Part shown: positions 1-64,000 of the stretch, in pieces
Layout: each line of letters begins with the position of its first letter
Numbering within the stretch: the first letter of the stretch is position 1
Assembly (NCBI GenBank): GCA_021927905.1
Contig: BLLK01000075.1
Coordinates: 496,001 to 560,000, forward strand
Length of the DNA: 64,000 nt
From: Chaetoceros tenuissimus
Lineage: Eukaryota; Bacillariophyta; Thalassiosirophyceae; Chaetocerotales; Chaetocerotaceae
Direction of reading: 5' to 3'
Notes under the pieces: model-generated
The model's input: only the letters and a program-made list of their open reading frames with translations
What the model was told of the DNA's origin: nothing
Databases searched by the model: none
Made by a program: the position numbers and the translations under genes

Positions 1-551
1 CATTCATTCACTTCCTCATCGTTCTCATACCGACCACGAACATTAGTATCAAATGGAGATGCTTTTATAAGTGCCGTATTAGCAATGACATCTTCATAAA
101 GTGTAGTGTGTTGAGGAACACTCAAGATGATCAACTTTGAACAGCCATCCAATGCACATATATCAATCTCTCTACAGGATACCGGTACAAAGATTGAATT
201 CAAAGATTCACAGAATAAGAATGCATATGCTCCAATGCTTTCAATGCTTGTTGAAAGTTTGACAAACACGAGACTGTAACAACGATAGTAAGCACTTCTC
301 TCAATTCTTTCTACATTATTGGCCATGATTACTGTCTTGACATTCTCACATCGATAGAAAGTCATGTAAGGAATCACTCTAACTCCTGGCAATACAATGA
401 TGACTTCCCACGAGTTTCGTTCTTCTTTATCATAGATCAGAGGATTCAGAATACCAAAAAGTTTCTCTCCGTTATAAAAGAGAGTCTTCTTTCCTTTGTA
501 CATTCGCACTCCAGGAATGAACCGACGCCACTCCTCCATCTGAACTCTCAT
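1..551 (-). CDS. BspA-type leucine-rich-repeat protein, cut by the window edge
   Basis: An open frame runs on the minus strand from ATG at 551 to the left edge of the window, so the C-terminus is missing. The start MRVQMEEWRRFIPGVRMYKG is the usual start of a large diatom LRR family. After it come LRR_5 (BspA/TpLRR) repeats of about 23 residues with the pattern I-x-x-x-A-F-x-x-C-x-S-L, for example EVIIVLPGVRVIP and SLVFVKLSTSIESIGAYAF. The final visible part is the conserved LSVPQHTTL and ALIKASPF segment. Paralogues in this window follow this with a short ankyrin-like tail. There is no signal peptide, so a cytoplasmic binding protein is likely. The partner is unknown. It is divergent to the LRR gene at 1052. 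Confidence 0.8.
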   Translation of the reverse strand, partial: MRVQMEEWRRFIPGVRMYKGKKTLFYNGEKLFGILNPLIYDKEERNSWEVIIVLPGVRVIPYMTFYRCENVKTVIMANNVERIERSAYYRCYSLVFVKLSTSIESIGAYAFLFCESLNSIFVPVSCREIDICALDGCSKLIILSVPQHTTLYEDVIANTALIKASPFDTNVRGRYENDEEVNE

Positions 552-1051
552 TTGAAGTATACTTGATAAACTCAATAAATAATGAGGCGACTGTGCTCAG
601 TAGTCTCACTAGATGCTCAATTCTCAATCAATCAAGTGAGATACTGATGTGAAAAGAGAATAGACGGGAGACGAGAGATGAAAAAGATCGCATCATCATG
701 TTTTAATTTCTAGCTACTTCCCTAGCCAATCAAGTTTACCATGATGGAAATTTTACATACTCGTCACTAGTAAATAAAAGCATTGAAAATGAAGTGAATG
801 AGATGCGACGATGATAGTACAATGGTTATTTACTTTTTCGATAATTAGTTTCTTTTTGGTTAGAATCATCCACTTGCAGCTACCTTTGGTACTTTTCGAA
901 AAGGGGGATGGAGACGTCATTGGTCAGAAAAGCCTGCTTACTTACAAAACTATTTTAAAAACAAAACCAAGAAAACAACGAACAACGAAAAGCACTAGTA
1001 ACTTTGATGCAAGTGAGACATAACCCTTTAGATTCATTTAGTAGAAAGGAA
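552..1051. other. divergent intergenic region between two LRR genes
   Basis: This stretch holds the upstream regions of two divergently transcribed LRR genes. A GACGTCATTGG motif lies at about 914-924. A 70-codon open frame at 811-1023 shows no family features and I do not count it as a gene. Confidence 0.4.
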
Positions 1052-1894
1052 ATGAGGGTTGCTACAGTTGATGGTCTCGTGACTCTCTTTTACGATGGAT
1101 CGAAGCAACTCTTCAATGAAGAACTACATGGTGAATTTTGGGGGGAATACTATGATCATGATTGCAATGAAGATGAGATAGATAATTGGGAGGAATGGGA
1201 TCTTTCAGTTGAATGTAAGAAATACTGGAGAGAGAGACTTTCTTGGCAGCAGATAATTATTGCTGATGGCGTCACTGAAATCTCCAAATGGACTTTTGCT
1301 GTATGCTACAATGTCAAGAGAGTCATCTTCGCCAACACAGTGATTCGGATTGGAGAGTGTGCTTTGTTAAGATGTAGAAGCCTAGTCTATATCAAATTAC
1401 CCACTCATTTGGAATACATTGGAACAAGTTCATTCTGCCTATGCAATCTTCTTAGTGTCTTTATTCCACCATCATGTAGAGTGATTCGTAATGATGCATT
1501 TGGATACAACGAGTACTTGTATATATTAAATGTTCCACAGCATACTGCACTTGGTGGAAATGTTATTGATGGCACAGTGCTTGCAAAAGCATCACCTTTT
1601 GAAGTAAATACAAGTGGTTGGTACCACTCCGAAGTAAATGACGATATGAATACATGGATCAAAAACTTGAATCACGGTGAGGCATTTGCTTTGCACAGAG
1701 CGTGCTCCTCGTTCCAGCCTTTGAAACAAGTTCTGTTTACTATCATTCAAAAGAAAGGACTAAGAGCTTTCAAAGTAAAGAATAGCGCAGGAATCACTCC
1801 TTCGCAGTACCTGAACGAAAATCCATACACTGAATTTACAGAAAAGGAAATCATTCACGATTATATCATGAAGATGATGGGTGAATATGAATAG
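1052..1894 (+). CDS. BspA-type leucine-rich-repeat protein with ankyrin-like tail
   Basis: A complete protein of about 280 residues. I chose the ATG at 1052 because it gives MRVATVDGLVTLFYDGSKQL, matching the MRV...TLFYNGEKL start of the paralogues. An upstream ATG at 1007 is also in frame. LRR_5 repeats cover roughly residues 70-180 (AVCYNVKRVIFANTVIRIG, RSLVYIKLPTHLEYIG, CNLLSVFIPPSCRVI). The C-terminal 80 residues read WIKNLNHGEAFALHRACSS, then KVKNSAGITPSQYLNENP, a degenerate ankyrin-like module shared with the gene at 51185. An acidic insert at residues 25-55 (EYYDHDCNEDEIDNWEEWD) is not seen in the relatives here. Probably an intracellular protein-binding scaffold. The role is not known. 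Confidence 0.82.
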   Translation: MRVATVDGLVTLFYDGSKQLFNEELHGEFWGEYYDHDCNEDEIDNWEEWDLSVECKKYWRERLSWQQIIIADGVTEISKWTFAVCYNVKRVIFANTVIRIGECALLRCRSLVYIKLPTHLEYIGTSSFCLCNLLSVFIPPSCRVIRNDAFGYNEYLYILNVPQHTALGGNVIDGTVLAKASPFEVNTSGWYHSEVNDDMNTWIKNLNHGEAFALHRACSSFQPLKQVLFTIIQKKGLRAFKVKNSAGITPSQYLNENPYTEFTEKEIIHDYIMKMMGEYE

Positions 1895-2463
1895 AATAAC
1901 CAAAACTATCCTTCTATAAGCAAACATTATGGATTTGTATGTAGACTGTAAATTTAAAGATGTAGTCGGGATGGAAATTATCCATAAAGTAGAAAGGAGA
2001 GGAGAACAATAGTGAGAACGAGGAAAGGGAGGACGTGTAAGAAGTTTAGTAGATTTGGTTTCGAATCGCGACAAATTTGAAAGATGTGTCAGACAAGGAA
2101 TATAAAGAAGGAGAGTTTCAATTGAACTGCATAATAATTAGAAATGCATAAAATGGTTGCAAGCAATATATTTAGAAGTTAGACTGTCGTGTGATCATTA
2201 GAAATTTACTTCGAGCTTGATATTCGTAAGGTACCTCGGATGTTTTGTTGATACAACCAATGATGTTGACGAATTCACAACAAACCATGAAAATGACAGT
2301 AAAAAAAGCGGAAAGACTAAGCTGATTGCCCACGAGCGGATGACTGCTTCGGCTTTGTTCAAAAATGAATTGGTGTTTTCAGTTTTGTTAGAAGCTTGTA
2401 GACAATGATGTAAATGAGTTTACTTTCAATTAATATATGTCTATGGATTATGGATGTATGCAT
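1895..2463. other. intergenic, no convincing gene
   Basis: This lies between convergent genes (LRR gene on plus, CHAT gene on minus), so it should hold both 3' ends. A 63-codon open frame at 2217-2408 has no recognisable features. Confidence 0.4.
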
Positions 2464-4254
2464 TTAGCTGGAATTGTCCTGACTTCTTTCTGTCTCGGTT
2501 TTCTCAATTGACATGTAGTCATCTTCGATGAAATCACCTAGAGCAAGTTCAGATTCCTTCGCTATGATTGGATCTAAAAAGCTTAAAAAATTTCCATCGA
2601 CCAAAGTTTCGTCTCTTGAATTTTCTTCTTTCTTTGCAGGTTCCCCTTTTGTGTCCTTGTTTCCAACCAATTTACTCCTTTCTTTGTTCACATAATCTTT
2701 TACGTATTTTTCTTCGCGAATGCCTTCTAGGCATTTTGGACAATGGAAATATTTTGTAGTCCCTTTTCTTTTTGTCAATTCGAAGTCCTTACATTTCCTA
2801 TTGACTCTGATATCCTTTTGTTTGCCTCCGTTCTTACATTCATGGGCTTCAAAGCAGCACATAAATGAGCATCCTTTCTCATCCTTGGGAATTTTGCGTA
2901 CTTCTCTGCAAAAAGTCTTGTTGCAATGTGGACACAATGTAGATTCGTCAGTACATTTTGCAGCAGATCTTTCACGGATTCCTTTGATATCATGATATGA
3001 AGGATTCTTAGCGTTTCCGTATTCGATGAATTGGCAGTTGGCTTCAATACTATGTCCACAACTAAATATATATTTGCCTTTAAATTTGCAATTTGGTCGC
3101 TTTTGCGTAGTTGTGGTCGAATGCGTTGATTCTGAAGTGTCCAAATCCGTCCCATTAGGATGCTGATTCTGTTGCAAGTTACTAGGTGAAAAAGAAACGA
3201 CTGCGGTGTTGCCTCCAGAGGTACTTCTGCTAGAAAAACTTGAGGATATGTCATATTCCGATTCGTACTCCATATCCTCGTCTTGATTTCCTTTTCCAAT
3301 CAATGTATCATGCAAAGATATAGAATGTGCCCTTCTCCTCTTTTGGGCTCTTCTACTTTGCTGGTCTGGGGAAGCCAGAGTGCATTCTTCAAGTACTCCT
3401 ACAAGTCCGGAATGACCGCTACTTGTGGAATCATTTAGTTTGTCTGAGCTATCACTATTATGCCATTTCCTTGATTTATAAATACAAGGGACACCTGTAG
3501 CTACCAAGTCATCGATGCCTTTATCCATTTTCAAACGTTTTAGCCCCTCTGTGTCACTCTTTTCGATCAATGCAAAGCCTCTCAACTCTAAAAACCACAG
3601 AGCTTCTTCAAATGCATCATCGAATTTTAATCCCTCTCCATCTACTAATTGAACTGCTATCGCTTGATAAAAACCTTCGGCAAGAGCGCAAGCCGCCACG
3701 TCATCGATCTCCTCAGACTTCCAAGCAATGATACAGAAATGAGGAAGTAAATCTGCCAATCTATTTCCAATAATTTCTTTTGAATCGCATGCATTCAGAA
3801 AGATACACTCGATATTTGAACGTAACAATTTCTCCACTAAACATTTTGTTCTGGAATTTAGTCTCCGAAGAGTTGAGCCATGGATACCAAAGTGCAATAT
3901 ACGAAAAGTGCTGGATTTGGTAATCTTTGCACAAGTAGCAGGTAAGGAATCAGTGTATTTGACAGCTCGATTTGCTTTTTCCAGATTCTCTTGAATTACA
4001 GTCTTCTCCTCTAACATATGCTGAGATTCTGATGAGCTGATACATTCAAGAACACATTTCTCATAATCAGCCTCTAGACGAACCATCTCATAATCAGCCT
4101 CTAGACGAACAAGAAGTTTTTGCACATTGATTTCAGAAGTAAGCCCTAATTCAGGAAGAACCTTCTCTCTGAATCTACTTTCGTCAACTTGATACATTTT
4201 TGTTAAAGCAGTCACGTTCATATATGGGTCTCTGTCTATCAGTTCAGTTGTCAT
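2464..4254 (-). CDS. CHAT caspase-like protease with cysteine-rich C-terminus (stand-alone form)
   Basis: A 596-residue protein in one exon. Residues 10-45 form a short helical module (VTALTKMYQVDESRFREKVL...ELG) also found just before the CHAT domain of the two giant Roco proteins here. Residues about 115-250 match a CHAT peptidase: ILHFGIHGST carries the likely catalytic His and FLNACDSKE the Cys, followed by the IIAWKSEEIDDVAACALAEG segment (compare W-x-x-D-D-x-A in CHAT). Residues 290-385 are low-complexity Ser/Asn/Gln. Residues about 385-520 hold many paired Cys/His (CPHCNKTFC, CCFEAHEC, HCPKCLEG), probably binding zinc. A 27-bp tandem duplication gives a repeated VRLEADYE. This protein lacks the LRR, ankyrin and Roc-COR parts. 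Function is inferred from family only. It starts 187 bp downstream of the end of the DUF6824-like gene, on the same strand. Confidence 0.72.
   Translation of the reverse strand: MTTELIDRDPYMNVTALTKMYQVDESRFREKVLPELGLTSEINVQKLLVRLEADYEMVRLEADYEKCVLECISSSESQHMLEEKTVIQENLEKANRAVKYTDSLPATCAKITKSSTFRILHFGIHGSTLRRLNSRTKCLVEKLLRSNIECIFLNACDSKEIIGNRLADLLPHFCIIAWKSEEIDDVAACALAEGFYQAIAVQLVDGEGLKFDDAFEEALWFLELRGFALIEKSDTEGLKRLKMDKGIDDLVATGVPCIYKSRKWHNSDSSDKLNDSTSSGHSGLVGVLEECTLASPDQQSRRAQKRRRAHSISLHDTLIGKGNQDEDMEYESEYDISSSFSSRSTSGGNTAVVSFSPSNLQQNQHPNGTDLDTSESTHSTTTTQKRPNCKFKGKYIFSCGHSIEANCQFIEYGNAKNPSYHDIKGIRERSAAKCTDESTLCPHCNKTFCREVRKIPKDEKGCSFMCCFEAHECKNGGKQKDIRVNRKCKDFELTKRKGTTKYFHCPKCLEGIREEKYVKDYVNKERSKLVGNKDTKGEPAKKEENSRDETLVDGNFLSFLDPIIAKESELALGDFIEDDYMSIEKTETERSQDNSS
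4063..4116. repeat. 27-bp tandem duplication inside the CHAT gene
   Basis: Two adjacent copies of a 27-bp unit containing ATCAGCCTCTAGACGAAC give a duplicated VRLEADYE in the protein. The frame is kept. Confidence 0.8.
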
Positions 4255-4440
4255 TTCCCTCGCAAGTTACTTATCGATGACAGGCGGAGAAGTGAGAAAT
4301 TCTGCTAGCTCTTCATTTGCAAGCTCTGATGGGATGTCTGATGCTTTAGAACTAGAAGAAATGCCATCGTTACTGCTGGAACTCCGGCCTGGGCGGCCAT
4401 CAAATCTAGACTTTATTTTCTTCGAACTCTGGACTCTGAC

Positions 4441-5307
4441 TCATCGTGATGATCTAGCAGCCTTACTCGTCGAAACTTTGGAAACATTTTCAGGTGGCAC
4501 AGAGTAGACATTTCGAAAAGTACGCTTCTTAGTGCTACTCGTACCACCATTCGGCACAACATCATCTTTTTCATCATCTTTTTCATCATCAGTTTTCTTC
4601 TCCACAAGTAATTTCACCTGTTCATACAAAACTTCCATCCGTTCAAAATGAGCTGTCTTTTCCGCTGTTTTTTCTGCTACTAATGGCTTGTCTACCATAG
4701 GTTTGTCTACCGCTGTTTTTTCTACCATAGTTTTTTCTACCACAGATTTTTCCACCACACTCTTTTCCACTACAGTCTTCTCCACACTCTTTTCCACACT
4801 CTCCTCCAACAGCGCCTTTTTGGACAAATCTGTCAAATCCATCATACCCTGCCGTAACTTTTTCCTAATAATATTACAAGCATCACGATTCACAAGATCA
4901 TACACAAAATATTGATTTCTCCCCGTATCAAATTGTATAATGGTAATATCCTCCCTTATCAATTCCTCCACCATCGCTTTGGTATAATTTGTCTTTAGTT
5001 TCCGATTCTTGACGGGTATAGCATGATAGTGTGGTGCCTTTTGTGCAATCCATTGTCTATAAAAGTGTGATCGGTTGGAGACGGGTCCACGTTCAAATAC
5101 GAGTACTCTTTTTTGTTTAGCTTCTTGATATTTGAAATATTTCCATATATCTTTTATACGGTGACTGTAGATAGATGGTAAATCTGGTTCTAGTGTGAGT
5201 AAATCCGCTAGGCTGTCTTGCTCTGGTGATTTTTCTTGTGCGGTCGTGTCGGCCTTTTCTGTGCCCTTGTTTTGGTTTGTAGGAATGTTCGTCTCGGCTA
5301 TTTCCAT
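4441..5307 (-). CDS. DUF6824-like protein with VEK repeat region
   Basis: A 288-residue intronless protein from ATG at 5307. Residues about 70-155 match, from memory, the DUF6824 family expanded in diatoms: RVLVFERGPVSNRSHFYRQW, then TKAMVEELIRED, then NQYFVYDLVNRDACNIIRKK. The same pattern occurs in three other genes of this window. Residues 165-215 are a degenerate repeat of five to six residues (VEKSVEKTVVEKSVVEK..., then VDKP and AEKT), which should form a highly charged, probably helical stretch. The C-terminus is Lys/Asp/Ser-rich. The biochemical role of DUF6824 is unknown to me. Unlike its three relatives here it lacks the intron after the V-x-F-x-x-G motif. Its downstream neighbour is the CHAT gene. 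Confidence 0.68.
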   Translation of the reverse strand: MEIAETNIPTNQNKGTEKADTTAQEKSPEQDSLADLLTLEPDLPSIYSHRIKDIWKYFKYQEAKQKRVLVFERGPVSNRSHFYRQWIAQKAPHYHAIPVKNRKLKTNYTKAMVEELIREDITIIQFDTGRNQYFVYDLVNRDACNIIRKKLRQGMMDLTDLSKKALLEESVEKSVEKTVVEKSVVEKSVVEKTMVEKTAVDKPMVDKPLVAEKTAEKTAHFERMEVLYEQVKLLVEKKTDDEKDDEKDDVVPNGGTSSTKKRTFRNVYSVPPENVSKVSTSKAARSSR

Positions 5308-5430
5308 TCTAGATTTATATATTGAGTGTCGAGTAGTGTTATATGTAGTATTTATATATCTACAATTAGCTGTAAAGTGTCGGTACTGCTTCTAGTTTTA
5401 CATCTCTCTTCTCTCTAGCTAGCGTTTCTG

Positions 5431-5488
5431 TACCACTCGTTATCTTGGTCGTGCGTATCGTATCAATGCCTCATATACAATGACTTCC
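5431..5488 (+). promoter_or_regulatory. promoter segment shared with 6931-6983
   Basis: About 50 bp (CACTCGTTATCT, then GGTCGT, then ATCAATGCC and ATACAATGACTT) recur with few changes at 6931-6983. Each copy lies upstream of a plus-strand gene (5632 and 7152), so I read it as a shared regulatory or promoter piece. Confidence 0.5.
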
Positions 5489-5501
5489 ATTGACCCTTTT
5501 C

Positions 5502-5509
5502 TGACGTCA
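5502..5509. promoter_or_regulatory. CRE-type palindrome TGACGTCA
   Basis: A perfect TGACGTCA lies about 120 bp before the chosen start of the gene at 5632. TGACGTCA is the target of bZIP factors of the CREB/ATF type, and in diatoms such sites are linked to CO2/cAMP response. Confidence 0.45.
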
Positions 5510-5631
5510 CAAGACAATGTCAATCCATGTTTATTCAATCATTCAAAAAAAGAAAGGCATGGAGATCGTTCGTCAATACTATTTATTTGCTTGGACGGGG
5601 AGCAAAATATCTCAAATATATAAAATCGAAA

Positions 5632-6762
5632 ATGTCTGAAAGTAACGAAAACCTGAAACGTGAGGCGCAGGAAATTCCAGAGGAGTCGTCCTCTCCTGCT
5701 TTGAAAAAGATGAAAATGGAACCACTTTACGTGTTGACATTCACTTGTAGCAATGATAAATTTGCAAATCTGCAGCTCTTATCAACCCATTCCCTCTATG
5801 ATCTCATTGATACACTTTGTAATCATACGCCAGTAGGATACAATGGAGAAGAAAAAGTATGGCAACACATGTGGCACCTTACTGTCAATCAGAATACAAA
5901 ATATGGATCCGAACAAGCACGTGACACCAAACTTGATGAGTTGAATTTGCCTATTGGATCAATACTTAAGCTGACTTGTGATTACGGTACTACATCCTAC
6001 TACAAAATTCATTTGAAAAAGAGACAAGAGTATCAAGGTGATGAAGAGGGTAAAGCATCCTATCCTAAAAATGATCAACAGAAAAGTCTACCAGCTGGAT
6101 ATGAAAAGTATGTTCCAAATCAGGACATAAATCTAGATGCCATGTTTCCAAATCTTTACAAATGGATTTTTGAGGGAGATGGAACTTGTGATGTGGATTT
6201 ATTTCAAGCGGGTAAAAAGCGAAACTATGGATTTATGGATAAAAATGGTCGAATGTTGTTCTTACCTGCAAAACCTTTGGATTACATGAATTGGTTGGGA
6301 TATTTTGACAAAGGAGCCAAGATCAAACCTTCTGGTTGTTACACTTGGCAGTCGGTTGTGATTCTACCTCGTCGAGAATTGACGCAACAGCTGATTAAAA
6401 AGTATAGGAGTAGAGGTTTAGAAGCTGGATTCTGTGATGCCCCTATTGTATCTGACATTGAAGTGGATCAAATTACGAAATTATTTCCAAATATTGCTGC
6501 ATTGGCAGGATTGAAAAAGCATAAAAAGATCAAAAAGGGATGGATTAGATTGAATAAGCGAGGTAAAAGATGCAATCTTACCATTTGTTTTGGAGACACT
6601 GGGCCTTCCTTTGGAGGGCAAGCGCCAAAAGGAACAGCGTTTGACGGTCAAGGTCAGCACTCTTCTGTAGAAAAGCCACTATTTGAAGTTCCAAATTCAG
6701 ATATTAGCGGTCTTCATGATTTATTTTGTGTAGTGGAAGGATTATTGACGACACTATTGTAA
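5632..6762 (+). CDS. possible pRiA4b Orf3-like domain protein, function unknown
   Basis: About 376 residues from ATG at 5632. The frame is open further back to an ATG at 5527. I prefer 5632 because the protein then starts with a hydrophilic MSESNENLKREAQEIPEESS and the 5527 start lies only 18 bp from the TGACGTCA site. Residues about 35-140 (LYVLTFTCSND, then MWHLTV, DTKLDELNLPIGSILKLT, CDYGTTSYYKIHLKK) resemble the pRiA4b Orf3-like fold, in which a Y-D-x-G-x-x-x-x-x-x-I-x-L strand is typical. The second half, with Trp/Gly-rich GYFDKGAKIKPSGCYTWQS and a basic KKHKKIKKGWIRLNKRGKR patch, is not recognised. The basic patch suggests nucleic-acid binding. This is inference only. Confidence 0.55.
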   Translation: MSESNENLKREAQEIPEESSSPALKKMKMEPLYVLTFTCSNDKFANLQLLSTHSLYDLIDTLCNHTPVGYNGEEKVWQHMWHLTVNQNTKYGSEQARDTKLDELNLPIGSILKLTCDYGTTSYYKIHLKKRQEYQGDEEGKASYPKNDQQKSLPAGYEKYVPNQDINLDAMFPNLYKWIFEGDGTCDVDLFQAGKKRNYGFMDKNGRMLFLPAKPLDYMNWLGYFDKGAKIKPSGCYTWQSVVILPRRELTQQLIKKYRSRGLEAGFCDAPIVSDIEVDQITKLFPNIAALAGLKKHKKIKKGWIRLNKRGKRCNLTICFGDTGPSFGGQAPKGTAFDGQGQHSSVEKPLFEVPNSDISGLHDLFCVVEGLLTTLL

Positions 6763-7151
6763 TTTGATCCTTGGAATAGTAGACAGAGTAAAATGGTCAA
6801 AGGAATAAATGTTGGGAAACATTAAAATTGACTAAATTACCAGTAGAGCAGAATAGTAAGGATTACTTTTATCATGAAACTCTCCTTGGAAAGAGAAAAG
6901 ATTTACTTTGTTACGTACATACAATTCTTTTACACTCGTTATCTCGGTCGTTCGTTATCGATCAATGCCTTATACAATGACTTTGGCTAAATGTCTTTGA
7001 AAAAGGCCTCATCTCTCTTTTTAATGGTGGACACGGTCGGACAGCGGACAGGAAGAGCAACGATAAAGGAATGCATCACATCACAACAGTTCAAAACCAA
7101 AACTGGTACCATAGATTCAATTGAAAAGAAGTAACTCAACCACATACAACA
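6763..7151. other. intergenic, upstream region of the light-harvesting gene
   Basis: This holds the second copy of the shared segment (6931-6983), ending in ATACAATGACTT, followed by AAAAAGGCCT. The same CAATGACTT and AAAGGCCT elements recur upstream of other genes in the window. Confidence 0.45.
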
Positions 7152-7889
7152 ATGAAATCACAATTACTCGTGCTTCTCTTTCCTCTCTGTCAAGTCAGTG
7201 TCTTGGCATTCAATTGCAACTTCTCAATCGTCAACAACATACTCAACAAGAGAAGAGCACCCATCTCCATCCAAGAAGAAATGGGAACCTCACCCACACT
7301 CAATTATAAATACTTCGACCCATTTAATTTCGCATCAGATGATAATTTTGCAATATTACGAGAAGCAGAATTGAAACATGGTAGGATTGCAATGTTGGCT
7401 GTGATTGGTCAAATTGCTCCTGATTTATTTTGGAAATCGGAAATTATGGAGGGTGTGGATCCTGTTTATTTGAGTCCAAGTCAGGATTTGTATTTTCAAA
7501 ATGTAGATTCGGGATTAGGTGCTCTTTCGAGTATTCCAATTTTTGGTTGGCTTCAGATTATTAGTTTTATTGGTTATTTAGAGAATCGGGTGTTTGTGCA
7601 AAAAATAAAGAATGCCATGCCGGGAGATTATGTAAGTTTTAGAAGGAGATAGGACGAGTGTCTATGGACTGATTTATATTACCATATTTTGCTGAACAAC
7701 TGTCTCTTCTCCTTTTTCAAGGGCACTGGATACTTTGGAGTACGCAACAAGGGAGAAAATGAACGGTCTCTTAGAAGTGAACTGGAAAATGGGAGATTGG
7801 CCATGATTGCGTTTCTTGGACAGGTGATTGCTGAATTGGTGACTGGATTGAGTCCTTATGAACAAATACAGCAGACTCTGGGGAAATGA
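7152..7889 (+). CDS. light-harvesting protein, fucoxanthin-chlorophyll a/c type
   Basis: Two exons, 7152-7631 and 7722-7889, joined by a 90-bp phase-0 intron (GTAAGT...CAAG). The joined reading GDY-GTGYFGVR continues the family pattern. The product is 215 residues, normal for the family. The N-terminus MKSQLLVLLFPLCQVSVLAF is a hydrophobic signal ending in an LAF cleavage site like the diatom ASAF motif. This is the bipartite signal that routes proteins through the ER into the four-membrane plastid. Helix 1 holds REAELKHGRIAMLAVIG and helix 3 holds RSELENGRLAMIAFLG, with the E-x-x-x-G-R chlorophyll ligands intact. Helix 2 is around IPIFGWLQIISFIGYLE. It should bind chlorophyll and fucoxanthin in thylakoids. 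The subclass (Lhcf, Lhcr or Lhcx) cannot be settled by eye. Confidence 0.9.
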
Positions 7890-8216
7890 ATAGGGGAATG
7901 AACGCGTGTGTTTCTGGAGGTTGTACTATCTACTCGTAAAATGAACTTTGTGCGTATTTCAGTTACAAAATCAAAGAAAAGATATTGAAATATGTATAAA
8001 GAACAAGTTGTCCAGTGACTTGCGGTATCAGACTTGAAAGAGGAATGATTGAAATAAAGCAAACACAAATGTGAGAGCTTTTTTTTTGTTCTAATTCTAT
8101 AGTCAGGATGATAGGATATAAGCATCGCTAAATCTTCTTGGTATAAGCAATCTTTCCTACTACAACGGTAAAGCTCGTTCAGGGTTAAGCATTCATATTT
8201 ATATTTATCTCGTAGT
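7890..8216. other. 3' intergenic space between convergent genes
   Basis: This lies between the ends of the light-harvesting gene (plus) and the DUF6824-like gene (minus). I see no gene here. Confidence 0.4.
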
Positions 8217-9400
8217 CTATATCTGTTTAAAATATTCATAACTAAACTGTATGAGTTTGTTCATGTCTGAGGATTCAGTATGGTGTATATGATCGCCTTC
8301 ATGTACATTAGATACTGTTTCGTTCGTCATGGAACATACTGCAACATAGCAGTCATTTTCAAAACCATTCAGCAAGGAATTGTCAACAGACGTAGGACTT
8401 CCTTCGGCACCACTTGAATCTGGCATACTTTTACAAACGTTGTAAAAGTTCAAATTCATTTCCTCCGAGCTATCGAGATTTATGAATTGCTCTAGTTCTT
8501 GATCAGTAGGGAGTTCGATAACATGCTCACTTTCAACACCTAGAGCGTTTCTTAGAAAGTCTCCATCATTTACATCTGGTACGCCCTTTTGCTCTTGGAT
8601 AGTTCTACTACTATCTTTCGAGTCAATATGTACAGAGTCAACATTACTTTGCTCCAGTAAAGAAAGCTCCATAGTGTTCGACACGCTTTCTCCTTGACTT
8701 GCTGGTGTATTATACGACAAATGAATAGGATCAGAATCAGGAGTACAAAGACCTAAAGGCTGGATTGAAGGTAATATACTTGATTCTATATCTTCCAACG
8801 TTTGAAGTTGCAATTTGAATTGATAGTCATCATCATGTACTGTTGATTTCTCTTGGCATCTAATCTCGCGAAACATTTGAGATATTTTCTCTTTGATGCA
8901 GCGAAAGGATTTGAGGTCTGACATGTTACATTCGTAGTATCTTTCTACGTCATGGCGAAGGTAGACTAGAAACTTGTAGTCTTCCTTTACGAAATCATGA
9001 ATGATCTCCTTGATCAAGTTTGATTTCTTCTTTCTCTCATTGCCAAAAGCGTCATATTTTGGCTTCTCGCATGAAACTCTCTTGTGTAGTTCTTCATTTC
9101 CGCTTTGTTTTGATTTCATTTTTCTTGAAAGATTGTAGAGTTCAACATGAGTAAGTTACAGTAATCAATGTGTAATACAGTGCAATATGGACCTATTTAT
9201 GAATAATTTACTCACTTGCTTCCTCTCTCGAAAGTAATAACGCGCTTGTGGGCCTTCATATACTTATCATAATCATCTATAAGAATCAATGCACCAGGAG
9301 TAAGCAGTAGATTTTTAACACTCAATCTGCTTTGTTTTTCCTCCTTACGCATTTTTCTTTCTTTTGGACATATGCCTCCGATAGACTTCCTCTTACTCAT
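8217..9400 (-). CDS. DUF6824-like protein, two exons
   Basis: Exons 9400-9216 and 9123-8217 are joined by a 92-bp phase-2 intron (GTGAGT...TTTCAAG). The join restores RVITFERGSKK-MKSKQSGNEE and continues the domain: ELHKRVSCEKPKYDAFGNER, IIHDFVKEDYKFLVYL, RYYECN, IKEKISQMFRE. This is the best DUF6824 match of the four copies (G-x-x-N/E, basic-aromatic middle, K-I-x-Q-x-x-R-E end). The C-terminal 180 residues are acidic and Ser/Asp-rich and may be disordered. The start at 9400 (MSKRKSIGGICPKER) is the first ATG in an open frame that continues upstream. It stands alone, next to the light-harvesting gene, without a CHAT neighbour. Function unknown. Confidence 0.7.
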
Positions 9401-10320
9401 CCTTTCAAAATCAGAACTCTTAAAAGTATGGTTCGAATTTGAGGCATAACCAAACAAGTGGGATCGTATCAAATTCCGACAGCAAGACTCAAAATGGGAT
9501 CGTAGAAGGGACTAGGGCATATTTCTTGTCTCATCTTTCGATTTTCAAAAAATTAGACATTCTACCTTGTTTAGGATAGCGTAAAATGTAACATCTTAGT
9601 ATATTTTGATAGGTTTTAGTAAAATTAATCGGTCGTGCGAATTCCGATGCACTGTGGTCTGTGGTATCCACCCCGTTGCATAATCGCGTCGTGCATAATC
9701 ACGTCGAGCATAATCGCTTTGTACATACCATACAATATCAGATAGTATATAGCATTAATAAAATATTCAAATGGAAACTGCAATACAACGATTTACATAC
9801 ATGTATGGATTCTCTCACAAACACTGAGCATTTAGTGTTTTCAGTTGAGATTGAGACATTGAATTGAATGAACTGCTTTCGAATGAAATCCCCTAACAAG
9901 CTTGTGAGACAGTAATAACAACAGAAGGAAAAGCTTCCCTCGTGGATAATACTATATAAGTGCTTACTTCGCAGTTGAGGCTAATTCTTTCTTCTGTGTC
10001 TAATAACTCCCTCTGCATAGCTCCCTTGTAAGCCGTAGTAATCGTTAATAGACGTATGTATGAGATACAATGCTTGAGATGCTGTTTTGTTCGATAAATA
10101 AATGTTGCCCCGATAGCAGTGAGCTGATTTAGTTTCTTATAGATAGCAATACCTTTTACCAGTGGCTAGAATGGTTTTTACCGCTGAAAATATATCGAGA
10201 CGTCATTGGCGCGGCTCGTGCACAATTTATTCTTTCCTCGCTATAGTAAATTTCGAGTGTTGAGTGAACCAAGAATGATTCTGAAGTTCTATTTTGATAA
10301 CGTAATGCATTTTCAACGAA
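9401..10320. other. intergenic with a short tandem repeat
   Basis: I see no gene. At about 9678-9723 there are three diverged copies of a 15-bp unit, GCATAATCGCGTCGT. A GACGTCATTGGCGCG motif lies at about 10200-10213, just before the gene at 10321. Confidence 0.45.
9678..9723 (+). repeat. three copies of a 15-bp unit
   Basis: GCATAATCGCGTCGT is repeated three times with a few changes (CACGTCGA and CGCTTTGT endings). Confidence 0.6.
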
Positions 10321-13082
10321 ATGAGAATGGTCTCTATTAATCAAAGATTAAAATCATCTGACCCAGAAGAATTAGGAGAAGGAAATGGTGGAACGGTGAA
10401 TGATGAGGAGCTCGATGACGAAGAAAAAAACCTCCTCTTTACGTCCAAGATACTTGAGGTAGTAGAGTCGAAACTAGAGAATGAAAGATTTCAGAGAGAG
10501 GAGGCATTGTCATGGTGTCAAATGACTTTGCAACGGGAACGGACCGAGAGATTGAGAGAGAGGCATGACCTTTTGAAAGAGAGAGAAGATATGGAGTCTC
10601 GATTGCAAGAGCTGGAAAATCTTTTGACTGCCAAAGATGAGAAAAGCCCTCCTAGAAGGAACTGTGACACAAGACACTGAAGAGTCTTCTGTTGACAGAT
10701 ATGTTTATGATCTAGGAAAGAAGATAGAAGTACAGATCTCCGTTCGAGGTGAAAAAAGCTCTCCTCAAATGACTGCCAGGCAAGACCCTAAAGAGTTTTC
10801 TGCTCATAGATTTGTTTATGATCTAGGGAAGAAGATAGAAGCACAGCTGTCCGTTCGAGCTCACGATGGAACTATTCTAATTGGATCCAACACCCTAAGT
10901 AGAGACACATATACCATAATGATGCTTTCAGAAGAAATCTTTGATCGAGGTTGGCTACTGGGTTTTACTGTGTTTCTCTCACAACTATTTCTCTGTGGAT
11001 TGACAGTATTCAGTCAACTTTCATTTACTGGAAATAAATTTAGTAGCAACACTCCCTTTCATTTACCGACGCATACAAAGCTTCAAGTTATAGTCCTTCA
11101 ATTGATGACGATCATCATTGCAGTATACATCCAAGATGATATGTTCAGTGCAATTGCTTTGCCGATAGATTTCCGCTTGAATGGACCATATCCTTGGGGC
11201 GGACTTCCTATCAAAGACGAAGACAGACAATCTAAATATGCCTGGACGAAGAAAATCTTAATTCCAAATTCAATGAAGTGCGTAGCTGGTATGTTTGTAT
11301 TATTGACAACGTGAGTATATTCAGGATTTTCGATTCATTGAATTCTGCTTTGAAGCAAGTTAAACTCACTTTTGCTTTTAGTGTGATGGTAATTCTGCAA
11401 AGTGAAGAAGTCATTGATCTGCTTATGAATTTCACTGCACTATTCGTGATATCATCCATTGATAACGTCATGTATTCAGTTGTTAGGCATAGATTTTTCG
11501 GAAGGCAACTACAGTATGATGCCAAAATAGCTGAAGACATTGACATCACTTCTGAAAACATTGATGCCACTCCTACTGAAGTGAAGTTTTGTTGTCTAGG
11601 TTCACATTTTATCAAGTCATTTGTCTTAAATTTCTTCTTATTTGGGCGTTTGTTTTATATACTCAAGAGAGTGGCTGGATGACAAGGCAAAAATACCCAG
11701 CATGTGTGGAAGAAGTTCCATCATTCGAAAAGTTTTGGACTCTGCTCCAAAATGATGAATGTGATATGCTTTTCAACAATATTCAATGTGGGTATGATGG
11801 TGGAGATTGTGAAGATTTTAATGCAATATATCCTGATTGTGCAGTTGAATATGCATCTCGGATTGCAGATGGACGTTGTGATGGTTATCCATACAACGCC
11901 ATAGAATGTAGGCTCGACGGGGGCGACTGTCGCCCAGATGCGATTTATTGTGACTCTTCAAAGATTGGTACAATCGGTGATGGCATTTGTGATGAAGATT
12001 TGAACACTCATGAGTGTCTGTATGATAAAGGAGATTGCCTTGAAACAAAAGATCTTTGTGATATCAAGAATGATAATGGAATGAGGGTCATTGTTCCAGG
12101 GGATGGTATATGTGGTGTGGCTCATGAAGTGATGGAATTATCCAGTCATCAAGAAAACATGTTCAATTACACTCAAAGTGGGCTCTATGCTGGTAAAGAT
12201 GAGTGTGATTATGATGGTGGTGATTGCCTTCATCCTCGATACCCTGGCTGTTATTTTGACGATAGATTCCCTCTGTTCCTAAGTGAAATTGGAGATGGAA
12301 TATGTCAGAACTACTTCCCCTATAATACAAGAGAATGCGCTTGGGACGGTGGTGACTGCCTAGCCTTTAATGCAAAGTATCCAGAATGTAAAGGACCACA
12401 CCCAGAGAAGATTGGCGACGGTATTTGTGATAAAGATTACGATACGGTTGAATGCGGTTATGACGAGGGAGATTGTGGCGTTCCAAAGTATCCAGAATGC
12501 AGAGTATCTGATCCAAGCGAACTAGGAAATGGTCGTTGCAACTTCTATGGAAACTACAATACCATTAAATGTGGCTACGACGATGGAGATTGTACTGAAT
12601 ATAACGAGGCTCCTGAGACATCTCGAATAATTTTCTATTGTCTAAATCTGGCTGAATATTCCTATCAGGATCATGAACTTGTTGCCCGTGACTATAATGG
12701 CCATTTATTTTCGTTGCATTATGATTATGAGCAACGATTCTTGGAGAATATATTGTTCATCTTTCAGAAAAATTCAAATCCTGAGTTATGGATCTCTGGT
12801 AAATATGATGAGCAAGAGAATGGGACATGGCTCCACGAGGATGGGTCATTGTTCGATTATTCGAATTGGGGACCAAATGAGCCAAGCGGCTACAAAGACC
12901 ATAACTGTATTAGTTTGACTAAAACGAATTGGACTGAGGTTAAAGTCACCTGGAGAGATGCCTTATGCACGGAGGAAAAAGGTGCTGTTTACAAAGTTAC
13001 AGATTTAAGAGCACCTGGTAGTGATAGTACCTCAATACATTGCGTGAAAGATTCTGATATATTTGGGTTGGGAGGCACTTAG
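10321..13082 (+). CDS. membrane protein: coiled coil, membrane segments, seven Notch/LNR repeats, C-type lectin domain; probably frameshifted
   Basis: The N-terminal 110 residues from ATG 10321 are a charged coiled coil (ERTERLRERHDLLKERE). Two repeats with VYDLGKKIE follow. Next come hydrophobic spans: LLGFTVFLSQLFLCGLTVF, LQVIVLQLMTIIIAVYI and FVLLTTVMVI, the last across a 71-bp intron at 11311-11381 (GTGAGT...TTTTAG). A further span is VICLKFLLIWAFVLY. After this are seven LNR (Notch) repeats of the type GDGICDxxxNTxECxxDGGDC, then a C-type lectin domain (WISGKYDEQENGTWLHEDGS, WGPNEPSGYKDHNC, WRDALC). The frame changes twice. One change is at about 10650-10665, where comparing the two VYDLGKKIE repeats shows one extra base. 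The other is at about 11585-11600, before the last membrane span. These are either true frameshifts or sequence errors. Topology and a cell-surface binding role are inferred. Confidence 0.75.
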
Positions 13083-13679
13083 CTGTGTAACAAACAGAAC
13101 TTGCAACTCTAATGGATCTGTGGTATATCACACGACACAGTGCATTCCAACAATCTACGTTATTGTTTGACACATACTCAGCTCTTTTGCAGCATGTGGT
13201 GCGTGCTCGCTCTTTGCCATGTTTGTAAACATGGCGGTTAAATCTACTAACCGTTCTAACACTTATTACATTTTGTTGGAAATTCAATCAAACAAGTTCT
13301 ACAATCTAATAATAGCTTATTCTACTAGTCTCTGTATGATGGTACTATTATGATAAAATGGTGAACAATCATACCATATTTCATAAGATTTCATATTTCA
13401 TTTTGTGTAAAAATAGTTTAGTAATGATAGCATGGATCTTTACTCCTTAGTCAATACGGATGACGAGAATGAAATTGGAAATGGGAGGTCATACGTAGTA
13501 CCTTACACAACGTAGTAGCTCGATCTACTGATTTCTTAGCGAGATGGTGCATCTTGCAGCTTGTTAGGATGCAAGAAGATATGAAGTCATTCTTGAATGC
13601 ATAATTGCTTGTGCATAATGTATCGATGATATGTGAATGTAGAGACTACCATGTGGAGTCTATTCTTTTCTATGGATAG
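13083..13679. other. intergenic or missing 5' part of the next gene
   Basis: I see no clear coding exon. The gene starting at 13680 has no start codon in its own frame, so its first exons should lie here but cannot be found by eye. They may be lost. Confidence 0.4.
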
Positions 13680-14561
13680 ATTTCATTTGACAAATTTGGT
13701 AATGGTGATGAAATACGTGAGAATCGCGAGAGATTCTTCAACGGTCAGATAGCAACAGCAGCAATATACAACAGAGCCCTTTCGGATTTGGAAGTTACTC
13801 AATTGTACAATGACTCAAAAGCGAGGTATGGATATCCAATATTACCATGCTCAACATGTCCAAAGATGAATGTTGCTTTAAGTACAAATGGCGCTTCAGC
13901 GTCTCAATCATCGAATGCTTACAGTAGTGCTTGGGGTGCTTCTCTTGCAATTGATGGAAATACAAATCGCTTTTGGAGCGGATGGTCTGTCACTCATACT
14001 AGTACGGAGACCGACCCATGGTGGAAAGTACAATTACAAAGAGAATTTTCCATCTCTGACATCATTGTATACAATCGAAGTGACGACTGTTGTATAGATC
14101 GGCTCAACAATTTCAGATTGACCGTGATGTACAATAATGCTGTAGTCTACCTTTACGACGATAGCGCATCGACAGCTCAAAGTATCACTATGATTCCAAT
14201 CGAACCGAATGTCATTGGCGATGAAGTGAAGATAGAGATTTTTGGTCCTTCAAGAACATTGAACCTTGCTGAGGTAGTAGTAGAAATTCTCCCGTCTATA
14301 GGGTGTTCTTGTCAAGCAGACCAAACTGATTATAGAGGAACTATTGCAAGGACCATCAACGGCAATACTTGTCAAGCTTGGGACTCCCAATCTCCTCATT
14401 CTCATCCATCAACAGCTGCAAATTATCCAAGTTCAGGCTTGACTCACAAGAATTATTGTCGTAATCCCGAGGGAATACAGAAAGCTTGGTGCTACCCGAC
14501 AGATCCCAACATACGCTGGGAATATTGTGATGTACCTACATGTCCAAGTACAATTTGCTAA
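13680..14561 (+). CDS. LamG-like end, F5/8 type C (discoidin) and kringle domain protein, 5' end missing
   Basis: The exon appears to begin after a GATAG acceptor at 13679. The first 45 residues (RFFNGQIATAAIYNRALSDL, then EVTQLYND) are the typical end of a concanavalin/LamG-3 domain. Residues about 65-205 form an F5/8 type C or fucolectin-like domain (GASLAIDGNTNRFWSG, PWWKVQLQREFSISDIIVYN, RLNNFRLTVM). Residues about 210-290 form a kringle (YRGTIARTINGNTCQAWDSQ, NYCRNPEG, KAWCYPTD, WEYCDVPTC), with all six kringle cysteines apparently in place. These domains bind carbohydrates and proteins outside the cell, so a secreted or surface adhesive protein is likely. Without the upstream exons it could be a fragment. 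Confidence 0.7.
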   Translation: MSFDKFGNGDEIRENRERFFNGQIATAAIYNRALSDLEVTQLYNDSKARYGYPILPCSTCPKMNVALSTNGASASQSSNAYSSAWGASLAIDGNTNRFWSGWSVTHTSTETDPWWKVQLQREFSISDIIVYNRSDDCCIDRLNNFRLTVMYNNAVVYLYDDSASTAQSITMIPIEPNVIGDEVKIEIFGPSRTLNLAEVVVEILPSIGCSCQADQTDYRGTIARTINGNTCQAWDSQSPHSHPSTAANYPSSGLTHKNYCRNPEGIQKAWCYPTDPNIRWEYCDVPTCPSTIC

Positions 14562-14595
14562 GCAAGTTGACTATTTAGAATTTCTTTTTCTTACT

Positions 14596-15585
14596 TTAAT
14601 CGTATTCAAGTGTTAGAGCATCAGGGAAATTATGCACATCGGTAATAGACCCTTTTGTATACACAACATAAGCAAGCGTTCGAGACATCCCATCTTCATG
14701 ACTATTTCCTAATCCTTTATGAAGTGTACGATAATCAAATAATAATATTTGTCCTTTCTCCAATAAAGGTGTAATGGCATCACATTCATCATACTTTACA
14801 TCTTGTTCCATGTGTGTTTTTGGAAGTATACAAGTTGGTCCTAGAGAAGGTGAGAGATTTACAAAAGGAACAAATGCATTGATGTAACCCGCATCTGGAC
14901 CATCACGATGAAATTTCTGCGATGTCGACCCTTTTTGATTCATGAGAAAGCCCGCCGATGTGGCTCTACCTCCCGATGCTTGATCGTCACAGTCAATTTG
15001 ATCCTTTTCATTGACGTCCTCGTTTCCATCTACTTGCCATAAAGCATCTACTACAGGCTGTACAATCTCATCCAATTCTTGATGAAACTCTTGTACAACT
15101 TTTACACCATTCGGATCCTCTACAAAATCACGAATATCATATATTTCTTTTGTATTCTCATCATCGTCGTCTGAGCCCGACCATGGAATAGGAACATCAA
15201 ATCTAGGACAACCATCGCGACAAACCACTTCACGAAATCTATATGGTCCATCTTGCATTCCTGTAGGATCAATACCCCGATTTTCAATTTTAAAATGAAG
15301 AGACTCAAGATGGTTTGTCATGGCTTGATTGACAGCATCGCAAGATGAATGTGATATTAAATTCGTTTCTTTCTCAGATGTGAGTGTGCATACTCCATAC
15401 TTTTTCAAATTGTGAGCAGCATCGATCGTCCATGTTTTAGATTTCTTGTCTGTAATGGCGACTGTGATATCTTTTACTGTAGTTGCATGTAAAGAAAAGG
15501 AAGTACGACTTGGAACGTTGCAACTACTAAACGCACTAGCGGAAGCGAGAAGGAAGAAGGTTTGAAGCTCTTTCATTGAATGCAT
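14596..15585 (-). CDS. phytanoyl-CoA dioxygenase-like (PhyH) oxygenase, plastid presequence
   Basis: A 329-residue single-exon protein. A second ATG at 15576 gives MKELQTFFLLASASAFSS, a short hydrophobic signal ending in ASAF|S, the diatom plastid-targeting motif. The catalytic part fits the PhyH family of Fe(II)/2-oxoglutarate oxygenases: QKFHRDGPDAGYINAFVPF gives the H-x-D iron ligands, PTCILPKTH is the conserved strand, and LFDYRTLHKGLGN supplies the distal His, with an Arg in SRTLAYVVY for 2-oxoglutarate. Members hydroxylate lipids, sterols, halogenated or other small molecules, so the substrate cannot be named. It is convergent with the kringle gene (34 bp between stops). Confidence 0.82.
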   Translation of the reverse strand: MHSMKELQTFFLLASASAFSSCNVPSRTSFSLHATTVKDITVAITDKKSKTWTIDAAHNLKKYGVCTLTSEKETNLISHSSCDAVNQAMTNHLESLHFKIENRGIDPTGMQDGPYRFREVVCRDGCPRFDVPIPWSGSDDDDENTKEIYDIRDFVEDPNGVKVVQEFHQELDEIVQPVVDALWQVDGNEDVNEKDQIDCDDQASGGRATSAGFLMNQKGSTSQKFHRDGPDAGYINAFVPFVNLSPSLGPTCILPKTHMEQDVKYDECDAITPLLEKGQILLFDYRTLHKGLGNSHEDGMSRTLAYVVYTKGSITDVHNFPDALTLEYD

Positions 15586-16787
15586 TTGTGAGTATGGTAG
15601 ATCAGGTCAAAAATATAAATGCAATAAGATGGAAAAGTGAGAATTAGTTCATGCTTGCTTTTGTCTGTTTGCTTGGCTGTGCTTCTCTTCTCTTGGCACT
15701 TTTTGATAGCCAATGACGAGCATAAAAATAAGAGTCAATTAGACAGAATATTTTTATTTTTTCTTAGCTTCTCTGGACAACATGACTACCTACGTAAAGA
15801 TTATATTTTGATTAATTCAAATTGAGGCTTATCTATTACATTTGAATATAATATATTCGAAAATTGAGGCACAACAAAGTTGATTTTTTTCTAAAATAAC
15901 ATCATATTTGAAGGACGAGTTCGTTCCCCCTTTGCATTGGAAATCCATAGGAGGGTGTCTATAAGTACCTACTGTTGTCATACATATGACTTTGCAATTA
16001 TTTCCACTTTCTACATACTTGTAACTTGATACCTTTGTGAAATATCATTTTTTGGAAATAGACAAGAATATTAGAATATTGAAAATGAGAAGGTGAGAAG
16101 GGAAGGGGTTGAAGGGATGCGATGCCAGGAAAAGGAATGAAATACCACATGCATGGCCAATTGTTTTTTGAGGTATCAAACGGATGAAACTTTGGAAGGT
16201 GGAACATGGTCGTGGCGTGAAAACTGAAACTAGAACTTCCAAAGATGACTACAAAGGACAACTTTGAGCACCACTCCAATTCTCATCATAACATGAGTTT
16301 ATTCCAAAGCTTTTTCAAATTATTTTGGAAAGCAGACACATAAAATCACTCAAAAGTTGCTAAAGGAAGATCAAAGTCTGCATGCTTTCGACATCACTAC
16401 ATCTTCAACGGTGTATTTGCATCCTTGTTTGAAATATCATTTTTTTGCATACGTAGAATGGAAATATCATCTATGACAAAAATGAAAAGACGCAACATGA
16501 TTATTTTCCGAATCTTGTAAGTCTTGTACTGAAATCCTTCCTTGAAGAATCATAATCAAAGGAAAAACTTCACTACAAAGAAACATCATAAATAACAAAT
16601 ACAATAACAGGGCAAATACATTTAGAAAAGAGGCATAGTTTCACAGTCATTGCTTGAAGGGTCATAGCTCAAATGACCCTCGCACAGGAGAAGAGAGACT
16701 AGCGTCGGACAAAGAGCTCCAACACCAATGAGTTCTTAAAAAACTGAAAACACAAATAGAAACAGTGTTCTATATTAAAAGAATAAA
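15586..16787. other. intergenic, no convincing gene
   Basis: Open frames at 15637-15825 and 15998-16279 show no family features. The right end is the upstream region of the M11 gene. Confidence 0.4.
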
Positions 16788-19045
16788 ATGAAGTTTGTGT
16801 TTCCTCTCTGCCTTCTTGCACTCTCATTCCAGGGTGCAAAGTCAAAGAATGTAAGTGGATTGGTATATGTGGTAGCTGACTGACTGGCTTTCTTAGCCGG
16901 AGTTATTCTTCAGGACTTCTTCATGCTGCTGTTTAGTATTTTACTCTTACTCATACACATTTTCCAACAACAGCTTAGAGGCTTCTCTGATGAAACTTGT
17001 ACTGCAGTCCTTGTGAATGTGAACAAAGGATTTGATGATGATCTAAATCCTCTAGGGGAAGACCAGTACCTTGCTTGTGAGAAACCTAATGGAAAGTCAT
17101 ACAAGGTGAAATCTGCTGACAAGGATTTCTTGAACAAGAACTTCAATAACGGCAAGTGGAAGTCTGGAGAGACTACCCTCAACTTTGGCAGCGATGCAAA
17201 GATTGATGAGTCCACTGGTGAGATTACTTCCTCTTGGACTCCAGGATTAGCAAAGAAGAACAATCCAAACAAGCAAAAAAATAAGCAATCGCGCAATCTC
17301 GCTGTTGTCGAAGGAGACAAATCAGTCCTTGTAGTTCGTGTGGTCGCAACTAATGCTAGTACTTCTGCTTCTGAAGGAGATTTATCAAATAGTGTTTTTG
17401 GAAATGGAGTCGACCCATTAAATCTTTCTTCTCAGTACAGTGCTTGCTCTCACGACAAGCTCACTTTGAACAAGGCTGCTGATAGAACCGGAACTTCTAC
17501 AAACATTTCAAATGGTGTCGTAACAATCACTGTTGGTTACAGCACATCATATGGAGATACTGTAATGAACAACGCTGTTATCAGTGAACTCATGACACAA
17601 TTTGGAGTGACGAACCCAAACCAACTTGCTGATCACGTCATGTTCTGTCTACCTCCTGGAACAACAGGTGGTGCTTACGCTTATGTCAATCATTGGCTAA
17701 GTGTCTACAATGATAATTATTGCAAATCTGTCACAATGCAAATGCATGAGATTGGCCACAATCTAAATTTAGCACACAGTGGTGATAACACATGTTCCTC
17801 TAGTCCAGAGTGCACATATGGTGACCAGAGTGGTTTGGTAAGTAACACTGATGTTCTTCGCCTTTATCCTTTTCACATAAAGCCACTTTGAATTTTCTAA
17901 CAAATATCCTTCCTTTTCTATTATGATAGATGGGATATAGTTACCTAACAGATGTAAATATGTGCTTTAATTCTGCCAAGTCATGGCAGTTGGGTTAGTA
18001 CGCTGCACGCCACAAGACTCTTTCTGCATCTGGTACAAGAAAGTACACAGGAAACTTAGCTCCAATCCTTGATGATCCAGATGACACTGCAGGAGCTCCA
18101 ATGATACTCAAAATTGAAACAGGAACTGATCGTGATTACTACATCAATTTCAATAGAAAAGCTGGTTTCAATTCTGATACATTTGAAGGAGCTAATCAAG
18201 TCATGATTGTTGAGGGAGGAGAAGGTAATGTCTATGGAGAGAGTAAACTGCAAACAAATGGAAAGTTGAGTGCTGGGGGAACCTGGTCCACAGTTGTTGG
18301 TGGAGAAACTGTTACAGTTACGGTCAATGATATCAACATCTCAGGCAATGGTTTTGCTGACGTTGAAGTTTGTTTTGGCTCATGCTCCACAGCCACTACT
18401 CTTGAGTTGAATGATCTCGACTTGGTTGCAATTGAAAAGACTGGAACAACTTCAGGGAAAGCAGAGGTTCACGTGGTATCCAAAGCAGGCAACTACCAAA
18501 CTTTGAGTCTACCAACAGAAATCGCATTGAGTCCTGAAACTAACAATCTATGGAAGTTCCTCCTTGCACCTAATAATGACTTGTACACAATCGAGAAGTC
18601 ACAGACTGGTTCAGGGAAAACCGAGGTTCATGTGCTAACCAAAGCAAGCAACTACAGTAGATTTGGTCTTCAAACAGGCACGGCCCTATTTGAGACAGAT
18701 GACACTTGGGAATTTCTTCTAGCACCTGATACTCTTGACATTTATGCAATCAGGAAGTCAGAGACTGGCACAAATAAAACAGAGGTTCATATTCTAACCA
18801 GATCAAGCAACTTCAGGAGATTTGGTCTACAAACAGGTACAGCACTTGAAGAGACAAATGCTGATTGGGCATTTGCCATTGCACCTAGTAATAATGATGT
18901 TTATGCAATCAAGAAGGCACAGACAGGTTCAGGGTCAACAGAGATTCATGTGTTAACTAGATCGAGTAACTTCAGAAGCTTTGGTCTACGAACAGGTACA
19001 GCACTTCCTGAGACGAATGCTGACTGGGAGTTTGCTATCGTCTAA
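16788..19045 (+). CDS. gametolysin-like M11 metalloprotease with C-terminal repeats; in-frame TAG
   Basis: Three exons: 16788-16850, 16974-17837 and 17930-19045, both introns phase 0 with GTAAGT donors. Exon 1 is a signal peptide (MKFVFPLCLLALSFQGAKS). Exon 2 holds the catalytic site HEIGHNLNLAH (the HExxHxxxxxH zinc motif) and two substrate-side Cys. Exon 3 opens with MGYSYLTD, the Met-turn. Its frame is stopped by TAG at 17996-17998 in WQLG-stop-YAARH, where the family normally has Trp (TGG). The frame then runs open for about 350 codons. That part holds four repeats of about 50 residues (AIxKxxTGSGxTEVHVLT...SNF...FGLQTGTAL). Family members digest extracellular glycoprotein matrix. As read, the protein would lose the repeats. 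This is either a recent nonsense change or an error in the sequence. Confidence 0.85.
18427..19020 (+). repeat. four tandem coding repeats of about 150 bp
   Basis: Each unit codes for a K-x-x-T-G-x-x-x-x-E-V/I-H-V-x-(T/S)-x-A/S-x-N segment, followed by FGLQTGTAL-x-ET and an aromatic W-x-F. The last two units are the most alike, which suggests recent unit duplication. Confidence 0.75.
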
Positions 19046-20600
19046 GCACCTATTTGATGAATGTATGAATAATGGAATAATATAGAATTAAGAACAATAT
19101 TTAGAAACAAAAGTGCATACTAATTTATACAATCAAATGCTTCTACATAATCCTTGTGAATCCTTCTTAGCAGTCACATGATTCGACTCAAAGGGAAGAA
19201 TATATGCTTGCTGTAAAAGTGACGGCTGCAAACAATGTACTAGCAAACGACTTCTCTTGTGATGATGCTATGAATCTTGCAGGTTTCAATGATTATGAAT
19301 ATCAATCCAACTGTCAAATCATAATACATGTCTCTATATCAAAGAATAGATTGTATCAGTACCTAATCCAAACCTTCAATCACTCTCAAGAAATCTGATT
19401 CAAGTCCTCGAGATGGTCTGCCTTGAGTGGCCAATGTAAACTATACAGCCACCCTTTTGACAACAGCCAATACCATCCCATTTCTACATCATCTCTCTAA
19501 AGTCACTATCTGAAATTGCAAAAGCGATATAATCTCCTAATCCTCGTGATGATCTAATTTGCTTCTTCACAGGCATTGCTATAAAGATCATGTTCATGTT
19601 TCTCAATAGGAAGGACCATGAGTTCGAGCTAAAGATTTGTATGTTTTAGATGTTTAAAAATTCATGCTTCACAAATTCTATTTGGAAATAGTTTATAGTA
19701 TCATCTTCACGTAATTTTTGCAGTTAGTGCTGCTTTGTATTATTCTACCAATGACTTCTACTCTACTTGAATGACGTCATAATAACTGTCAAGATGGGTA
19801 AAAGGCCTTCTGGTGTGTCAACGCCACAACAACAACCGAGGGCCGAGGGAAGTGAAGAAAAGTGACAAGTGAAATTCATTTCAAAGTGATCGTATCTTTA
19901 TTCTTTACCTATCTGCATCCCTCATCTGCAGTAGCTAGATAAATATTGATATAGATTCGAGAGACATGAAGATGTAGTAGAGATCAGAGGAAAGACTAGA
20001 AGAGGCTAGATCAAGCTTGGCTGGCTAGATGAAGATGAAGACAGACAACAAGCAAGAACATACTAGTCTGTGTTTTCTCAGAAGTGAGTGCAGTACACAG
20101 AAAAGACACTCTTCGTTGTAGAAGAACAAGAATGGTGGCAGATCAGCAGCATACACGATCTACAAAAGAACATATATGCCAGTTCATGATTCACGTGGTT
20201 CATGCACTTTTTACAACTGAAGCAGCCATTATACTACTTCTTGTTCTCATTCGAATGTCGCGTCATGCATTTTGGTACACCACCAAAGGAAATATACAAG
20301 GAAAAATTGTGGAAAAGAAAAGGTCTCCATTATCACTTCCTTGGATATATTACAAAGATTACTCGTTGCAATCAACGTGTACTTCTACTTTTGTCAATTT
20401 GCAAGATTTGAATGAGATATATTGAAATGGTCAAGTCATCTCTTTATTGTCGTGCAAAGGATGTGATTTGTGGGGACTGCATCAGTCTTCAATTTTCGAT
20501 TCGATTCAATCTTTATAAATTGGTTGAGAAGAATATCTGGAGAAAGGTTGGAGCATATTATATGGAATGAAAGAATTCAAGGCTCGTGTTACTTATGTTT
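19046..20600. other. intergenic with a CRE site and weak open frames
   Basis: TGACGTCA lies at 19772-19779, next to CAATGACTT at 19749-19757 and AAAGGCCT about 27 bp after it. Open frames at 19204-19398, 20084-20425 and 20202-20411 have no recognised features. Two similar stretches around 19400 and 19540 may be remains of coding sequence. Confidence 0.4.
19772..19779. promoter_or_regulatory. CRE-type palindrome TGACGTCA
   Basis: A perfect TGACGTCA is set between CAATGACTT and AAAGGCCT, the same order as around 50960. Confidence 0.45.
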
Positions 20601-20781
20601 AGAGAAGGTGGCTATGGATGTAGCTCGTGACATTGTGCGTTTCACTGCCTTGGCTCCAGTACATCCATCCAAATGGCGCGGGTACCGTAACCTTCAAAAG
20701 GTGAAGAAAGACAAGAGAGATGAAGAAGATTCTGATCATCAAGACTATGTTATGATTGGAAGAAATGATGGAGAGAATTGA
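20601..20781 (+). pseudogene. 3' fragment of the 49228-type gene, unit A copy
   Basis: The frame EKVAMDVARDIVRFTALAPV, then HPSKWRGYRN and DYVMIGRN, matches the last 60 residues of the complete protein at 49228-50082 (ARRIVRIASQPLVHPSKLRG...DYVMIARD). Nothing upstream matches that protein, so this is a truncated copy. It marks the left end of duplicated unit A. Confidence 0.65.
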
Positions 20782-21331
20782 ACACTTGTAGTGTCATCCA
20801 TACACGATGTTATTTCCTCTAACTAAAGAAGAGATAAACATAGTGGTATCATAGTAGCCAAGGCCAAATAAAAGTAGAGTAATCTTTACAAGTAAAAATT
20901 TTGATTCTGTTTTTAAATAAAATTTGTACTTACTTGTATCATCAAATGATCAAAGATTCAATGCTCAGGGATTTTTTGAATAAGCTCTGGATCGGGGCAG
21001 TGCTTATCCATCACTGTTAGACTCAAAACTTATCTGCATATTACTTAGGGTGACTATGGCATGTATGTAATGAAGATATCAGTTCATCAGTTAATGATAT
21101 TGAATTTCTTATTCTTTTTATCTACATCTAGCTGAGCACTGCTCAGTATATCACAGGACATTTCATTCTAGTTAGTCCATCCTAAGTTGATGCGATAGTA
21201 ATCGTATCGTAATCATTGTAGTTCCATTGAAGTTTGTGCTCCGTTTTACCATATCTCACTCAAAGAAGAAAGAGAATATTCGTACATGTCATTTTCAATT
21301 GAGTATACTTTACAATCATGCTCAATAAAAA

Positions 21332-22834
21332 TTACCTCGTGCCCGAATATCTCACACAACCGTCTGGAGCTCTTGGTTGGATGCACCCATCGAATCTCAT
21401 CGTATTTGCAAACCGGAATTTAATTTTGGCAACAAAGAAAGTTGTTGGTTCAGAAGACCCTGACGGAATCCAGTCCTGCGTCGGGATCACCACGTCATAT
21501 CCACCTTCTACTTTGGTGGTTTCAAATTCAAGGAACCCTCCTTTAATGGATATCTTCGCATCGCCATGAACAGTAAGCGGACTGAAGTTGTATCCGTAGT
21601 CAGTGTTTGTCTTGTAGGTACCGACAAAGGCCTCAAGAGGATTAAGTTGTTCTTCACTCGAGCTAAGAGTTTCTGCCGCTTCAATCATGGCAGATGCCAT
21701 TAGATCAAGTCGTTCCAACCATACTGGGTCTTGATTCTGACATACGTTGGCACTTTGGTACAAACACATGGAATGCAAGTAATAAGTCTCCACCATGGCA
21801 CCGATCATGAGGGTTGAATAGCTGCCACGGAACCAAAGGACGCGCTCATCATAAGTGGGGAAGTTTGCTATAGCCCGATCGATGAATGTATCGAGGATGT
21901 ACTGGTTTGACCGGTCGCCGATGTCATTATTACAAGAGGAACAAGTATTCGAATATAGAAATCTAAAGATTGTAGAGGGCGCATGGGTGTCCTGACAAGA
22001 TTTACGAAACGCTTCTTCGTAGGCAATACGGGTCTCGGGAGTATGGTCCGGGTTCATGTAGTTCCTGTAGTCGTCCATCAGATCCTTCAAGTGGAAGTTG
22101 ATCCAGTTGTCGAGCTCTTGTTTGGCGAAACCTTCATTGATAACAATGGATAGCTCGTTGAATCCCTCTTGAATCAAATCTTGGATGTTTCTCAGTTGGC
22201 TATCGATGGAGTCAAATCTGTCAAAGACTTCATCGAACAACTCTTTGAACTCATCTTTAAACGCCTCTAGGTCAGACCTAGGATCACTACCACTGCCTCC
22301 ACCAAATAGTGAGGCCATGGTCGAGCCTATAGTGCAAACGTCTGCTAGGGAAGAAAGTGGACCCTGTTGGGCAGCCTGTCCGACAACCCTCTTGGCAAAT
22401 GGGAATTTCTTTGCGCCAAACGAAGCCAGTGTCGTCACTCCTCTCACCAACATGCCAAAAAGCAATCTGCGATCATCTTTGTTGTTGCTCTGAGGGATGA
22501 GACCACGTTGGTGACGAGAGTCGACATCGGAAAGGTCGGTGTAGTCTGCCAGTATTTCTTGCACATCTTTGAATTCTTCAACGACCATAGATAAGCCACC
22601 TGTGACGTTCACAAGGGCCACACCACATTTGTCCTCCAAAGCGAGAAGAGAAACCTTCAATGGGTCAGGAGTATCATCATCATCTTTTGATCCACTGTTC
22701 GCCACGAAGATGGCGGTGACAGCAATAGCAGAGATTACTAGGAGGATTCCAATTCTCTTGTACCAGCGACAGCGTCTGGTCCTATTGTATGAAGGATCAG
22801 GCAGAGATGAGGATGCTTTGACTTGTTTTTCCAT
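21332..22834 (-). CDS. type II membrane protein of unknown function, copy A
   Basis: A 500-residue protein. The start MEKQVKASSS at 22834 is chosen because it is the start shared with copy B, although the frame is open 16 codons upstream. Residues 20-30 are basic (RTRRCRWYKR), followed by one membrane span (IGILLVISAIAVTAIFVA, about residues 29-46). A long, probably extracellular or lumenal part follows. An Asp run follows the span. Residues about 150-190 are Gly/Ala-rich and hydrophobic, and residues 195-260 look like a long helical or coiled segment (LRNIQDLIQEGFNELSIVIN). Conserved Cys pairs occur (SNTCSSC). I recognise no family. It differs from copy B at roughly 5 per cent of residues. 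Confidence 0.75.
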   Translation of the reverse strand: MEKQVKASSSLPDPSYNRTRRCRWYKRIGILLVISAIAVTAIFVANSGSKDDDDTPDPLKVSLLALEDKCGVALVNVTGGLSMVVEEFKDVQEILADYTDLSDVDSRHQRGLIPQSNNKDDRRLLFGMLVRGVTTLASFGAKKFPFAKRVVGQAAQQGPLSSLADVCTIGSTMASLFGGGSGSDPRSDLEAFKDEFKELFDEVFDRFDSIDSQLRNIQDLIQEGFNELSIVINEGFAKQELDNWINFHLKDLMDDYRNYMNPDHTPETRIAYEEAFRKSCQDTHAPSTIFRFLYSNTCSSCNNDIGDRSNQYILDTFIDRAIANFPTYDERVLWFRGSYSTLMIGAMVETYYLHSMCLYQSANVCQNQDPVWLERLDLMASAMIEAAETLSSSEEQLNPLEAFVGTYKTNTDYGYNFSPLTVHGDAKISIKGGFLEFETTKVEGGYDVVIPTQDWIPSGSSEPTTFFVAKIKFRFANTMRFDGCIQPRAPDGCVRYSGTR

Positions 22835-23880
22835 TATTGCTACTACACTGTATCTGTTGGTATGTATGTGTTGGGAATACAACTAGAGCTTATTGATGAG
22901 TAATTGATGTATTGGAACCTTTTTTTCAATCTGTAGTTAAAGAAATAATGATATCATCTGAGAGTGCTCTTTGTGATCATGGATCACAGCTTCTCGTGCC
23001 TTGCTTGATCTAAAGTGAACATCCATGACCATATTTCATTATCTACGACCATAATTCTGACAGCATATTCTTTGAAACGACAATCGCATCCCTTACAATG
23101 CAAATATACTTCAAGTACGATCACTCTGACATGGTTATGAGAGATTATCTATGACCACTTTTGCATCGTCGCCTCTCGCTCACATGATCTCTCGCTCGCG
23201 CACACGATATCATCATGTGGTTGCTCAACTAGCTGACTACCTAGTTCTTGTTTTGTATGCTAAACAGCCTCTTCATTTTACTGTCTTTAAGCTATAAAAT
23301 GCTGATGTGGCAGCCAGATGTAGAAATATAAGAACGTACATCATCTGTTATCAACCATGAATAAATATAGTCTGCTGTGATGCTATCAATGTTGTTGTTG
23401 AATTGAGTGGTGCGGTTTGCGGTTGTCTTTTTTCCTATGCTTTACTGTACGTATTAGAGATACCACATAATAACGGCTGCATACCGACATTACAAATTAT
23501 CATTATTTGAATTTTCGAGTATTCGTATATTAAAAATATTAAGTTTCATAGTTATTTTGCAATGTTTATAACAGGAAACTTCATCATTATAATTTGTCTG
23601 CCTTTGAAGAGGTTCTGTAGTCAGGGATCATCTTTCAATGATTTGGATTCGAAATGTAACTATATACACAGAATGTTCATTGAAGATTGGAGGCAATCTA
23701 TCAATATCATTGTTTTTTTTTATTTTACATGTATACATCTAGTTGGGCACGGCATAGGACGTTTAATTCTACCAGTTAGTCCATCCTCATAAGATTGGAC
23801 AAGAAGAATCATATCATAGTCTTTGTTGTTTCATTTGAAATCTTCTCTTGCTTTTGAAAAGTGACTTGCCTGATGTCATT
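22835..23880. other. upstream region of membrane protein A, no gene seen
   Basis: The duplication with unit B extends to about 23217. A 20-bp stretch TAACGGCTGCATACCGACAT at 23471-23490 recurs near 42386-42405 beside the other DUF6824/CHAT pair. Confidence 0.5.
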
Positions 23881-24960
23881 TTAATTTTCAAATACATTTT
23901 GAAATTCATGACCTGGTGAAAGGTCTTCATCCATATCTTCATACATATCGTCGTCAAAAAGGGACATCTGCATAGACCAGTTGTCATATTCCTCACTTTC
24001 ATCGTTCGAAGTAGGAATATCGGAGCCAACACTAGTACTTTGATCGGCCAACATGAGCTGTGTCATCTCGTCAACAGAGCCGTTTGGAATATCCTCCATA
24101 GCAAGCATCTGTAGCTCTACATCGACGCTATCCTGGGCAGGAACAGCATTCATCTGAATTTCTGGTACATGAAATTGGGCTTCTGCAAGAGGAAGTCCAA
24201 TCGCTACATGTTCATTGGTTACATCTAATGCTGGTTGAATTCCTGGAGGAGGTAGAGGATTGTGAGGAACATCATCAGCACCAGCTGCATGATTCATCAG
24301 AAGGAGAGGATCGTAGTATACAACACCAGCACCAGTTGCAATATTAAGAAGAGGGATTTCTTCCACATTATTAATCTCAGGAGGATTCACAGCGATATTG
24401 CCAATTGTATTACCTGCAGCAACTACGTTTTCCTCTGGAATAGGGCGTTGGGCGTCTCCAACACCTTGATCAGCATCAAGGGGAGGTAGATTTTTGCAAA
24501 TGTAATCTCCGATTGCTTGAGCAATTTTAACTCTTACTTTGCTGAATCCTTGTTGATTGGTCGTATCATATGCAAAGTACTGGTTACCACGCTCACTGTC
24601 ACACTGGACAAAGATGAATCCATCTGCGATAAGATTCTTCACAATTGTTTTTGTAAGGCTCGTCTTTTCTCTCCTGTTAATGACTGGGATAGCTTGATAA
24701 GCTTGAGCATTATTAGCAATATTTTCACGATAGAGAACTTGTCCAGCATGGTTAAACACATGGTTGTGTCTTTCAAAATTGATTCAGAAATCGTTAGCAA
24801 ACATATCATATGCTTCTTTGCTTTGAAATAGAATTCAAAATAATCAATCTGCTCACCCTATGTAAAATATAATCACTCTTTCACCATTCGCCTGAATGAA
24901 GTCATCAATGGTGCGAACGTGCTCCAAGTAGTAAGCAATGGATTCATTGTCGTAGATCAT
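23881..24960 (-). CDS. DUF6824-like protein, two exons, unit A
   Basis: Exons 24960-24857 and 24769-23881 are joined by an 87-bp phase-2 intron (GTGAGC...GAAAG). The joined reading RVIIFYIG-HNHVFNHAGQVL, then YRENIAN, aligns with VLVFERGPVSNRSHFYRQ of the gene at 5307. It is followed by TKTIVKNLIADGFIFVQ, NQYFAYDTTNQQGFSKVRVK and IAQAIGDYI. The start at 24960 (MIYDNESIAYYLEHVRTIDD) is my choice. The frame is open further, to 25044. Residues from about 140 on are Pro/Asn/Asp/Met-rich and acidic, probably disordered. It has a close relative in unit B at 41347. The DUF6824 name is from memory. Function unknown. Confidence 0.66.
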
Positions 24961-25180
24961 GTTGTAGTAATTATCTGTTCCTAGCGACTTTATAGTAACA
25001 AATATATGTGCAGATGAACGATGGATTAAACCAGTGTTTTGCACCTTTAGTAATTTATGTCATGATGAATGATCTGAGAAAATGGAGCAGAACCCTCATT
25101 TTGTTTCATAAAGTGAGGATGGCTTCGACTAGGTTGAATAGTTTGTGTTGGTTTGTGTTGGTTTGGAATGTCTTCGGATA

Positions 25181-25379
25181 TGCTACGTCACAGACAATAG
25201 GCCTTTTACTGATGGCCGTCATTGGCTTGTAGAACTTCGAAGAAGAAAGAATCTCTTTGAATCTAAAATGAGAAGCCTTTTGACAAATTCGTTCTTTCCT
25301 CATCATTGCCTAATGCTTATAAATAAAATAACTCACCAAATCAATCCCATTAACTACAATTGATTCCCTGGTTGCATCA
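25181..25379 (+). repeat. 5' LTR of the gypsy element
   Basis: A 199-bp repeat starting TGCTACGTCA and ending GGTTGCATCA, matching 30211-30409. It holds an AATAAA-type signal near its end. Confidence 0.93.
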
Positions 25380-25400
25380 TTATGATCATAGATTACAATC

Positions 25401-26508
25401 ATGGAAAGTAAACAACTTATTATTAATCCCCCAATTCCGTATGAGTACAAAGTGGATGAATCCAAATTTCCACTTGCCAAGGTTTCCCAAAATTTTGATG
25501 ATGGTTCCACTGTGACTGAAAAACTCTATTGTTTCTCAGGTAACGGTGATGTATCTACTTCAAGCCCTGAAGCTTTCTTCGTATTTGAGGATGAATACAA
25601 AAGCAGAACTGAACGTCTCTTGTGGGACGACAACGACCGTTTTGATAATCTACCTCGTGTATTGCAAGGAAGCGCCAAAGTTACTTGGACAGACGAGATT
25701 GTGACTGATAATGCAATCGTGTCTGCGCCAGCTCAATAAAAATATAAGCTCGCAATTAAGAAACTTACTGAAACGTTCTGTGGAGGAGATGCTTCTGGAG
25801 ATGTTCAAAGATGCTTCTGGAGATGTTCAACGTGATGCATTCTGGAACTCTCCAATTTTCCGTAAACACAAAGATGAAGATATGTTCCAATACCTCAATC
25901 GTATGAATCGTATTTTTCATTTGGATGCTCGTCTTCTGCACAAGATGTATCCAAACGATTTGAATGATCAAGAAAAGAAACGTATCATCTTCAAGGGTGT
26001 CCCTTATCAATGGAAAGAAAACTTCCGTCATACTGGCATGGACCTTGCTGACATTACCATGAAGGAGCTCGTGAACTATATGCAGAAAGAAAAGCAAGCT
26101 GCTGATCTTCACGATGCAAATCGTACTAAGAATCGCCAGCAAGAGATGCGCAAGATTACTGGGCACAGACGATCTCGCAAGAGAAAGTCCCAGTCAACCA
26201 ATGACGAAGATAAGGAAGAAAAAACCGATGAGGGTTACAATCAGTGCCGTAAACATCCTCAGAATAAGCACACATGGGAGGAATGTTTCCTAAATCCTCG
26301 TAATCCGAATAACAAGCTCAACAACAAGCGCCAGAAGAAAAGTAAGTTCCATTCTTCACGCAATAACAATGCTACTGCTAACAATGGTAATAATCAGAAC
26401 AATAATCAGCCTCCTGTAGCAGAACAGAGAGCAGCTGAAAGCAACAACAATCAATCTCCACCTACATCAACAGATGCAGGTGCAACCGTAGATAATATCT
26501 GGGGATAA
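25401..26508 (+). CDS. gag-like region of the gypsy element
   Basis: A region with a basic, Asn/Gln-rich C-terminal part and a C/H motif of the form C-x2-H-x4-H-x4-C (CRKHPQNKHTWEEC), as expected of a retrotransposon capsid/nucleocapsid gene. It lies between the 5' LTR and pol. Confidence 0.6.
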
Positions 26509-26739
26509 AGAGATTGAGGTCGATGGATATCGTTGCTAGAGTCATCGATTTAAGCGTTGCATCATGTCTTATGGAACTCATTGCACGAGTCATAGACGAA
26601 ATGTTGTCAGAACTATGCATGGTAGACAACGATATATATATATATATAAAATTAAATCAAAATAAACAAAAAAAAAAAAAAGAGAGATCTCTAACATAAC
26701 ATTTTTATATTATTCATAGCTCACGACTTTGACGTCGAA

Positions 26740-29700
26740 ATGAGAGATACTTCAACAGGAATAATGAATCCAGCACTTGATATTAATGACGACTTTTGGC
26801 AAGAACCAACTGATTGTTTAATGCTTGACCAAGAAAGTCTTATGTGGAAGGAGTATATCAACTCTCCACGAAAGTATAACTTAAGGGAATTCCTGTTTGA
26901 TCCAACTGTAAGAGTTGAGGTGAACTCACTTCAAAAGGTCGATCAAATGAAAATGACCAATCGAAATCCAGTTACGTTGATCTTACCAAAGTTAATCAAC
27001 GGCATGTCCGATGTAAAACTAATGCGAGGACTGATAGATTCTGGTTCAGATAAAACTGCAATAGTAAGAGCTGCATTGCCATCAGGATGTCCACTTACTG
27101 AAATTCCAGCTGAAAGTTTCCTTGGATTTGGTGGCATGGCCACAATCCATGAGAAGGTCACACTGCAACAAGTCATTTTGCCGGAGTTCTCAAGAAGTCT
27201 CCAGATTGAGTCGTTTGACGCAGTTGTGATGGATGGTCGATCCAATTACGACATTATTTTGGGTCGAGATTTCCTCCAGAAAATTGGATTAATTCTGGAC
27301 TTCGAAAATCTTCAAATTAAATGGATGAATATGGAAATTTCAATGAAACCAGCAAGATACTGGAATACCTTAGAAAATGTACAAATAGCTTTTGCAGAAT
27401 ATACAGATGAAGCAGATGAAGAACCTAACGATGGTTACGCTGCAGCTATTCTGCCGTCAAAGTATGACGATGTATCGCCAGATGTAATTGCTGCAAAACA
27501 AACTCATCTGGATAAAGAAAAGCAGCAAGATCTTGAAAAGGTACTGCATCAATTTCCTACCTTATTCAATGGCAAACTTAAGCAGTTTAAGGGAGAAGAA
27601 GTGCATCTAACTTTAAAAAAGGATGCTAAACCGGTCCAATCAAAACCTTATAAAGTACCATTTCTGCATCGGCAAGTCTTCAAGAATGAACTTGACCGCT
27701 TAGTAGAAGAAGGTGTTATGGAAAAGGCCCCAAGAAGCGAATGGGTTGCTCCAACCTTTATTATACCCAAAAAGGATGGCCGTGTTCGCTGGGTAAGCGA
27801 TTTTCGTGAACTTAATAAAAATCTGATTCGCAAGCAATATACACTGCCGAGAATTCATGACATTTTTGAACGCCGTAATGGATACAAATATTTCACCAAG
27901 CTTGATATAAGCATGCAATATTATACATTTAAACTCGACAAGGCAAGCTCAATGCTTTGCACAATTGCTACGCCATTTGGTCTTTATCGCTACTTACGTC
28001 TACCAATGGGTATACTCGAGAGTCCTGATATTGCTCAAGAGATTATGGAACGTCTTCTTGCCAATTGCGATTGTGAAGTCTACATAGATGACATTGGTAT
28101 TTTTAGTAAAACTTGGAAGGAACATATTGCAAAATTGAATAAAATCCTTCACATTCTTCAAGACGCAAATTTTACAATAAACCCATTGAAATGCGAATGG
28201 GCTGTACAAGAGACAGATTGGTTAGGCCACTGGTTAACTCCTGTAGGTATTAAACCATGGGAAAAGAAAATTAAGCCCTTGCTAGCGTTGCCAAAGCCAA
28301 GAACAACGAAAGAAGTCAAGAGTTTCCTTGGCGCCGTTAATTTCTACAAAGATATGTGGAAAAGACGGTCGCATCTCCAACAACCGCTTACTGAGTTGCT
28401 TAAAAAGGGTTCCTTTAAATGGGGACCTGCGCAAGACAAAGCTTTTGAGCAAATCAAAGCTCTAATGGCTAGTGATGTTTTACTGTACTATCCCGACCAT
28501 AACAAGGCTTTCCACATCTATACTGATAGCAGTGACTACCAACTTGGTAGCTCAATTGCTCAGTACGATGATGACGGAATACTTCACCCTGTTGCATATT
28601 TTTCTCGCAAATTGAATAGTGCACAAATGAACTACACAGTGGGAGATAAAGAATTTCTCTCTATTTTTGAGACCTTACGTACTTATCGAACCATGTTACT
28701 TGGAGCCGAAATTCATCTTTATACAGATCATCAGAATCTGACATTCAAAAATATTAATTCACAGCGAATTCTTCGTTGGAGAATGTATATTGAAGAATAC
28801 GGTCCAAAATTACATTTTATTCCAGGCGAAACTAATACCTTAGCTGACTACTTCTCTCGTGTCGAACTCAATCAGCAAGTCATGGAGGAGAAGAGTCCTG
28901 GTCCAACTACGGAAGTAGTAGATTCTTATTATCAAGACATTGTAAATGATGACTGGAGATTGGCCGAATGTCTTCTTCCGATTTCAGATGCTTTCATTAA
29001 CGTTCAAGAAAACGCACTATATCCAATGAACTTTGATCGCATTCAATTGGCTCAACAAAGAGATGCAAGTCTACAACAGTTGCGACAACAGAAACCTCAA
29101 GAATATGTATTACGCCAGACTGGACAACATAATCTTATCTATCATCGAGAAAGAATATTTATTCCACAAACATATGCTCCTCGTATTATTCGCTGGTATC
29201 ACAATGCTCTTAACCATCCAGGAATACAGAAATTATTGAACAACTTTAATCAACATTTCTTCAGTCCAAAGGTAATCCAAGTTGTAACTGATGTTGTTTC
29301 TAACTGTGAATTTTGTCAACGAAATAAAACAAGTAACGTTCAATACGGACATTTACCTCCAAGGAATGTTACTATGCAACCATGGCATACAGTAGCAGTA
29401 GATCTCATTGGTCCTTGGAAAATGAAGATACAAGGAATAGATGTTGAATTTCGTGCCTTGACTATCGTTGATAATGATACGAATCTATTGGAAGCAGTAC
29501 GAATTGAAAATACTAGAGCTCAACATATTGCTGATCTTTTCGAAAATACATGGCTTTCCAGATATCCAAGACCTGTCAAGTGTATCCATGATAAAGGTAC
29601 TGAATTTACTGGATCTGAGTTCCAACAAATGTTACAAAGATTTCACATTCGACCTTCACAAATAACTACGAAGAATCCTCAAGGTAATTCGATCTGTGAA

Positions 29701-30177
29701 AGGATACATCAGACAATGCTTAATCAGATACGTTCTTTGCTACGCCAAAATCCTCCTAATGATATCAATCAAGCAAATCATGTTATCGATACGCTACTTG
29801 CAAATACCGTCTATGCATTACGAACATCGCTTCACTCTTCATTGAATGCTTCACCAGGAGCTCTTGCATTTCAAAGAGACATGATATTGAATATGCCCTT
29901 CATTGCAGATTTAAATAACATTCGCAATAGAAGACAAGAGATTGTAAACAGAAGCAATGATAGAGAAAATGCAAATAGACTGGATTATAATTATCAAGTA
30001 GGTGATTGGATACTAATTCGCTCCGATGCTCATCAAGTAGTACAAAAGCTCGAAGAACGATGGTTTGGACCCTTCCAAATTACTCAAGTTCATGTAAATG
30101 GAAATGTTACTATTCGTCGTCGACCTGGAGTTGTTGAACGCATTAACATTAGAAGAATTAAACCATATCGTCAATGA
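26740..30177 (+). CDS. pol polyprotein of the gypsy element
   Basis: A single long frame with, in order: aspartic protease (LIDSGSDKTAIV), reverse transcriptase (KLDISMQYY, RLPMGI, YIDDIGIF), RNase H (IYTDSSDYQLGSS, YTDHQN), an integrase zinc finger (H-x-H...CEFC) and an integrase core (AVDLIGPW, IHDKGTEFTG, NPQGNSICERIH). It ends in a GPF module. This order is diagnostic of Ty3/gypsy. Confidence 0.93.
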   Translation: MRDTSTGIMNPALDINDDFWQEPTDCLMLDQESLMWKEYINSPRKYNLREFLFDPTVRVEVNSLQKVDQMKMTNRNPVTLILPKLINGMSDVKLMRGLIDSGSDKTAIVRAALPSGCPLTEIPAESFLGFGGMATIHEKVTLQQVILPEFSRSLQIESFDAVVMDGRSNYDIILGRDFLQKIGLILDFENLQIKWMNMEISMKPARYWNTLENVQIAFAEYTDEADEEPNDGYAAAILPSKYDDVSPDVIAAKQTHLDKEKQQDLEKVLHQFPTLFNGKLKQFKGEEVHLTLKKDAKPVQSKPYKVPFLHRQVFKNELDRLVEEGVMEKAPRSEWVAPTFIIPKKDGRVRWVSDFRELNKNLIRKQYTLPRIHDIFERRNGYKYFTKLDISMQYYTFKLDKASSMLCTIATPFGLYRYLRLPMGILESPDIAQEIMERLLANCDCEVYIDDIGIFSKTWKEHIAKLNKILHILQDANFTINPLKCEWAVQETDWLGHWLTPVGIKPWEKKIKPLLALPKPRTTKEVKSFLGAVNFYKDMWKRRSHLQQPLTELLKKGSFKWGPAQDKAFEQIKALMASDVLLYYPDHNKAFHIYTDSSDYQLGSSIAQYDDDGILHPVAYFSRKLNSAQMNYTVGDKEFLSIFETLRTYRTMLLGAEIHLYTDHQNLTFKNINSQRILRWRMYIEEYGPKLHFIPGETNTLADYFSRVELNQQVMEEKSPGPTTEVVDSYYQDIVNDDWRLAECLLPISDAFINVQENALYPMNFDRIQLAQQRDASLQQLRQQKPQEYVLRQTGQHNLIYHRERIFIPQTYAPRIIRWYHNALNHPGIQKLLNNFNQHFFSPKVIQVVTDVVSNCEFCQRNKTSNVQYGHLPPRNVTMQPWHTVAVDLIGPWKMKIQGIDVEFRALTIVDNDTNLLEAVRIENTRAQHIADLFENTWLSRYPRPVKCIHDKGTEFTGSEFQQMLQRFHIRPSQITTKNPQGNSICERIHQTMLNQIRSLLRQNPPNDINQANHVIDTLLANTVYALRTSLHSSLNASPGALAFQRDMILNMPFIADLNNIRNRRQEIVNRSNDRENANRLDYNYQVGDWILIRSDAHQVVQKLEERWFGPFQITQVHVNGNVTIRRRPGVVERINIRRIKPYRQ

Positions 30178-30210
30178 TTCTCATACAATGACAATCATGG
30201 AGGAGAAGAG

Positions 30211-30409
30211 TGCTACGTCACAGACAATAGGCCTTTTACTGATGGCCGTCATTGGCTTGTAGAACTTCGAAGAAGAAAGAATCTCTTTGAATCTAAAATG
30301 AGAAGCCTTTTGACAAATTCGTTCTTTCCTCATCATTGCCTAATGCTTATAAATAAAATAACTCACCAAATCAATCCCATTAACTACAATTGATTCCCTG
30401 GTTGCATCA
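30211..30409 (+). repeat. 3' LTR of the gypsy element
   Basis: Identical by eye to the 5' LTR. It is followed by the GGATA target duplication. Confidence 0.93.
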
Positions 30410-31173
30410 GGATAGGATGTCCAGCTAAACTAGTGTGACAAAACCATTCGGAAAATACAAACACGACCTACTAAGGCTAGCTAGATTTGATACACAATTG
30501 GCTATTCAATGTGACGTCGTTCTTTCCCCCTGTTTTGCTGTGTGATAGTGATACCTTAGGTACCATCACCTAAAGAGGTGTTCTAGCTATCTGCTGATCC
30601 TCTGTGATAGAGCACAAAGCAGAATCAAGTCCACTAAGATAGTCTTCTAGAGATAGGATCGAGAACAAGAGATGCTGTGAAAGAGGACTCTGTGGTGCGG
30701 TCAGTTTCGTGTGAGCGAACGACGAAGAAGAATAGGAAGCGATGACCACTGCGAGTGCTTCCCTGCTGGCTGGCTGGCTGCTGGTAGAAGCCTTCTAGTT
30801 TACTTCAAGCACTGTTGCCTCTTCAAGTAAAGAGATATATTGATGAGGACAAGCAGTATTGGCTAGCTGGAAATATCAAATATGAGAGGACGACGGAGGT
30901 TATTCTGTATCGAAAGGAAAAGAGAAGAAGCTCCTGCTATCTCCTCCTCCTGATTCTTTTCTCTTCCGGACAGAGCTTTCCGTCCTGATTGAAGGCTGCA
31001 TGCAAGGTCTTGGAGATAAGATGTCAAATAAAGATGAGATTGACGATATTCAAATGACATTCTTGAATTGAAAAGTGAAGAGGAGAACTTACAGAGTTGT
31101 TGATTGAATTCAAGTTGAATTCTTAATTTAATTGGAGGAGAAGTTGTTGATTTCTACGTATTTTCTTTTGTGT
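30410..31173. other. intergenic, original flank of the retrotransposon
   Basis: I see no convincing gene. It separates the element from the 3' end of the giant Roco gene. Confidence 0.4.
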
Positions 31174-34100
31174 TCAGTACAAATCCATTACGCTGCATAC
31201 ATCACACTGTTTGTCTTTGTATCGCTTTGTTCTTGTACAATTTGGCACCTTTATATGATGTTCATATTTCAGGTTGAAACATTTGTGGACATCGAAACAA
31301 GATAAACCATCGTACCTTTGTTCTTTACAGAATATACCTTTGCACAAGCTGCAATAATTTTGGGGAGTTGGAGAAATTTTGTCGAGGAACTGACAATAGC
31401 CGGTTTTGTTTTTCCTTTTACAACCAGAATCAAAGCTGTAGTGATACCTCTGTTGACAATATATTTTGCCCCCCTTTTTAGCTTCTGTGTGGTATTGGAA
31501 TGGTACTAGTTTCCTTGATGTATTCATAAAGCGGTCATATTCCGTTCTGTACCAATTCCATGCCAAATGTATGGCTGCGAGTTTTCCTTTCAATTCAAAA
31601 TAACCATGTATCTGTTCCTCTGTCATTTCAGCTGATCCATGACGAGTAGTTTTTAACGTTCTTTCAAGATTCTCAAATAAAGCTTGCACTGCAGTATTAA
31701 AGTCATGTATCTTTTCGTATGTCCTTGATTCAAGTGCGGCCTTTATAGTACTCACTTCTGCTGGTAAATAGTCATTGAAGTCATGATTTTGTGCAACCAA
31801 ATTATCCATGATAAACTTGCACTTATCTATCCATATCTGCTTTTGGTTTGCTTCGTGACTAGCCTTTGTAAAGTCCTCACCAAACACAATTTTTTTCTCA
31901 GTTTCATTTTGGTTATTAGAAGAAGTCGACACGTTTTGCCCTCCAGGCATGGTTGAATTGTTGCCTGTATCACTTCCTTCGTTATCTGTTGTTAATGCAG
32001 TAGTTGAATTGCTTCCATTCTGATTTCCACTTTGGCTTGAAGTATTATCATCGTCAGCTGTATGATGAGATACAGATCTTTGGATTCCCTGCTCTTGACC
32101 AACAGATCCATTGGTTGTCACTAAGTCAGAAACAGAAAGAGTGTTTTGTGTAGGTGATGTCTGGGTTGCATTTTGGATTTGGTGTTGACTATTTACTTGA
32201 GCCGTTGCAGTACTCTGACCTTCATTTTGGATATGGTGTTCACTATTTATTACATCAGTTGCTGCAGTACTCTGACCTTGACTAGAATCATTATTATCCA
32301 TTTGTGTGTCTCCCATTTCTTCATTCATGATCTCAGTTGCAGTAGAGCAATTTCCATCAATCTTTCTTTTCTTATTTGTATTTTCCTCGCGACTATTTTC
32401 GGGCAACAGCTTTAAAACCCCTGCAATAGTTTGACCTGCACTACATGATTCTTTATTTGGGTCAGCAAAGACAAACTTATGACTTTCCATTAAAAATTTT
32501 GCCTTTTCAAATGCTCTTTTGAATTCAAAGGAGTTCTTTTCATTTGCAAACAAAATTCCATAAAATTCCATGGAAAATCGAATAGCTGCTTCGTTATCCA
32601 CTTCTGAATCCCAATAGATTATATCTTTTTGCGAAAGCGCTTTTGTTACAGTTTCTATTACTTCCTTTGATTGGCAAGAATTTATAACACAGCACTTCGT
32701 TTGGCTCGTGATTGTTTGGTCGCTGAATACTGATTTAAGATTCGCTTCTTCTAGCGTCCCTTTATGCGCGCCGAAATGGAGCAATGTAGAATCATATTTT
32801 TCACAGCATCTATAAATAAGTATCTCACCTTCCCATTCGTCACTTAGGTCGGCAAATTGTGCTGTATACTTGGATGAAGACAGTTTATAGCGAATGAGTT
32901 CCTTCTCCGTCGAAAACTCCTTTTCATCAATGCATGCAATCATGTAGTTCGTTGGTTTCAGAGGAGGCCCAAGTTCTTTGATGGCAGCAGTCACGTTGTT
33001 TTTGTCGAATATATTTACTACCCCTAATTGTGGTAACAAATCCTTCATGAATGACGCCGTATCATTATGATACCATCTTTGCAATGTTGAGGTAGACACA
33101 TCCTCACTGGCCGAGAGCATGGTTTTTGATAGTGTTTTTGCTTTCTCAGTATCCACTTTCTGCTTTAACAAATTTACTAAGTCTTTGTTTTGTTCACACA
33201 AAACAAGATTTTCTTCGAGTGTTTTCTTGAAAGGATCCACATCTTGCATCCGTGTCTCAGATTCTACCCTACTTCGATAGATATGTCTTGCTTCGCCTTC
33301 ATTTTGTAAACGTTGAGGTTCCTTTCCTCTATCTTGTTCTGCAATAACCTCAAACTCAAGATGATCCCCATAAAAGATGGTATTCAGCTTATCAGAAATT
33401 TTTCGAATGTCTTTAACAACCACCTTTTCTTTAAATTCGGAATGACTTGATACAATCAAAATCTTACTAGATGAGTAATCCAGCAATAAAGCAAACATCT
33501 GCCCATTCCCTTCATGCCTAAGGACACATGCAGAGAATAAAATAGTTGGAGTAGGACCATCTTTTACCACCAAAGCATTTACAAGTCTGCAGTAAAAGGG
33601 CACTAGTGCGAACCTCTGCTTCTTCATGTCAATATGTCCTACTAAAATTCGTTCTTCAAGAGTCTCCGACATTTTATTTTTTGATTCAATGTAAGCTGCC
33701 TCTGATGTGATTGTTGGTACTATCGGAACTGTAAAATAGTCACTACTTTTCCCAAATATTCCTATCTTTAGCAACACTTCACTCAAGAAGTCAATGTGAG
33801 CTTTACTCGTCCCTACCCAGAGCTGACGTAACAATGGAATGTCTAAGATACCATGATCCTTTAGTCTATTCCATGAAATACCATTGTTCATTTTAATTGC
33901 ATTTGTGTCACGCAAGAACCAATGATAGCGAAAGTCCCGTACAATATATGTTATCATATCCATCAACCATTGAGGGTCAAGGATACAAAAATCTTGAAGT
34001 GCCTGGACCTGATGAAAGTAAATGAAGTGACCAAGATTATGATATTTTGTCAAGAGATCTCTACAAATGTTTTCATTTTCTATTTTGTCACTCTCAAAGA

Positions 34101-36648
34101 CGCCACAATCCGACATTACTTTCATTACTGATTCCTGGTTTCCCTTTTCATCAATGATAGGTATAATTGGCTGTTTCTGTGAGATCTCGGTAAGTCTATC
34201 CATGGTACGAAGCATTGAGATAGGTACTTCTTGTGATATATCAAATCCTTCATCATTCATGGCAGCATCAAGAATTACCTTTCGCAGCTTGAGTATATTT
34301 TCATCTTCAGAATTGCTGTTGTCGACAGGCCAAAAGCACAAGTTTTGCTGTTGATTATAGAGATGAAGTCTATTGCTCTCGGACTTTCCAGGAGGATTGC
34401 CCAAAGGAACAAGATCAGTGAGCGGGAGCGTTTCGATTAAAATATTATTAAGAGTTTTGAGACCAGTAGCAACATCTCCTTTTAGCTTTTTGAATTCATC
34501 ATAGTGAGTTCCTACAAGTATCACGGGTGGGTACTTGATGGAAGCATCAATGTCTCTATTGTTCTCTTCTTGTACAGATTTATTATCTTTGGTAGCATCG
34601 CTTCCACTCTCTTGGCACGCATCTAGCTTGATTGAAGATACCCAATATTCCAAATGCTCAAGAGCTTCTGCACGAGAACTTTCATCAAATATCTTCATAA
34701 TGTCAAAGACAACGATGAAGATACCTTCTCTTGAAAGAAGTAGATTCTGAATGCAGCGAAACACTCTCTGTCCACCATTGTCGTAGATTGTAAAGCGAAT
34801 AGACTTGCCGTCTTTACTTGTAGCTAAGTCGATATCGTCTACTTTCTTTGCAACATCTTCTTCTGTTCGCAGCACTTGATCTGCTTGCTCTACTTTTCGT
34901 CTTTTTAACAGTAATGAATTACTTTCACTGGTATCATCAGTAGAAGCAGTTACAGGCAGTGAATTACTTTCACTGAAACCATCAGTAGAAGTAGACGCGT
35001 TGTCCGAATTTATATTGTTAGTCTGAACATATTCTCGTTCTCTATTGCCTTTGATTAAATGAGAAGATACAGAGCGAAATCTAGAAGAAGAATCCCTTTC
35101 AGCATCTTCAAATGACACGTCAGAAGCCTCCACGTTTGTGACATGAATACCAATTTCATGCACATTAACTTCGGAAGTTTTGGATCCTTTGGTACTCTCG
35201 CAATAGGGTTGAAATGGTAGTCCCTTGAGTGAATTGATGGTGCATGTTTTACCATCTCGACCTCTTCCAACAACAGTAATGGTGGATCGCATTAATGGCA
35301 CCTTCTCTTTTAAATCATGAAATGATTTGAGTTCTTGGTCCAGAAGTGCTTGATTGTATTCTTTGAAAGAAATTAAATGCTGAGGAGGTATATGCTTATG
35401 TATCTCTTCTTTGTGGATGATGTCGTGAATGTCGGCATATGAAGGTTTGCTTTGAAGTAATTTTTCTAAAATCGCAGTTTCAGCAATACCGTGATCTATT
35501 GTTGATTTGATTGTATTCATATACGTGTGTATAAGTAATGCAGATTGTATTACGTCTGAAGATCTACGTCCTTTGAAAATTGAATCATCATGTAGCAGAG
35601 TATCTGCCAACTCTACTCCACCATTTTTTACAATAAGCTTTTGTATAGTGATATCGCCTACCCAGCAAGCATAATGGAGACAATTCCACCCTTTGTTATC
35701 CTGTACCATTAACAGTTCTTTTCCGCCAAATTGAACCATTTTTTGAATCAGATCAAAATCTGCTGTTTGGTTGCATATCAAGTACATCAACGGTGTCATT
35801 CCACATTCATCTTTTGTAGAGCAATTGAGCTCTCTCAAAATCATTACAGTTCTAGTACTGAATGTTGGATATTCGCTGCAACAGAGATTATGAACAGGAA
35901 AGTTTTTGTGACGATTTTTGATCCAATCTGGATTGCCAAATATTTTCGAACTTGGAATCTCTGCGAGTGGTAAAGTATCTTGTCCAGTCACAGATGCTTT
36001 TACATCGAGAATTTGACTATTATTCTCATTGAAAATTGGTTCCTTCATGGCTGGGATAATTGGTAAGTTCCAAAGATTAGGAGCTTCTTTCGTATTATCA
36101 TCTTGTTGATGATAAGATTCTGTTCGATGAATCAATGCCGTATCTGTAATAACACCTTCTCCAAGTTGAGTGTGTTGAGGAACACTCAAGATGATCAACT
36201 TTTTACACTCATAAAATGCCCATGTACCAATCTCTCTACAGGATGGCGGAATGAATATCGAAGTCAGACATTCACAAAAAGAGAATGCACTTGCTCCAAT
36301 GTACTCGAGATTTGTTGAAAGCTTGACAAACTTGAGACTATAGCATTGAGAGAAAGCATCCGTTTCGATTCTTCTGACAGTATCAGCCATGATGACAGTC
36401 TTGACATTGCCACATTCTTGGAAAGTATGATCAGGAATCACTTCGACTCCAGGCAAGATGATGATGACTTGCCAAGTTTGTCTCTCTTCATCATTGTAGA
36501 TAAGATGCTCCCTATTCTCAACATCCCATAGTTTCTCTCCGTTGTAAAAGAGAGTTCTCTTTCCTCGAAACATGTGAATTCCTCCATCTTTGTACTTCTC
36601 ACTGATTTCTTTCCATTCCTTCTTTGTTAGTTTCCTAAATAGCCTCAT
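31174..36648 (-). CDS. LRR-ankyrin-Roc-COR-CHAT-cysteine-rich giant protein, unit A
   Basis: A single 1824-residue frame. Residues about 25-195 are BspA-type LRRs (EVIPDHTF, LKFVKLSTNLEYIGASAFS, SIFIPPSCREIG), like the small LRR genes here. Residues 265-345 are ankyrin repeats (DECGMTPLMYLICNQ, GWNCLHYACWVGD). Residues about 455-735 form a Roc GTPase: P-loop GRGRDGKT, switch II DNGGQ, base-recognition GTHYD. Residues about 860-1060 form a COR domain (ILDPQWLMDMITYIVRDF, ILDIPLLRQLW). Residues about 1185-1215 repeat the helical module of the gene at 2464. Residues about 1285-1420 form a CHAT protease, with LLHFGAHKG (His) and VINSCQSKE (Cys), then YWDSEVDNEAAIRF. A low-complexity linker and a Cys/His-rich end (CSLCKGIFC, CFDVHKCF) finish the protein. 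It is probably an intracellular sensor with GTP-gated protease output. This is inference from domain order. Confidence 0.85.
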   Translation of the reverse strand: MRLFRKLTKKEWKEISEKYKDGGIHMFRGKRTLFYNGEKLWDVENREHLIYNDEERQTWQVIIILPGVEVIPDHTFQECGNVKTVIMADTVRRIETDAFSQCYSLKFVKLSTNLEYIGASAFSFCECLTSIFIPPSCREIGTWAFYECKKLIILSVPQHTQLGEGVITDTALIHRTESYHQQDDNTKEAPNLWNLPIIPAMKEPIFNENNSQILDVKASVTGQDTLPLAEIPSSKIFGNPDWIKNRHKNFPVHNLCCSEYPTFSTRTVMILRELNCSTKDECGMTPLMYLICNQTADFDLIQKMVQFGGKELLMVQDNKGWNCLHYACWVGDITIQKLIVKNGGVELADTLLHDDSIFKGRRSSDVIQSALLIHTYMNTIKSTIDHGIAETAILEKLLQSKPSYADIHDIIHKEEIHKHIPPQHLISFKEYNQALLDQELKSFHDLKEKVPLMRSTITVVGRGRDGKTCTINSLKGLPFQPYCESTKGSKTSEVNVHEIGIHVTNVEASDVSFEDAERDSSSRFRSVSSHLIKGNREREYVQTNNINSDNASTSTDGFSESNSLPVTASTDDTSESNSLLLKRRKVEQADQVLRTEEDVAKKVDDIDLATSKDGKSIRFTIYDNGGQRVFRCIQNLLLSREGIFIVVFDIMKIFDESSRAEALEHLEYWVSSIKLDACQESGSDATKDNKSVQEENNRDIDASIKYPPVILVGTHYDEFKKLKGDVATGLKTLNNILIETLPLTDLVPLGNPPGKSESNRLHLYNQQQNLCFWPVDNSNSEDENILKLRKVILDAAMNDEGFDISQEVPISMLRTMDRLTEISQKQPIIPIIDEKGNQESVMKVMSDCGVFESDKIENENICRDLLTKYHNLGHFIYFHQVQALQDFCILDPQWLMDMITYIVRDFRYHWFLRDTNAIKMNNGISWNRLKDHGILDIPLLRQLWVGTSKAHIDFLSEVLLKIGIFGKSSDYFTVPIVPTITSEAAYIESKNKMSETLEERILVGHIDMKKQRFALVPFYCRLVNALVVKDGPTPTILFSACVLRHEGNGQMFALLLDYSSSKILIVSSHSEFKEKVVVKDIRKISDKLNTIFYGDHLEFEVIAEQDRGKEPQRLQNEGEARHIYRSRVESETRMQDVDPFKKTLEENLVLCEQNKDLVNLLKQKVDTEKAKTLSKTMLSASEDVSTSTLQRWYHNDTASFMKDLLPQLGVVNIFDKNNVTAAIKELGPPLKPTNYMIACIDEKEFSTEKELIRYKLSSSKYTAQFADLSDEWEGEILIYRCCEKYDSTLLHFGAHKGTLEEANLKSVFSDQTITSQTKCCVINSCQSKEVIETVTKALSQKDIIYWDSEVDNEAAIRFSMEFYGILFANEKNSFEFKRAFEKAKFLMESHKFVFADPNKESCSAGQTIAGVLKLLPENSREENTNKKRKIDGNCSTATEIMNEEMGDTQMDNNDSSQGQSTAATDVINSEHHIQNEGQSTATAQVNSQHQIQNATQTSPTQNTLSVSDLVTTNGSVGQEQGIQRSVSHHTADDDNTSSQSGNQNGSNSTTALTTDNEGSDTGNNSTMPGGQNVSTSSNNQNETEKKIVFGEDFTKASHEANQKQIWIDKCKFIMDNLVAQNHDFNDYLPAEVSTIKAALESRTYEKIHDFNTAVQALFENLERTLKTTRHGSAEMTEEQIHGYFELKGKLAAIHLAWNWYRTEYDRFMNTSRKLVPFQYHTEAKKGGKIYCQQRYHYSFDSGCKRKNKTGYCQFLDKISPTPQNYCSLCKGIFCKEQRYDGLSCFDVHKCFNLKYEHHIKVPNCTRTKRYKDKQCDVCSVMDLY

Positions 36649-37989
36649 ACTGAACTAAGATTAGAAGGAAAAGTGTAACCATGAAGAATGCTTGTATCAA
36701 CGGATCAAGAGCCCTAGTTTTCTAATAAATGGGATCGGCAACGCTGGTTTCACGATTTTTTTTACTGCCGTATTAGATCTACACAAAACCATACGGTGAG
36801 ACTCAATACAATGGGTATTTCTATTGCTGCTGTGTGTGTTTGCTGTTTTTTTTGTTCCTCGTCTCGCGTCGGAAGTTGGAAGCCCGCGTGGTGGAATTAT
36901 GACGTTTCCTTGCCTCTTACGTCATTATTCGACAGAGACTATTTTACTTTGGTTCTGTGGCAACATGAAGAACCATGGTGGAAGCATAATTATATTTCAT
37001 GTCACCATTAATCTTCAAAGTCAATTTTGTCATGGGCTACTTGGATCGAATCTTTCAAACTCTCTCATTGACTAAATACTATTGTGAATGAATGTGTAGT
37101 GAGTAAATAGCCGTTATAAATAAACAAGAATACTTACAAAACTAAATGTCTTCATTTGCATCATCAGCAAAAACAGAAACGAGAATTGTGTACCTTTGAT
37201 ACAAAATGTAAACAGTATTGAAACAAGAGTACATCTGCTTTTCATTCTATAGTCATCTTCATTATAAAGTAGTGTTTTTAAAGGGTGGGAAGAGTTAGAG
37301 AAGGAATGGAATGGGAGAGCGATTTAGATTCAATTGAGAGGACGATGATAGACAGAGTAAAATCTAAAAACCAAACGAACAACCATGCTCATGTGATGTA
37401 CCAAGTGACTTTGAGGAGTGCACGATCATGAGTTCTATTTAGTCAGATAGACACTACAGATAGAATTAATAGCCGATTAATCTATTTCCTCTCTCCATGA
37501 TATTGGCTAGTGGACTACTTCAGACTTCGGCTATGAATGCAGTTTCCAATTCAGATTACCATCATATTGGCATGAAAAGAGTCAAAGCGAAAGATTTTGA
37601 AAAAAGCTTTTAGAGTAAGATTCTGTAGAGATGACAAAGAAGATTTCATTGGAAGCAATTTGAATCTCGAACTTGTTCCATCATCTCCAATGAGAAAGAG
37701 ACAGCAAAGGGTATGAGTGATAAGCGACAAGCATGAAGAGGCAAAAACAGAGAATTATTTTGGGAATACTTCTCTAGTGAAGTTTTCATTGGACAACTCT
37801 TTCTTGATGCACTTGAATTACAGTTGGGATGGTAGTAGATAATGAAGCATAGATGCAAAGTCATGAATCATTGGAAATGTAGAGTTGAAACTAGACTTGA
37901 ACAAAATTGGTTCACTAATAGTCTAGATTGATTGGAAGATGTCATTGAATCAGTCAAGTTTCCGTCCATTTTGAAACTGGTGCTTTATT
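36649..37989. other. upstream region of giant Roco gene A, duplicated at 47357-48680
   Basis: Most of this stretch aligns with 47357-48680 upstream of the unit B gene, including a CAGAGACTATTTT segment at about 36933. An exon-like piece is listed separately. The duplication shows that the block was copied with its promoter. Confidence 0.6.
37520..37710 (+). pseudogene. exon-like fragment, copy A (partner 48208-48405)
   Basis: It reads TSAMNAVSNSDYHHIGMKRV, then KAKD, with the frame shifting, then AFRVRFCRDDKEDFIGSNL and MRKRQQRV. Copy B keeps one frame. I do not recognise the family. Confidence 0.4.
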
Positions 37990-38232
37990 TTGAAATCGGA
38001 TAATATGGAGTGGTTGATGAAAGATTGCAAGGCTGATGGAAAGTATTTTTCAGAAAAGGCAGCCATGGATGCAGCTCGTGACATTGTGCGTTTCACTGCC
38101 TTGGCTCCAGTACATCCATCCAAATGGCGTGTTTACCGTGGACTTCAAAAGGTGAAGAAAGACAAGAGAGATGAAGAAAATTCTGATCATCAAGACTATG
38201 TTATGATTGGAAGAAATGATGTAGAGAATTGA
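37990..38232 (+). pseudogene. 3' fragment of the 49228-type gene, unit B copy
   Basis: It carries AMDAARDIVRFTALAPVHPS, KWRVYRGLQKVKKDKRDEE and DYVMIGRNDVEN, nearly the same as the fragment at 20601-20781. The N-terminal two thirds of the full-length protein at 49228 is absent. It could still be translated from ATG at 38005, but the conserved core of the family is missing. Confidence 0.6.
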
Positions 38233-40650
38233 ACACTTGGAGTGTCATCCATACACGATGGTATTTCCTCTAACTAAAGAAGAGATAAACATAGTGGTAA
38301 TAGTAGCCAAGGCCAAATAAAAGTAAAGTAATCTTTCCAAGTAAAGGAATTTGATTCCGTTTTTAAATAAAATTTGTACTTACTTGTATCATCAAATGAT
38401 CAAAGATTCAATGCTCAGGGATTTTTTGAATAAGCTCTGGATCGGGGCAGTGCTTATCCATCACTGTTAGGCTCGAAACTTATCTGCATACTACTTAGGG
38501 TGATTATGGAATGTATTGAAGACATCAGTTCATCAGTTAATGATATTAAATTTTTATCTACATCTAGCTGAGCACTGCTCAGTATATCAAAGGACATTTC
38601 ATTCTAGTTAGTCCATCCTAAGTTGATACGATAGTAATCGCATCGTAATCATTGTATTGCCATTGAAGTTTGTACTCCGTTTTACCATAACTCACTCAAA
38701 GAATAAAGATAATATTCGTATATGTCATTTTCAGTTGAGTATACTACTGTACAATCATGCTCAATAAAAATTACCTCGTGCCCGAATATCCCACAAAACC
38801 GTCTGGAGCTCTTGGTCTGATGCTCCCATTGAATCTCATCGTATTTGCAAATCGGAATTTAATTTTGGCACCCCAGAAAGTTGTTGGTTCAGAAGACCCT
38901 GACGGAATCCAGCCCTCCTGCGACGGGATCACTACGTCATATCCACCTTCTACTTTGGTGGTTTCAAATTCAAGGAACCCTCCTTTAATGGATATCTTCG
39001 CATCGCCATGAACAGTAAGCGGGCTGAAGTTGTATCCGTAGTCAGTGTTTGTCTTGTAGGTACCGACAAAGGCCTCAAGAGGATTAAGTTGTTCTTCACT
39101 CGAGCTAAGAGTTTCTGCCGCTTCAATCATGGCAGATGCCATTAGATCAAGTCGTTCCAACCATACTGGGTCTTGATTCTGACATACGTTGGCACTCTGG
39201 TACAAACACATGGAATGCAAGTAATAAGTCTCCACCATGGCACCGATCATGAGAGTTGAATAGCTGCCACGGAACCAAAGGACGCGCTCATCATAAGTGG
39301 GGAAGTTTGCTATAGCCCGATCGATGAATGTATCGAGGATGTACTGGTTTGACCGGTCGCCGATGTCATTATCACAAGAGGAACAAGTATTCGAATATAG
39401 AAATCTAAAGATTGTAGAGGGCGCATGGGTGTCCTGACAAGATTTACGAAACGCTTCTTCATAGACAATACGGGTCTCGGGAGTATGGTCGAGGTTCATG
39501 TAGTTCCTGTAGTCATCCATCAGATCCTTCAAGTGGAAGTTGATCCAGTTGTCGAGCTCTTGTTTGGCGAAACCTTCATTGATAACAATGGATAGCTCGT
39601 TGAATCCCTCTTGAATCAAATCTTGGATGTTTCTCAGTTGGCTGTCGATGGAATCAAATCTGTCAAAGACTTCATCGAACAACTCTTTGAACTCCTCTTT
39701 AAACGCCTCTAGGTCAGACCCAGGATCACTACCACTGCCTCCACCAAATAGTGAGGCCATAGTCGAGCCTATAGTGCAAACGTCTGCTAGGGAAGAAAGT
39801 GGACCCTGTTGGGCAGCCTGTCCGGCAACTCTCTTGGCAAATGGGAATTTCTTTGCGCCAAACGAAGCCAGTGTCGTCACTCCTCTCACCAACATGCCAA
39901 AAAGCAATCTGCGATCATCTTTGTTGTTGCTCTGAGGGAGGAGACCACGTTGGTGATGGGAGTCGACATCGGAAAGGTCGGTGTAGTCTACCAGTATTTC
40001 TTGCATATCCTTGAATTCTTCAACAGCCATAGATAAGCCACCTGTGACGTTCACAAGGGCCACACCACAGTTGTCTTCCAAAACGAGAAGAGACTTCTTC
40101 AATGGGTTAATATCATCATCATCATCATCATCATCTTTTGACCCACTGTTCGCCACGAAGATGGCGGTGACAGCAATAGCAGAGATTACTAGGAGGATTC
40201 CAATTCTCTTGTACCAGCGACAGCGTCTGGTCCTATTGTATGAAGGATCAGGCGGAGATGAGGATGCTTTGACTTGTTTTTCCATTATTGCTGATTCAGT
40301 TGAACGGTATGTGATGTATTAGAGCCTTGTTCAAATTGTAGTTAAAGAAAGAATGATATCATCTGAGAGTGCTGTTTGTGATCATTTTCACAGCTTCTCG
40401 TGCCTTGCTTGATCTTGAGTGATTATCCAGGACCATTTTTATCTATGACCATATTTTTTATCTATGACCATAATTCTGACAGCATATTCTTTGAAACGAC
40501 ATTCATATCCCTATGATGATGCAAATATACTTCAAGTATGATCACTCCGACATGGATTGGTCAGTTTGAATTTGAAGAGATTATCTATGACCACTTGTGA
40601 GTCGTCGCCTCGCTCTCATGATCTCTCGCTCCCTCACACGATATCATCAT
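38053..40650. repeat. segmental duplication, copy B (partner 20601-23217)
   Basis: Same order and orientation as copy A: gene fragment, shared 3' flank (CTCTGGATCGGGGCAGTGC), membrane protein gene and its upstream region. Identity is very high through the coding part and lower beyond about 40290. Confidence 0.85.
38771..40285 (-). CDS. type II membrane protein of unknown function, copy B
   Basis: A 504-residue partner of the protein at 21332-22834, with the same basic N-terminus, single membrane span (IGILLVISAIAVTAIFVA) and long outer part. The Asp run after the span is eight residues instead of four, from a GAT/ATC triplet repeat. The last 50 residues differ most (PSQEGWIPSG, FWGAKIKFRF). 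Both copies keep an intact frame with mostly single-residue changes, which suggests both are still under selection or the duplication is young. Confidence 0.75.
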   Translation of the reverse strand: MEKQVKASSSPPDPSYNRTRRCRWYKRIGILLVISAIAVTAIFVANSGSKDDDDDDDDINPLKKSLLVLEDNCGVALVNVTGGLSMAVEEFKDMQEILVDYTDLSDVDSHHQRGLLPQSNNKDDRRLLFGMLVRGVTTLASFGAKKFPFAKRVAGQAAQQGPLSSLADVCTIGSTMASLFGGGSGSDPGSDLEAFKEEFKELFDEVFDRFDSIDSQLRNIQDLIQEGFNELSIVINEGFAKQELDNWINFHLKDLMDDYRNYMNLDHTPETRIVYEEAFRKSCQDTHAPSTIFRFLYSNTCSSCDNDIGDRSNQYILDTFIDRAIANFPTYDERVLWFRGSYSTLMIGAMVETYYLHSMCLYQSANVCQNQDPVWLERLDLMASAMIEAAETLSSSEEQLNPLEAFVGTYKTNTDYGYNFSPLTVHGDAKISIKGGFLEFETTKVEGGYDVVIPSQEGWIPSGSSEPTTFWGAKIKFRFANTMRFNGSIRPRAPDGFVGYSGTR

Positions 40651-41346
40651 GCTGTTGATGCACAGCGCCATAACCATTTTGCGAAGCAACATGAAGGGTC
40701 TGAGATGCTGACGAACTGGCCAAGTCAGCAGATGATAGTCTTTGCTGAGCTGCATTTGGATCTAAAGTATTTTGTTGCAAAGGAGCACTAGTTCGGGTAA
40801 ATTCTTGACTACTATGAGAAGAACCCAGGCCTCCACTACCAGGCTGTGACTCAGTTACTCATTTTTATTAATTTGAAGAAAGGACTAGAGAGATGGATTT
40901 GTTTGCCTTCTCCTTGTGGACGAACAGTTTCTTCTTCTCCTGATGATGAATCTGGTGCTGGCGGGGTTTGTTCTTACTACTTGTTCTCCTTCTCTCTTTT
41001 TCATAGCTGATTGTTCTGAATCAAACGTTTTAGCTGCAAACTCTTTAGGAGAGGGATAAACATACAGCTGTACTCTACACTAGGATCTTTGCGTTCAAGT
41101 AGAATGGAGGAGCAAAATAATAGAGTTGCGATCTCTTTACAGAGTGGTTACATATCTATGCTTGTTTCTTGTTGCAAATACAATGACATGCAAATGTCCT
41201 TATTCCATGACGTCATGTAAACCCACTCCTTAACCGTTTATAATTTCCTCATTCTTCCAATTTTGTTCAATACATTCGCAGCAAAAAGATGAAATCATGA
41301 ATTTAAGTTAAAAGTTATATACATATGCAGAATATTTATGGTAGAA
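40286..41346. other. upstream region of membrane protein B and 3' flank of the DUF6824-like gene
   Basis: No gene seen. A TGACGTCA site lies at 41208-41215. The open frame at 40597-40791 has no family features. Confidence 0.45.
41208..41215. promoter_or_regulatory. CRE-type palindrome TGACGTCA
   Basis: A perfect TGACGTCA with CAATGACATGCAAATGTCCTT just before it. The wording is close to that at 50934-50957 before another such site. Confidence 0.4.
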
Positions 41347-42174
41347 CTAAGCTTCCATATGAGCCAAGTCTTCTAGGATCTCGTTCCACATTTCAATATC
41401 AAAGTTGGTATCCATCATCATGGTAGTAGTATCAATGCGTTCGTTCGCTAGATCTTCCACATCGGATGCAAATAGTTCATCCCAATTTGGATCATGGATG
41501 GCGAATTCCCAATCATTCTCATCCATGTTATTAGATTCATATTCCATCTCATTCTCAGGAGGAGGAAGAGGAATTCCTTCCATATTATTAATCTCGAGAG
41601 GGTTCACAGCGATATTGTTACCAATGTCATTACCTACAACAACTACGTTTTCCTCTGGAATTTCTAGAGGAGGTAGAGGATGGTGAACAACATTAGCACC
41701 AGCTGCATGATTCATTAGAGGAAGAGGATTGTAGTGTACAACATCAGAACCAATAGCAACACTATCTCTCATAGCTTGATTGATCTTCTTCCTAATTTCT
41801 TTAATTGCATCCACGTCGTTCATATCGTATTGGAAATACTGACCTTCTGTAGTATCATGCTTTATCATGATAAAATTATTTTGCTTGAGATCCTCAACCA
41901 TATCTCTGGTAAATGCCGTTTTCATGCCCCTTTCAAGGTCTGGGATGGACCTAAAGCGAGGTGCATTATCAACAATAAACTGTCTATACATTACTTCCCC
42001 AGGTGTTGGATTTCTTTGTAATAAAATAAAATAATCACGTGAGAGATGTTTGAACAGGAAATAGAATGAATCAAATCATTTATGTTCTTACACAAATCCT
42101 CTTCTGAAAGTTACAGAGTCACGATTCTGCTCCCTGAATTGAATGATATCTGGAATTGCTGGATGTATGTACAT
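41347..42174 (-). CDS. DUF6824-like protein, two exons, unit B
   Basis: Exons 42174-42092 and 42013-41347 are joined by a 78-bp phase-2 intron (GTAAGA...CAAAG). The join gives VTFRRGFV-NPTPGEVMYRQF, which continues the domain (TRDMVEDLKQNNFIMIKHDT, QYFQYDMNDVDAIKEIRKKI, NQAMRDS). The start at 42174 (MYIHPAIPDIIQFREQNRDS) is tentative. A TTTTTAG acceptor-like site just upstream (about 42190) could bring in another exon. The C-terminus is Asn/Asp/Glu-rich with short repeats (PLPLMNHAAGA, PEENVVVVGNDIGNNIAVNP) also present in the unit A copy. The 3' end of giant Roco gene B lies only about 250 bp away on the same strand. Confidence 0.66.
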
Positions 42175-42424
42175 GTTCTCGTTATTGGTGATTCTAAAAA
42201 TTAATTTTTTTTTATGAACCATAAGAGTTATGTAGCATGGTGCTATCGTAAAATGTTTTTTGGAATTGTGGAACTAAGGCCTTACCTAAGCCATAGCTAA
42301 GCCTTACCTTTCATACGACTACATCATTTCTTAGTTTTTTAGTTAAATTATCTTCCTGCACGTACGTACTATAGAGATAAGGATATAACGGCTGCATACC
42401 GACATCATTTTTCTAATATTTTCA

Positions 42425-45400
42425 TTATCTGACATCTGTAAAAAATGCATTCTTGTTTTGTTGTTTAGAGATATCATCCATCCATTCATCTGATAGTTTA
42501 AAACTATCCAAATCTTCTTTGCAATCATTGGCTTGAGCGACTGAAGGACTATCCAAAGCTTCTTTGCAATCATTGGATTGACCGACTAAAGCCTCCTTCC
42601 ACTCTTCTACTTCCGCTGTTCTTTTCATTCGCACCTCGGTACATTTCTCGCAATGGTAAAATGTACCACTTTTTGTCTTACTCAGTGTGAAATCTCCACA
42701 TGTTCTGTACAATTCGACTTCAAAATCAACCTCTTTATCTCCTATATCGCAATTGTGGACATCGAAGCAGCTAACAAAAGAAGATCCCGTTGGAATTGTT
42801 TTCTTCGAGCAATAATTTCTTTTGCACTTGTCACAAATAGTTTCTATTGAACGACCGCCTCGATTGCGGATATCTTTGATTTGGTCTAGAGAGCAATTTT
42901 TTTCATTCTTGTATTCAATGAACTTACAATTTGCATTTTGAATTCTGTGTCTACAAGTCGTGAACAAATAGGAGCATCTTAATTTGCAAGTTCCTTTTTT
43001 GCCCTCGATGCATTCACGAGGAGAGTTCGGGACATTCTCACCGGCACTTCGGTTTTGGTTTTCACCCGATAATTCTTGACCATGAGCCATTGGTACAGCA
43101 TCGCCATTCCGGCTTCTTTTCCTTGATGAACTGGTGTTTTCAATATCACTGGAAGAGGTATTGTTACTTTGTCCAAAGGTAGTATTAGTATTTGAGTCCT
43201 TTTTAGCATTCTTTCTATTTCTACCATTAGAATCATTATTTGGAGAGACAATGGATGGGTTCATTCCATATGAGGTTTCAATATCTTTTCCTCCATCATC
43301 GACCATCATAGGAACTTCTCCAGTACCTCCTGAATGAAATTTCAAAATTCCAGCAGACACTTTCCCATCATTCCTGTTTGCATTTTTACCTGGGTCTTCG
43401 AAAACAAAGTTGTGTTGTTTCATACTTTCTTCAGCTTTTCGTAAAGCTTTCTCAAAAGAGATAGGGTTCGCTCGCGTTCCTTCTGCACAATAGTAGCCAT
43501 AGAATTGTTCACAAAATCGTATAGCTGCTTCATGAGTTACACTTGAGTCCCAATATATGATGAATTTGTTCTTAAATTCAGTCTCGGCAATATCTAAAAC
43601 TTTCGCAGATTTGCAGGTGTTTAAGACGAGGCATTCAAACTGATTTTTGCGGTCATCATCTTTCAAAATGCCAATGTATGCAGAGTTTTTTCCCGTAGTT
43701 TTCCCATGTGCACCAAAATGGAGAAATTTGTATCTGCTGGAGCTGTCGAGTAGATTTTTGTTGAAAAATCCTGCATTTGGCTTAAGGACTAGAGCTGCAT
43801 AGTTTGACTGTGCGAGCATGTACTTGATCATGTTCTCTTCTCTATCGAAAATTATTTCTGGTGTCATTTTGAAACCTTCTTCGCTCTCCATACAAGCAAC
43901 CATGATTGTCTCTGATATTATAGAATCTCTGAATCTTGTTTTGATTGCTTCAACTATTTCATCGCGATGTAATAATTTTGTAATTCCAAGTTCATCTTTT
44001 AAAATCTCATCTTTGAACGTTTTTTCATCGTATTTGAAGTAGAAATTTCTTAATGAATATATCGTTACATCTTCATTAGCACCCATCATAGTTTCTGCTA
44101 TAGTTTTTGCAGTTTTTGCTTTAAATTTCAACTTCAGCAATGTCACTAGGTCCGATAGGACTCTCTCATCGTAATCAGTATTTCTTTGATTTTGTTCTTT
44201 GGTTGCAGGAGGATCATTTCGGAAAATATCTTCGGCCCTTTGTAAAGTAGATCGACATATCGCATCAACGTCGACTTTCAAGGCTTCATCAAATTTTGAC
44301 TTGTTCAATTTGAAATCGAGCTGATTCTTGTAAAAGGCGCTATTCAAGTTGAAAGTCTTTTCATGGACTAGAGAAAATATTCGATCTCTCGCAGACTTAT
44401 CACCGTTCGAATATATCAACACTTTCTTCTCTTCATGGTTTAGCCATAACGCAAACATATCAAGCTTTAACTCAAACCTGAAGAAACATGCCGAAGGTAG
44501 AATGACTGGTGGTTCGCGTTTATCATCAACCAGAGAATTCACAAGCCGACTGTAAAAGGGAACTAAAGCAAAACCATGCTTCCCCATTTGTATACTTCCT
44601 ATTTCATTATGATTCGAAAACTTCTCTCGCAAAGATTCATCAGAATTCTCCGATGCCCGTAGTATTGGAATTGTGAAAAAGCCATTGCATTTTCCAAAAA
44701 TCCCAATTTCAATCATTACATTTGTCAAGAACTCAAAATGTTCATCATATCCTAGCCATAATTGTCGTAGTAAAGGCATGTCCAAAATACAATCATCTTT
44801 GAGTCTCTTCCATGACAAACCATTATTCAGTTTAATAGCGCGCTTGTCTCGAGGAAACCAATGATAGGCGAAGTCTCGAATGACATAAGTCATAATATTG
44901 ATCAGCCATTGAGGATCAAGAATACAGTAGTCTTGCAAACCAACCTGATCAAAGAAAATGAAATGCCCAATACTTTGATATTGCTTCATTATTGCTCTAC
45001 AGAGTTCAAGTTTTTGTCGTTCATCATTTATCACATTGTCATATACTCCGCATTCTTCCATTATTTGGAGAACGGAGGGCTCATGTGGATCATTGGAATT
45101 AATTGGAAGTACTGGTACTTCTTCTGACATAGCAGTAAGCTTGTCCATAGCTCGAAGGAAAGAAATTGGCACCTCTTGAGATATGTCAAACCCTGGGTCA
45201 CCCATCGCAGATTCCATCAAAATTGAACGTATTGCTTGTATATTCACATCGTTTGGATCCGAATTGTCAACTGGCCAAAAGCACAAGTTCTGGGCTTCAT
45301 TGTACAGCTGTTGTCTATCAAGCAGTGGGAAGTCGTTTGAGTGATTTGGGATTGGAATAAGACCTGAAAGAGGAAGGTTTACAGCCTGCAGACCTTTATT

Positions 45401-47356
45401 AGTATCTCCTTTGAGCTTAAGGAACTCGTCATAGTGAGTACCAACAAGGATTACAGGAGGATACTTGATAGAAGGATCAGAAGATTCATCAGTGTCAGTT
45501 TTAAAAGCATCCATTTTGATTGAAGATAACCAATATTCCAAATGCTCAAGAGCTTCTTCTCGAGAATTCTCATCGAATATCTTCATGATGTCAAAGACAA
45601 CGATGAATATGCCTTCTCGCGACAATAGTAGATTCTGAATGCTTCGAAACACTCTTTGTCCACCATTGTCGAAGATTGTAAAACGAATGGACTTGCCATC
45701 TTTGCTTGTGGCTAAGTCGATATTGTCTACTTTTGTTGCGATGTCTTCTTCTAATGTAGATTCTTTTCCTATGGAAATGTCAGAATCCAAAGTTTGCCTT
45801 TCAAGACGTTTAGTTATTTCGTCAATACTGCCGGACTCATTTAAAGTAGAAGATTCCAAACTAGAATTTTGGACGACATTAAGATATCTTCGCTCTCTAC
45901 TACTGTTCATTAAATGTGAAGATACAGATCGAAGTGTAGATAATGGATCCCTTTTAGCTTCTTCAAATGCCACGCCCGATGCCTCTACACTTGTGACATG
46001 AATACCAATTTCATGCACATTAACTTCGGAAGTTTTTGATCCTTTTGTACTCTCGCAGTATGGTTGAAACGGAAGTCCTTTGAGTGAGTTGATGGTACAT
46101 GTTTTACCATCTCGACCTCTTCCAACGACTGCAATGGTGGATCGCATCAATGGAACCTTCTCGTGGGTATCATGTAATGATTGGAGTTCTTGATCTAGGA
46201 TTGCCTGATTGTATTCTTTCAAAGAAATTAAATGCTGAGGAGGTATATGATTATGTATCTCTTCTTCGTGGATGATTTCGTGAATGTCGGCATAGGAAGG
46301 TTTGCTTTGAAGTAACTTTTCTAAAATCGCAGTTTCAGCAATACCATGATCTTTCGTTGATTTGATTGTATTCATATACGTGTGTATAAGTAACGCGGAT
46401 TGTATGACATCTGAAGATCTACATTCTTTAAAGTCGAATTCGTCAACTTTGAGTAGAGTATCTGCCAACTCTTGTCCACCTTTTTTTACAAGAAGCTTCT
46501 GTATAGCGATATCGCTGATCCTGCAAGCATAATGGAGACAATTCCATCCATTTTTATCCTCTATCATTAGTAGTTCTTTTCCTCCAAATTGAACGATTTT
46601 TTGAATCAGATCAAAATCTGTTGTATGATTGCAAATTAGATACATGAAGGGTGTACACCCGCACTCATCTTTTGTTAAGCACTTTACTACAGTTTTGGTA
46701 TCGAATGTTGGATGTTCACTACAAGAGAGTTTATGAAGAGGGAGTTCATTATGACGATTCTTGATGTACCTTTCGATATAGGCGTATTTTTTAATGGTTT
46801 TGTTTCCGCTATGATAAAAACATCGACCCAACCATGTGTTACTAATCAATTGTTTACCAAGGAGAGTGTTTTCAGACACATGTAATATCATCAACTTCAA
46901 ACAAGTATCAAATGCCCTACGCCCAATCTCTCTACAAGATGGCGGAATGAATATCGAAGTCAGAGAATTGCAGTCACAGAATGCAAACGCTCCGATGTAT
47001 TCGAGATTTCTCGAGAATTTGACAAACTTGAGACTCATGCAATGATAGAAAGCCCTCTCCTCTATTCTCTTGACAGTATCGGCCATAATCACTGTTTTCA
47101 CATTCTCACAGTAATAGAAAGTATAATTAGGAATCACTTCTACTCCGGGTAGCACGATGATGACTTCCCAAGTTTGCCTCTCTTCTTTATTGTAGATTAG
47201 AGAGAAATCCTCATCAAGTTGCAATTTCTCTCCATTCCAAAAGAGAGTCTTTTTGCCCCGAAAGTCTTCAACCCTCGTCTCTAGTTTCTTACATGCCTCT
47301 TCTAGATCGGCATTCTCACTTTTAGAGAGACCACTAATGGCTGTAGTCAACCTCAT
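42425..47356 (-). CDS. LRR-ankyrin-Roc-COR-CHAT-cysteine-rich giant protein, unit B
   Basis: A single 1643-residue frame, paralogue of the gene at 31174. Residues about 40-190 are LRR_5 repeats (VIPNYTFYYCENVKTVIMAD, SIFIPPSCREIGRRAF). Residues 225-305 are ankyrin (DECGCTPFMYLICNH, GWNCLHYACRISD). The Roc P-loop GRGRDGKT is at about 413, switch II DNGGQ follows, and GTHYDEF is at about 640. The COR part has ILDPQWLINIMTYVIRDF and ILDMPLLRQLW. CHAT carries His in FLHFGAHGK at about 1214 and Cys in LVLNTCKSAKV at about 1248, with YWDSSVTHEAAIRFCEQFY after it. The end (about 1465-1600) has many Cys/His (CDKCKRNYC, CFDVHNC, HCEKC). N-terminal and Roc parts are very close to unit A. The CHAT-to-end half is much more diverged. 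Function is inferred from architecture. Confidence 0.85.
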   Translation of the reverse strand: MRLTTAISGLSKSENADLEEACKKLETRVEDFRGKKTLFWNGEKLQLDEDFSLIYNKEERQTWEVIIVLPGVEVIPNYTFYYCENVKTVIMADTVKRIEERAFYHCMSLKFVKFSRNLEYIGAFAFCDCNSLTSIFIPPSCREIGRRAFDTCLKLMILHVSENTLLGKQLISNTWLGRCFYHSGNKTIKKYAYIERYIKNRHNELPLHKLSCSEHPTFDTKTVVKCLTKDECGCTPFMYLICNHTTDFDLIQKIVQFGGKELLMIEDKNGWNCLHYACRISDIAIQKLLVKKGGQELADTLLKVDEFDFKECRSSDVIQSALLIHTYMNTIKSTKDHGIAETAILEKLLQSKPSYADIHEIIHEEEIHNHIPPQHLISLKEYNQAILDQELQSLHDTHEKVPLMRSTIAVVGRGRDGKTCTINSLKGLPFQPYCESTKGSKTSEVNVHEIGIHVTSVEASGVAFEEAKRDPLSTLRSVSSHLMNSSRERRYLNVVQNSSLESSTLNESGSIDEITKRLERQTLDSDISIGKESTLEEDIATKVDNIDLATSKDGKSIRFTIFDNGGQRVFRSIQNLLLSREGIFIVVFDIMKIFDENSREEALEHLEYWLSSIKMDAFKTDTDESSDPSIKYPPVILVGTHYDEFLKLKGDTNKGLQAVNLPLSGLIPIPNHSNDFPLLDRQQLYNEAQNLCFWPVDNSDPNDVNIQAIRSILMESAMGDPGFDISQEVPISFLRAMDKLTAMSEEVPVLPINSNDPHEPSVLQIMEECGVYDNVINDERQKLELCRAIMKQYQSIGHFIFFDQVGLQDYCILDPQWLINIMTYVIRDFAYHWFPRDKRAIKLNNGLSWKRLKDDCILDMPLLRQLWLGYDEHFEFLTNVMIEIGIFGKCNGFFTIPILRASENSDESLREKFSNHNEIGSIQMGKHGFALVPFYSRLVNSLVDDKREPPVILPSACFFRFELKLDMFALWLNHEEKKVLIYSNGDKSARDRIFSLVHEKTFNLNSAFYKNQLDFKLNKSKFDEALKVDVDAICRSTLQRAEDIFRNDPPATKEQNQRNTDYDERVLSDLVTLLKLKFKAKTAKTIAETMMGANEDVTIYSLRNFYFKYDEKTFKDEILKDELGITKLLHRDEIVEAIKTRFRDSIISETIMVACMESEEGFKMTPEIIFDREENMIKYMLAQSNYAALVLKPNAGFFNKNLLDSSSRYKFLHFGAHGKTTGKNSAYIGILKDDDRKNQFECLVLNTCKSAKVLDIAETEFKNKFIIYWDSSVTHEAAIRFCEQFYGYYCAEGTRANPISFEKALRKAEESMKQHNFVFEDPGKNANRNDGKVSAGILKFHSGGTGEVPMMVDDGGKDIETSYGMNPSIVSPNNDSNGRNRKNAKKDSNTNTTFGQSNNTSSSDIENTSSSRKRSRNGDAVPMAHGQELSGENQNRSAGENVPNSPRECIEGKKGTCKLRCSYLFTTCRHRIQNANCKFIEYKNEKNCSLDQIKDIRNRGGRSIETICDKCKRNYCSKKTIPTGSSFVSCFDVHNCDIGDKEVDFEVELYRTCGDFTLSKTKSGTFYHCEKCTEVRMKRTAEVEEWKEALVGQSNDCKEALDSPSVAQANDCKEDLDSFKLSDEWMDDISKQQNKNAFFTDVR

Positions 47357-48680
47357 TACTTAGATCATGTATCTACATCAGAGTTGAAGGTATATTTACA
47401 TTGGGTATTACTCTGGTATTGTTGGCGGTTTTCATGTTTTCATGGCAGCCTCTCCCGGCCCTCATGCCCACAAGCGCCCACGTGGTGTGGAATGATTGTG
47501 ACTTTTTCAATTGTCGTTACGTCATTGTTAGACAGAGACTATTTTTCTATAATTGTAGCGACATGAGGAACTATGAATGCAAGCATCAAATGCATTATTA
47601 TATCACCATATTTCTTCAAAGTAGAATTTGTAATGGGTTACTTGAACTGAATCTTTTTATAACTCTACCGTATGAATGATTTTGTAAAGAATGTGCAGTG
47701 AGTAATGAGCCGTTAACAAATTTTGAGATACTTACAAAACTATGTATACGAAGCAACAACGCCAAAGCGCCACAGCGCCACAGCACCCACTCATGAGCTA
47801 TCATGATAGATGAAGATGTTTCTATCGAGTGAACCAAGAGAGTATTTTCATTTGTTCCTATTTCATTTTATATTCATCTCTATGAAGCATAATATGAAGT
47901 AGAATTCTGCTGCTAAAAAGGATTCATTCAGAGAAAAGCCAGTGAAATGGGAGAGCGATTTAGCTTCAATCGAGAGGACGATAGAGAGTGTAAAATCTAA
48001 AACCAAAACGAAGAACCATGTTGTACCTACCAACTTTGTAGGAATACGTGACCATGCATTCTTTTGAAGTAAGATGGAATGAAGTAGAAATTCAAATGTT
48101 TTGAAGCTCGACAGACTTTTCTGCATCATGCTACTACTGATAGAATCGGCAGCCGACAATTCTATTTCCTCTCTCCATGATATTGGCTAGTGAATCATTT
48201 TCAGACTTCGGCTTTGAATGCAGTTTCCAATGCAGATCACCATCATATTGGCATGAAAAGAGTCAAAGCGAAAGATTTGAAAGAAGCTTTTAGAGTAAGA
48301 TTCTGTAGAGATGACAAAGAAGATTTCATTGGAAGCAATTTGATTTTCAAAATTGTTCCTATTCCATATTCTTCTCAAATGAGAAAGAGACAGCAAATGG
48401 TATGAGTGATAAGCGACAAGCATGAAGAGGCAAAAACAGAGAATTATCTCGAGAATAGATCTCTCTAGTGAACTTTCAATCGGACAACTATTCTTGATGC
48501 ACTTGTCTTCCAGTTGGGATGGTAGTAGATAATGAAGCATGATCAAGATGCAGAGTCATGAGAAATGTAGAGTTGGAACTAGACATGAACAAAATTGCTT
48601 TAATTGTACTCAATGTTGATTGGAAGATGTCATTGAATCAGTCCAGTTTCTGTATATTTTGAAGCTGCTGCTGGTTTTTG
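47357..48680. other. upstream region of giant Roco gene B, duplicated at 36649-37989
   Basis: Same sequence family as upstream of gene A. The first 300 bp keep the CAGAGACTATTTT and CTTCAAAGT segments. No complete gene found. Confidence 0.6.
48208..48405 (+). pseudogene. exon-like fragment, copy B
   Basis: An open frame: TSALNAVSNADHHHIGMKRV, KAKDLKEAFRVRFCRDDKED, FIGSNLIFKIVPI, MRKRQQMV. The frame is kept here but shifted in copy A. A TTTTCAG acceptor lies directly before it, so it may be an exon of a lost or unrecognised gene. Confidence 0.4.
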
Positions 48681-48788
48681 AGATCGGATAGTATTGACAA
48701 CAACGAACGAATTTTATCATTGGATTTGGGTTGATTTGGCGCAATAATGAGTACTCGAAATTGGACAGTGTACATTATCTGCTTTCAT

Positions 48789-48825
<37 letters not shown>

Positions 48826-49227
48826 GAGGTCTGAAAGCAATGGTCATGGAATATGGACACGTGGAACTCTTCCTCATACTACATTCAGCCATGACCATTT
48901 TGCAGCTTTTGGCGTCCACTGAAAATGATTCTTTATCATCATACTTACTTATCCATGACCACGACAATTCATGGATCTTCCACTTCTCTGAAGTATCATG
49001 TCTCATCATCTACTATGAAAGTGAATTGATAGATTGGTCATGCAAAAAATTAGCGATCAACAACGAGCATCATAGAAATCTAGCACGATCTGTTTCTCCC
49101 AAGACCTCTTGTTCACTTGACCGTGCGTGAAATTATTTCATCCATCATAATATTTCAAACAACAAAAGCAGTAAGTGATTTCTTTTATTTTCAATACATC
49201 TTATAGTAGGTACTCTAACTTTATTCC
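48681..49227. other. intergenic with a CT microsatellite
   Basis: About 15 CT repeats at 48793-48822. Nothing else recognised before the gene at 49228. Confidence 0.5.
48793..48822. repeat. (CT)n microsatellite
   Basis: An uninterrupted run of about 15 CT dinucleotides. Confidence 0.9.
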
Positions 49228-50082
49228 ATGAAGAAAGATAATAGTAGAACTATAATGAGCATGAAAGAAGTGAATCTCGAGATCGACGACATTACTGAGC
49301 AAATGAAGATTTACTCCATCAACGACGAGGCATATTTCTCTGAAGATCTACAACGAGAAAGTCTCGTGGTAGACAAGGAGGATAAACGCAGCAATCCCGA
49401 AAGCAATGACCATGATTATACAAGTAAGGGTAACTTGGAAGATGATATTGAAGACTCAACTCCGGTTCCAACTGAAATCATTATCAGCGCAGAAGTGGAA
49501 GACGATGTGCAACTCGAGAACGACGATGTTCCTAAACCCTTAATAACCATCATGCCAGGATATGTGACCACAGTTACTGTTTGTAGACAGCACAAGGCGT
49601 ACTTTTGTCAGTTTGCAAAAGTGCTCGTTCGGTACCTTCAACTAATTTACCCATCCCTCTATCTTCGTGCAAAACATATTATTCGTGAGTGCGATAAGCT
49701 TAAGAGGGAAGGCAGGTCTGGTTACGAGATCCTTGCGTTCTCTATTCAATTCAATCTGCGTAGGTTGGTGGGTAAGCAAATTTGGTCAAAGGCTGCAGAG
49801 TACCATATAAAGTGGCTGATGAATCACTACAAGACTCATGGAACTTATCCCTCAGAGAATGAAGGAAAGGTTGTAGCTCGTCGGATTGTGCGCATAGCCT
49901 CCCAACCTTTGGTACATCCATCCAAGTTGCGTGGATATCGCGATCGTACCAAGATTGAGAGTATAGAACAAACGCGAGATCAAGATAATCTGTCCAATGA
50001 TGAATCTTGTAACGATGAAGTAGATTCTCATCTTGGAAGCATTGCCAAAGATTACGTCATGATTGCAAGAGACTTGAAATGA
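49228..50082 (+). CDS. unrecognised diatom protein, intact member of the family seen as fragments at 20601 and 37990
   Basis: A 284-residue single exon from ATG 49228. Residues 1-110 are acidic and low in pattern. Residues about 118-225 are a compact, basic, probably all-helical domain: FCQFAKVLVRYLQLIYPSLY, RAKHIIRECDKLKREGRSGY, FSIQFNLRRLVGKQIWSKA, HIKWLMNHYK. The last 60 residues (ARRIVRIASQPLVHPSKLRG, then DYVMIARDLK) are the part found in the two fragments. I recall similar helical proteins in other diatoms but no named family. A nuclear or DNA-associated role is only a guess from the basic character. It sits after unit B, where the first gene of a third unit would be. Confidence 0.65.
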   Translation: MKKDNSRTIMSMKEVNLEIDDITEQMKIYSINDEAYFSEDLQRESLVVDKEDKRSNPESNDHDYTSKGNLEDDIEDSTPVPTEIIISAEVEDDVQLENDDVPKPLITIMPGYVTTVTVCRQHKAYFCQFAKVLVRYLQLIYPSLYLRAKHIIRECDKLKREGRSGYEILAFSIQFNLRRLVGKQIWSKAAEYHIKWLMNHYKTHGTYPSENEGKVVARRIVRIASQPLVHPSKLRGYRDRTKIESIEQTRDQDNLSNDESCNDEVDSHLGSIAKDYVMIARDLK

Positions 50083-50620
50083 CGTGTTTTACAAATACGT
50101 TTGGAATGCAAGACATGATACTGTGATACACGCATCTCAAACAGAATCCATGAATAAAGTAAAAGAAATGATATACAACACTTAGCTTTCGTATTCCTCA
50201 TTTCTTTTCAATCAGAAATACCATATCTATTAATTCATGATCAAAGAAGAGCGTGTTTAGAAAAGATTCTAGATGCTTTCTTGTAACATCAAATCTTTCT
50301 TTTCCCTGCTTGTTTGAAAAAATCGAGAAGATGAACAAGAATGTTTTCATTTCTCTCTTGCAAACTATTGTTCCTGCTCTTTTTCGGTAGATCATCAAAG
50401 ATAAAAGGACTGACCGGGAATTCAAATTTAGAAATGTGAACGACAGAGTGCCAGACGATGTAGGACAGGGACTACAAGAGGAATGATTCAAATCTAAGCA
50501 GTATTGGGAACAGTACTCCGAATCTTTCAACTGCTAAAGCTCTCTGAACATTGACATCTCCATGAAGAGATTACTCTCTTGTGCGGTATTTGCAATTGGT
50601 GCACCCATCATGGAAAAGAC

Positions 50621-50737
50621 ATTCTTCGCGAGTGCGGTAAGCTTAACAAGGAAAGCAGATCTGGTTACGAGACTCTTGCACTCACTATCCACTTCAATCT
50701 TCGTCGATTGGTCCGATCATCGCAGCCCTGCGTCTAA
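50621..50737 (+). pseudogene. fragment of the 49228-type gene
   Basis: It reads ILRECGKLNKESRSGYETLA, then LTIHFNLRRLV, matching IIRECDKLKREGRSGYEILA and FSIQFNLRRLV of the protein at 49228, and then stops. Only the middle of the domain is kept. Confidence 0.7.
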
Positions 50738-50959
50738 GCTATCCTAAGTAGCAGTATTTCTCTGCTTTTCTTTTACATAAATCCGATCTTCTACAGGAAG
50801 TCCACTTTCCTAAATCTCCTACATTCTCAAGTAATTTTGTAGGAGATTGTGGAGAACCACAGCAACTCGAGTAGAAATACTATCTAATTCCACTTTGTTC
50901 ACTGACGAAAACGCGGTTCATTCTATTTCTATACAATGACATGCATCCTTTTCTTTGAA

Positions 50960-50967
50960 TGACGTCA
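50960..50967. promoter_or_regulatory. CRE-type palindrome TGACGTCA
   Basis: A perfect site, about 220 bp before the LRR gene at 51185. CAATGACATGCA precedes it and AAAGGCCT follows about 24 bp later. Confidence 0.45.
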
Positions 50968-51184
50968 ATTGACTTCAAAGGGTGTTGGAGAAAGGCCTAA
51001 GCTTGAAGATCTATGTACGTACAAGCTAAGTTGAAGAATCGCTAGAAGCAACAAGCAACAAGCAACAGAAAAGCAACGAAGCAAGACCACTATCCTCTAC
51101 ATTATCATCTTCTACTCGGAGCTGGGCATGTTGTACTCACCTAAATCATCCACACCATCCTATTTATAAAGAAGAGAGTTCATA

Positions 51185-51998
51185 ATGAGGGTTCGGGTGG
51201 AGGAATGGCGACGCTACCCTACCGAGCAAGAATGGGCGGAGATTGTAACGGAGGGACCAGGAGTCCGGATATACAAAGAGAAGAAGAGTCTCTTCTACAA
51301 CGGAGAGATTCTATACGATGACGATACTGGAGAGTTTCTTATTTATGATTATCGTATTGCCAGGAGTTGAAGTGATTCCTGAATGGACTTTCTGGAGTTG
51401 TAGATATGTCAATGTTGTCATCATGGCCGATGATTCTGTTCAAAGAATTGAGCATTGTGCTTTCTATCGTTGCAGAAGCCTCGTGTTTGTGAAGCTCTCA
51501 ACAAATCTCGAGTACATTGGAAATGGCGTATTCAATGCCTGTTATTCTTTGACTTCAATATTCATCCCCCCGTCGTGTAGAGAGATTGGTAATGGTGCAT
51601 TTTATGATTGTACAAAGTTGATCATTTTCAGTGTTCCTCATCAAACTCGACTTGGAGAAACAGTGATTACAAATACGGCATTGGTAAGAGCTTCTCCATT
51701 TGAATCAGTTTTGGATGGTTATTATGCAAACCAACAAGGAAGGGTCCATGAATGGATCAAGAATCTAAATCAAGGTGAAGAATATGCTCTACATAGAGCA
51801 TGCTCCGCCTTCAATCCATTGAAGGAAATCATTTACGGAATTGTCAAAAGAAAAGGTCCAAGCTCTTTCAAGAAAAGGAATGAAATAGGAATGACTCCAT
51901 TGGACTACCTTGAGGCCAATCCTTTTGTTAGACATGAACTTGACCAGAGAGCTTTGATGAAACAATATGTTCTAGAAATGATGGGGGGAACAATGTAA
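51185..51998 (+). pseudogene. BspA-type LRR protein with ankyrin-like tail, frame broken by a small deletion
   Basis: The start MRVRVEEWRRYPTEQEW, then GVRIYKEKKSLFYNGEILY, is that of the family. The frame then stops at 51370, while the rest (IIVLPGVEVIPEWTFWSCRY, LEYIGNGVFNACYSL, ALHRACSAFNPLKEI) continues in another frame to 51998. Paralogues have about ten more residues (IYDxEERxSWEVIIVLP) at the junction near 51350, so a deletion of roughly 25-30 bp explains the shift. An ATG at 51345 could start the second part (MIIVLPGVEV), giving a shortened LRR protein. Otherwise it is a recent pseudogene. The ankyrin-like end (TPLDYLEANPF, VLEMMGG) is intact. Confidence 0.72.
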
Positions 51999-52540
51999 AA
52001 TTACATAAATACAATATAATATAGTATAAGCAGGTTTTGCAATATAATTTGAATACACGATTATTTGACCATTCAAACCTTCTTCCAGAACTTGACAGAC
52101 TCGCATCAATATTCGACACTTGAAATCTCTCGCAGCGATATACATCATCAAAAGAAGAATTTGCTACTACTGGACAAAATGGAACCATCAAACAAGATTC
52201 TGTACTTAGGCAGGAACATTCATCTCGAAACTGACTGGAAATCCTATGATCATCTTGAACTATGTTACGTAAAGCAGCTATCGTCGGTACTCTTCTTACA
52301 ATTGAATAGATATAACAAGAATTTCGACTATTTTTGGGAGCAAGATATATATTGGATTGACTTAGATTTATCGTTTTTATTTGAAATTGACGAATATATT
52401 ATATAAGTGCCTGTGAATGCTTCAACAGGACATAGACTATTCATTCTTTCACTAGAAACACAAGATATCTCTATCTACTTCTGGGTCCTTTCTCTCTACT
52501 GCACAAGGGATAGCGTGTACTTCCATTACTCTGATTACTA
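51999..52540. other. intergenic between convergent genes
   Basis: Open frames at 52065-52406 and 52407-52592 have no family features. I see no gene. Confidence 0.4.
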
Positions 52541-53680
52541 CTACTGTCTCGAATCTCTATCCATCACAGATGGAAGTCGACGCAGTAGATAAAAAGTATT
52601 TTCTAGATCTGCGTGCTCTCCTACTGCCATTGCTGCAAATGGATACAATGTAGTAATGGGATCTTTTGTTTGAATCTGGTTGTCTGTGAGTGTCGCGAGT
52701 AAAATATCATTTGCATTCATGACGTCGGGTCCAGCTGCTAGCACGGTTTGATGAAGTGTGCGACCATTGTGATCTTTCAAATTATAGGCCCATGGGAATT
52801 TCTTCATGAATAGATTTATGTGTTGCGGAGCCTTGACAAATATTTGGTGAAGAATGGGATAGTCGCGCTTGGGTGAGAGTATCTGATGAAGTAAGGACAT
52901 GATGTTTGCTGTTCCTTTTTCATTGCACAAAGCGTCAAAAGCTGTGGTTCCTTCATCGTCTTTTACAAAAAGTAATCCGCCAATTTGTGGATGGTATTGG
53001 AAGCCAGCTTTCAAAGTCAAAAGCAAACTCTCTTCTGATGCTGATGCTGACGACATGCAATGAATCAGTGGCGTATTTCTAACTCTTGTCTCAATCAATG
53101 CGTCTGGATCCCAGTCAACTAGATATTCAAATCTCATTTCAGACCTCTTCCAGCAACAATATGCCAGCAATTGTTGCTCTACAATATCCTTTTTCACCAA
53201 CAGACCTGAATTTCGAAGTTCTTTCAACACTTTTGCTCTCTTTGTATCATCTTTTCCATCGCCAGCACGAACAAACCATTGCAAAGTATTCCATCCATAA
53301 ATTTCACGGGGATCTACCATTAGCAATCCTCCTCTCACATCTTCACCTCCTACATCGTGCTTGACTCCTTCCTTTGCCAGAACTGGTACATATTCATATC
53401 CATTAGGTGTTATTGCAGCACATTGGATGGGAATTCTTCCCCTGTCATCCCTGAACGAAAGTGTTGCTGGAAACTTCTTAACTACTTTTTCAACAACTTT
53501 AATTGATGGTTTATGTTCAAGTAGTCTGTGCATAGATCCACTAAAAGCCTTTTCAATCTTTCTATTGGCTTCTTCAAGCGCTTCTAGAATTTCAGCCCAA
53601 CAGTTCTCATCTTTCCATTCTTTGTGAAAATAGAGACTCTTGATAAAGTCGAGGTTGCTTTGAAAAGAAGAGATGTTCAT
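52541..53680 (-). CDS. diatom ankyrin-repeat protein
   Basis: A 379-residue single exon from ATG 53680. The first part, FIKSLYFHKEWKDENCWAEI, and SMHRLLEHKPSIKVVEKVVK are typical of a large diatom ankyrin family known to me from Chaetoceros. Degenerate ankyrin units follow: LSFRDDRGRIPIQCAAITPN, YGWNTLQWFVRAGDG, RVRNTPLIHCMSSA, VKDDEGTTAFDALCNE, LKDHNGRTLHQTVLAAGP. The end DPITTLYPFAAMAVGEHADL, then YLLRRLPSVM, is the conserved family tail. No signal peptide or membrane span. It probably makes protein-protein contacts inside the cell. The partner is unknown. Confidence 0.82.
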   Translation of the reverse strand: MNISSFQSNLDFIKSLYFHKEWKDENCWAEILEALEEANRKIEKAFSGSMHRLLEHKPSIKVVEKVVKKFPATLSFRDDRGRIPIQCAAITPNGYEYVPVLAKEGVKHDVGGEDVRGGLLMVDPREIYGWNTLQWFVRAGDGKDDTKRAKVLKELRNSGLLVKKDIVEQQLLAYCCWKRSEMRFEYLVDWDPDALIETRVRNTPLIHCMSSASASEESLLLTLKAGFQYHPQIGGLLFVKDDEGTTAFDALCNEKGTANIMSLLHQILSPKRDYPILHQIFVKAPQHINLFMKKFPWAYNLKDHNGRTLHQTVLAAGPDVMNANDILLATLTDNQIQTKDPITTLYPFAAMAVGEHADLENTFYLLRRLPSVMDRDSRQ

Positions 53681-54207
53681 TGTGATATATCTTTGGATCT
53701 ATTGGATTGTGATTGTGTATGTATAACTTGAACTTATTCAAGAAGACTGGATTATCTAAAGAGACGAGAGGTATGCAACAGACAGCCTGTGCTCTCCGAG
53801 ATGTGTTGCTCTTCTCGCGCAGCTTGTGTTTGATCCCAATGACGTGGAGAACTTGATGTGAACAGTCAAAAAAGGCCTTTCGATGTCAAGATATTGTCTT
53901 CTCATCTCCATACTTCTCGTCTCTCGAGCGACACACTGTTCACTATGTTCTATATCTTTTGCAAGTTACACTCAATACTATCTTTCTTATTATTATGATA
54001 ACAATTCAGGAGTATTGGTAATATGCAAAGTACAATATAACTGCACAAAAACGAGAATTCGTTTGATTCTTTTTGCTTCTTTTTTGGCGCCAAAATTTGA
54101 AAAGGTAAAAACCAGTGTTTTGACCGACGATACTTTTCTTTGAGCATCCGTTCTACGGTACATCTGTGCTCAGCATCGGATCGAAACTAATAATAAACGT
54201 AGCTAAT
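53681..54207. other. shared upstream region of the ankyrin and MYND genes
   Basis: A divergent promoter region with CAATGACGTGG at about 53837 and AAAAAGGCCTTTCG soon after. A palindrome TTTTGGCGCCAAAA lies at 54082-54095, before the MYND gene. Its core is repeated before the other two MYND genes. Confidence 0.5.
54082..54095. promoter_or_regulatory. GGCGCC palindrome, E2F-like, before MYND gene 1
   Basis: TTTTGGCGCCAAAA lies about 115 bp before the start codon, after a TTTTTGCTTC tract. The same order occurs at 61003 and 62710. Confidence 0.5.
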
Positions 54208-54503
54208 ATGGGGAAGAAAGGTCGAAGAGGCAAAGATAAAACTGCTAGGAAAGAAGTAGTGGAGCGCAAGTCTCAGCGTAAGTCTCGATTTGATTTTGAT
54301 TCTCTAGACTTGGAAATTTCTTGACTTTCAAAAAAGACTCAATCGAGTTTCTTCAGTCGTAGCTGAGTGTAATAAACTACTCAAAGTAGCATTCAAGCAC
54401 GAAAAAGACAATTTGTTCTCAGATGCTGCTCATCAGTATAGAGAGGTCATTCGACTTTTAGAGTCGAAGAAGGAGTTGATGATCTACAACAGAGAGAATA
54501 TTT
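54208..54503 (+). pseudogene. MYND gene 1, 5' part, split by a transposon
   Basis: Exon 1 is 54208-54277 (MGKKGRRGKDKTARKEVVER). A phase-1 intron (GTAAGT...TTCAG) leads to exon 2 from 54357 (VAECNKLLKVAFKHEKDNLF, then YREVIRLLESKKELMIYNRE). The frame then runs into the DNA transposon at 54504. The same exon/intron plan is seen in MYND genes 2 and 3. The 3' part resumes at 59656. Confidence 0.8.
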
Positions 54504-54527
54504 GGCAATCAGCTCGTGGTGGTGGAG
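54504..54527 (+). repeat. left terminal inverted repeat
   Basis: It pairs with 59632-59655, 23 of 24 positions matching. Confidence 0.92.
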
Positions 54528-54749
54528 GGTTTTAATCAAAGAGGGGCTTAAGTATTTGGCTAATTAGCCGGAAACTCAATTACTGTCAACGAATTAAAAC
54601 ACTCTGATCTGACGTATCATTTTAAATTAAAACACTATGATTGACATCGCTATTGACACTATTCAGCGATGATCTTCACTGAACACAACATGATCATACG
54701 TTTCTCGACAACATCTATTCTCAGTTGATTACATTCAATACCACTCATC

Positions 54750-57700
54750 ATGGTGTACAGAGGCAAAGGATATCGTACTACAAGACGTACGGATGCAGAA
54801 AGAGCCAGAGACCACGCTAGAATACAACGAGACAATGCAGGAATGCGACAAGGAATGGCAGCCTTCGTGCAAAGGCTTGTCGCAACTCTTCAGCAAACTC
54901 TTCAGCAAATGTGGAATCGCATTCGACAAAGAGATGCAGACTACGAAAATAGAGTCCCAGTAGAGGAAATAGTAAATAATGAAGTCAATCTTGATGATGA
55001 ATCTGATGATGAACATGAAGAGGAAGAAGAAGAAGAAAATGACTTGGAAGATATGGAATATAATTCGGATCACGAAGATGATGATAATAAAGAAAGATCA
55101 GAGACTGACGAATGCTCAAGCGTGATGAAAGATTATGTAAAAGCTATTCGTGATCGTTTGCAAGATGAATGCCGAACATGCCACTTTACAAAAGAAAAAA
55201 AGCAGATAAAGGAAGATGATAAGTGGTTGTTGAAGTATCTTCAACAAAATGAATTTTGGATACGGGAGGAGTACTGTGAAGAAATGTGTAGAAGATTGGG
55301 CATCACTCCAAGTCTTCGTGGCTATTATACTGATGTGTTAGTATGGTTTCCGGATGAAAGATTCAAAATGAAACCGGTATGCCCTACATGTGGAAGCAGT
55401 GCGAGAGTGGGAGTGCATGCTTATCCAAAGAAAACGTATGGACGTAGAGTAATTTCTCTACTAAGGAATTATTATATAATTTCTAGACGCTACATTTGCC
55501 ATCATTGTGAAAAAGTAACGCCAAAGGTGAAATATACATTTATGGGATACAACGAAGATTCAATCAAGCAACTTCCAAGACAATACGGTCAGTATTTTCC
55601 AGCAATGCTGACGCATAAGTTGAGTATTGACAAAGCATTATTGGGCATGATGCGACCTCTTTTTGATGGAGGTATACGCCCAAACCGTTTCCGCAAAATG
55701 ATATTGGAACTTCATTCAAAGGAGCACGCAAGAAGAAGTATACTGCACGAATTCTGTGACGAGGGAAACATAATTTCTACAGAAAGAGAAAAAGAACGAT
55801 TTTCATCATTCCATGATAAAGAGAAATATGACGGAATGGTTCCAGATGCAAAATGGTTCCAACATACATATTGTAAGGAAATGAGTTCTATTCGAGAAAT
55901 TCTTGACATGTTCATGAAAATCCAACCCACGAAAATAGCTAAACTTGACGTTATGTATAAAGGGCCGAAGAAAATAAAGAGAGTACGAGGGCAAAAGTTG
56001 GTCGATGGAGTTGTGAGTTTGAAAAATGAATTCAATGCGAAACGGTCTGAGTTTTTTGTGGTGACTGATTCTAAAGATCAGTATGAGACGCCACTACGTA
56101 ATATGGTCGAAACTCAACAGATCCTAGGCCATGCAGGACCGGAAATAGCCTACGTTGACAATCCTTCGAAGAGTCAGTGGCTTCTTGATTTCATTCCATC
56201 GTTGAGGAAAACACAGGATAGATTCGATGCGCTTACTAGTAGTGATGGAGAAGTTGAGAATAATGAGATTCATATTCCAGATAACAATCATACAGAAGCG
56301 TCCTCTAGTGATGAAGAGAATCGCAATGAAAATCAACAAAATGGAAATACTATCGTGCTTCCGGATTTTGATCAATGGTTTAAAAACAATGTCACATACT
56401 TGACTGAAGCAGAGCAGATGGAACAAAGTGCAACTTCAATTATAGATCTACTTGAACTCAACAACTCAAATACAAAGGTTGTTATCGGATTAGATTTAGA
56501 GTGGTTTGTACCAAGCCGAAATGGACAAGTGATAGGGAAGGGACATAAAACTTCTCTGATTCAAATTGCATATCGAGTTCAAGAAGAAGAAGCCAAGGTT
56601 GTGCTTTTTCACCTAAATTCGAATATGAATAATTTACCGACGTCTCTTTCAGCTTTATTGCAAAATAAGAAAGTACGGTTTGCAGGTGCGCAAGTATCAG
56701 GCGATGTATCAAAGCTGAACCGTGATTTCAATCTCCGATTGGATGTTGATGTGAAGGCAATCAACTTAGAAAATATGGCTAAGACTAGAGGTTTCCAATT
56801 ACTGGGAAAATCACTAAGTCACATTGTCAATGCATTATTTGGAAAGGTTGTGAGTAAAACAAGCCGCTTAGAAGACTGGAGGCGAAGGCCACTTCCTTTA
56901 CATTTGCGAAAGTATGCTGCAAAGGATGCTGTCTACAGTTTATATTGTCATGAGCATTTGGCGACGATGCCAGACTATTCAAAGCCTCTTGAACCACGGG
57001 AAATTCACGCTGGTCTTGAAGTTGATTTAGCACCATACATAGGAGCAGCAAGTGTCAATTCTATTTATTGTCAAGGATGTATGGGTGCTACAGGTCGTAT
57101 CTCGATGGAGCAGACGTGGCAAAATGTACCTTCTACTTTGATCGTATCAGATGACATCGCTTCGGGGAGAAAGCCAGGATATTATTTGGTTGAGATTACA
57201 AAAGTACATGCACCTGCAATGAAATTGAAAGGAGTAACAGTGAAGAATGCATCTAATCGCTACGCTACGTTAGGCGAGATTGGTGATTTACCAGCTAAAG
57301 TCATGGTTCCTATTGAGATGCTGCGGAAAAAGAGAGAAGAACGACCAATCTTATTGTTTGAACAGAATAGATCCCCTCAAGTTCACACATCTCACTCGTC
57401 AGCAGCTGATGACAACGTCGGAACCATTGATAATAGCCAACGAACTCTTGACGAGTTCTTGACTCATCAAGAGACTCTTGATGAAAATGAAGATGATCAA
57501 GCAAATGAAGATGAAAATAATGAAAGCGAGGTATCATTTGATACGCAAAGTGGTGATTCTATTGTACTGGAAGACTGTGATGAGATCATGGCTATCGAAG
57601 ATTGTCTACAGTTAGGTGTTGAAGCAAATCTACCTTTGCCAGGACGACGATGGACACCAAAGGCAGGTGTAAAGTTGGATCCACCACCTGCAGAAGTATT

Positions 57701-59495
57701 GAATAGATTCTCAGCAGTCATGGGGAGCGTCTTTCATGCATTACTTCGTATGTCAAAAAGTATATCTATGAAGGGAAGTCATAGGAAAGGCTTTTGTGTT
57801 GCTTTGAGCGAGGCCTTTTATGCATGGGATGAAGATGATCTCAATACATTGTATGATGCAATGAAAGAGCACTTCGACTTGACAAAGAGAGAGTTCTTGT
57901 TACTACGGTACTTCCGGAGGCGCTTCTTTTTATTGCGGGTGAAACGGCACTGTCTTCCACCGGCTATGCTCTACTGGAGAGTGAGAGCCGTCTTTGAGGT
58001 CTTTGGTATCGCATTAGATGCAAAAACAAAGAAACCTCTTTTCAATGACTTAGCATGGAAAAGAGCAAACAATATCTTGAACGAAATATTATTAGGTTAC
58101 TACTCTGACCCGCCAGGTATTCAACTTTATCGATATCAGCTGAAGAAAGATGGTAGTATACGTGTTGACAAATACGGCATCAAATTGCTCGATTGCATGC
58201 GAGATACATGCGATGTAGAAGGAGAACATTCGCATATGAACAATGCTACAGGAAAAAGGATGATTGGAGTTGAATTTGCAGATCATCTTTATGCCTCAAG
58301 AAGACACCGGAGTAACATTGATGCACTTAAGCGAAATAGCGTTGGATTCCCACAGATCGATCATTACGACCCATGGCTCATTGATTTATTACAAGATCGA
58401 GTATCTGATAAGCACAATATACTTATCTATCCTCATTGGGTAAATACTGCCGCTGTCTATTGCAAGACGAAAGAAAAATTTGGTTTTGTTTCATTAGCCT
58501 CAGAGTCATTGAAGTCGAAAATAAATGAGAAAGTGAATTTATCTCCAAATTTGGTGTTGACACCAACACAGAAATTCCTATCAGATCGCTTGGGATGTAA
58601 GTTAGCACCAATGCCTTGGGGCACATCACGTGAAGAACTAAAGCTCTTCCCACAGCTTCTTCTACAAGCGCAGCAGCGATATCGAAACATGGAAGATCAG
58701 GAAGAGTATATATGCGAGTTGATTCTTGAATATGTTGATGGCGATATCACTCCAAAACTACCAGTATACAATAGACTCTATGCGAAAAAGTATATTCATA
58801 ATCAGAGAGTTGTCACATCATACAACGAACTTAAAGAAAAAGTCCTAGCACTTGATGCTCTCAATACATTGACTGCTCATCACGCACCAGCATTAGAAGA
58901 AGGGAATGAGGAAGAAGAAGAAAATGAGGAAGAAGTCGAAGAAAATGAAACTGAATCTGTATCTGAATCTGAGAATAATGAAGTGGTGGAACAGCGTAAT
59001 GATATAGAAGAAAATGCAATGAGCGAAAATATTAACTCAAGAAAAAGATTGGCGGAAAGCTATGTGAGGCAACATTTTCGGGGGGCAAAAGTAGCAAAAT
59101 CTTCGCAAACTCTGATACCATTGCCAGCATTTCAAAGAACTACAATACCATGTATACCAAATTGCCATCCACTCTTTGTGGGAACAATCCCAATGATGCC
59201 TATGTGGAATACTGCAATCCAACTGCAAACGAACCATTGTACGCAAAGAAAAAGTGAGCCTCGAAAACCTCGGACATGTAAAATTTGGTGTGGAGGCTCA
59301 AGTTGTATTGGAGCAAAGACACAGCTGAAGAAGAAAGAAATTCGACATTGCGAATGGCTTGTTTATTTCATTATGAGTGAAATAAATAAGGTGAACTCCG
59401 TATGTTCTCATGTTATTAATTCATACAATGATGATGCATTTAAGATGGAAGTATTTCTGCTTGCATTTTATCTTAGTCATAGCAAAATAAAGTAA
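54750..59495 (+). CDS. candidate transposase: zinc ribbon plus DEDDy 3'-5' exonuclease domain
   Basis: A 1581-residue protein in one frame. Residues 1-60 are basic, and about 75-120 are very acidic. Residues 205-330 hold a zinc ribbon (CPTC at 211-214 and CHHC at 250-253) in a region that, from memory, resembles DUF6729. Residues about 575-735 are a WRN/RNase D-type exonuclease domain: GLDLEW (D582, E584), a later Asp in GAQVSGDVSKL, and KYAAKDAVYSLY (Y722, D726), so all DEDDy positions seem present. The C-terminal third has a conserved-looking CMRDTCDVEGEHSHMN (about 1150-1165) and HRSNIDALKR, reminiscent of the acidic/His end of transposase cores, then acidic and basic tails. No classic DDE core was found by eye. 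Its position between perfect ends makes it the likely transposase. Confidence 0.7.
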   Translation: MVYRGKGYRTTRRTDAERARDHARIQRDNAGMRQGMAAFVQRLVATLQQTLQQMWNRIRQRDADYENRVPVEEIVNNEVNLDDESDDEHEEEEEEENDLEDMEYNSDHEDDDNKERSETDECSSVMKDYVKAIRDRLQDECRTCHFTKEKKQIKEDDKWLLKYLQQNEFWIREEYCEEMCRRLGITPSLRGYYTDVLVWFPDERFKMKPVCPTCGSSARVGVHAYPKKTYGRRVISLLRNYYIISRRYICHHCEKVTPKVKYTFMGYNEDSIKQLPRQYGQYFPAMLTHKLSIDKALLGMMRPLFDGGIRPNRFRKMILELHSKEHARRSILHEFCDEGNIISTEREKERFSSFHDKEKYDGMVPDAKWFQHTYCKEMSSIREILDMFMKIQPTKIAKLDVMYKGPKKIKRVRGQKLVDGVVSLKNEFNAKRSEFFVVTDSKDQYETPLRNMVETQQILGHAGPEIAYVDNPSKSQWLLDFIPSLRKTQDRFDALTSSDGEVENNEIHIPDNNHTEASSSDEENRNENQQNGNTIVLPDFDQWFKNNVTYLTEAEQMEQSATSIIDLLELNNSNTKVVIGLDLEWFVPSRNGQVIGKGHKTSLIQIAYRVQEEEAKVVLFHLNSNMNNLPTSLSALLQNKKVRFAGAQVSGDVSKLNRDFNLRLDVDVKAINLENMAKTRGFQLLGKSLSHIVNALFGKVVSKTSRLEDWRRRPLPLHLRKYAAKDAVYSLYCHEHLATMPDYSKPLEPREIHAGLEVDLAPYIGAASVNSIYCQGCMGATGRISMEQTWQNVPSTLIVSDDIASGRKPGYYLVEITKVHAPAMKLKGVTVKNASNRYATLGEIGDLPAKVMVPIEMLRKKREERPILLFEQNRSPQVHTSHSSAADDNVGTIDNSQRTLDEFLTHQETLDENEDDQANEDENNESEVSFDTQSGDSIVLEDCDEIMAIEDCLQLGVEANLPLPGRRWTPKAGVKLDPPPAEVLNRFSAVMGSVFHALLRMSKSISMKGSHRKGFCVALSEAFYAWDEDDLNTLYDAMKEHFDLTKREFLLLRYFRRRFFLLRVKRHCLPPAMLYWRVRAVFEVFGIALDAKTKKPLFNDLAWKRANNILNEILLGYYSDPPGIQLYRYQLKKDGSIRVDKYGIKLLDCMRDTCDVEGEHSHMNNATGKRMIGVEFADHLYASRRHRSNIDALKRNSVGFPQIDHYDPWLIDLLQDRVSDKHNILIYPHWVNTAAVYCKTKEKFGFVSLASESLKSKINEKVNLSPNLVLTPTQKFLSDRLGCKLAPMPWGTSREELKLFPQLLLQAQQRYRNMEDQEEYICELILEYVDGDITPKLPVYNRLYAKKYIHNQRVVTSYNELKEKVLALDALNTLTAHHAPALEEGNEEEEENEEEVEENETESVSESENNEVVEQRNDIEENAMSENINSRKRLAESYVRQHFRGAKVAKSSQTLIPLPAFQRTTIPCIPNCHPLFVGTIPMMPMWNTAIQLQTNHCTQRKSEPRKPRTCKIWCGGSSCIGAKTQLKKKEIRHCEWLVYFIMSEINKVNSVCSHVINSYNDDAFKMEVFLLAFYLSHSKIK

Positions 59496-59631
59496 GAACT
59501 ATTCCTTATCAATTGCTGTATGCGAAAAGAAGTAAAAAAGTGAAGATTTCCCAATGCTTTTTGGTTTGATAACGTCATTATGGCTAAATTTTTCGAAGCG
59601 GCTGCCGCCGCTCAACTAAAACTGGATTTTG

Positions 59632-59655
59632 CTCCACCACCATGAGCTGATTGCC
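59632..59655 (-). repeat. right terminal inverted repeat
   Basis: It ends ...GAGCTGATTGCC, followed directly by the GAATATTT target duplication. Confidence 0.92.
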
Positions 59656-60693
59656 GAATATTTTGAGGGTATATACTCTTCTCATAATGTCAGAGTATAA
59701 AAACGGAATTACAAGGAAGCAATCGAGTGCTGTAATCACATCATTGTAAGATCCAGACATATTAGTTCAGAATTTAGAGGCATTGCTGTTCTCCATCATC
59801 AGCTCATCATGTTGAGACTTTGTGGCCAAGAGTGCAATATTTCAGACTTCTTTCATATGATTGAAGAGGAAGAAGCAGATTGTGTTTTTCCAGAAGCGAT
59901 TTCAACATTTAGAGCTCATAAGCAATTTGATGCTGCAATTAGATTAGAAATGAAGTTTGGGCCTCTAATGCGGAGAACTACGCTCAAGAGCAAACTGTCT
60001 TTAGCATTGACATACCTTGAGCAGTATAGATTAGAATTCCATCAGAGAGCACAAATGAGAAAGAAAGATTTCTCCACCATGAATAGCCTTATTGTCCCAC
60101 TATTGAAAGAATATCCGATCAAAAAGAACTTTTGTTTTGAATATTGCTTGGTAGTTGCTCAGTGGTACTATCTTACTCACACTCTACTAGGTCACACCGA
60201 AACCAGGAATAAATTGAATGATGCGGCTTCGACATGGATTGCAGCTTGCCTCCCAATCTCTACACCAATTGAGATCACACCATTTCGTTGTCTTGGCGAG
60301 GAAAAATGCTACACATGCACTCAAGCTGTTACCCCAACCGAAGTACAATATGTATGTAGTGGCTGCCGAGTAGCTTGTTACTGTAGTGTCGATCATCAAC
60401 GAATGACATGGAAACAAGAAGCTGTGGACGGAATGCGTATAGGTCATGAGATTCTGTGTCCTCTCTACAAGGCGTATAGGAAATACACAAATGCAAGGGA
60501 TGCCAACGATAAAGAGAAAGAATTGACGATGGGTAGACGCTTAGGGAGGGAATGTAGAAAATTTCTCGAGTATGGATTAGGTTTGAAGAACAAACGTTTC
60601 CGTAGCGATGAAGTTGATAGAGAATGCATAAATTATCTAGAGCATGGATATGATGTTGCTAAGGCTTTGAACAGTTCTTCAATACAAAAATAA
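59656..60693 (+). pseudogene. MYND gene 1, 3' part
   Basis: It resumes after the transposon with LRVYTLLIMSEYK. The frame slips by one missing base near 59700-59706 relative to genes 2 and 3. It then reads NYKEAIECCNHIIVRSR, ISDFFHMIEE, AHKQFDAAIRLEMKFGP and LKSKLSLALTYLEQYRLEFH. A MYND finger follows: CYTCTQAV...VCSGCRVACYCSVDHQRM...GHEILC. A start at 59809 (MLRLCGQECNISDF) could still express the second half. MYND fingers bind proline-rich peptides in regulatory proteins. Apart from the slip and the insertion, the sequence is well kept, so the damage is recent. Confidence 0.8.
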
Positions 60694-61120
60694 GAAATGG
60701 ATTCAGATGAATACAATAGCTGGATGCAAAAACAAGAGGTAGGAGTAGATGTAGACTTGTAATAGTAATAGTGAATTATTCTATTCAGTGTAACGAAAAG
60801 TGTAAGTGTCTTAAAAAAGAATATAATAAAAAACTGGTAATGTAAGACACATAAAAAAATCAAGAGTCGTAACAAAAGTGAAATCATCTGGTAAAAATAA
60901 AGAATAAAAATATTGGCAAGCTCAAACCGATGTGAGGCTATTTTGAGTCTTGGAAAGTCGAGATGAAATGGGATTACTGTTCTTTTTGCTTCATTTTGTT
61001 CCTTTGGCGCCACAACTTTTTGCAATAGCAACATCGACAAGCAACGCAGCTGTTATGGCTACATCCATATCTTGCTGCATAGATACGTCAACATCTACTA
61101 CTGATATCAACGTCGCTACT
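60694..61120. other. intergenic, upstream region of MYND gene 2
   Basis: It holds a GTTCTTTTTGCTTC tract and TTTGGCGCC at 61003-61011, as before the other MYND genes. Confidence 0.5.
61003..61011. promoter_or_regulatory. GGCGCC motif before MYND gene 2
   Basis: TTTGGCGCC lies about 110 bp before the ATG, after TTTTTGCTTC. Confidence 0.45.
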
Positions 61121-62332
61121 ATGGGAAAGAAAGGAAAGAGAAGCAAGCAGAAGGATGCTAGAACAGAAGCAGACAAGAGTAAGTTTTGAACGAACTTTAT
61201 TCTGCTGGACACTTTCAATGAGTCTCAACTTCTTTCTTTAGTTATCAGGGAGAGTGATAAGCTATTGGCATTCGTATTCAAGGACGTAAGAGAGATGTTA
61301 TATTCAAAAGTTGTGAAGCAACTGAGAGAGATCATTCGACTTTTAGAATCAAAGAAGGAACTGATGATCTACACAAGAGATAGACACTCACGTGCATGTC
61401 GTTATCTAATGTCTTTAGAATACCGAAGAAGAAATTACAAGGAAGCCATCGATTGCTACAATCACCACATGGCTAAATCAAGAGACAAAAATTTTAGAGT
61501 TGTTGTCTCTATTTACTATCAGATCACCATGATGAAACTGAATGGTCAAGAGTGCAATCTTTCGGATATGATTCAAGAGATCTCAGGGGTAAAGAATGCA
61601 GAGAATTTTCCTTTTTATGAGGCTGTATATGCATTTAGAGTTCATAAGATGTATGAAACTGCAATTAGACTAGACATGACATGCGGGTCTATAATTTGGA
61701 GTCCACTGAAGAAGAAGCTGTCTCTAGCATTGACATACCTCGAGCAGTATAGACTTGAATTCCGCCAGAGATCACAAACAAGAAAGGAAGACATCCAAAG
61801 AATCAAAAGCCTCGTTCACTCACTAATGACAGAATATCCATTCTCCGAGGACAACGCTACTTCTGAATATTACATGGTCCTTGCACAATGGTACTATCTT
61901 AGTCAGAACATTTTTCCAAAAGAAAAAAGCATCATTTCAGCTTCCATGTTCATTGATTACTTTTTCGCTGAAAAAAAAGGCAAAAATGGAAACAAACTAA
62001 GGCAGGATAGATGTCATACATGCGACCAAGCAGTTACCCCTACTGATGTGCAATTTGTTTGTAGTGGCTGTCGAGTAGCTTGTTACTGTAGCATCGATCA
62101 TCAACGCGCAACTTGGAAAATGGAGGCTGTGGAGGGAATGCGTATCGGTCATGAGATTCTGTGTCCTCTTTACAAGGCCTTTCGAAAGTATGAATTTCAG
62201 AGAGCAAGTAAAGACAGAGACGAAGAGAAAGAATCAAAGGCAAAAAGACGCTTGGATAGAGAATGTGTGAGATTTCTAGCAGAGGGATTAGGCTTGAAGG
62301 ATAAGTGCTTTCCTTGTGAATATAAAAAGTGA
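61121..62332 (+). CDS. MYND zinc-finger protein, gene 2 (intact)
   Basis: Exons 61121-61178 and 61242-62332 give 382 residues. The 63-bp phase-1 intron runs from GTAAGT to TTTAG. The short first exon is basic (MGKKGKRSKQKDARTEADKS). Exon 2 has a helical, TPR-like part (EIIRLLESKKELMIYTRDRH, YRRRNYKEAIDCYNHHMAKS, LKKKLSLALTYLEQYRLEFR). A variant MYND finger follows at about residues 287-335 (CHTCDQAV, FVCSGCRVACYCSIDHQR, GHEILC). The usual C-Q-x-x-x-W part is DHQRATW. The C-terminus is charged. It is the only undamaged member of the three-gene array. It could be a regulator that binds partner peptides. No catalytic domain is visible. Confidence 0.85.
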
Positions 62333-62823
62333 AAATACAAAGCACGTCATAAAAAGTGAAAATACAAAGTACGTCATCATAGATACGGTATTGTCTACAT
62401 CATACAGCATTTCAGAATGCCTTGAATAATCCGATCCACCATCGATAGAAATGTTATATAAACATTGTTTGCTTTTCATATTAATGTATTTACATTTACC
62501 TCCCCCTAGTTTCGAATTGTAGTAAATATGACAGAGTGATATGAATAGTCCCTACCTGGTCTTGGTTAATTATAACCGCTTTTTAAATATCAATGATTTT
62601 ACGAAATGCATTTAGCATATTTTGCTTGCGAAAAATGAGTTCAGGCCATTTCTACTTGAAAGAAAAGGAAATTCAAATGGGCAGTGTTCTTTTTGCTTCT
62701 TTTTGTTCTTTCGGCGCCAAAGTTTCAAACCAATTTTTTCTAAGGCATTTTCAATTTGTAGCAATAATACAACTAGAGTACACAAACATCAATATTAACT
62801 GCAAGATATCGAAAGTTACTGCT
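62333..62823. other. intergenic, upstream region of MYND gene 3
   Basis: A short direct repeat (AAAAAGTGAAAATACAAAG, about 62325-62370) follows gene 2. A GTTCTTTTTGCTTC tract and TTCGGCGCCAAA (62710-62721) precede gene 3. Confidence 0.5.
62710..62721. promoter_or_regulatory. GGCGCC motif before MYND gene 3
   Basis: TTCGGCGCCAAA lies about 105 bp before the ATG, same setting as in the other two genes. Confidence 0.45.
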
Positions 62824-64000
62824 ATGGGAAAGAAAGGGAAGAGAAGCAAACGCAATGCTGTCATGAAGCAAGTAGACGAACGTAAGTGTGGAATGATCAA
62901 TATTTTACTGGACATAGCGAATCGACTTGTCGCTTTAATAATAAAACTCTCTTTGCCTCTACAGTCTTTGCTGAGTATGAAAAGCTACTGAAAGAAGCAC
63001 TCTGCGACAATCGAAAGCTTCTGTACTCCAAAGCTGCAAATAAGTTGAGAAAGACAATCCAACTTCTCGAATCAAAGAATGAATTGAAAATGTACACTTT
63101 AGACAAGCAGTTGGTGGTATGCTATCTTCTCATGAGTGTGGAGTATGAAAGAAAGAATTACAAGGCAGCAATCGATTGCTACAATTATATCGTATCAAAA
63201 TCTAGAAATAAAAATTTCAGCTTTAGTGCCTCGATCTCACTTTACTATCAGCTTATTATGCTTAGACTGAATGGCCAAGATTATCAAATCTCTGATTTTA
63301 TTCATGAAATCTCACGGGAAAAGCAAGAAAGAAGCTTTCTTTTTGAAGACACTGTGCATGCTTTTAGAGCTCAGAAGCAATTCGATGCTGCAATCAGACT
63401 AGAAATGACTTGTGGGTCTCTACGCTGCAGTACTGAACTGAAGAGCAAGTTGTCACTAGCACTGACGTACCTTGAACGATATAGAATAGAGTTCCATCAG
63501 AGAGCACAAATGAGAAAGGAAGAGTTCTTCACCATGAATAGCCTCATTACCAGAATGATAGCACAGTTTCCGCTGGAGAACAATTATAGTCCTGAATATT
63601 GCTTAGTACTTGCACAATGGTACTATCTTACTCATACCCTCGATGGTAATAAAGGTGCTGAAGAAGAAAGCATGCAGGCATCAACGAGTGTTTTAGATTT
63701 CCTTTATCAGTCATTAACAGTATATACAGACGAGGACAACGGGATTTGGGAAATAGTACAGGATAATTGTTACACGTGTGGCCAAGCTGTCACTATTGTA
63801 GCATCGACCATCAACGAATGACTTGGAAAAAGGAAGCAGTACAAGGAACGTGTATTGGCCATAATATCCTATGTCCTCTTTACAAGGCTTTCCGAAAGAA
63901 TAAAGTTCAAATAGAAAGTAAGGATAGAGACGAAGAAAAAGAATCAAAGGCAAAAGTACGCTTGGAAAGAGAATGTGTAAAGTTTCTCGAATATGGATTG
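62824..64000 (+). pseudogene. MYND gene 3, MYND finger damaged, runs off the window
   Basis: Exon 1 is 62824-62881 (MGKKGKRSKRNAVMKQVDE). An 83-bp phase-1 intron follows, and exon 2 starts at 62965 (FAEYEKLLKEALCDNRKLLY, YERKNYKAAIDCYN, LSLALTYLERYRIEFHQR). At about 63793-63800 the finger reads CYTCGQAVT and then goes out of frame. Compared with gene 2, about 47 bp coding for the CSGCRVACY part is missing, and similar ACT triplets stand at the junction. The frame ends at 63821. Downstream sequence in another frame still reads HQRMTWKKEAVQGT, ILCPLYKAF and RLERECVKFLEYGL, so the deletion is young. A truncated product without MYND may still be made. Confidence 0.8.

Follow-up and report, generated by a model that had tools for sequence, protein, structure and literature searches.

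In the Roco proteins LRRK2 and DAPK, a Roc-COR switch is combined with N-terminal repeats, and in SAVED-CHAT proteins the protease is under the control of cyclic oligoadenylate. Csx29 (Craspase) is an RNA-gated TPR-CHAT protease controlled by target RNA, in which a change at the sensor moves the His and Cys within the active CHAT domain to new positions (PMC10028731). Fungi have NLR-CHAT and ANK/TPR/WD40-CHAT receptors, proteases that control gasdermins and gasdermin killing, and a fungal TPR-CHAT protein activates a gasdermin (review PMC12881547). The brown-algal ROCOs are LRR-ROC-COR proteins of stramenopiles that have been proposed as immune receptors; their group 3 ends in a C-terminal peptidase, and diatoms have a few ROCOs (Teng et al. 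2024, PMC11378527).

The 64-kb stretch of Chaetoceros tenuissimus DNA analyzed here (the window) carries two large genes, A and B, in which a sensor, a Roc-COR switch and a CHAT protease domain appear in one predicted chain (Table 1). The order in gene A is LRR_5, ankyrin repeats, Roc, COR, a helical region, CHAT, a disordered linker and a Cys-rich tail; gene B has the same order, and the two proteins are 48% identical across 1442 aligned positions. Chance is ruled out as a source of open frames this long. The initial annotation had placed the two paralogues correctly, without giving the strand, and the motifs it listed (GRGRDGKT, DNGGQ, GTHYD, HFGAH and NSCQS/NTCKS) are all present. Its assignment of a BspA-type LRR, ankyrin repeats, Roc and COR is borne out by Pfam and by profile comparison.

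Table 1. Features of genes A and B and of the third family member, in window coordinates.
Feature	Coordinates	Strand	Residues	Evidence or remark
Gene A	31174..36648	minus	1824 aa	single uninterrupted ORF
A, BspA-type LRR (LRR_5)	36139..36441	minus	70-170	Pfam E 7.9e-21
A, ankyrin repeats	35620..35832	minus	273-343	Pfam Ank_2 E 1.1e-6
A, Roc GTPase	34249..35286	minus	~455-800	Pfam Roc E 6e-9, motifs, hhalign
A, COR-A + COR-B	33349..34104	minus	~849-1100	Pfam COR-A E 3e-9; hhalign through COR-B
A, CHAT	32404..32937	minus	~1238-1415
A, predicted catalytic His	32764-32766	minus	His1295
A, predicted catalytic Cys	32674-32676	minus	Cys1325
A, Cys/His-rich tail	31183..31536	minus		alignment of three tails
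Gene B	42425..47356	minus	1643 aa	single uninterrupted ORF
B, LRR_5	46775..47137	minus	74-194	Pfam E 1.8e-24
B, ankyrin repeats	46478..46675	minus	228-293	Pfam Ank_2 E 1.5e-4, below cut-off
B, Roc GTPase	45152..46147	minus	~404-735	P-loop at 412; Pfam E 4.2e-11
B, COR	44303..45019	minus	~780-1018	Pfam COR-A E 6e-5, below cut-off; hhalign
B, helical region, COR-CHAT interval	43922..44179	minus		helices in predicted model; weak SAM-like similarity
B, CHAT	43337..43909	minus	~1150-1340	AlphaFold models, fold searches, hhalign
B, predicted catalytic His	43706-43708	minus	His1217
B, predicted catalytic Cys	43613-43615	minus	Cys1248
B, Cys/His-rich tail	42617..43018	minus		alignment of three tails
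Third family member	2464..4254	minus	596 aa	helical region, CHAT (His125, Cys156), Cys-rich tail

Each of the described systems matches A and B in part. LRRK2 and DAPK share the Roc-COR switch and the N-terminal repeats, but a kinase domain replaces the protease. In SAVED-CHAT (8tl0, the best structural match of the window CHAT domain) and Csx29, a sensor domain governs the protease, as would be the case here, but control does not pass through a Roc GTPase. The fungal proteins likewise combine sensor repeats and a CHAT protease in one eukaryotic chain, whereas their switch, if any, is an NLR NTPase, and neither a BspA-type LRR nor a Cys-rich tail is mentioned for them (PMC12881547). The brown-algal ROCOs have the LRR-ROC-COR arrangement and, in group 3, a C-terminal peptidase, but that peptidase is IPR009003 rather than CHAT, the genes have many exons, and ankyrin repeats and a Cys-rich tail are unreported (PMC11378527).

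The nucleotide switch of A and B is predicted to be of the Roco class. Roc scores above the Pfam cut-off in both proteins and is directly followed by COR, with COR-A above the cut-off in A and below it in B. In gene A, the P-loop lies at residue 461, the G3 motif DNGGQ at 623 and the G4 motif GTHYD at 713. A Roc-COR profile of the window proteins matches 79 bacterial Roco proteins with 98.9% probability (hhalign, E 1e-17) from G3 onward in Roc through the entire COR-A/COR-B, and the P-loop with the TKG segment that follows it aligns as a second collinear piece, weak individually, ahead of an insertion of ~120 residues. Because the P-loop aligns collinearly in front of this insertion, we read the Roc domain as complete, with a long G1-G3 insertion. 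Pfam found no NB-ARC or NACHT NTPase in A or B, which places them outside the NLR/STAND proteins; they would work like these, with Roc as the switch. Nor did Pfam match a protein kinase domain, as expected of LRRK/DAPK Roco kinases, or the C-terminal peptidase IPR009003 of brown-algal ROCO group 3, which we take to be of the trypsin-like superfamily; the C-terminal domain of A and B is instead CHAT.

The assignment of this C-terminal domain rests on profile and fold comparisons, which did call CHAT, whereas Pfam, NCBIfam and PADLOC gave no CHAT match above cut-off. The Pfam CHAT model PF12770 stayed under its cut-off in all three window proteins (genes A and B and a third gene described below), reaching E 0.047 in one of the three. 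When a profile of the three window domains was compared with 177,635 PDB sequences, the top match was the SAVED-CHAT protein 8tl0, with the Cys motif aligned (E 0.038). A tblastn search of 72,556 plasmids with the third gene returned mostly cyanobacterial CHAT proteins (best E 3e-4) with the His-Cys region aligned. By hhalign, the window domains matched eight plasmid-derived CHAT proteins at 98.6% (E 1e-15; column-shuffled controls ≤1.1%) and 51 bacterial CHAT domains at 98.8% (E 5e-17; controls ≤2.6%), and the three window proteins taken singly scored 94.5, 91.9 and 98.6%. With a profile of bacterial CHAT domains only, the three window ORFs ranked 1-3 of 671 frames (E 2e-11, 3e-7 and 2e-3; next 0.83). 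The bacterial relatives were gathered with the third gene as query, so for that gene the tblastn, hhalign and ranking results lack full independence, which they have for A and B. The putative catalytic His and Cys, each of which follows a predicted strand, are invariant in 54 sequences (the three window proteins, which are the only eukaryotic ones, and 51 bacterial relatives), and other invariant columns include an F-Y pair of the helix after the Cys.

Predicted structures point the same way. An AlphaFold model built from window sequences only (pLDDT 59) matched 8tl0 best (Z 9.0), followed by separase (7.6) and caspase-6 (7.2); it had no Foldseek match under 0.001, and we relied on it only together with a second look and a deeper model. 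The latter, which includes bacterial CHAT rows and partly inherits their fold, reached pLDDT 76 and pTM 0.77 and matched 8tl0 and caspase-6 both by Foldseek (E 5e-8 and 2e-4) and by VIA-align (Z 13.8 and 13.6). Thus, the models predict the caspase-like fold of clan CD, and the convergence of sequence comparison and modeling confirms the C-terminal domain of A, B and the third gene as a predicted CHAT domain. The initial annotation had proposed a CHAT-like protease with its His and Cys in place; a caspase-like fold is predicted, and the His and Cys are conserved in the wider family.

The third family member was absent from that annotation. LRR, ankyrin repeats, Roc and COR are all missing from it, and because it carries the helical region, CHAT and the tail alone, these three appear to form a module that travels with or without the receptor half. 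The helical region may be a SAM domain, with weak SAM_1 scores (E 0.29 and 0.033) and no sequence match in the PDB. The Cys/His-rich end noted initially is borne out by the alignment of the three tails, in which 10 Cys and 1 His are invariant. Neither Pfam nor a sequence search of the PDB returned a match for the tail, which is probably zinc-binding. PADLOC anti-phage defense models had zero matches among A, B and the third gene.

Other genes surround the family. A 2.3-kb segmental duplication (20567-22841 and 38017-40292, 94.5% identical), the second copy of which lies between A and B, carries a gene for a protein of ~505 aa whose N-terminal part includes a hydrophobic, membrane-like segment; neither Pfam nor the PDB gave a match for this protein, which is a possible candidate partner or substrate. 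The third CHAT gene and both copies of the membrane-like gene have similar-looking ORFs upstream (4441-5307, 23881-24759 and 41347-41991, all minus), and one of these has a weak match to DUF6824 (E 2.4e-4, below cut-off), a faint pointer to a diatom. Stand-alone LRR_5 genes related to the A and B N termini are found at 1004-1894 (plus), 51318-51998 (plus) and 66-548 (minus), one of them running off the window edge. A Ty3/gypsy-type retrotransposon polyprotein with protease, reverse transcriptase, RNase H and integrase (26740-30177, plus) is flanked by 199-bp direct repeats (25181-25379 and 30211-30409); because these are identical, the element is probably a recent insertion. Farther along are a 1581-aa ORF with DUF6729 and a 3'-5' exonuclease domain (54750-59495, plus) and three tandem related ORFs (59809-63978, plus), two with a MYND finger match. 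MYND, Notch and C-type lectin domains occur in the neighborhood of A and B and, like the Ty3/gypsy-type element, support a eukaryotic source.

Comparison of A with B gives dN under dS over the whole domain region, including CHAT (dN 0.54-0.71, dS 2.7-3.3). Such values show purifying selection and thus argue for working genes. Synonymous divergence is uneven, with dS of 0.34-0.50 in the ankyrin repeats and first part of Roc and of 2-3 in COR and CHAT (Fisher p 2e-9 at fourfold-degenerate sites). These strong differences along the gene rule out plain duplication as the full history of the pair; A and B are mosaics, whose front halves were recently exchanged or converted and whose effector halves diverged long ago.

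A related plan exists in bacteria. Roc-COR genes were gathered from 386 cyanobacterial and 199 planctomycete genomes, with phyla inferred from locus titles, and 3 of 82 bacterial Roc-COR ORFs have a C-terminal CHAT domain. All three are cyanobacterial (L144:2656-7194, minus; L130:2610-5426, minus; L184:2814-6026, plus), and their LRR, Roc, COR-A, COR-B and CHAT domains all score above the Pfam cut-off. Of 70 bacterial post-COR regions, at least 20 contain TIR and three contain CHAT, so bacteria do have an LRR-Roc-COR-effector plan in which the effector is CHAT or TIR. At three further cyanobacterial loci (L140, L134 and L151), CHAT ORFs occur close to Roc-COR genes but are not fused to them. 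Roc-COR thus recurs with an LRR sensor on one side and an immune-type effector on the other. Like A and B, the cyanobacterial proteins combine LRR, Roc, COR-A/B and a C-terminal CHAT domain with His and Cys motifs. They differ in having canonical LRRs, no ankyrin match, no Roc insertion as large and no Cys-rich tail after CHAT, and their Roc and CHAT sequences are far diverged from those of A and B. Relatives of the whole proteins were found neither in viral contigs nor, by whole-protein alignment, in bacterial or archaeal genomes, and plasmids yielded none of the Roc-COR region, so nothing marks the contig as viral or bacterial.

According to the initial annotation, no described eukaryotic family is known to have this full order. 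We found no description of an LRR-ankyrin-Roc-COR-CHAT-Cys-rich order in the open-access literature, and within that scope the eukaryotic architecture appears undescribed. Since cyanobacteria share the core LRR-Roc-COR-CHAT order, however, the window proteins are a eukaryotic variant of it rather than a wholly new order.

With a probability of about 0.6, we propose that A and B are Roco-class intracellular receptors that carry their own CHAT protease and use a GTP switch to permit its action in defense or regulated cell death. A ligand or partner would be recognized by the LRR and ankyrin repeats; the Roc GTPase and its COR partner would form a nucleotide-driven switch under GTP control; the switched Roc-COR would free or bring together the C-terminal CHAT, a Cys protease of the caspase/separase type; and CHAT would cleave cellular proteins, setting off either a defense response or a regulated death of the cell. 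The likeliest task of the Cys-rich tail is to assist in positioning the protease or its substrate. This proposal draws on the domain order, the kept nucleotide-binding motifs and His-Cys pair, the predicted caspase-like fold, purifying selection and the parallel bacterial LRR-Roc-COR-CHAT/TIR architectures. The initial annotation had likewise suggested that ligand sensing would release the protease by way of the Roc switch, a scheme that the cyanobacterial LRR-Roc-COR-CHAT and Roc-COR-TIR proteins make more plausible. Csx29, the fungal CHAT receptors and the brown-algal ROCOs are precedents from which, by analogy, we infer the activity and role of A and B.

Defense is one among several uses of CHAT and Roco proteins. 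A Roco-gated protease could instead serve ordinary physiology, such as a separase-like role in the cell cycle or wound, nutrient or stress signaling; separase is among the structural relatives of CHAT (Z 7.2-7.6), and brown-algal ROCOs respond to several stresses (PMC11378527). We consider this unlikely, as a small family in one neighborhood, with sensor repeats and mosaic, diverging sequences, looks more receptor-like than housekeeping, and bacterial Rocos carry TIR and CHAT effectors. Less probable still is that CHAT is a scaffold or pseudo-protease and that the protein acts by assembly (oligomerization) or through its Cys-rich tail. The sequence is divergent, gene A has HFGAHK in place of the usual HxxHG motif and so lacks the Gly after the His, and Csx29, a bacterial protein, also holds an inactive CHAT1 domain (PMC10028731); yet the His and Cys are invariant from the window to the bacterial relatives and are under purifying selection. 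That A and B are duplicated remnants from a region rich in repeats and transposons, their domain order without functional meaning, is very improbable despite the Ty3/gypsy-type element and many duplications in the window, given two open frames of >1600 codons, dN below dS throughout the domain region and invariant active sites.

The ways in which unicellular algae detect infection and set off caspase-like death are poorly understood, and a piece still missing is a receptor that unites recognition, switch and executioner; A and B offer a concrete candidate gene family with a defined predicted active site. A bolder and more tentative reading, which we hold possible but short of even odds, is that this alga has a one-protein equivalent of sensor, inflammasome and caspase, with CHAT gated not by a STAND ATPase but by a Roc GTPase, on a plan common to the defense-type Rocos of cyanobacteria; A and B would then found a new class of receptor for cell death or immunity in eukaryotes. 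The Roc-COR switch, of which the Parkinson kinase LRRK2 is the main known example, stands in the middle of sensor-effector proteins both in bacteria, with CHAT or TIR, and in a eukaryote, and this mid-chain position in both suggests that an immune-type role of Roco proteins is old.
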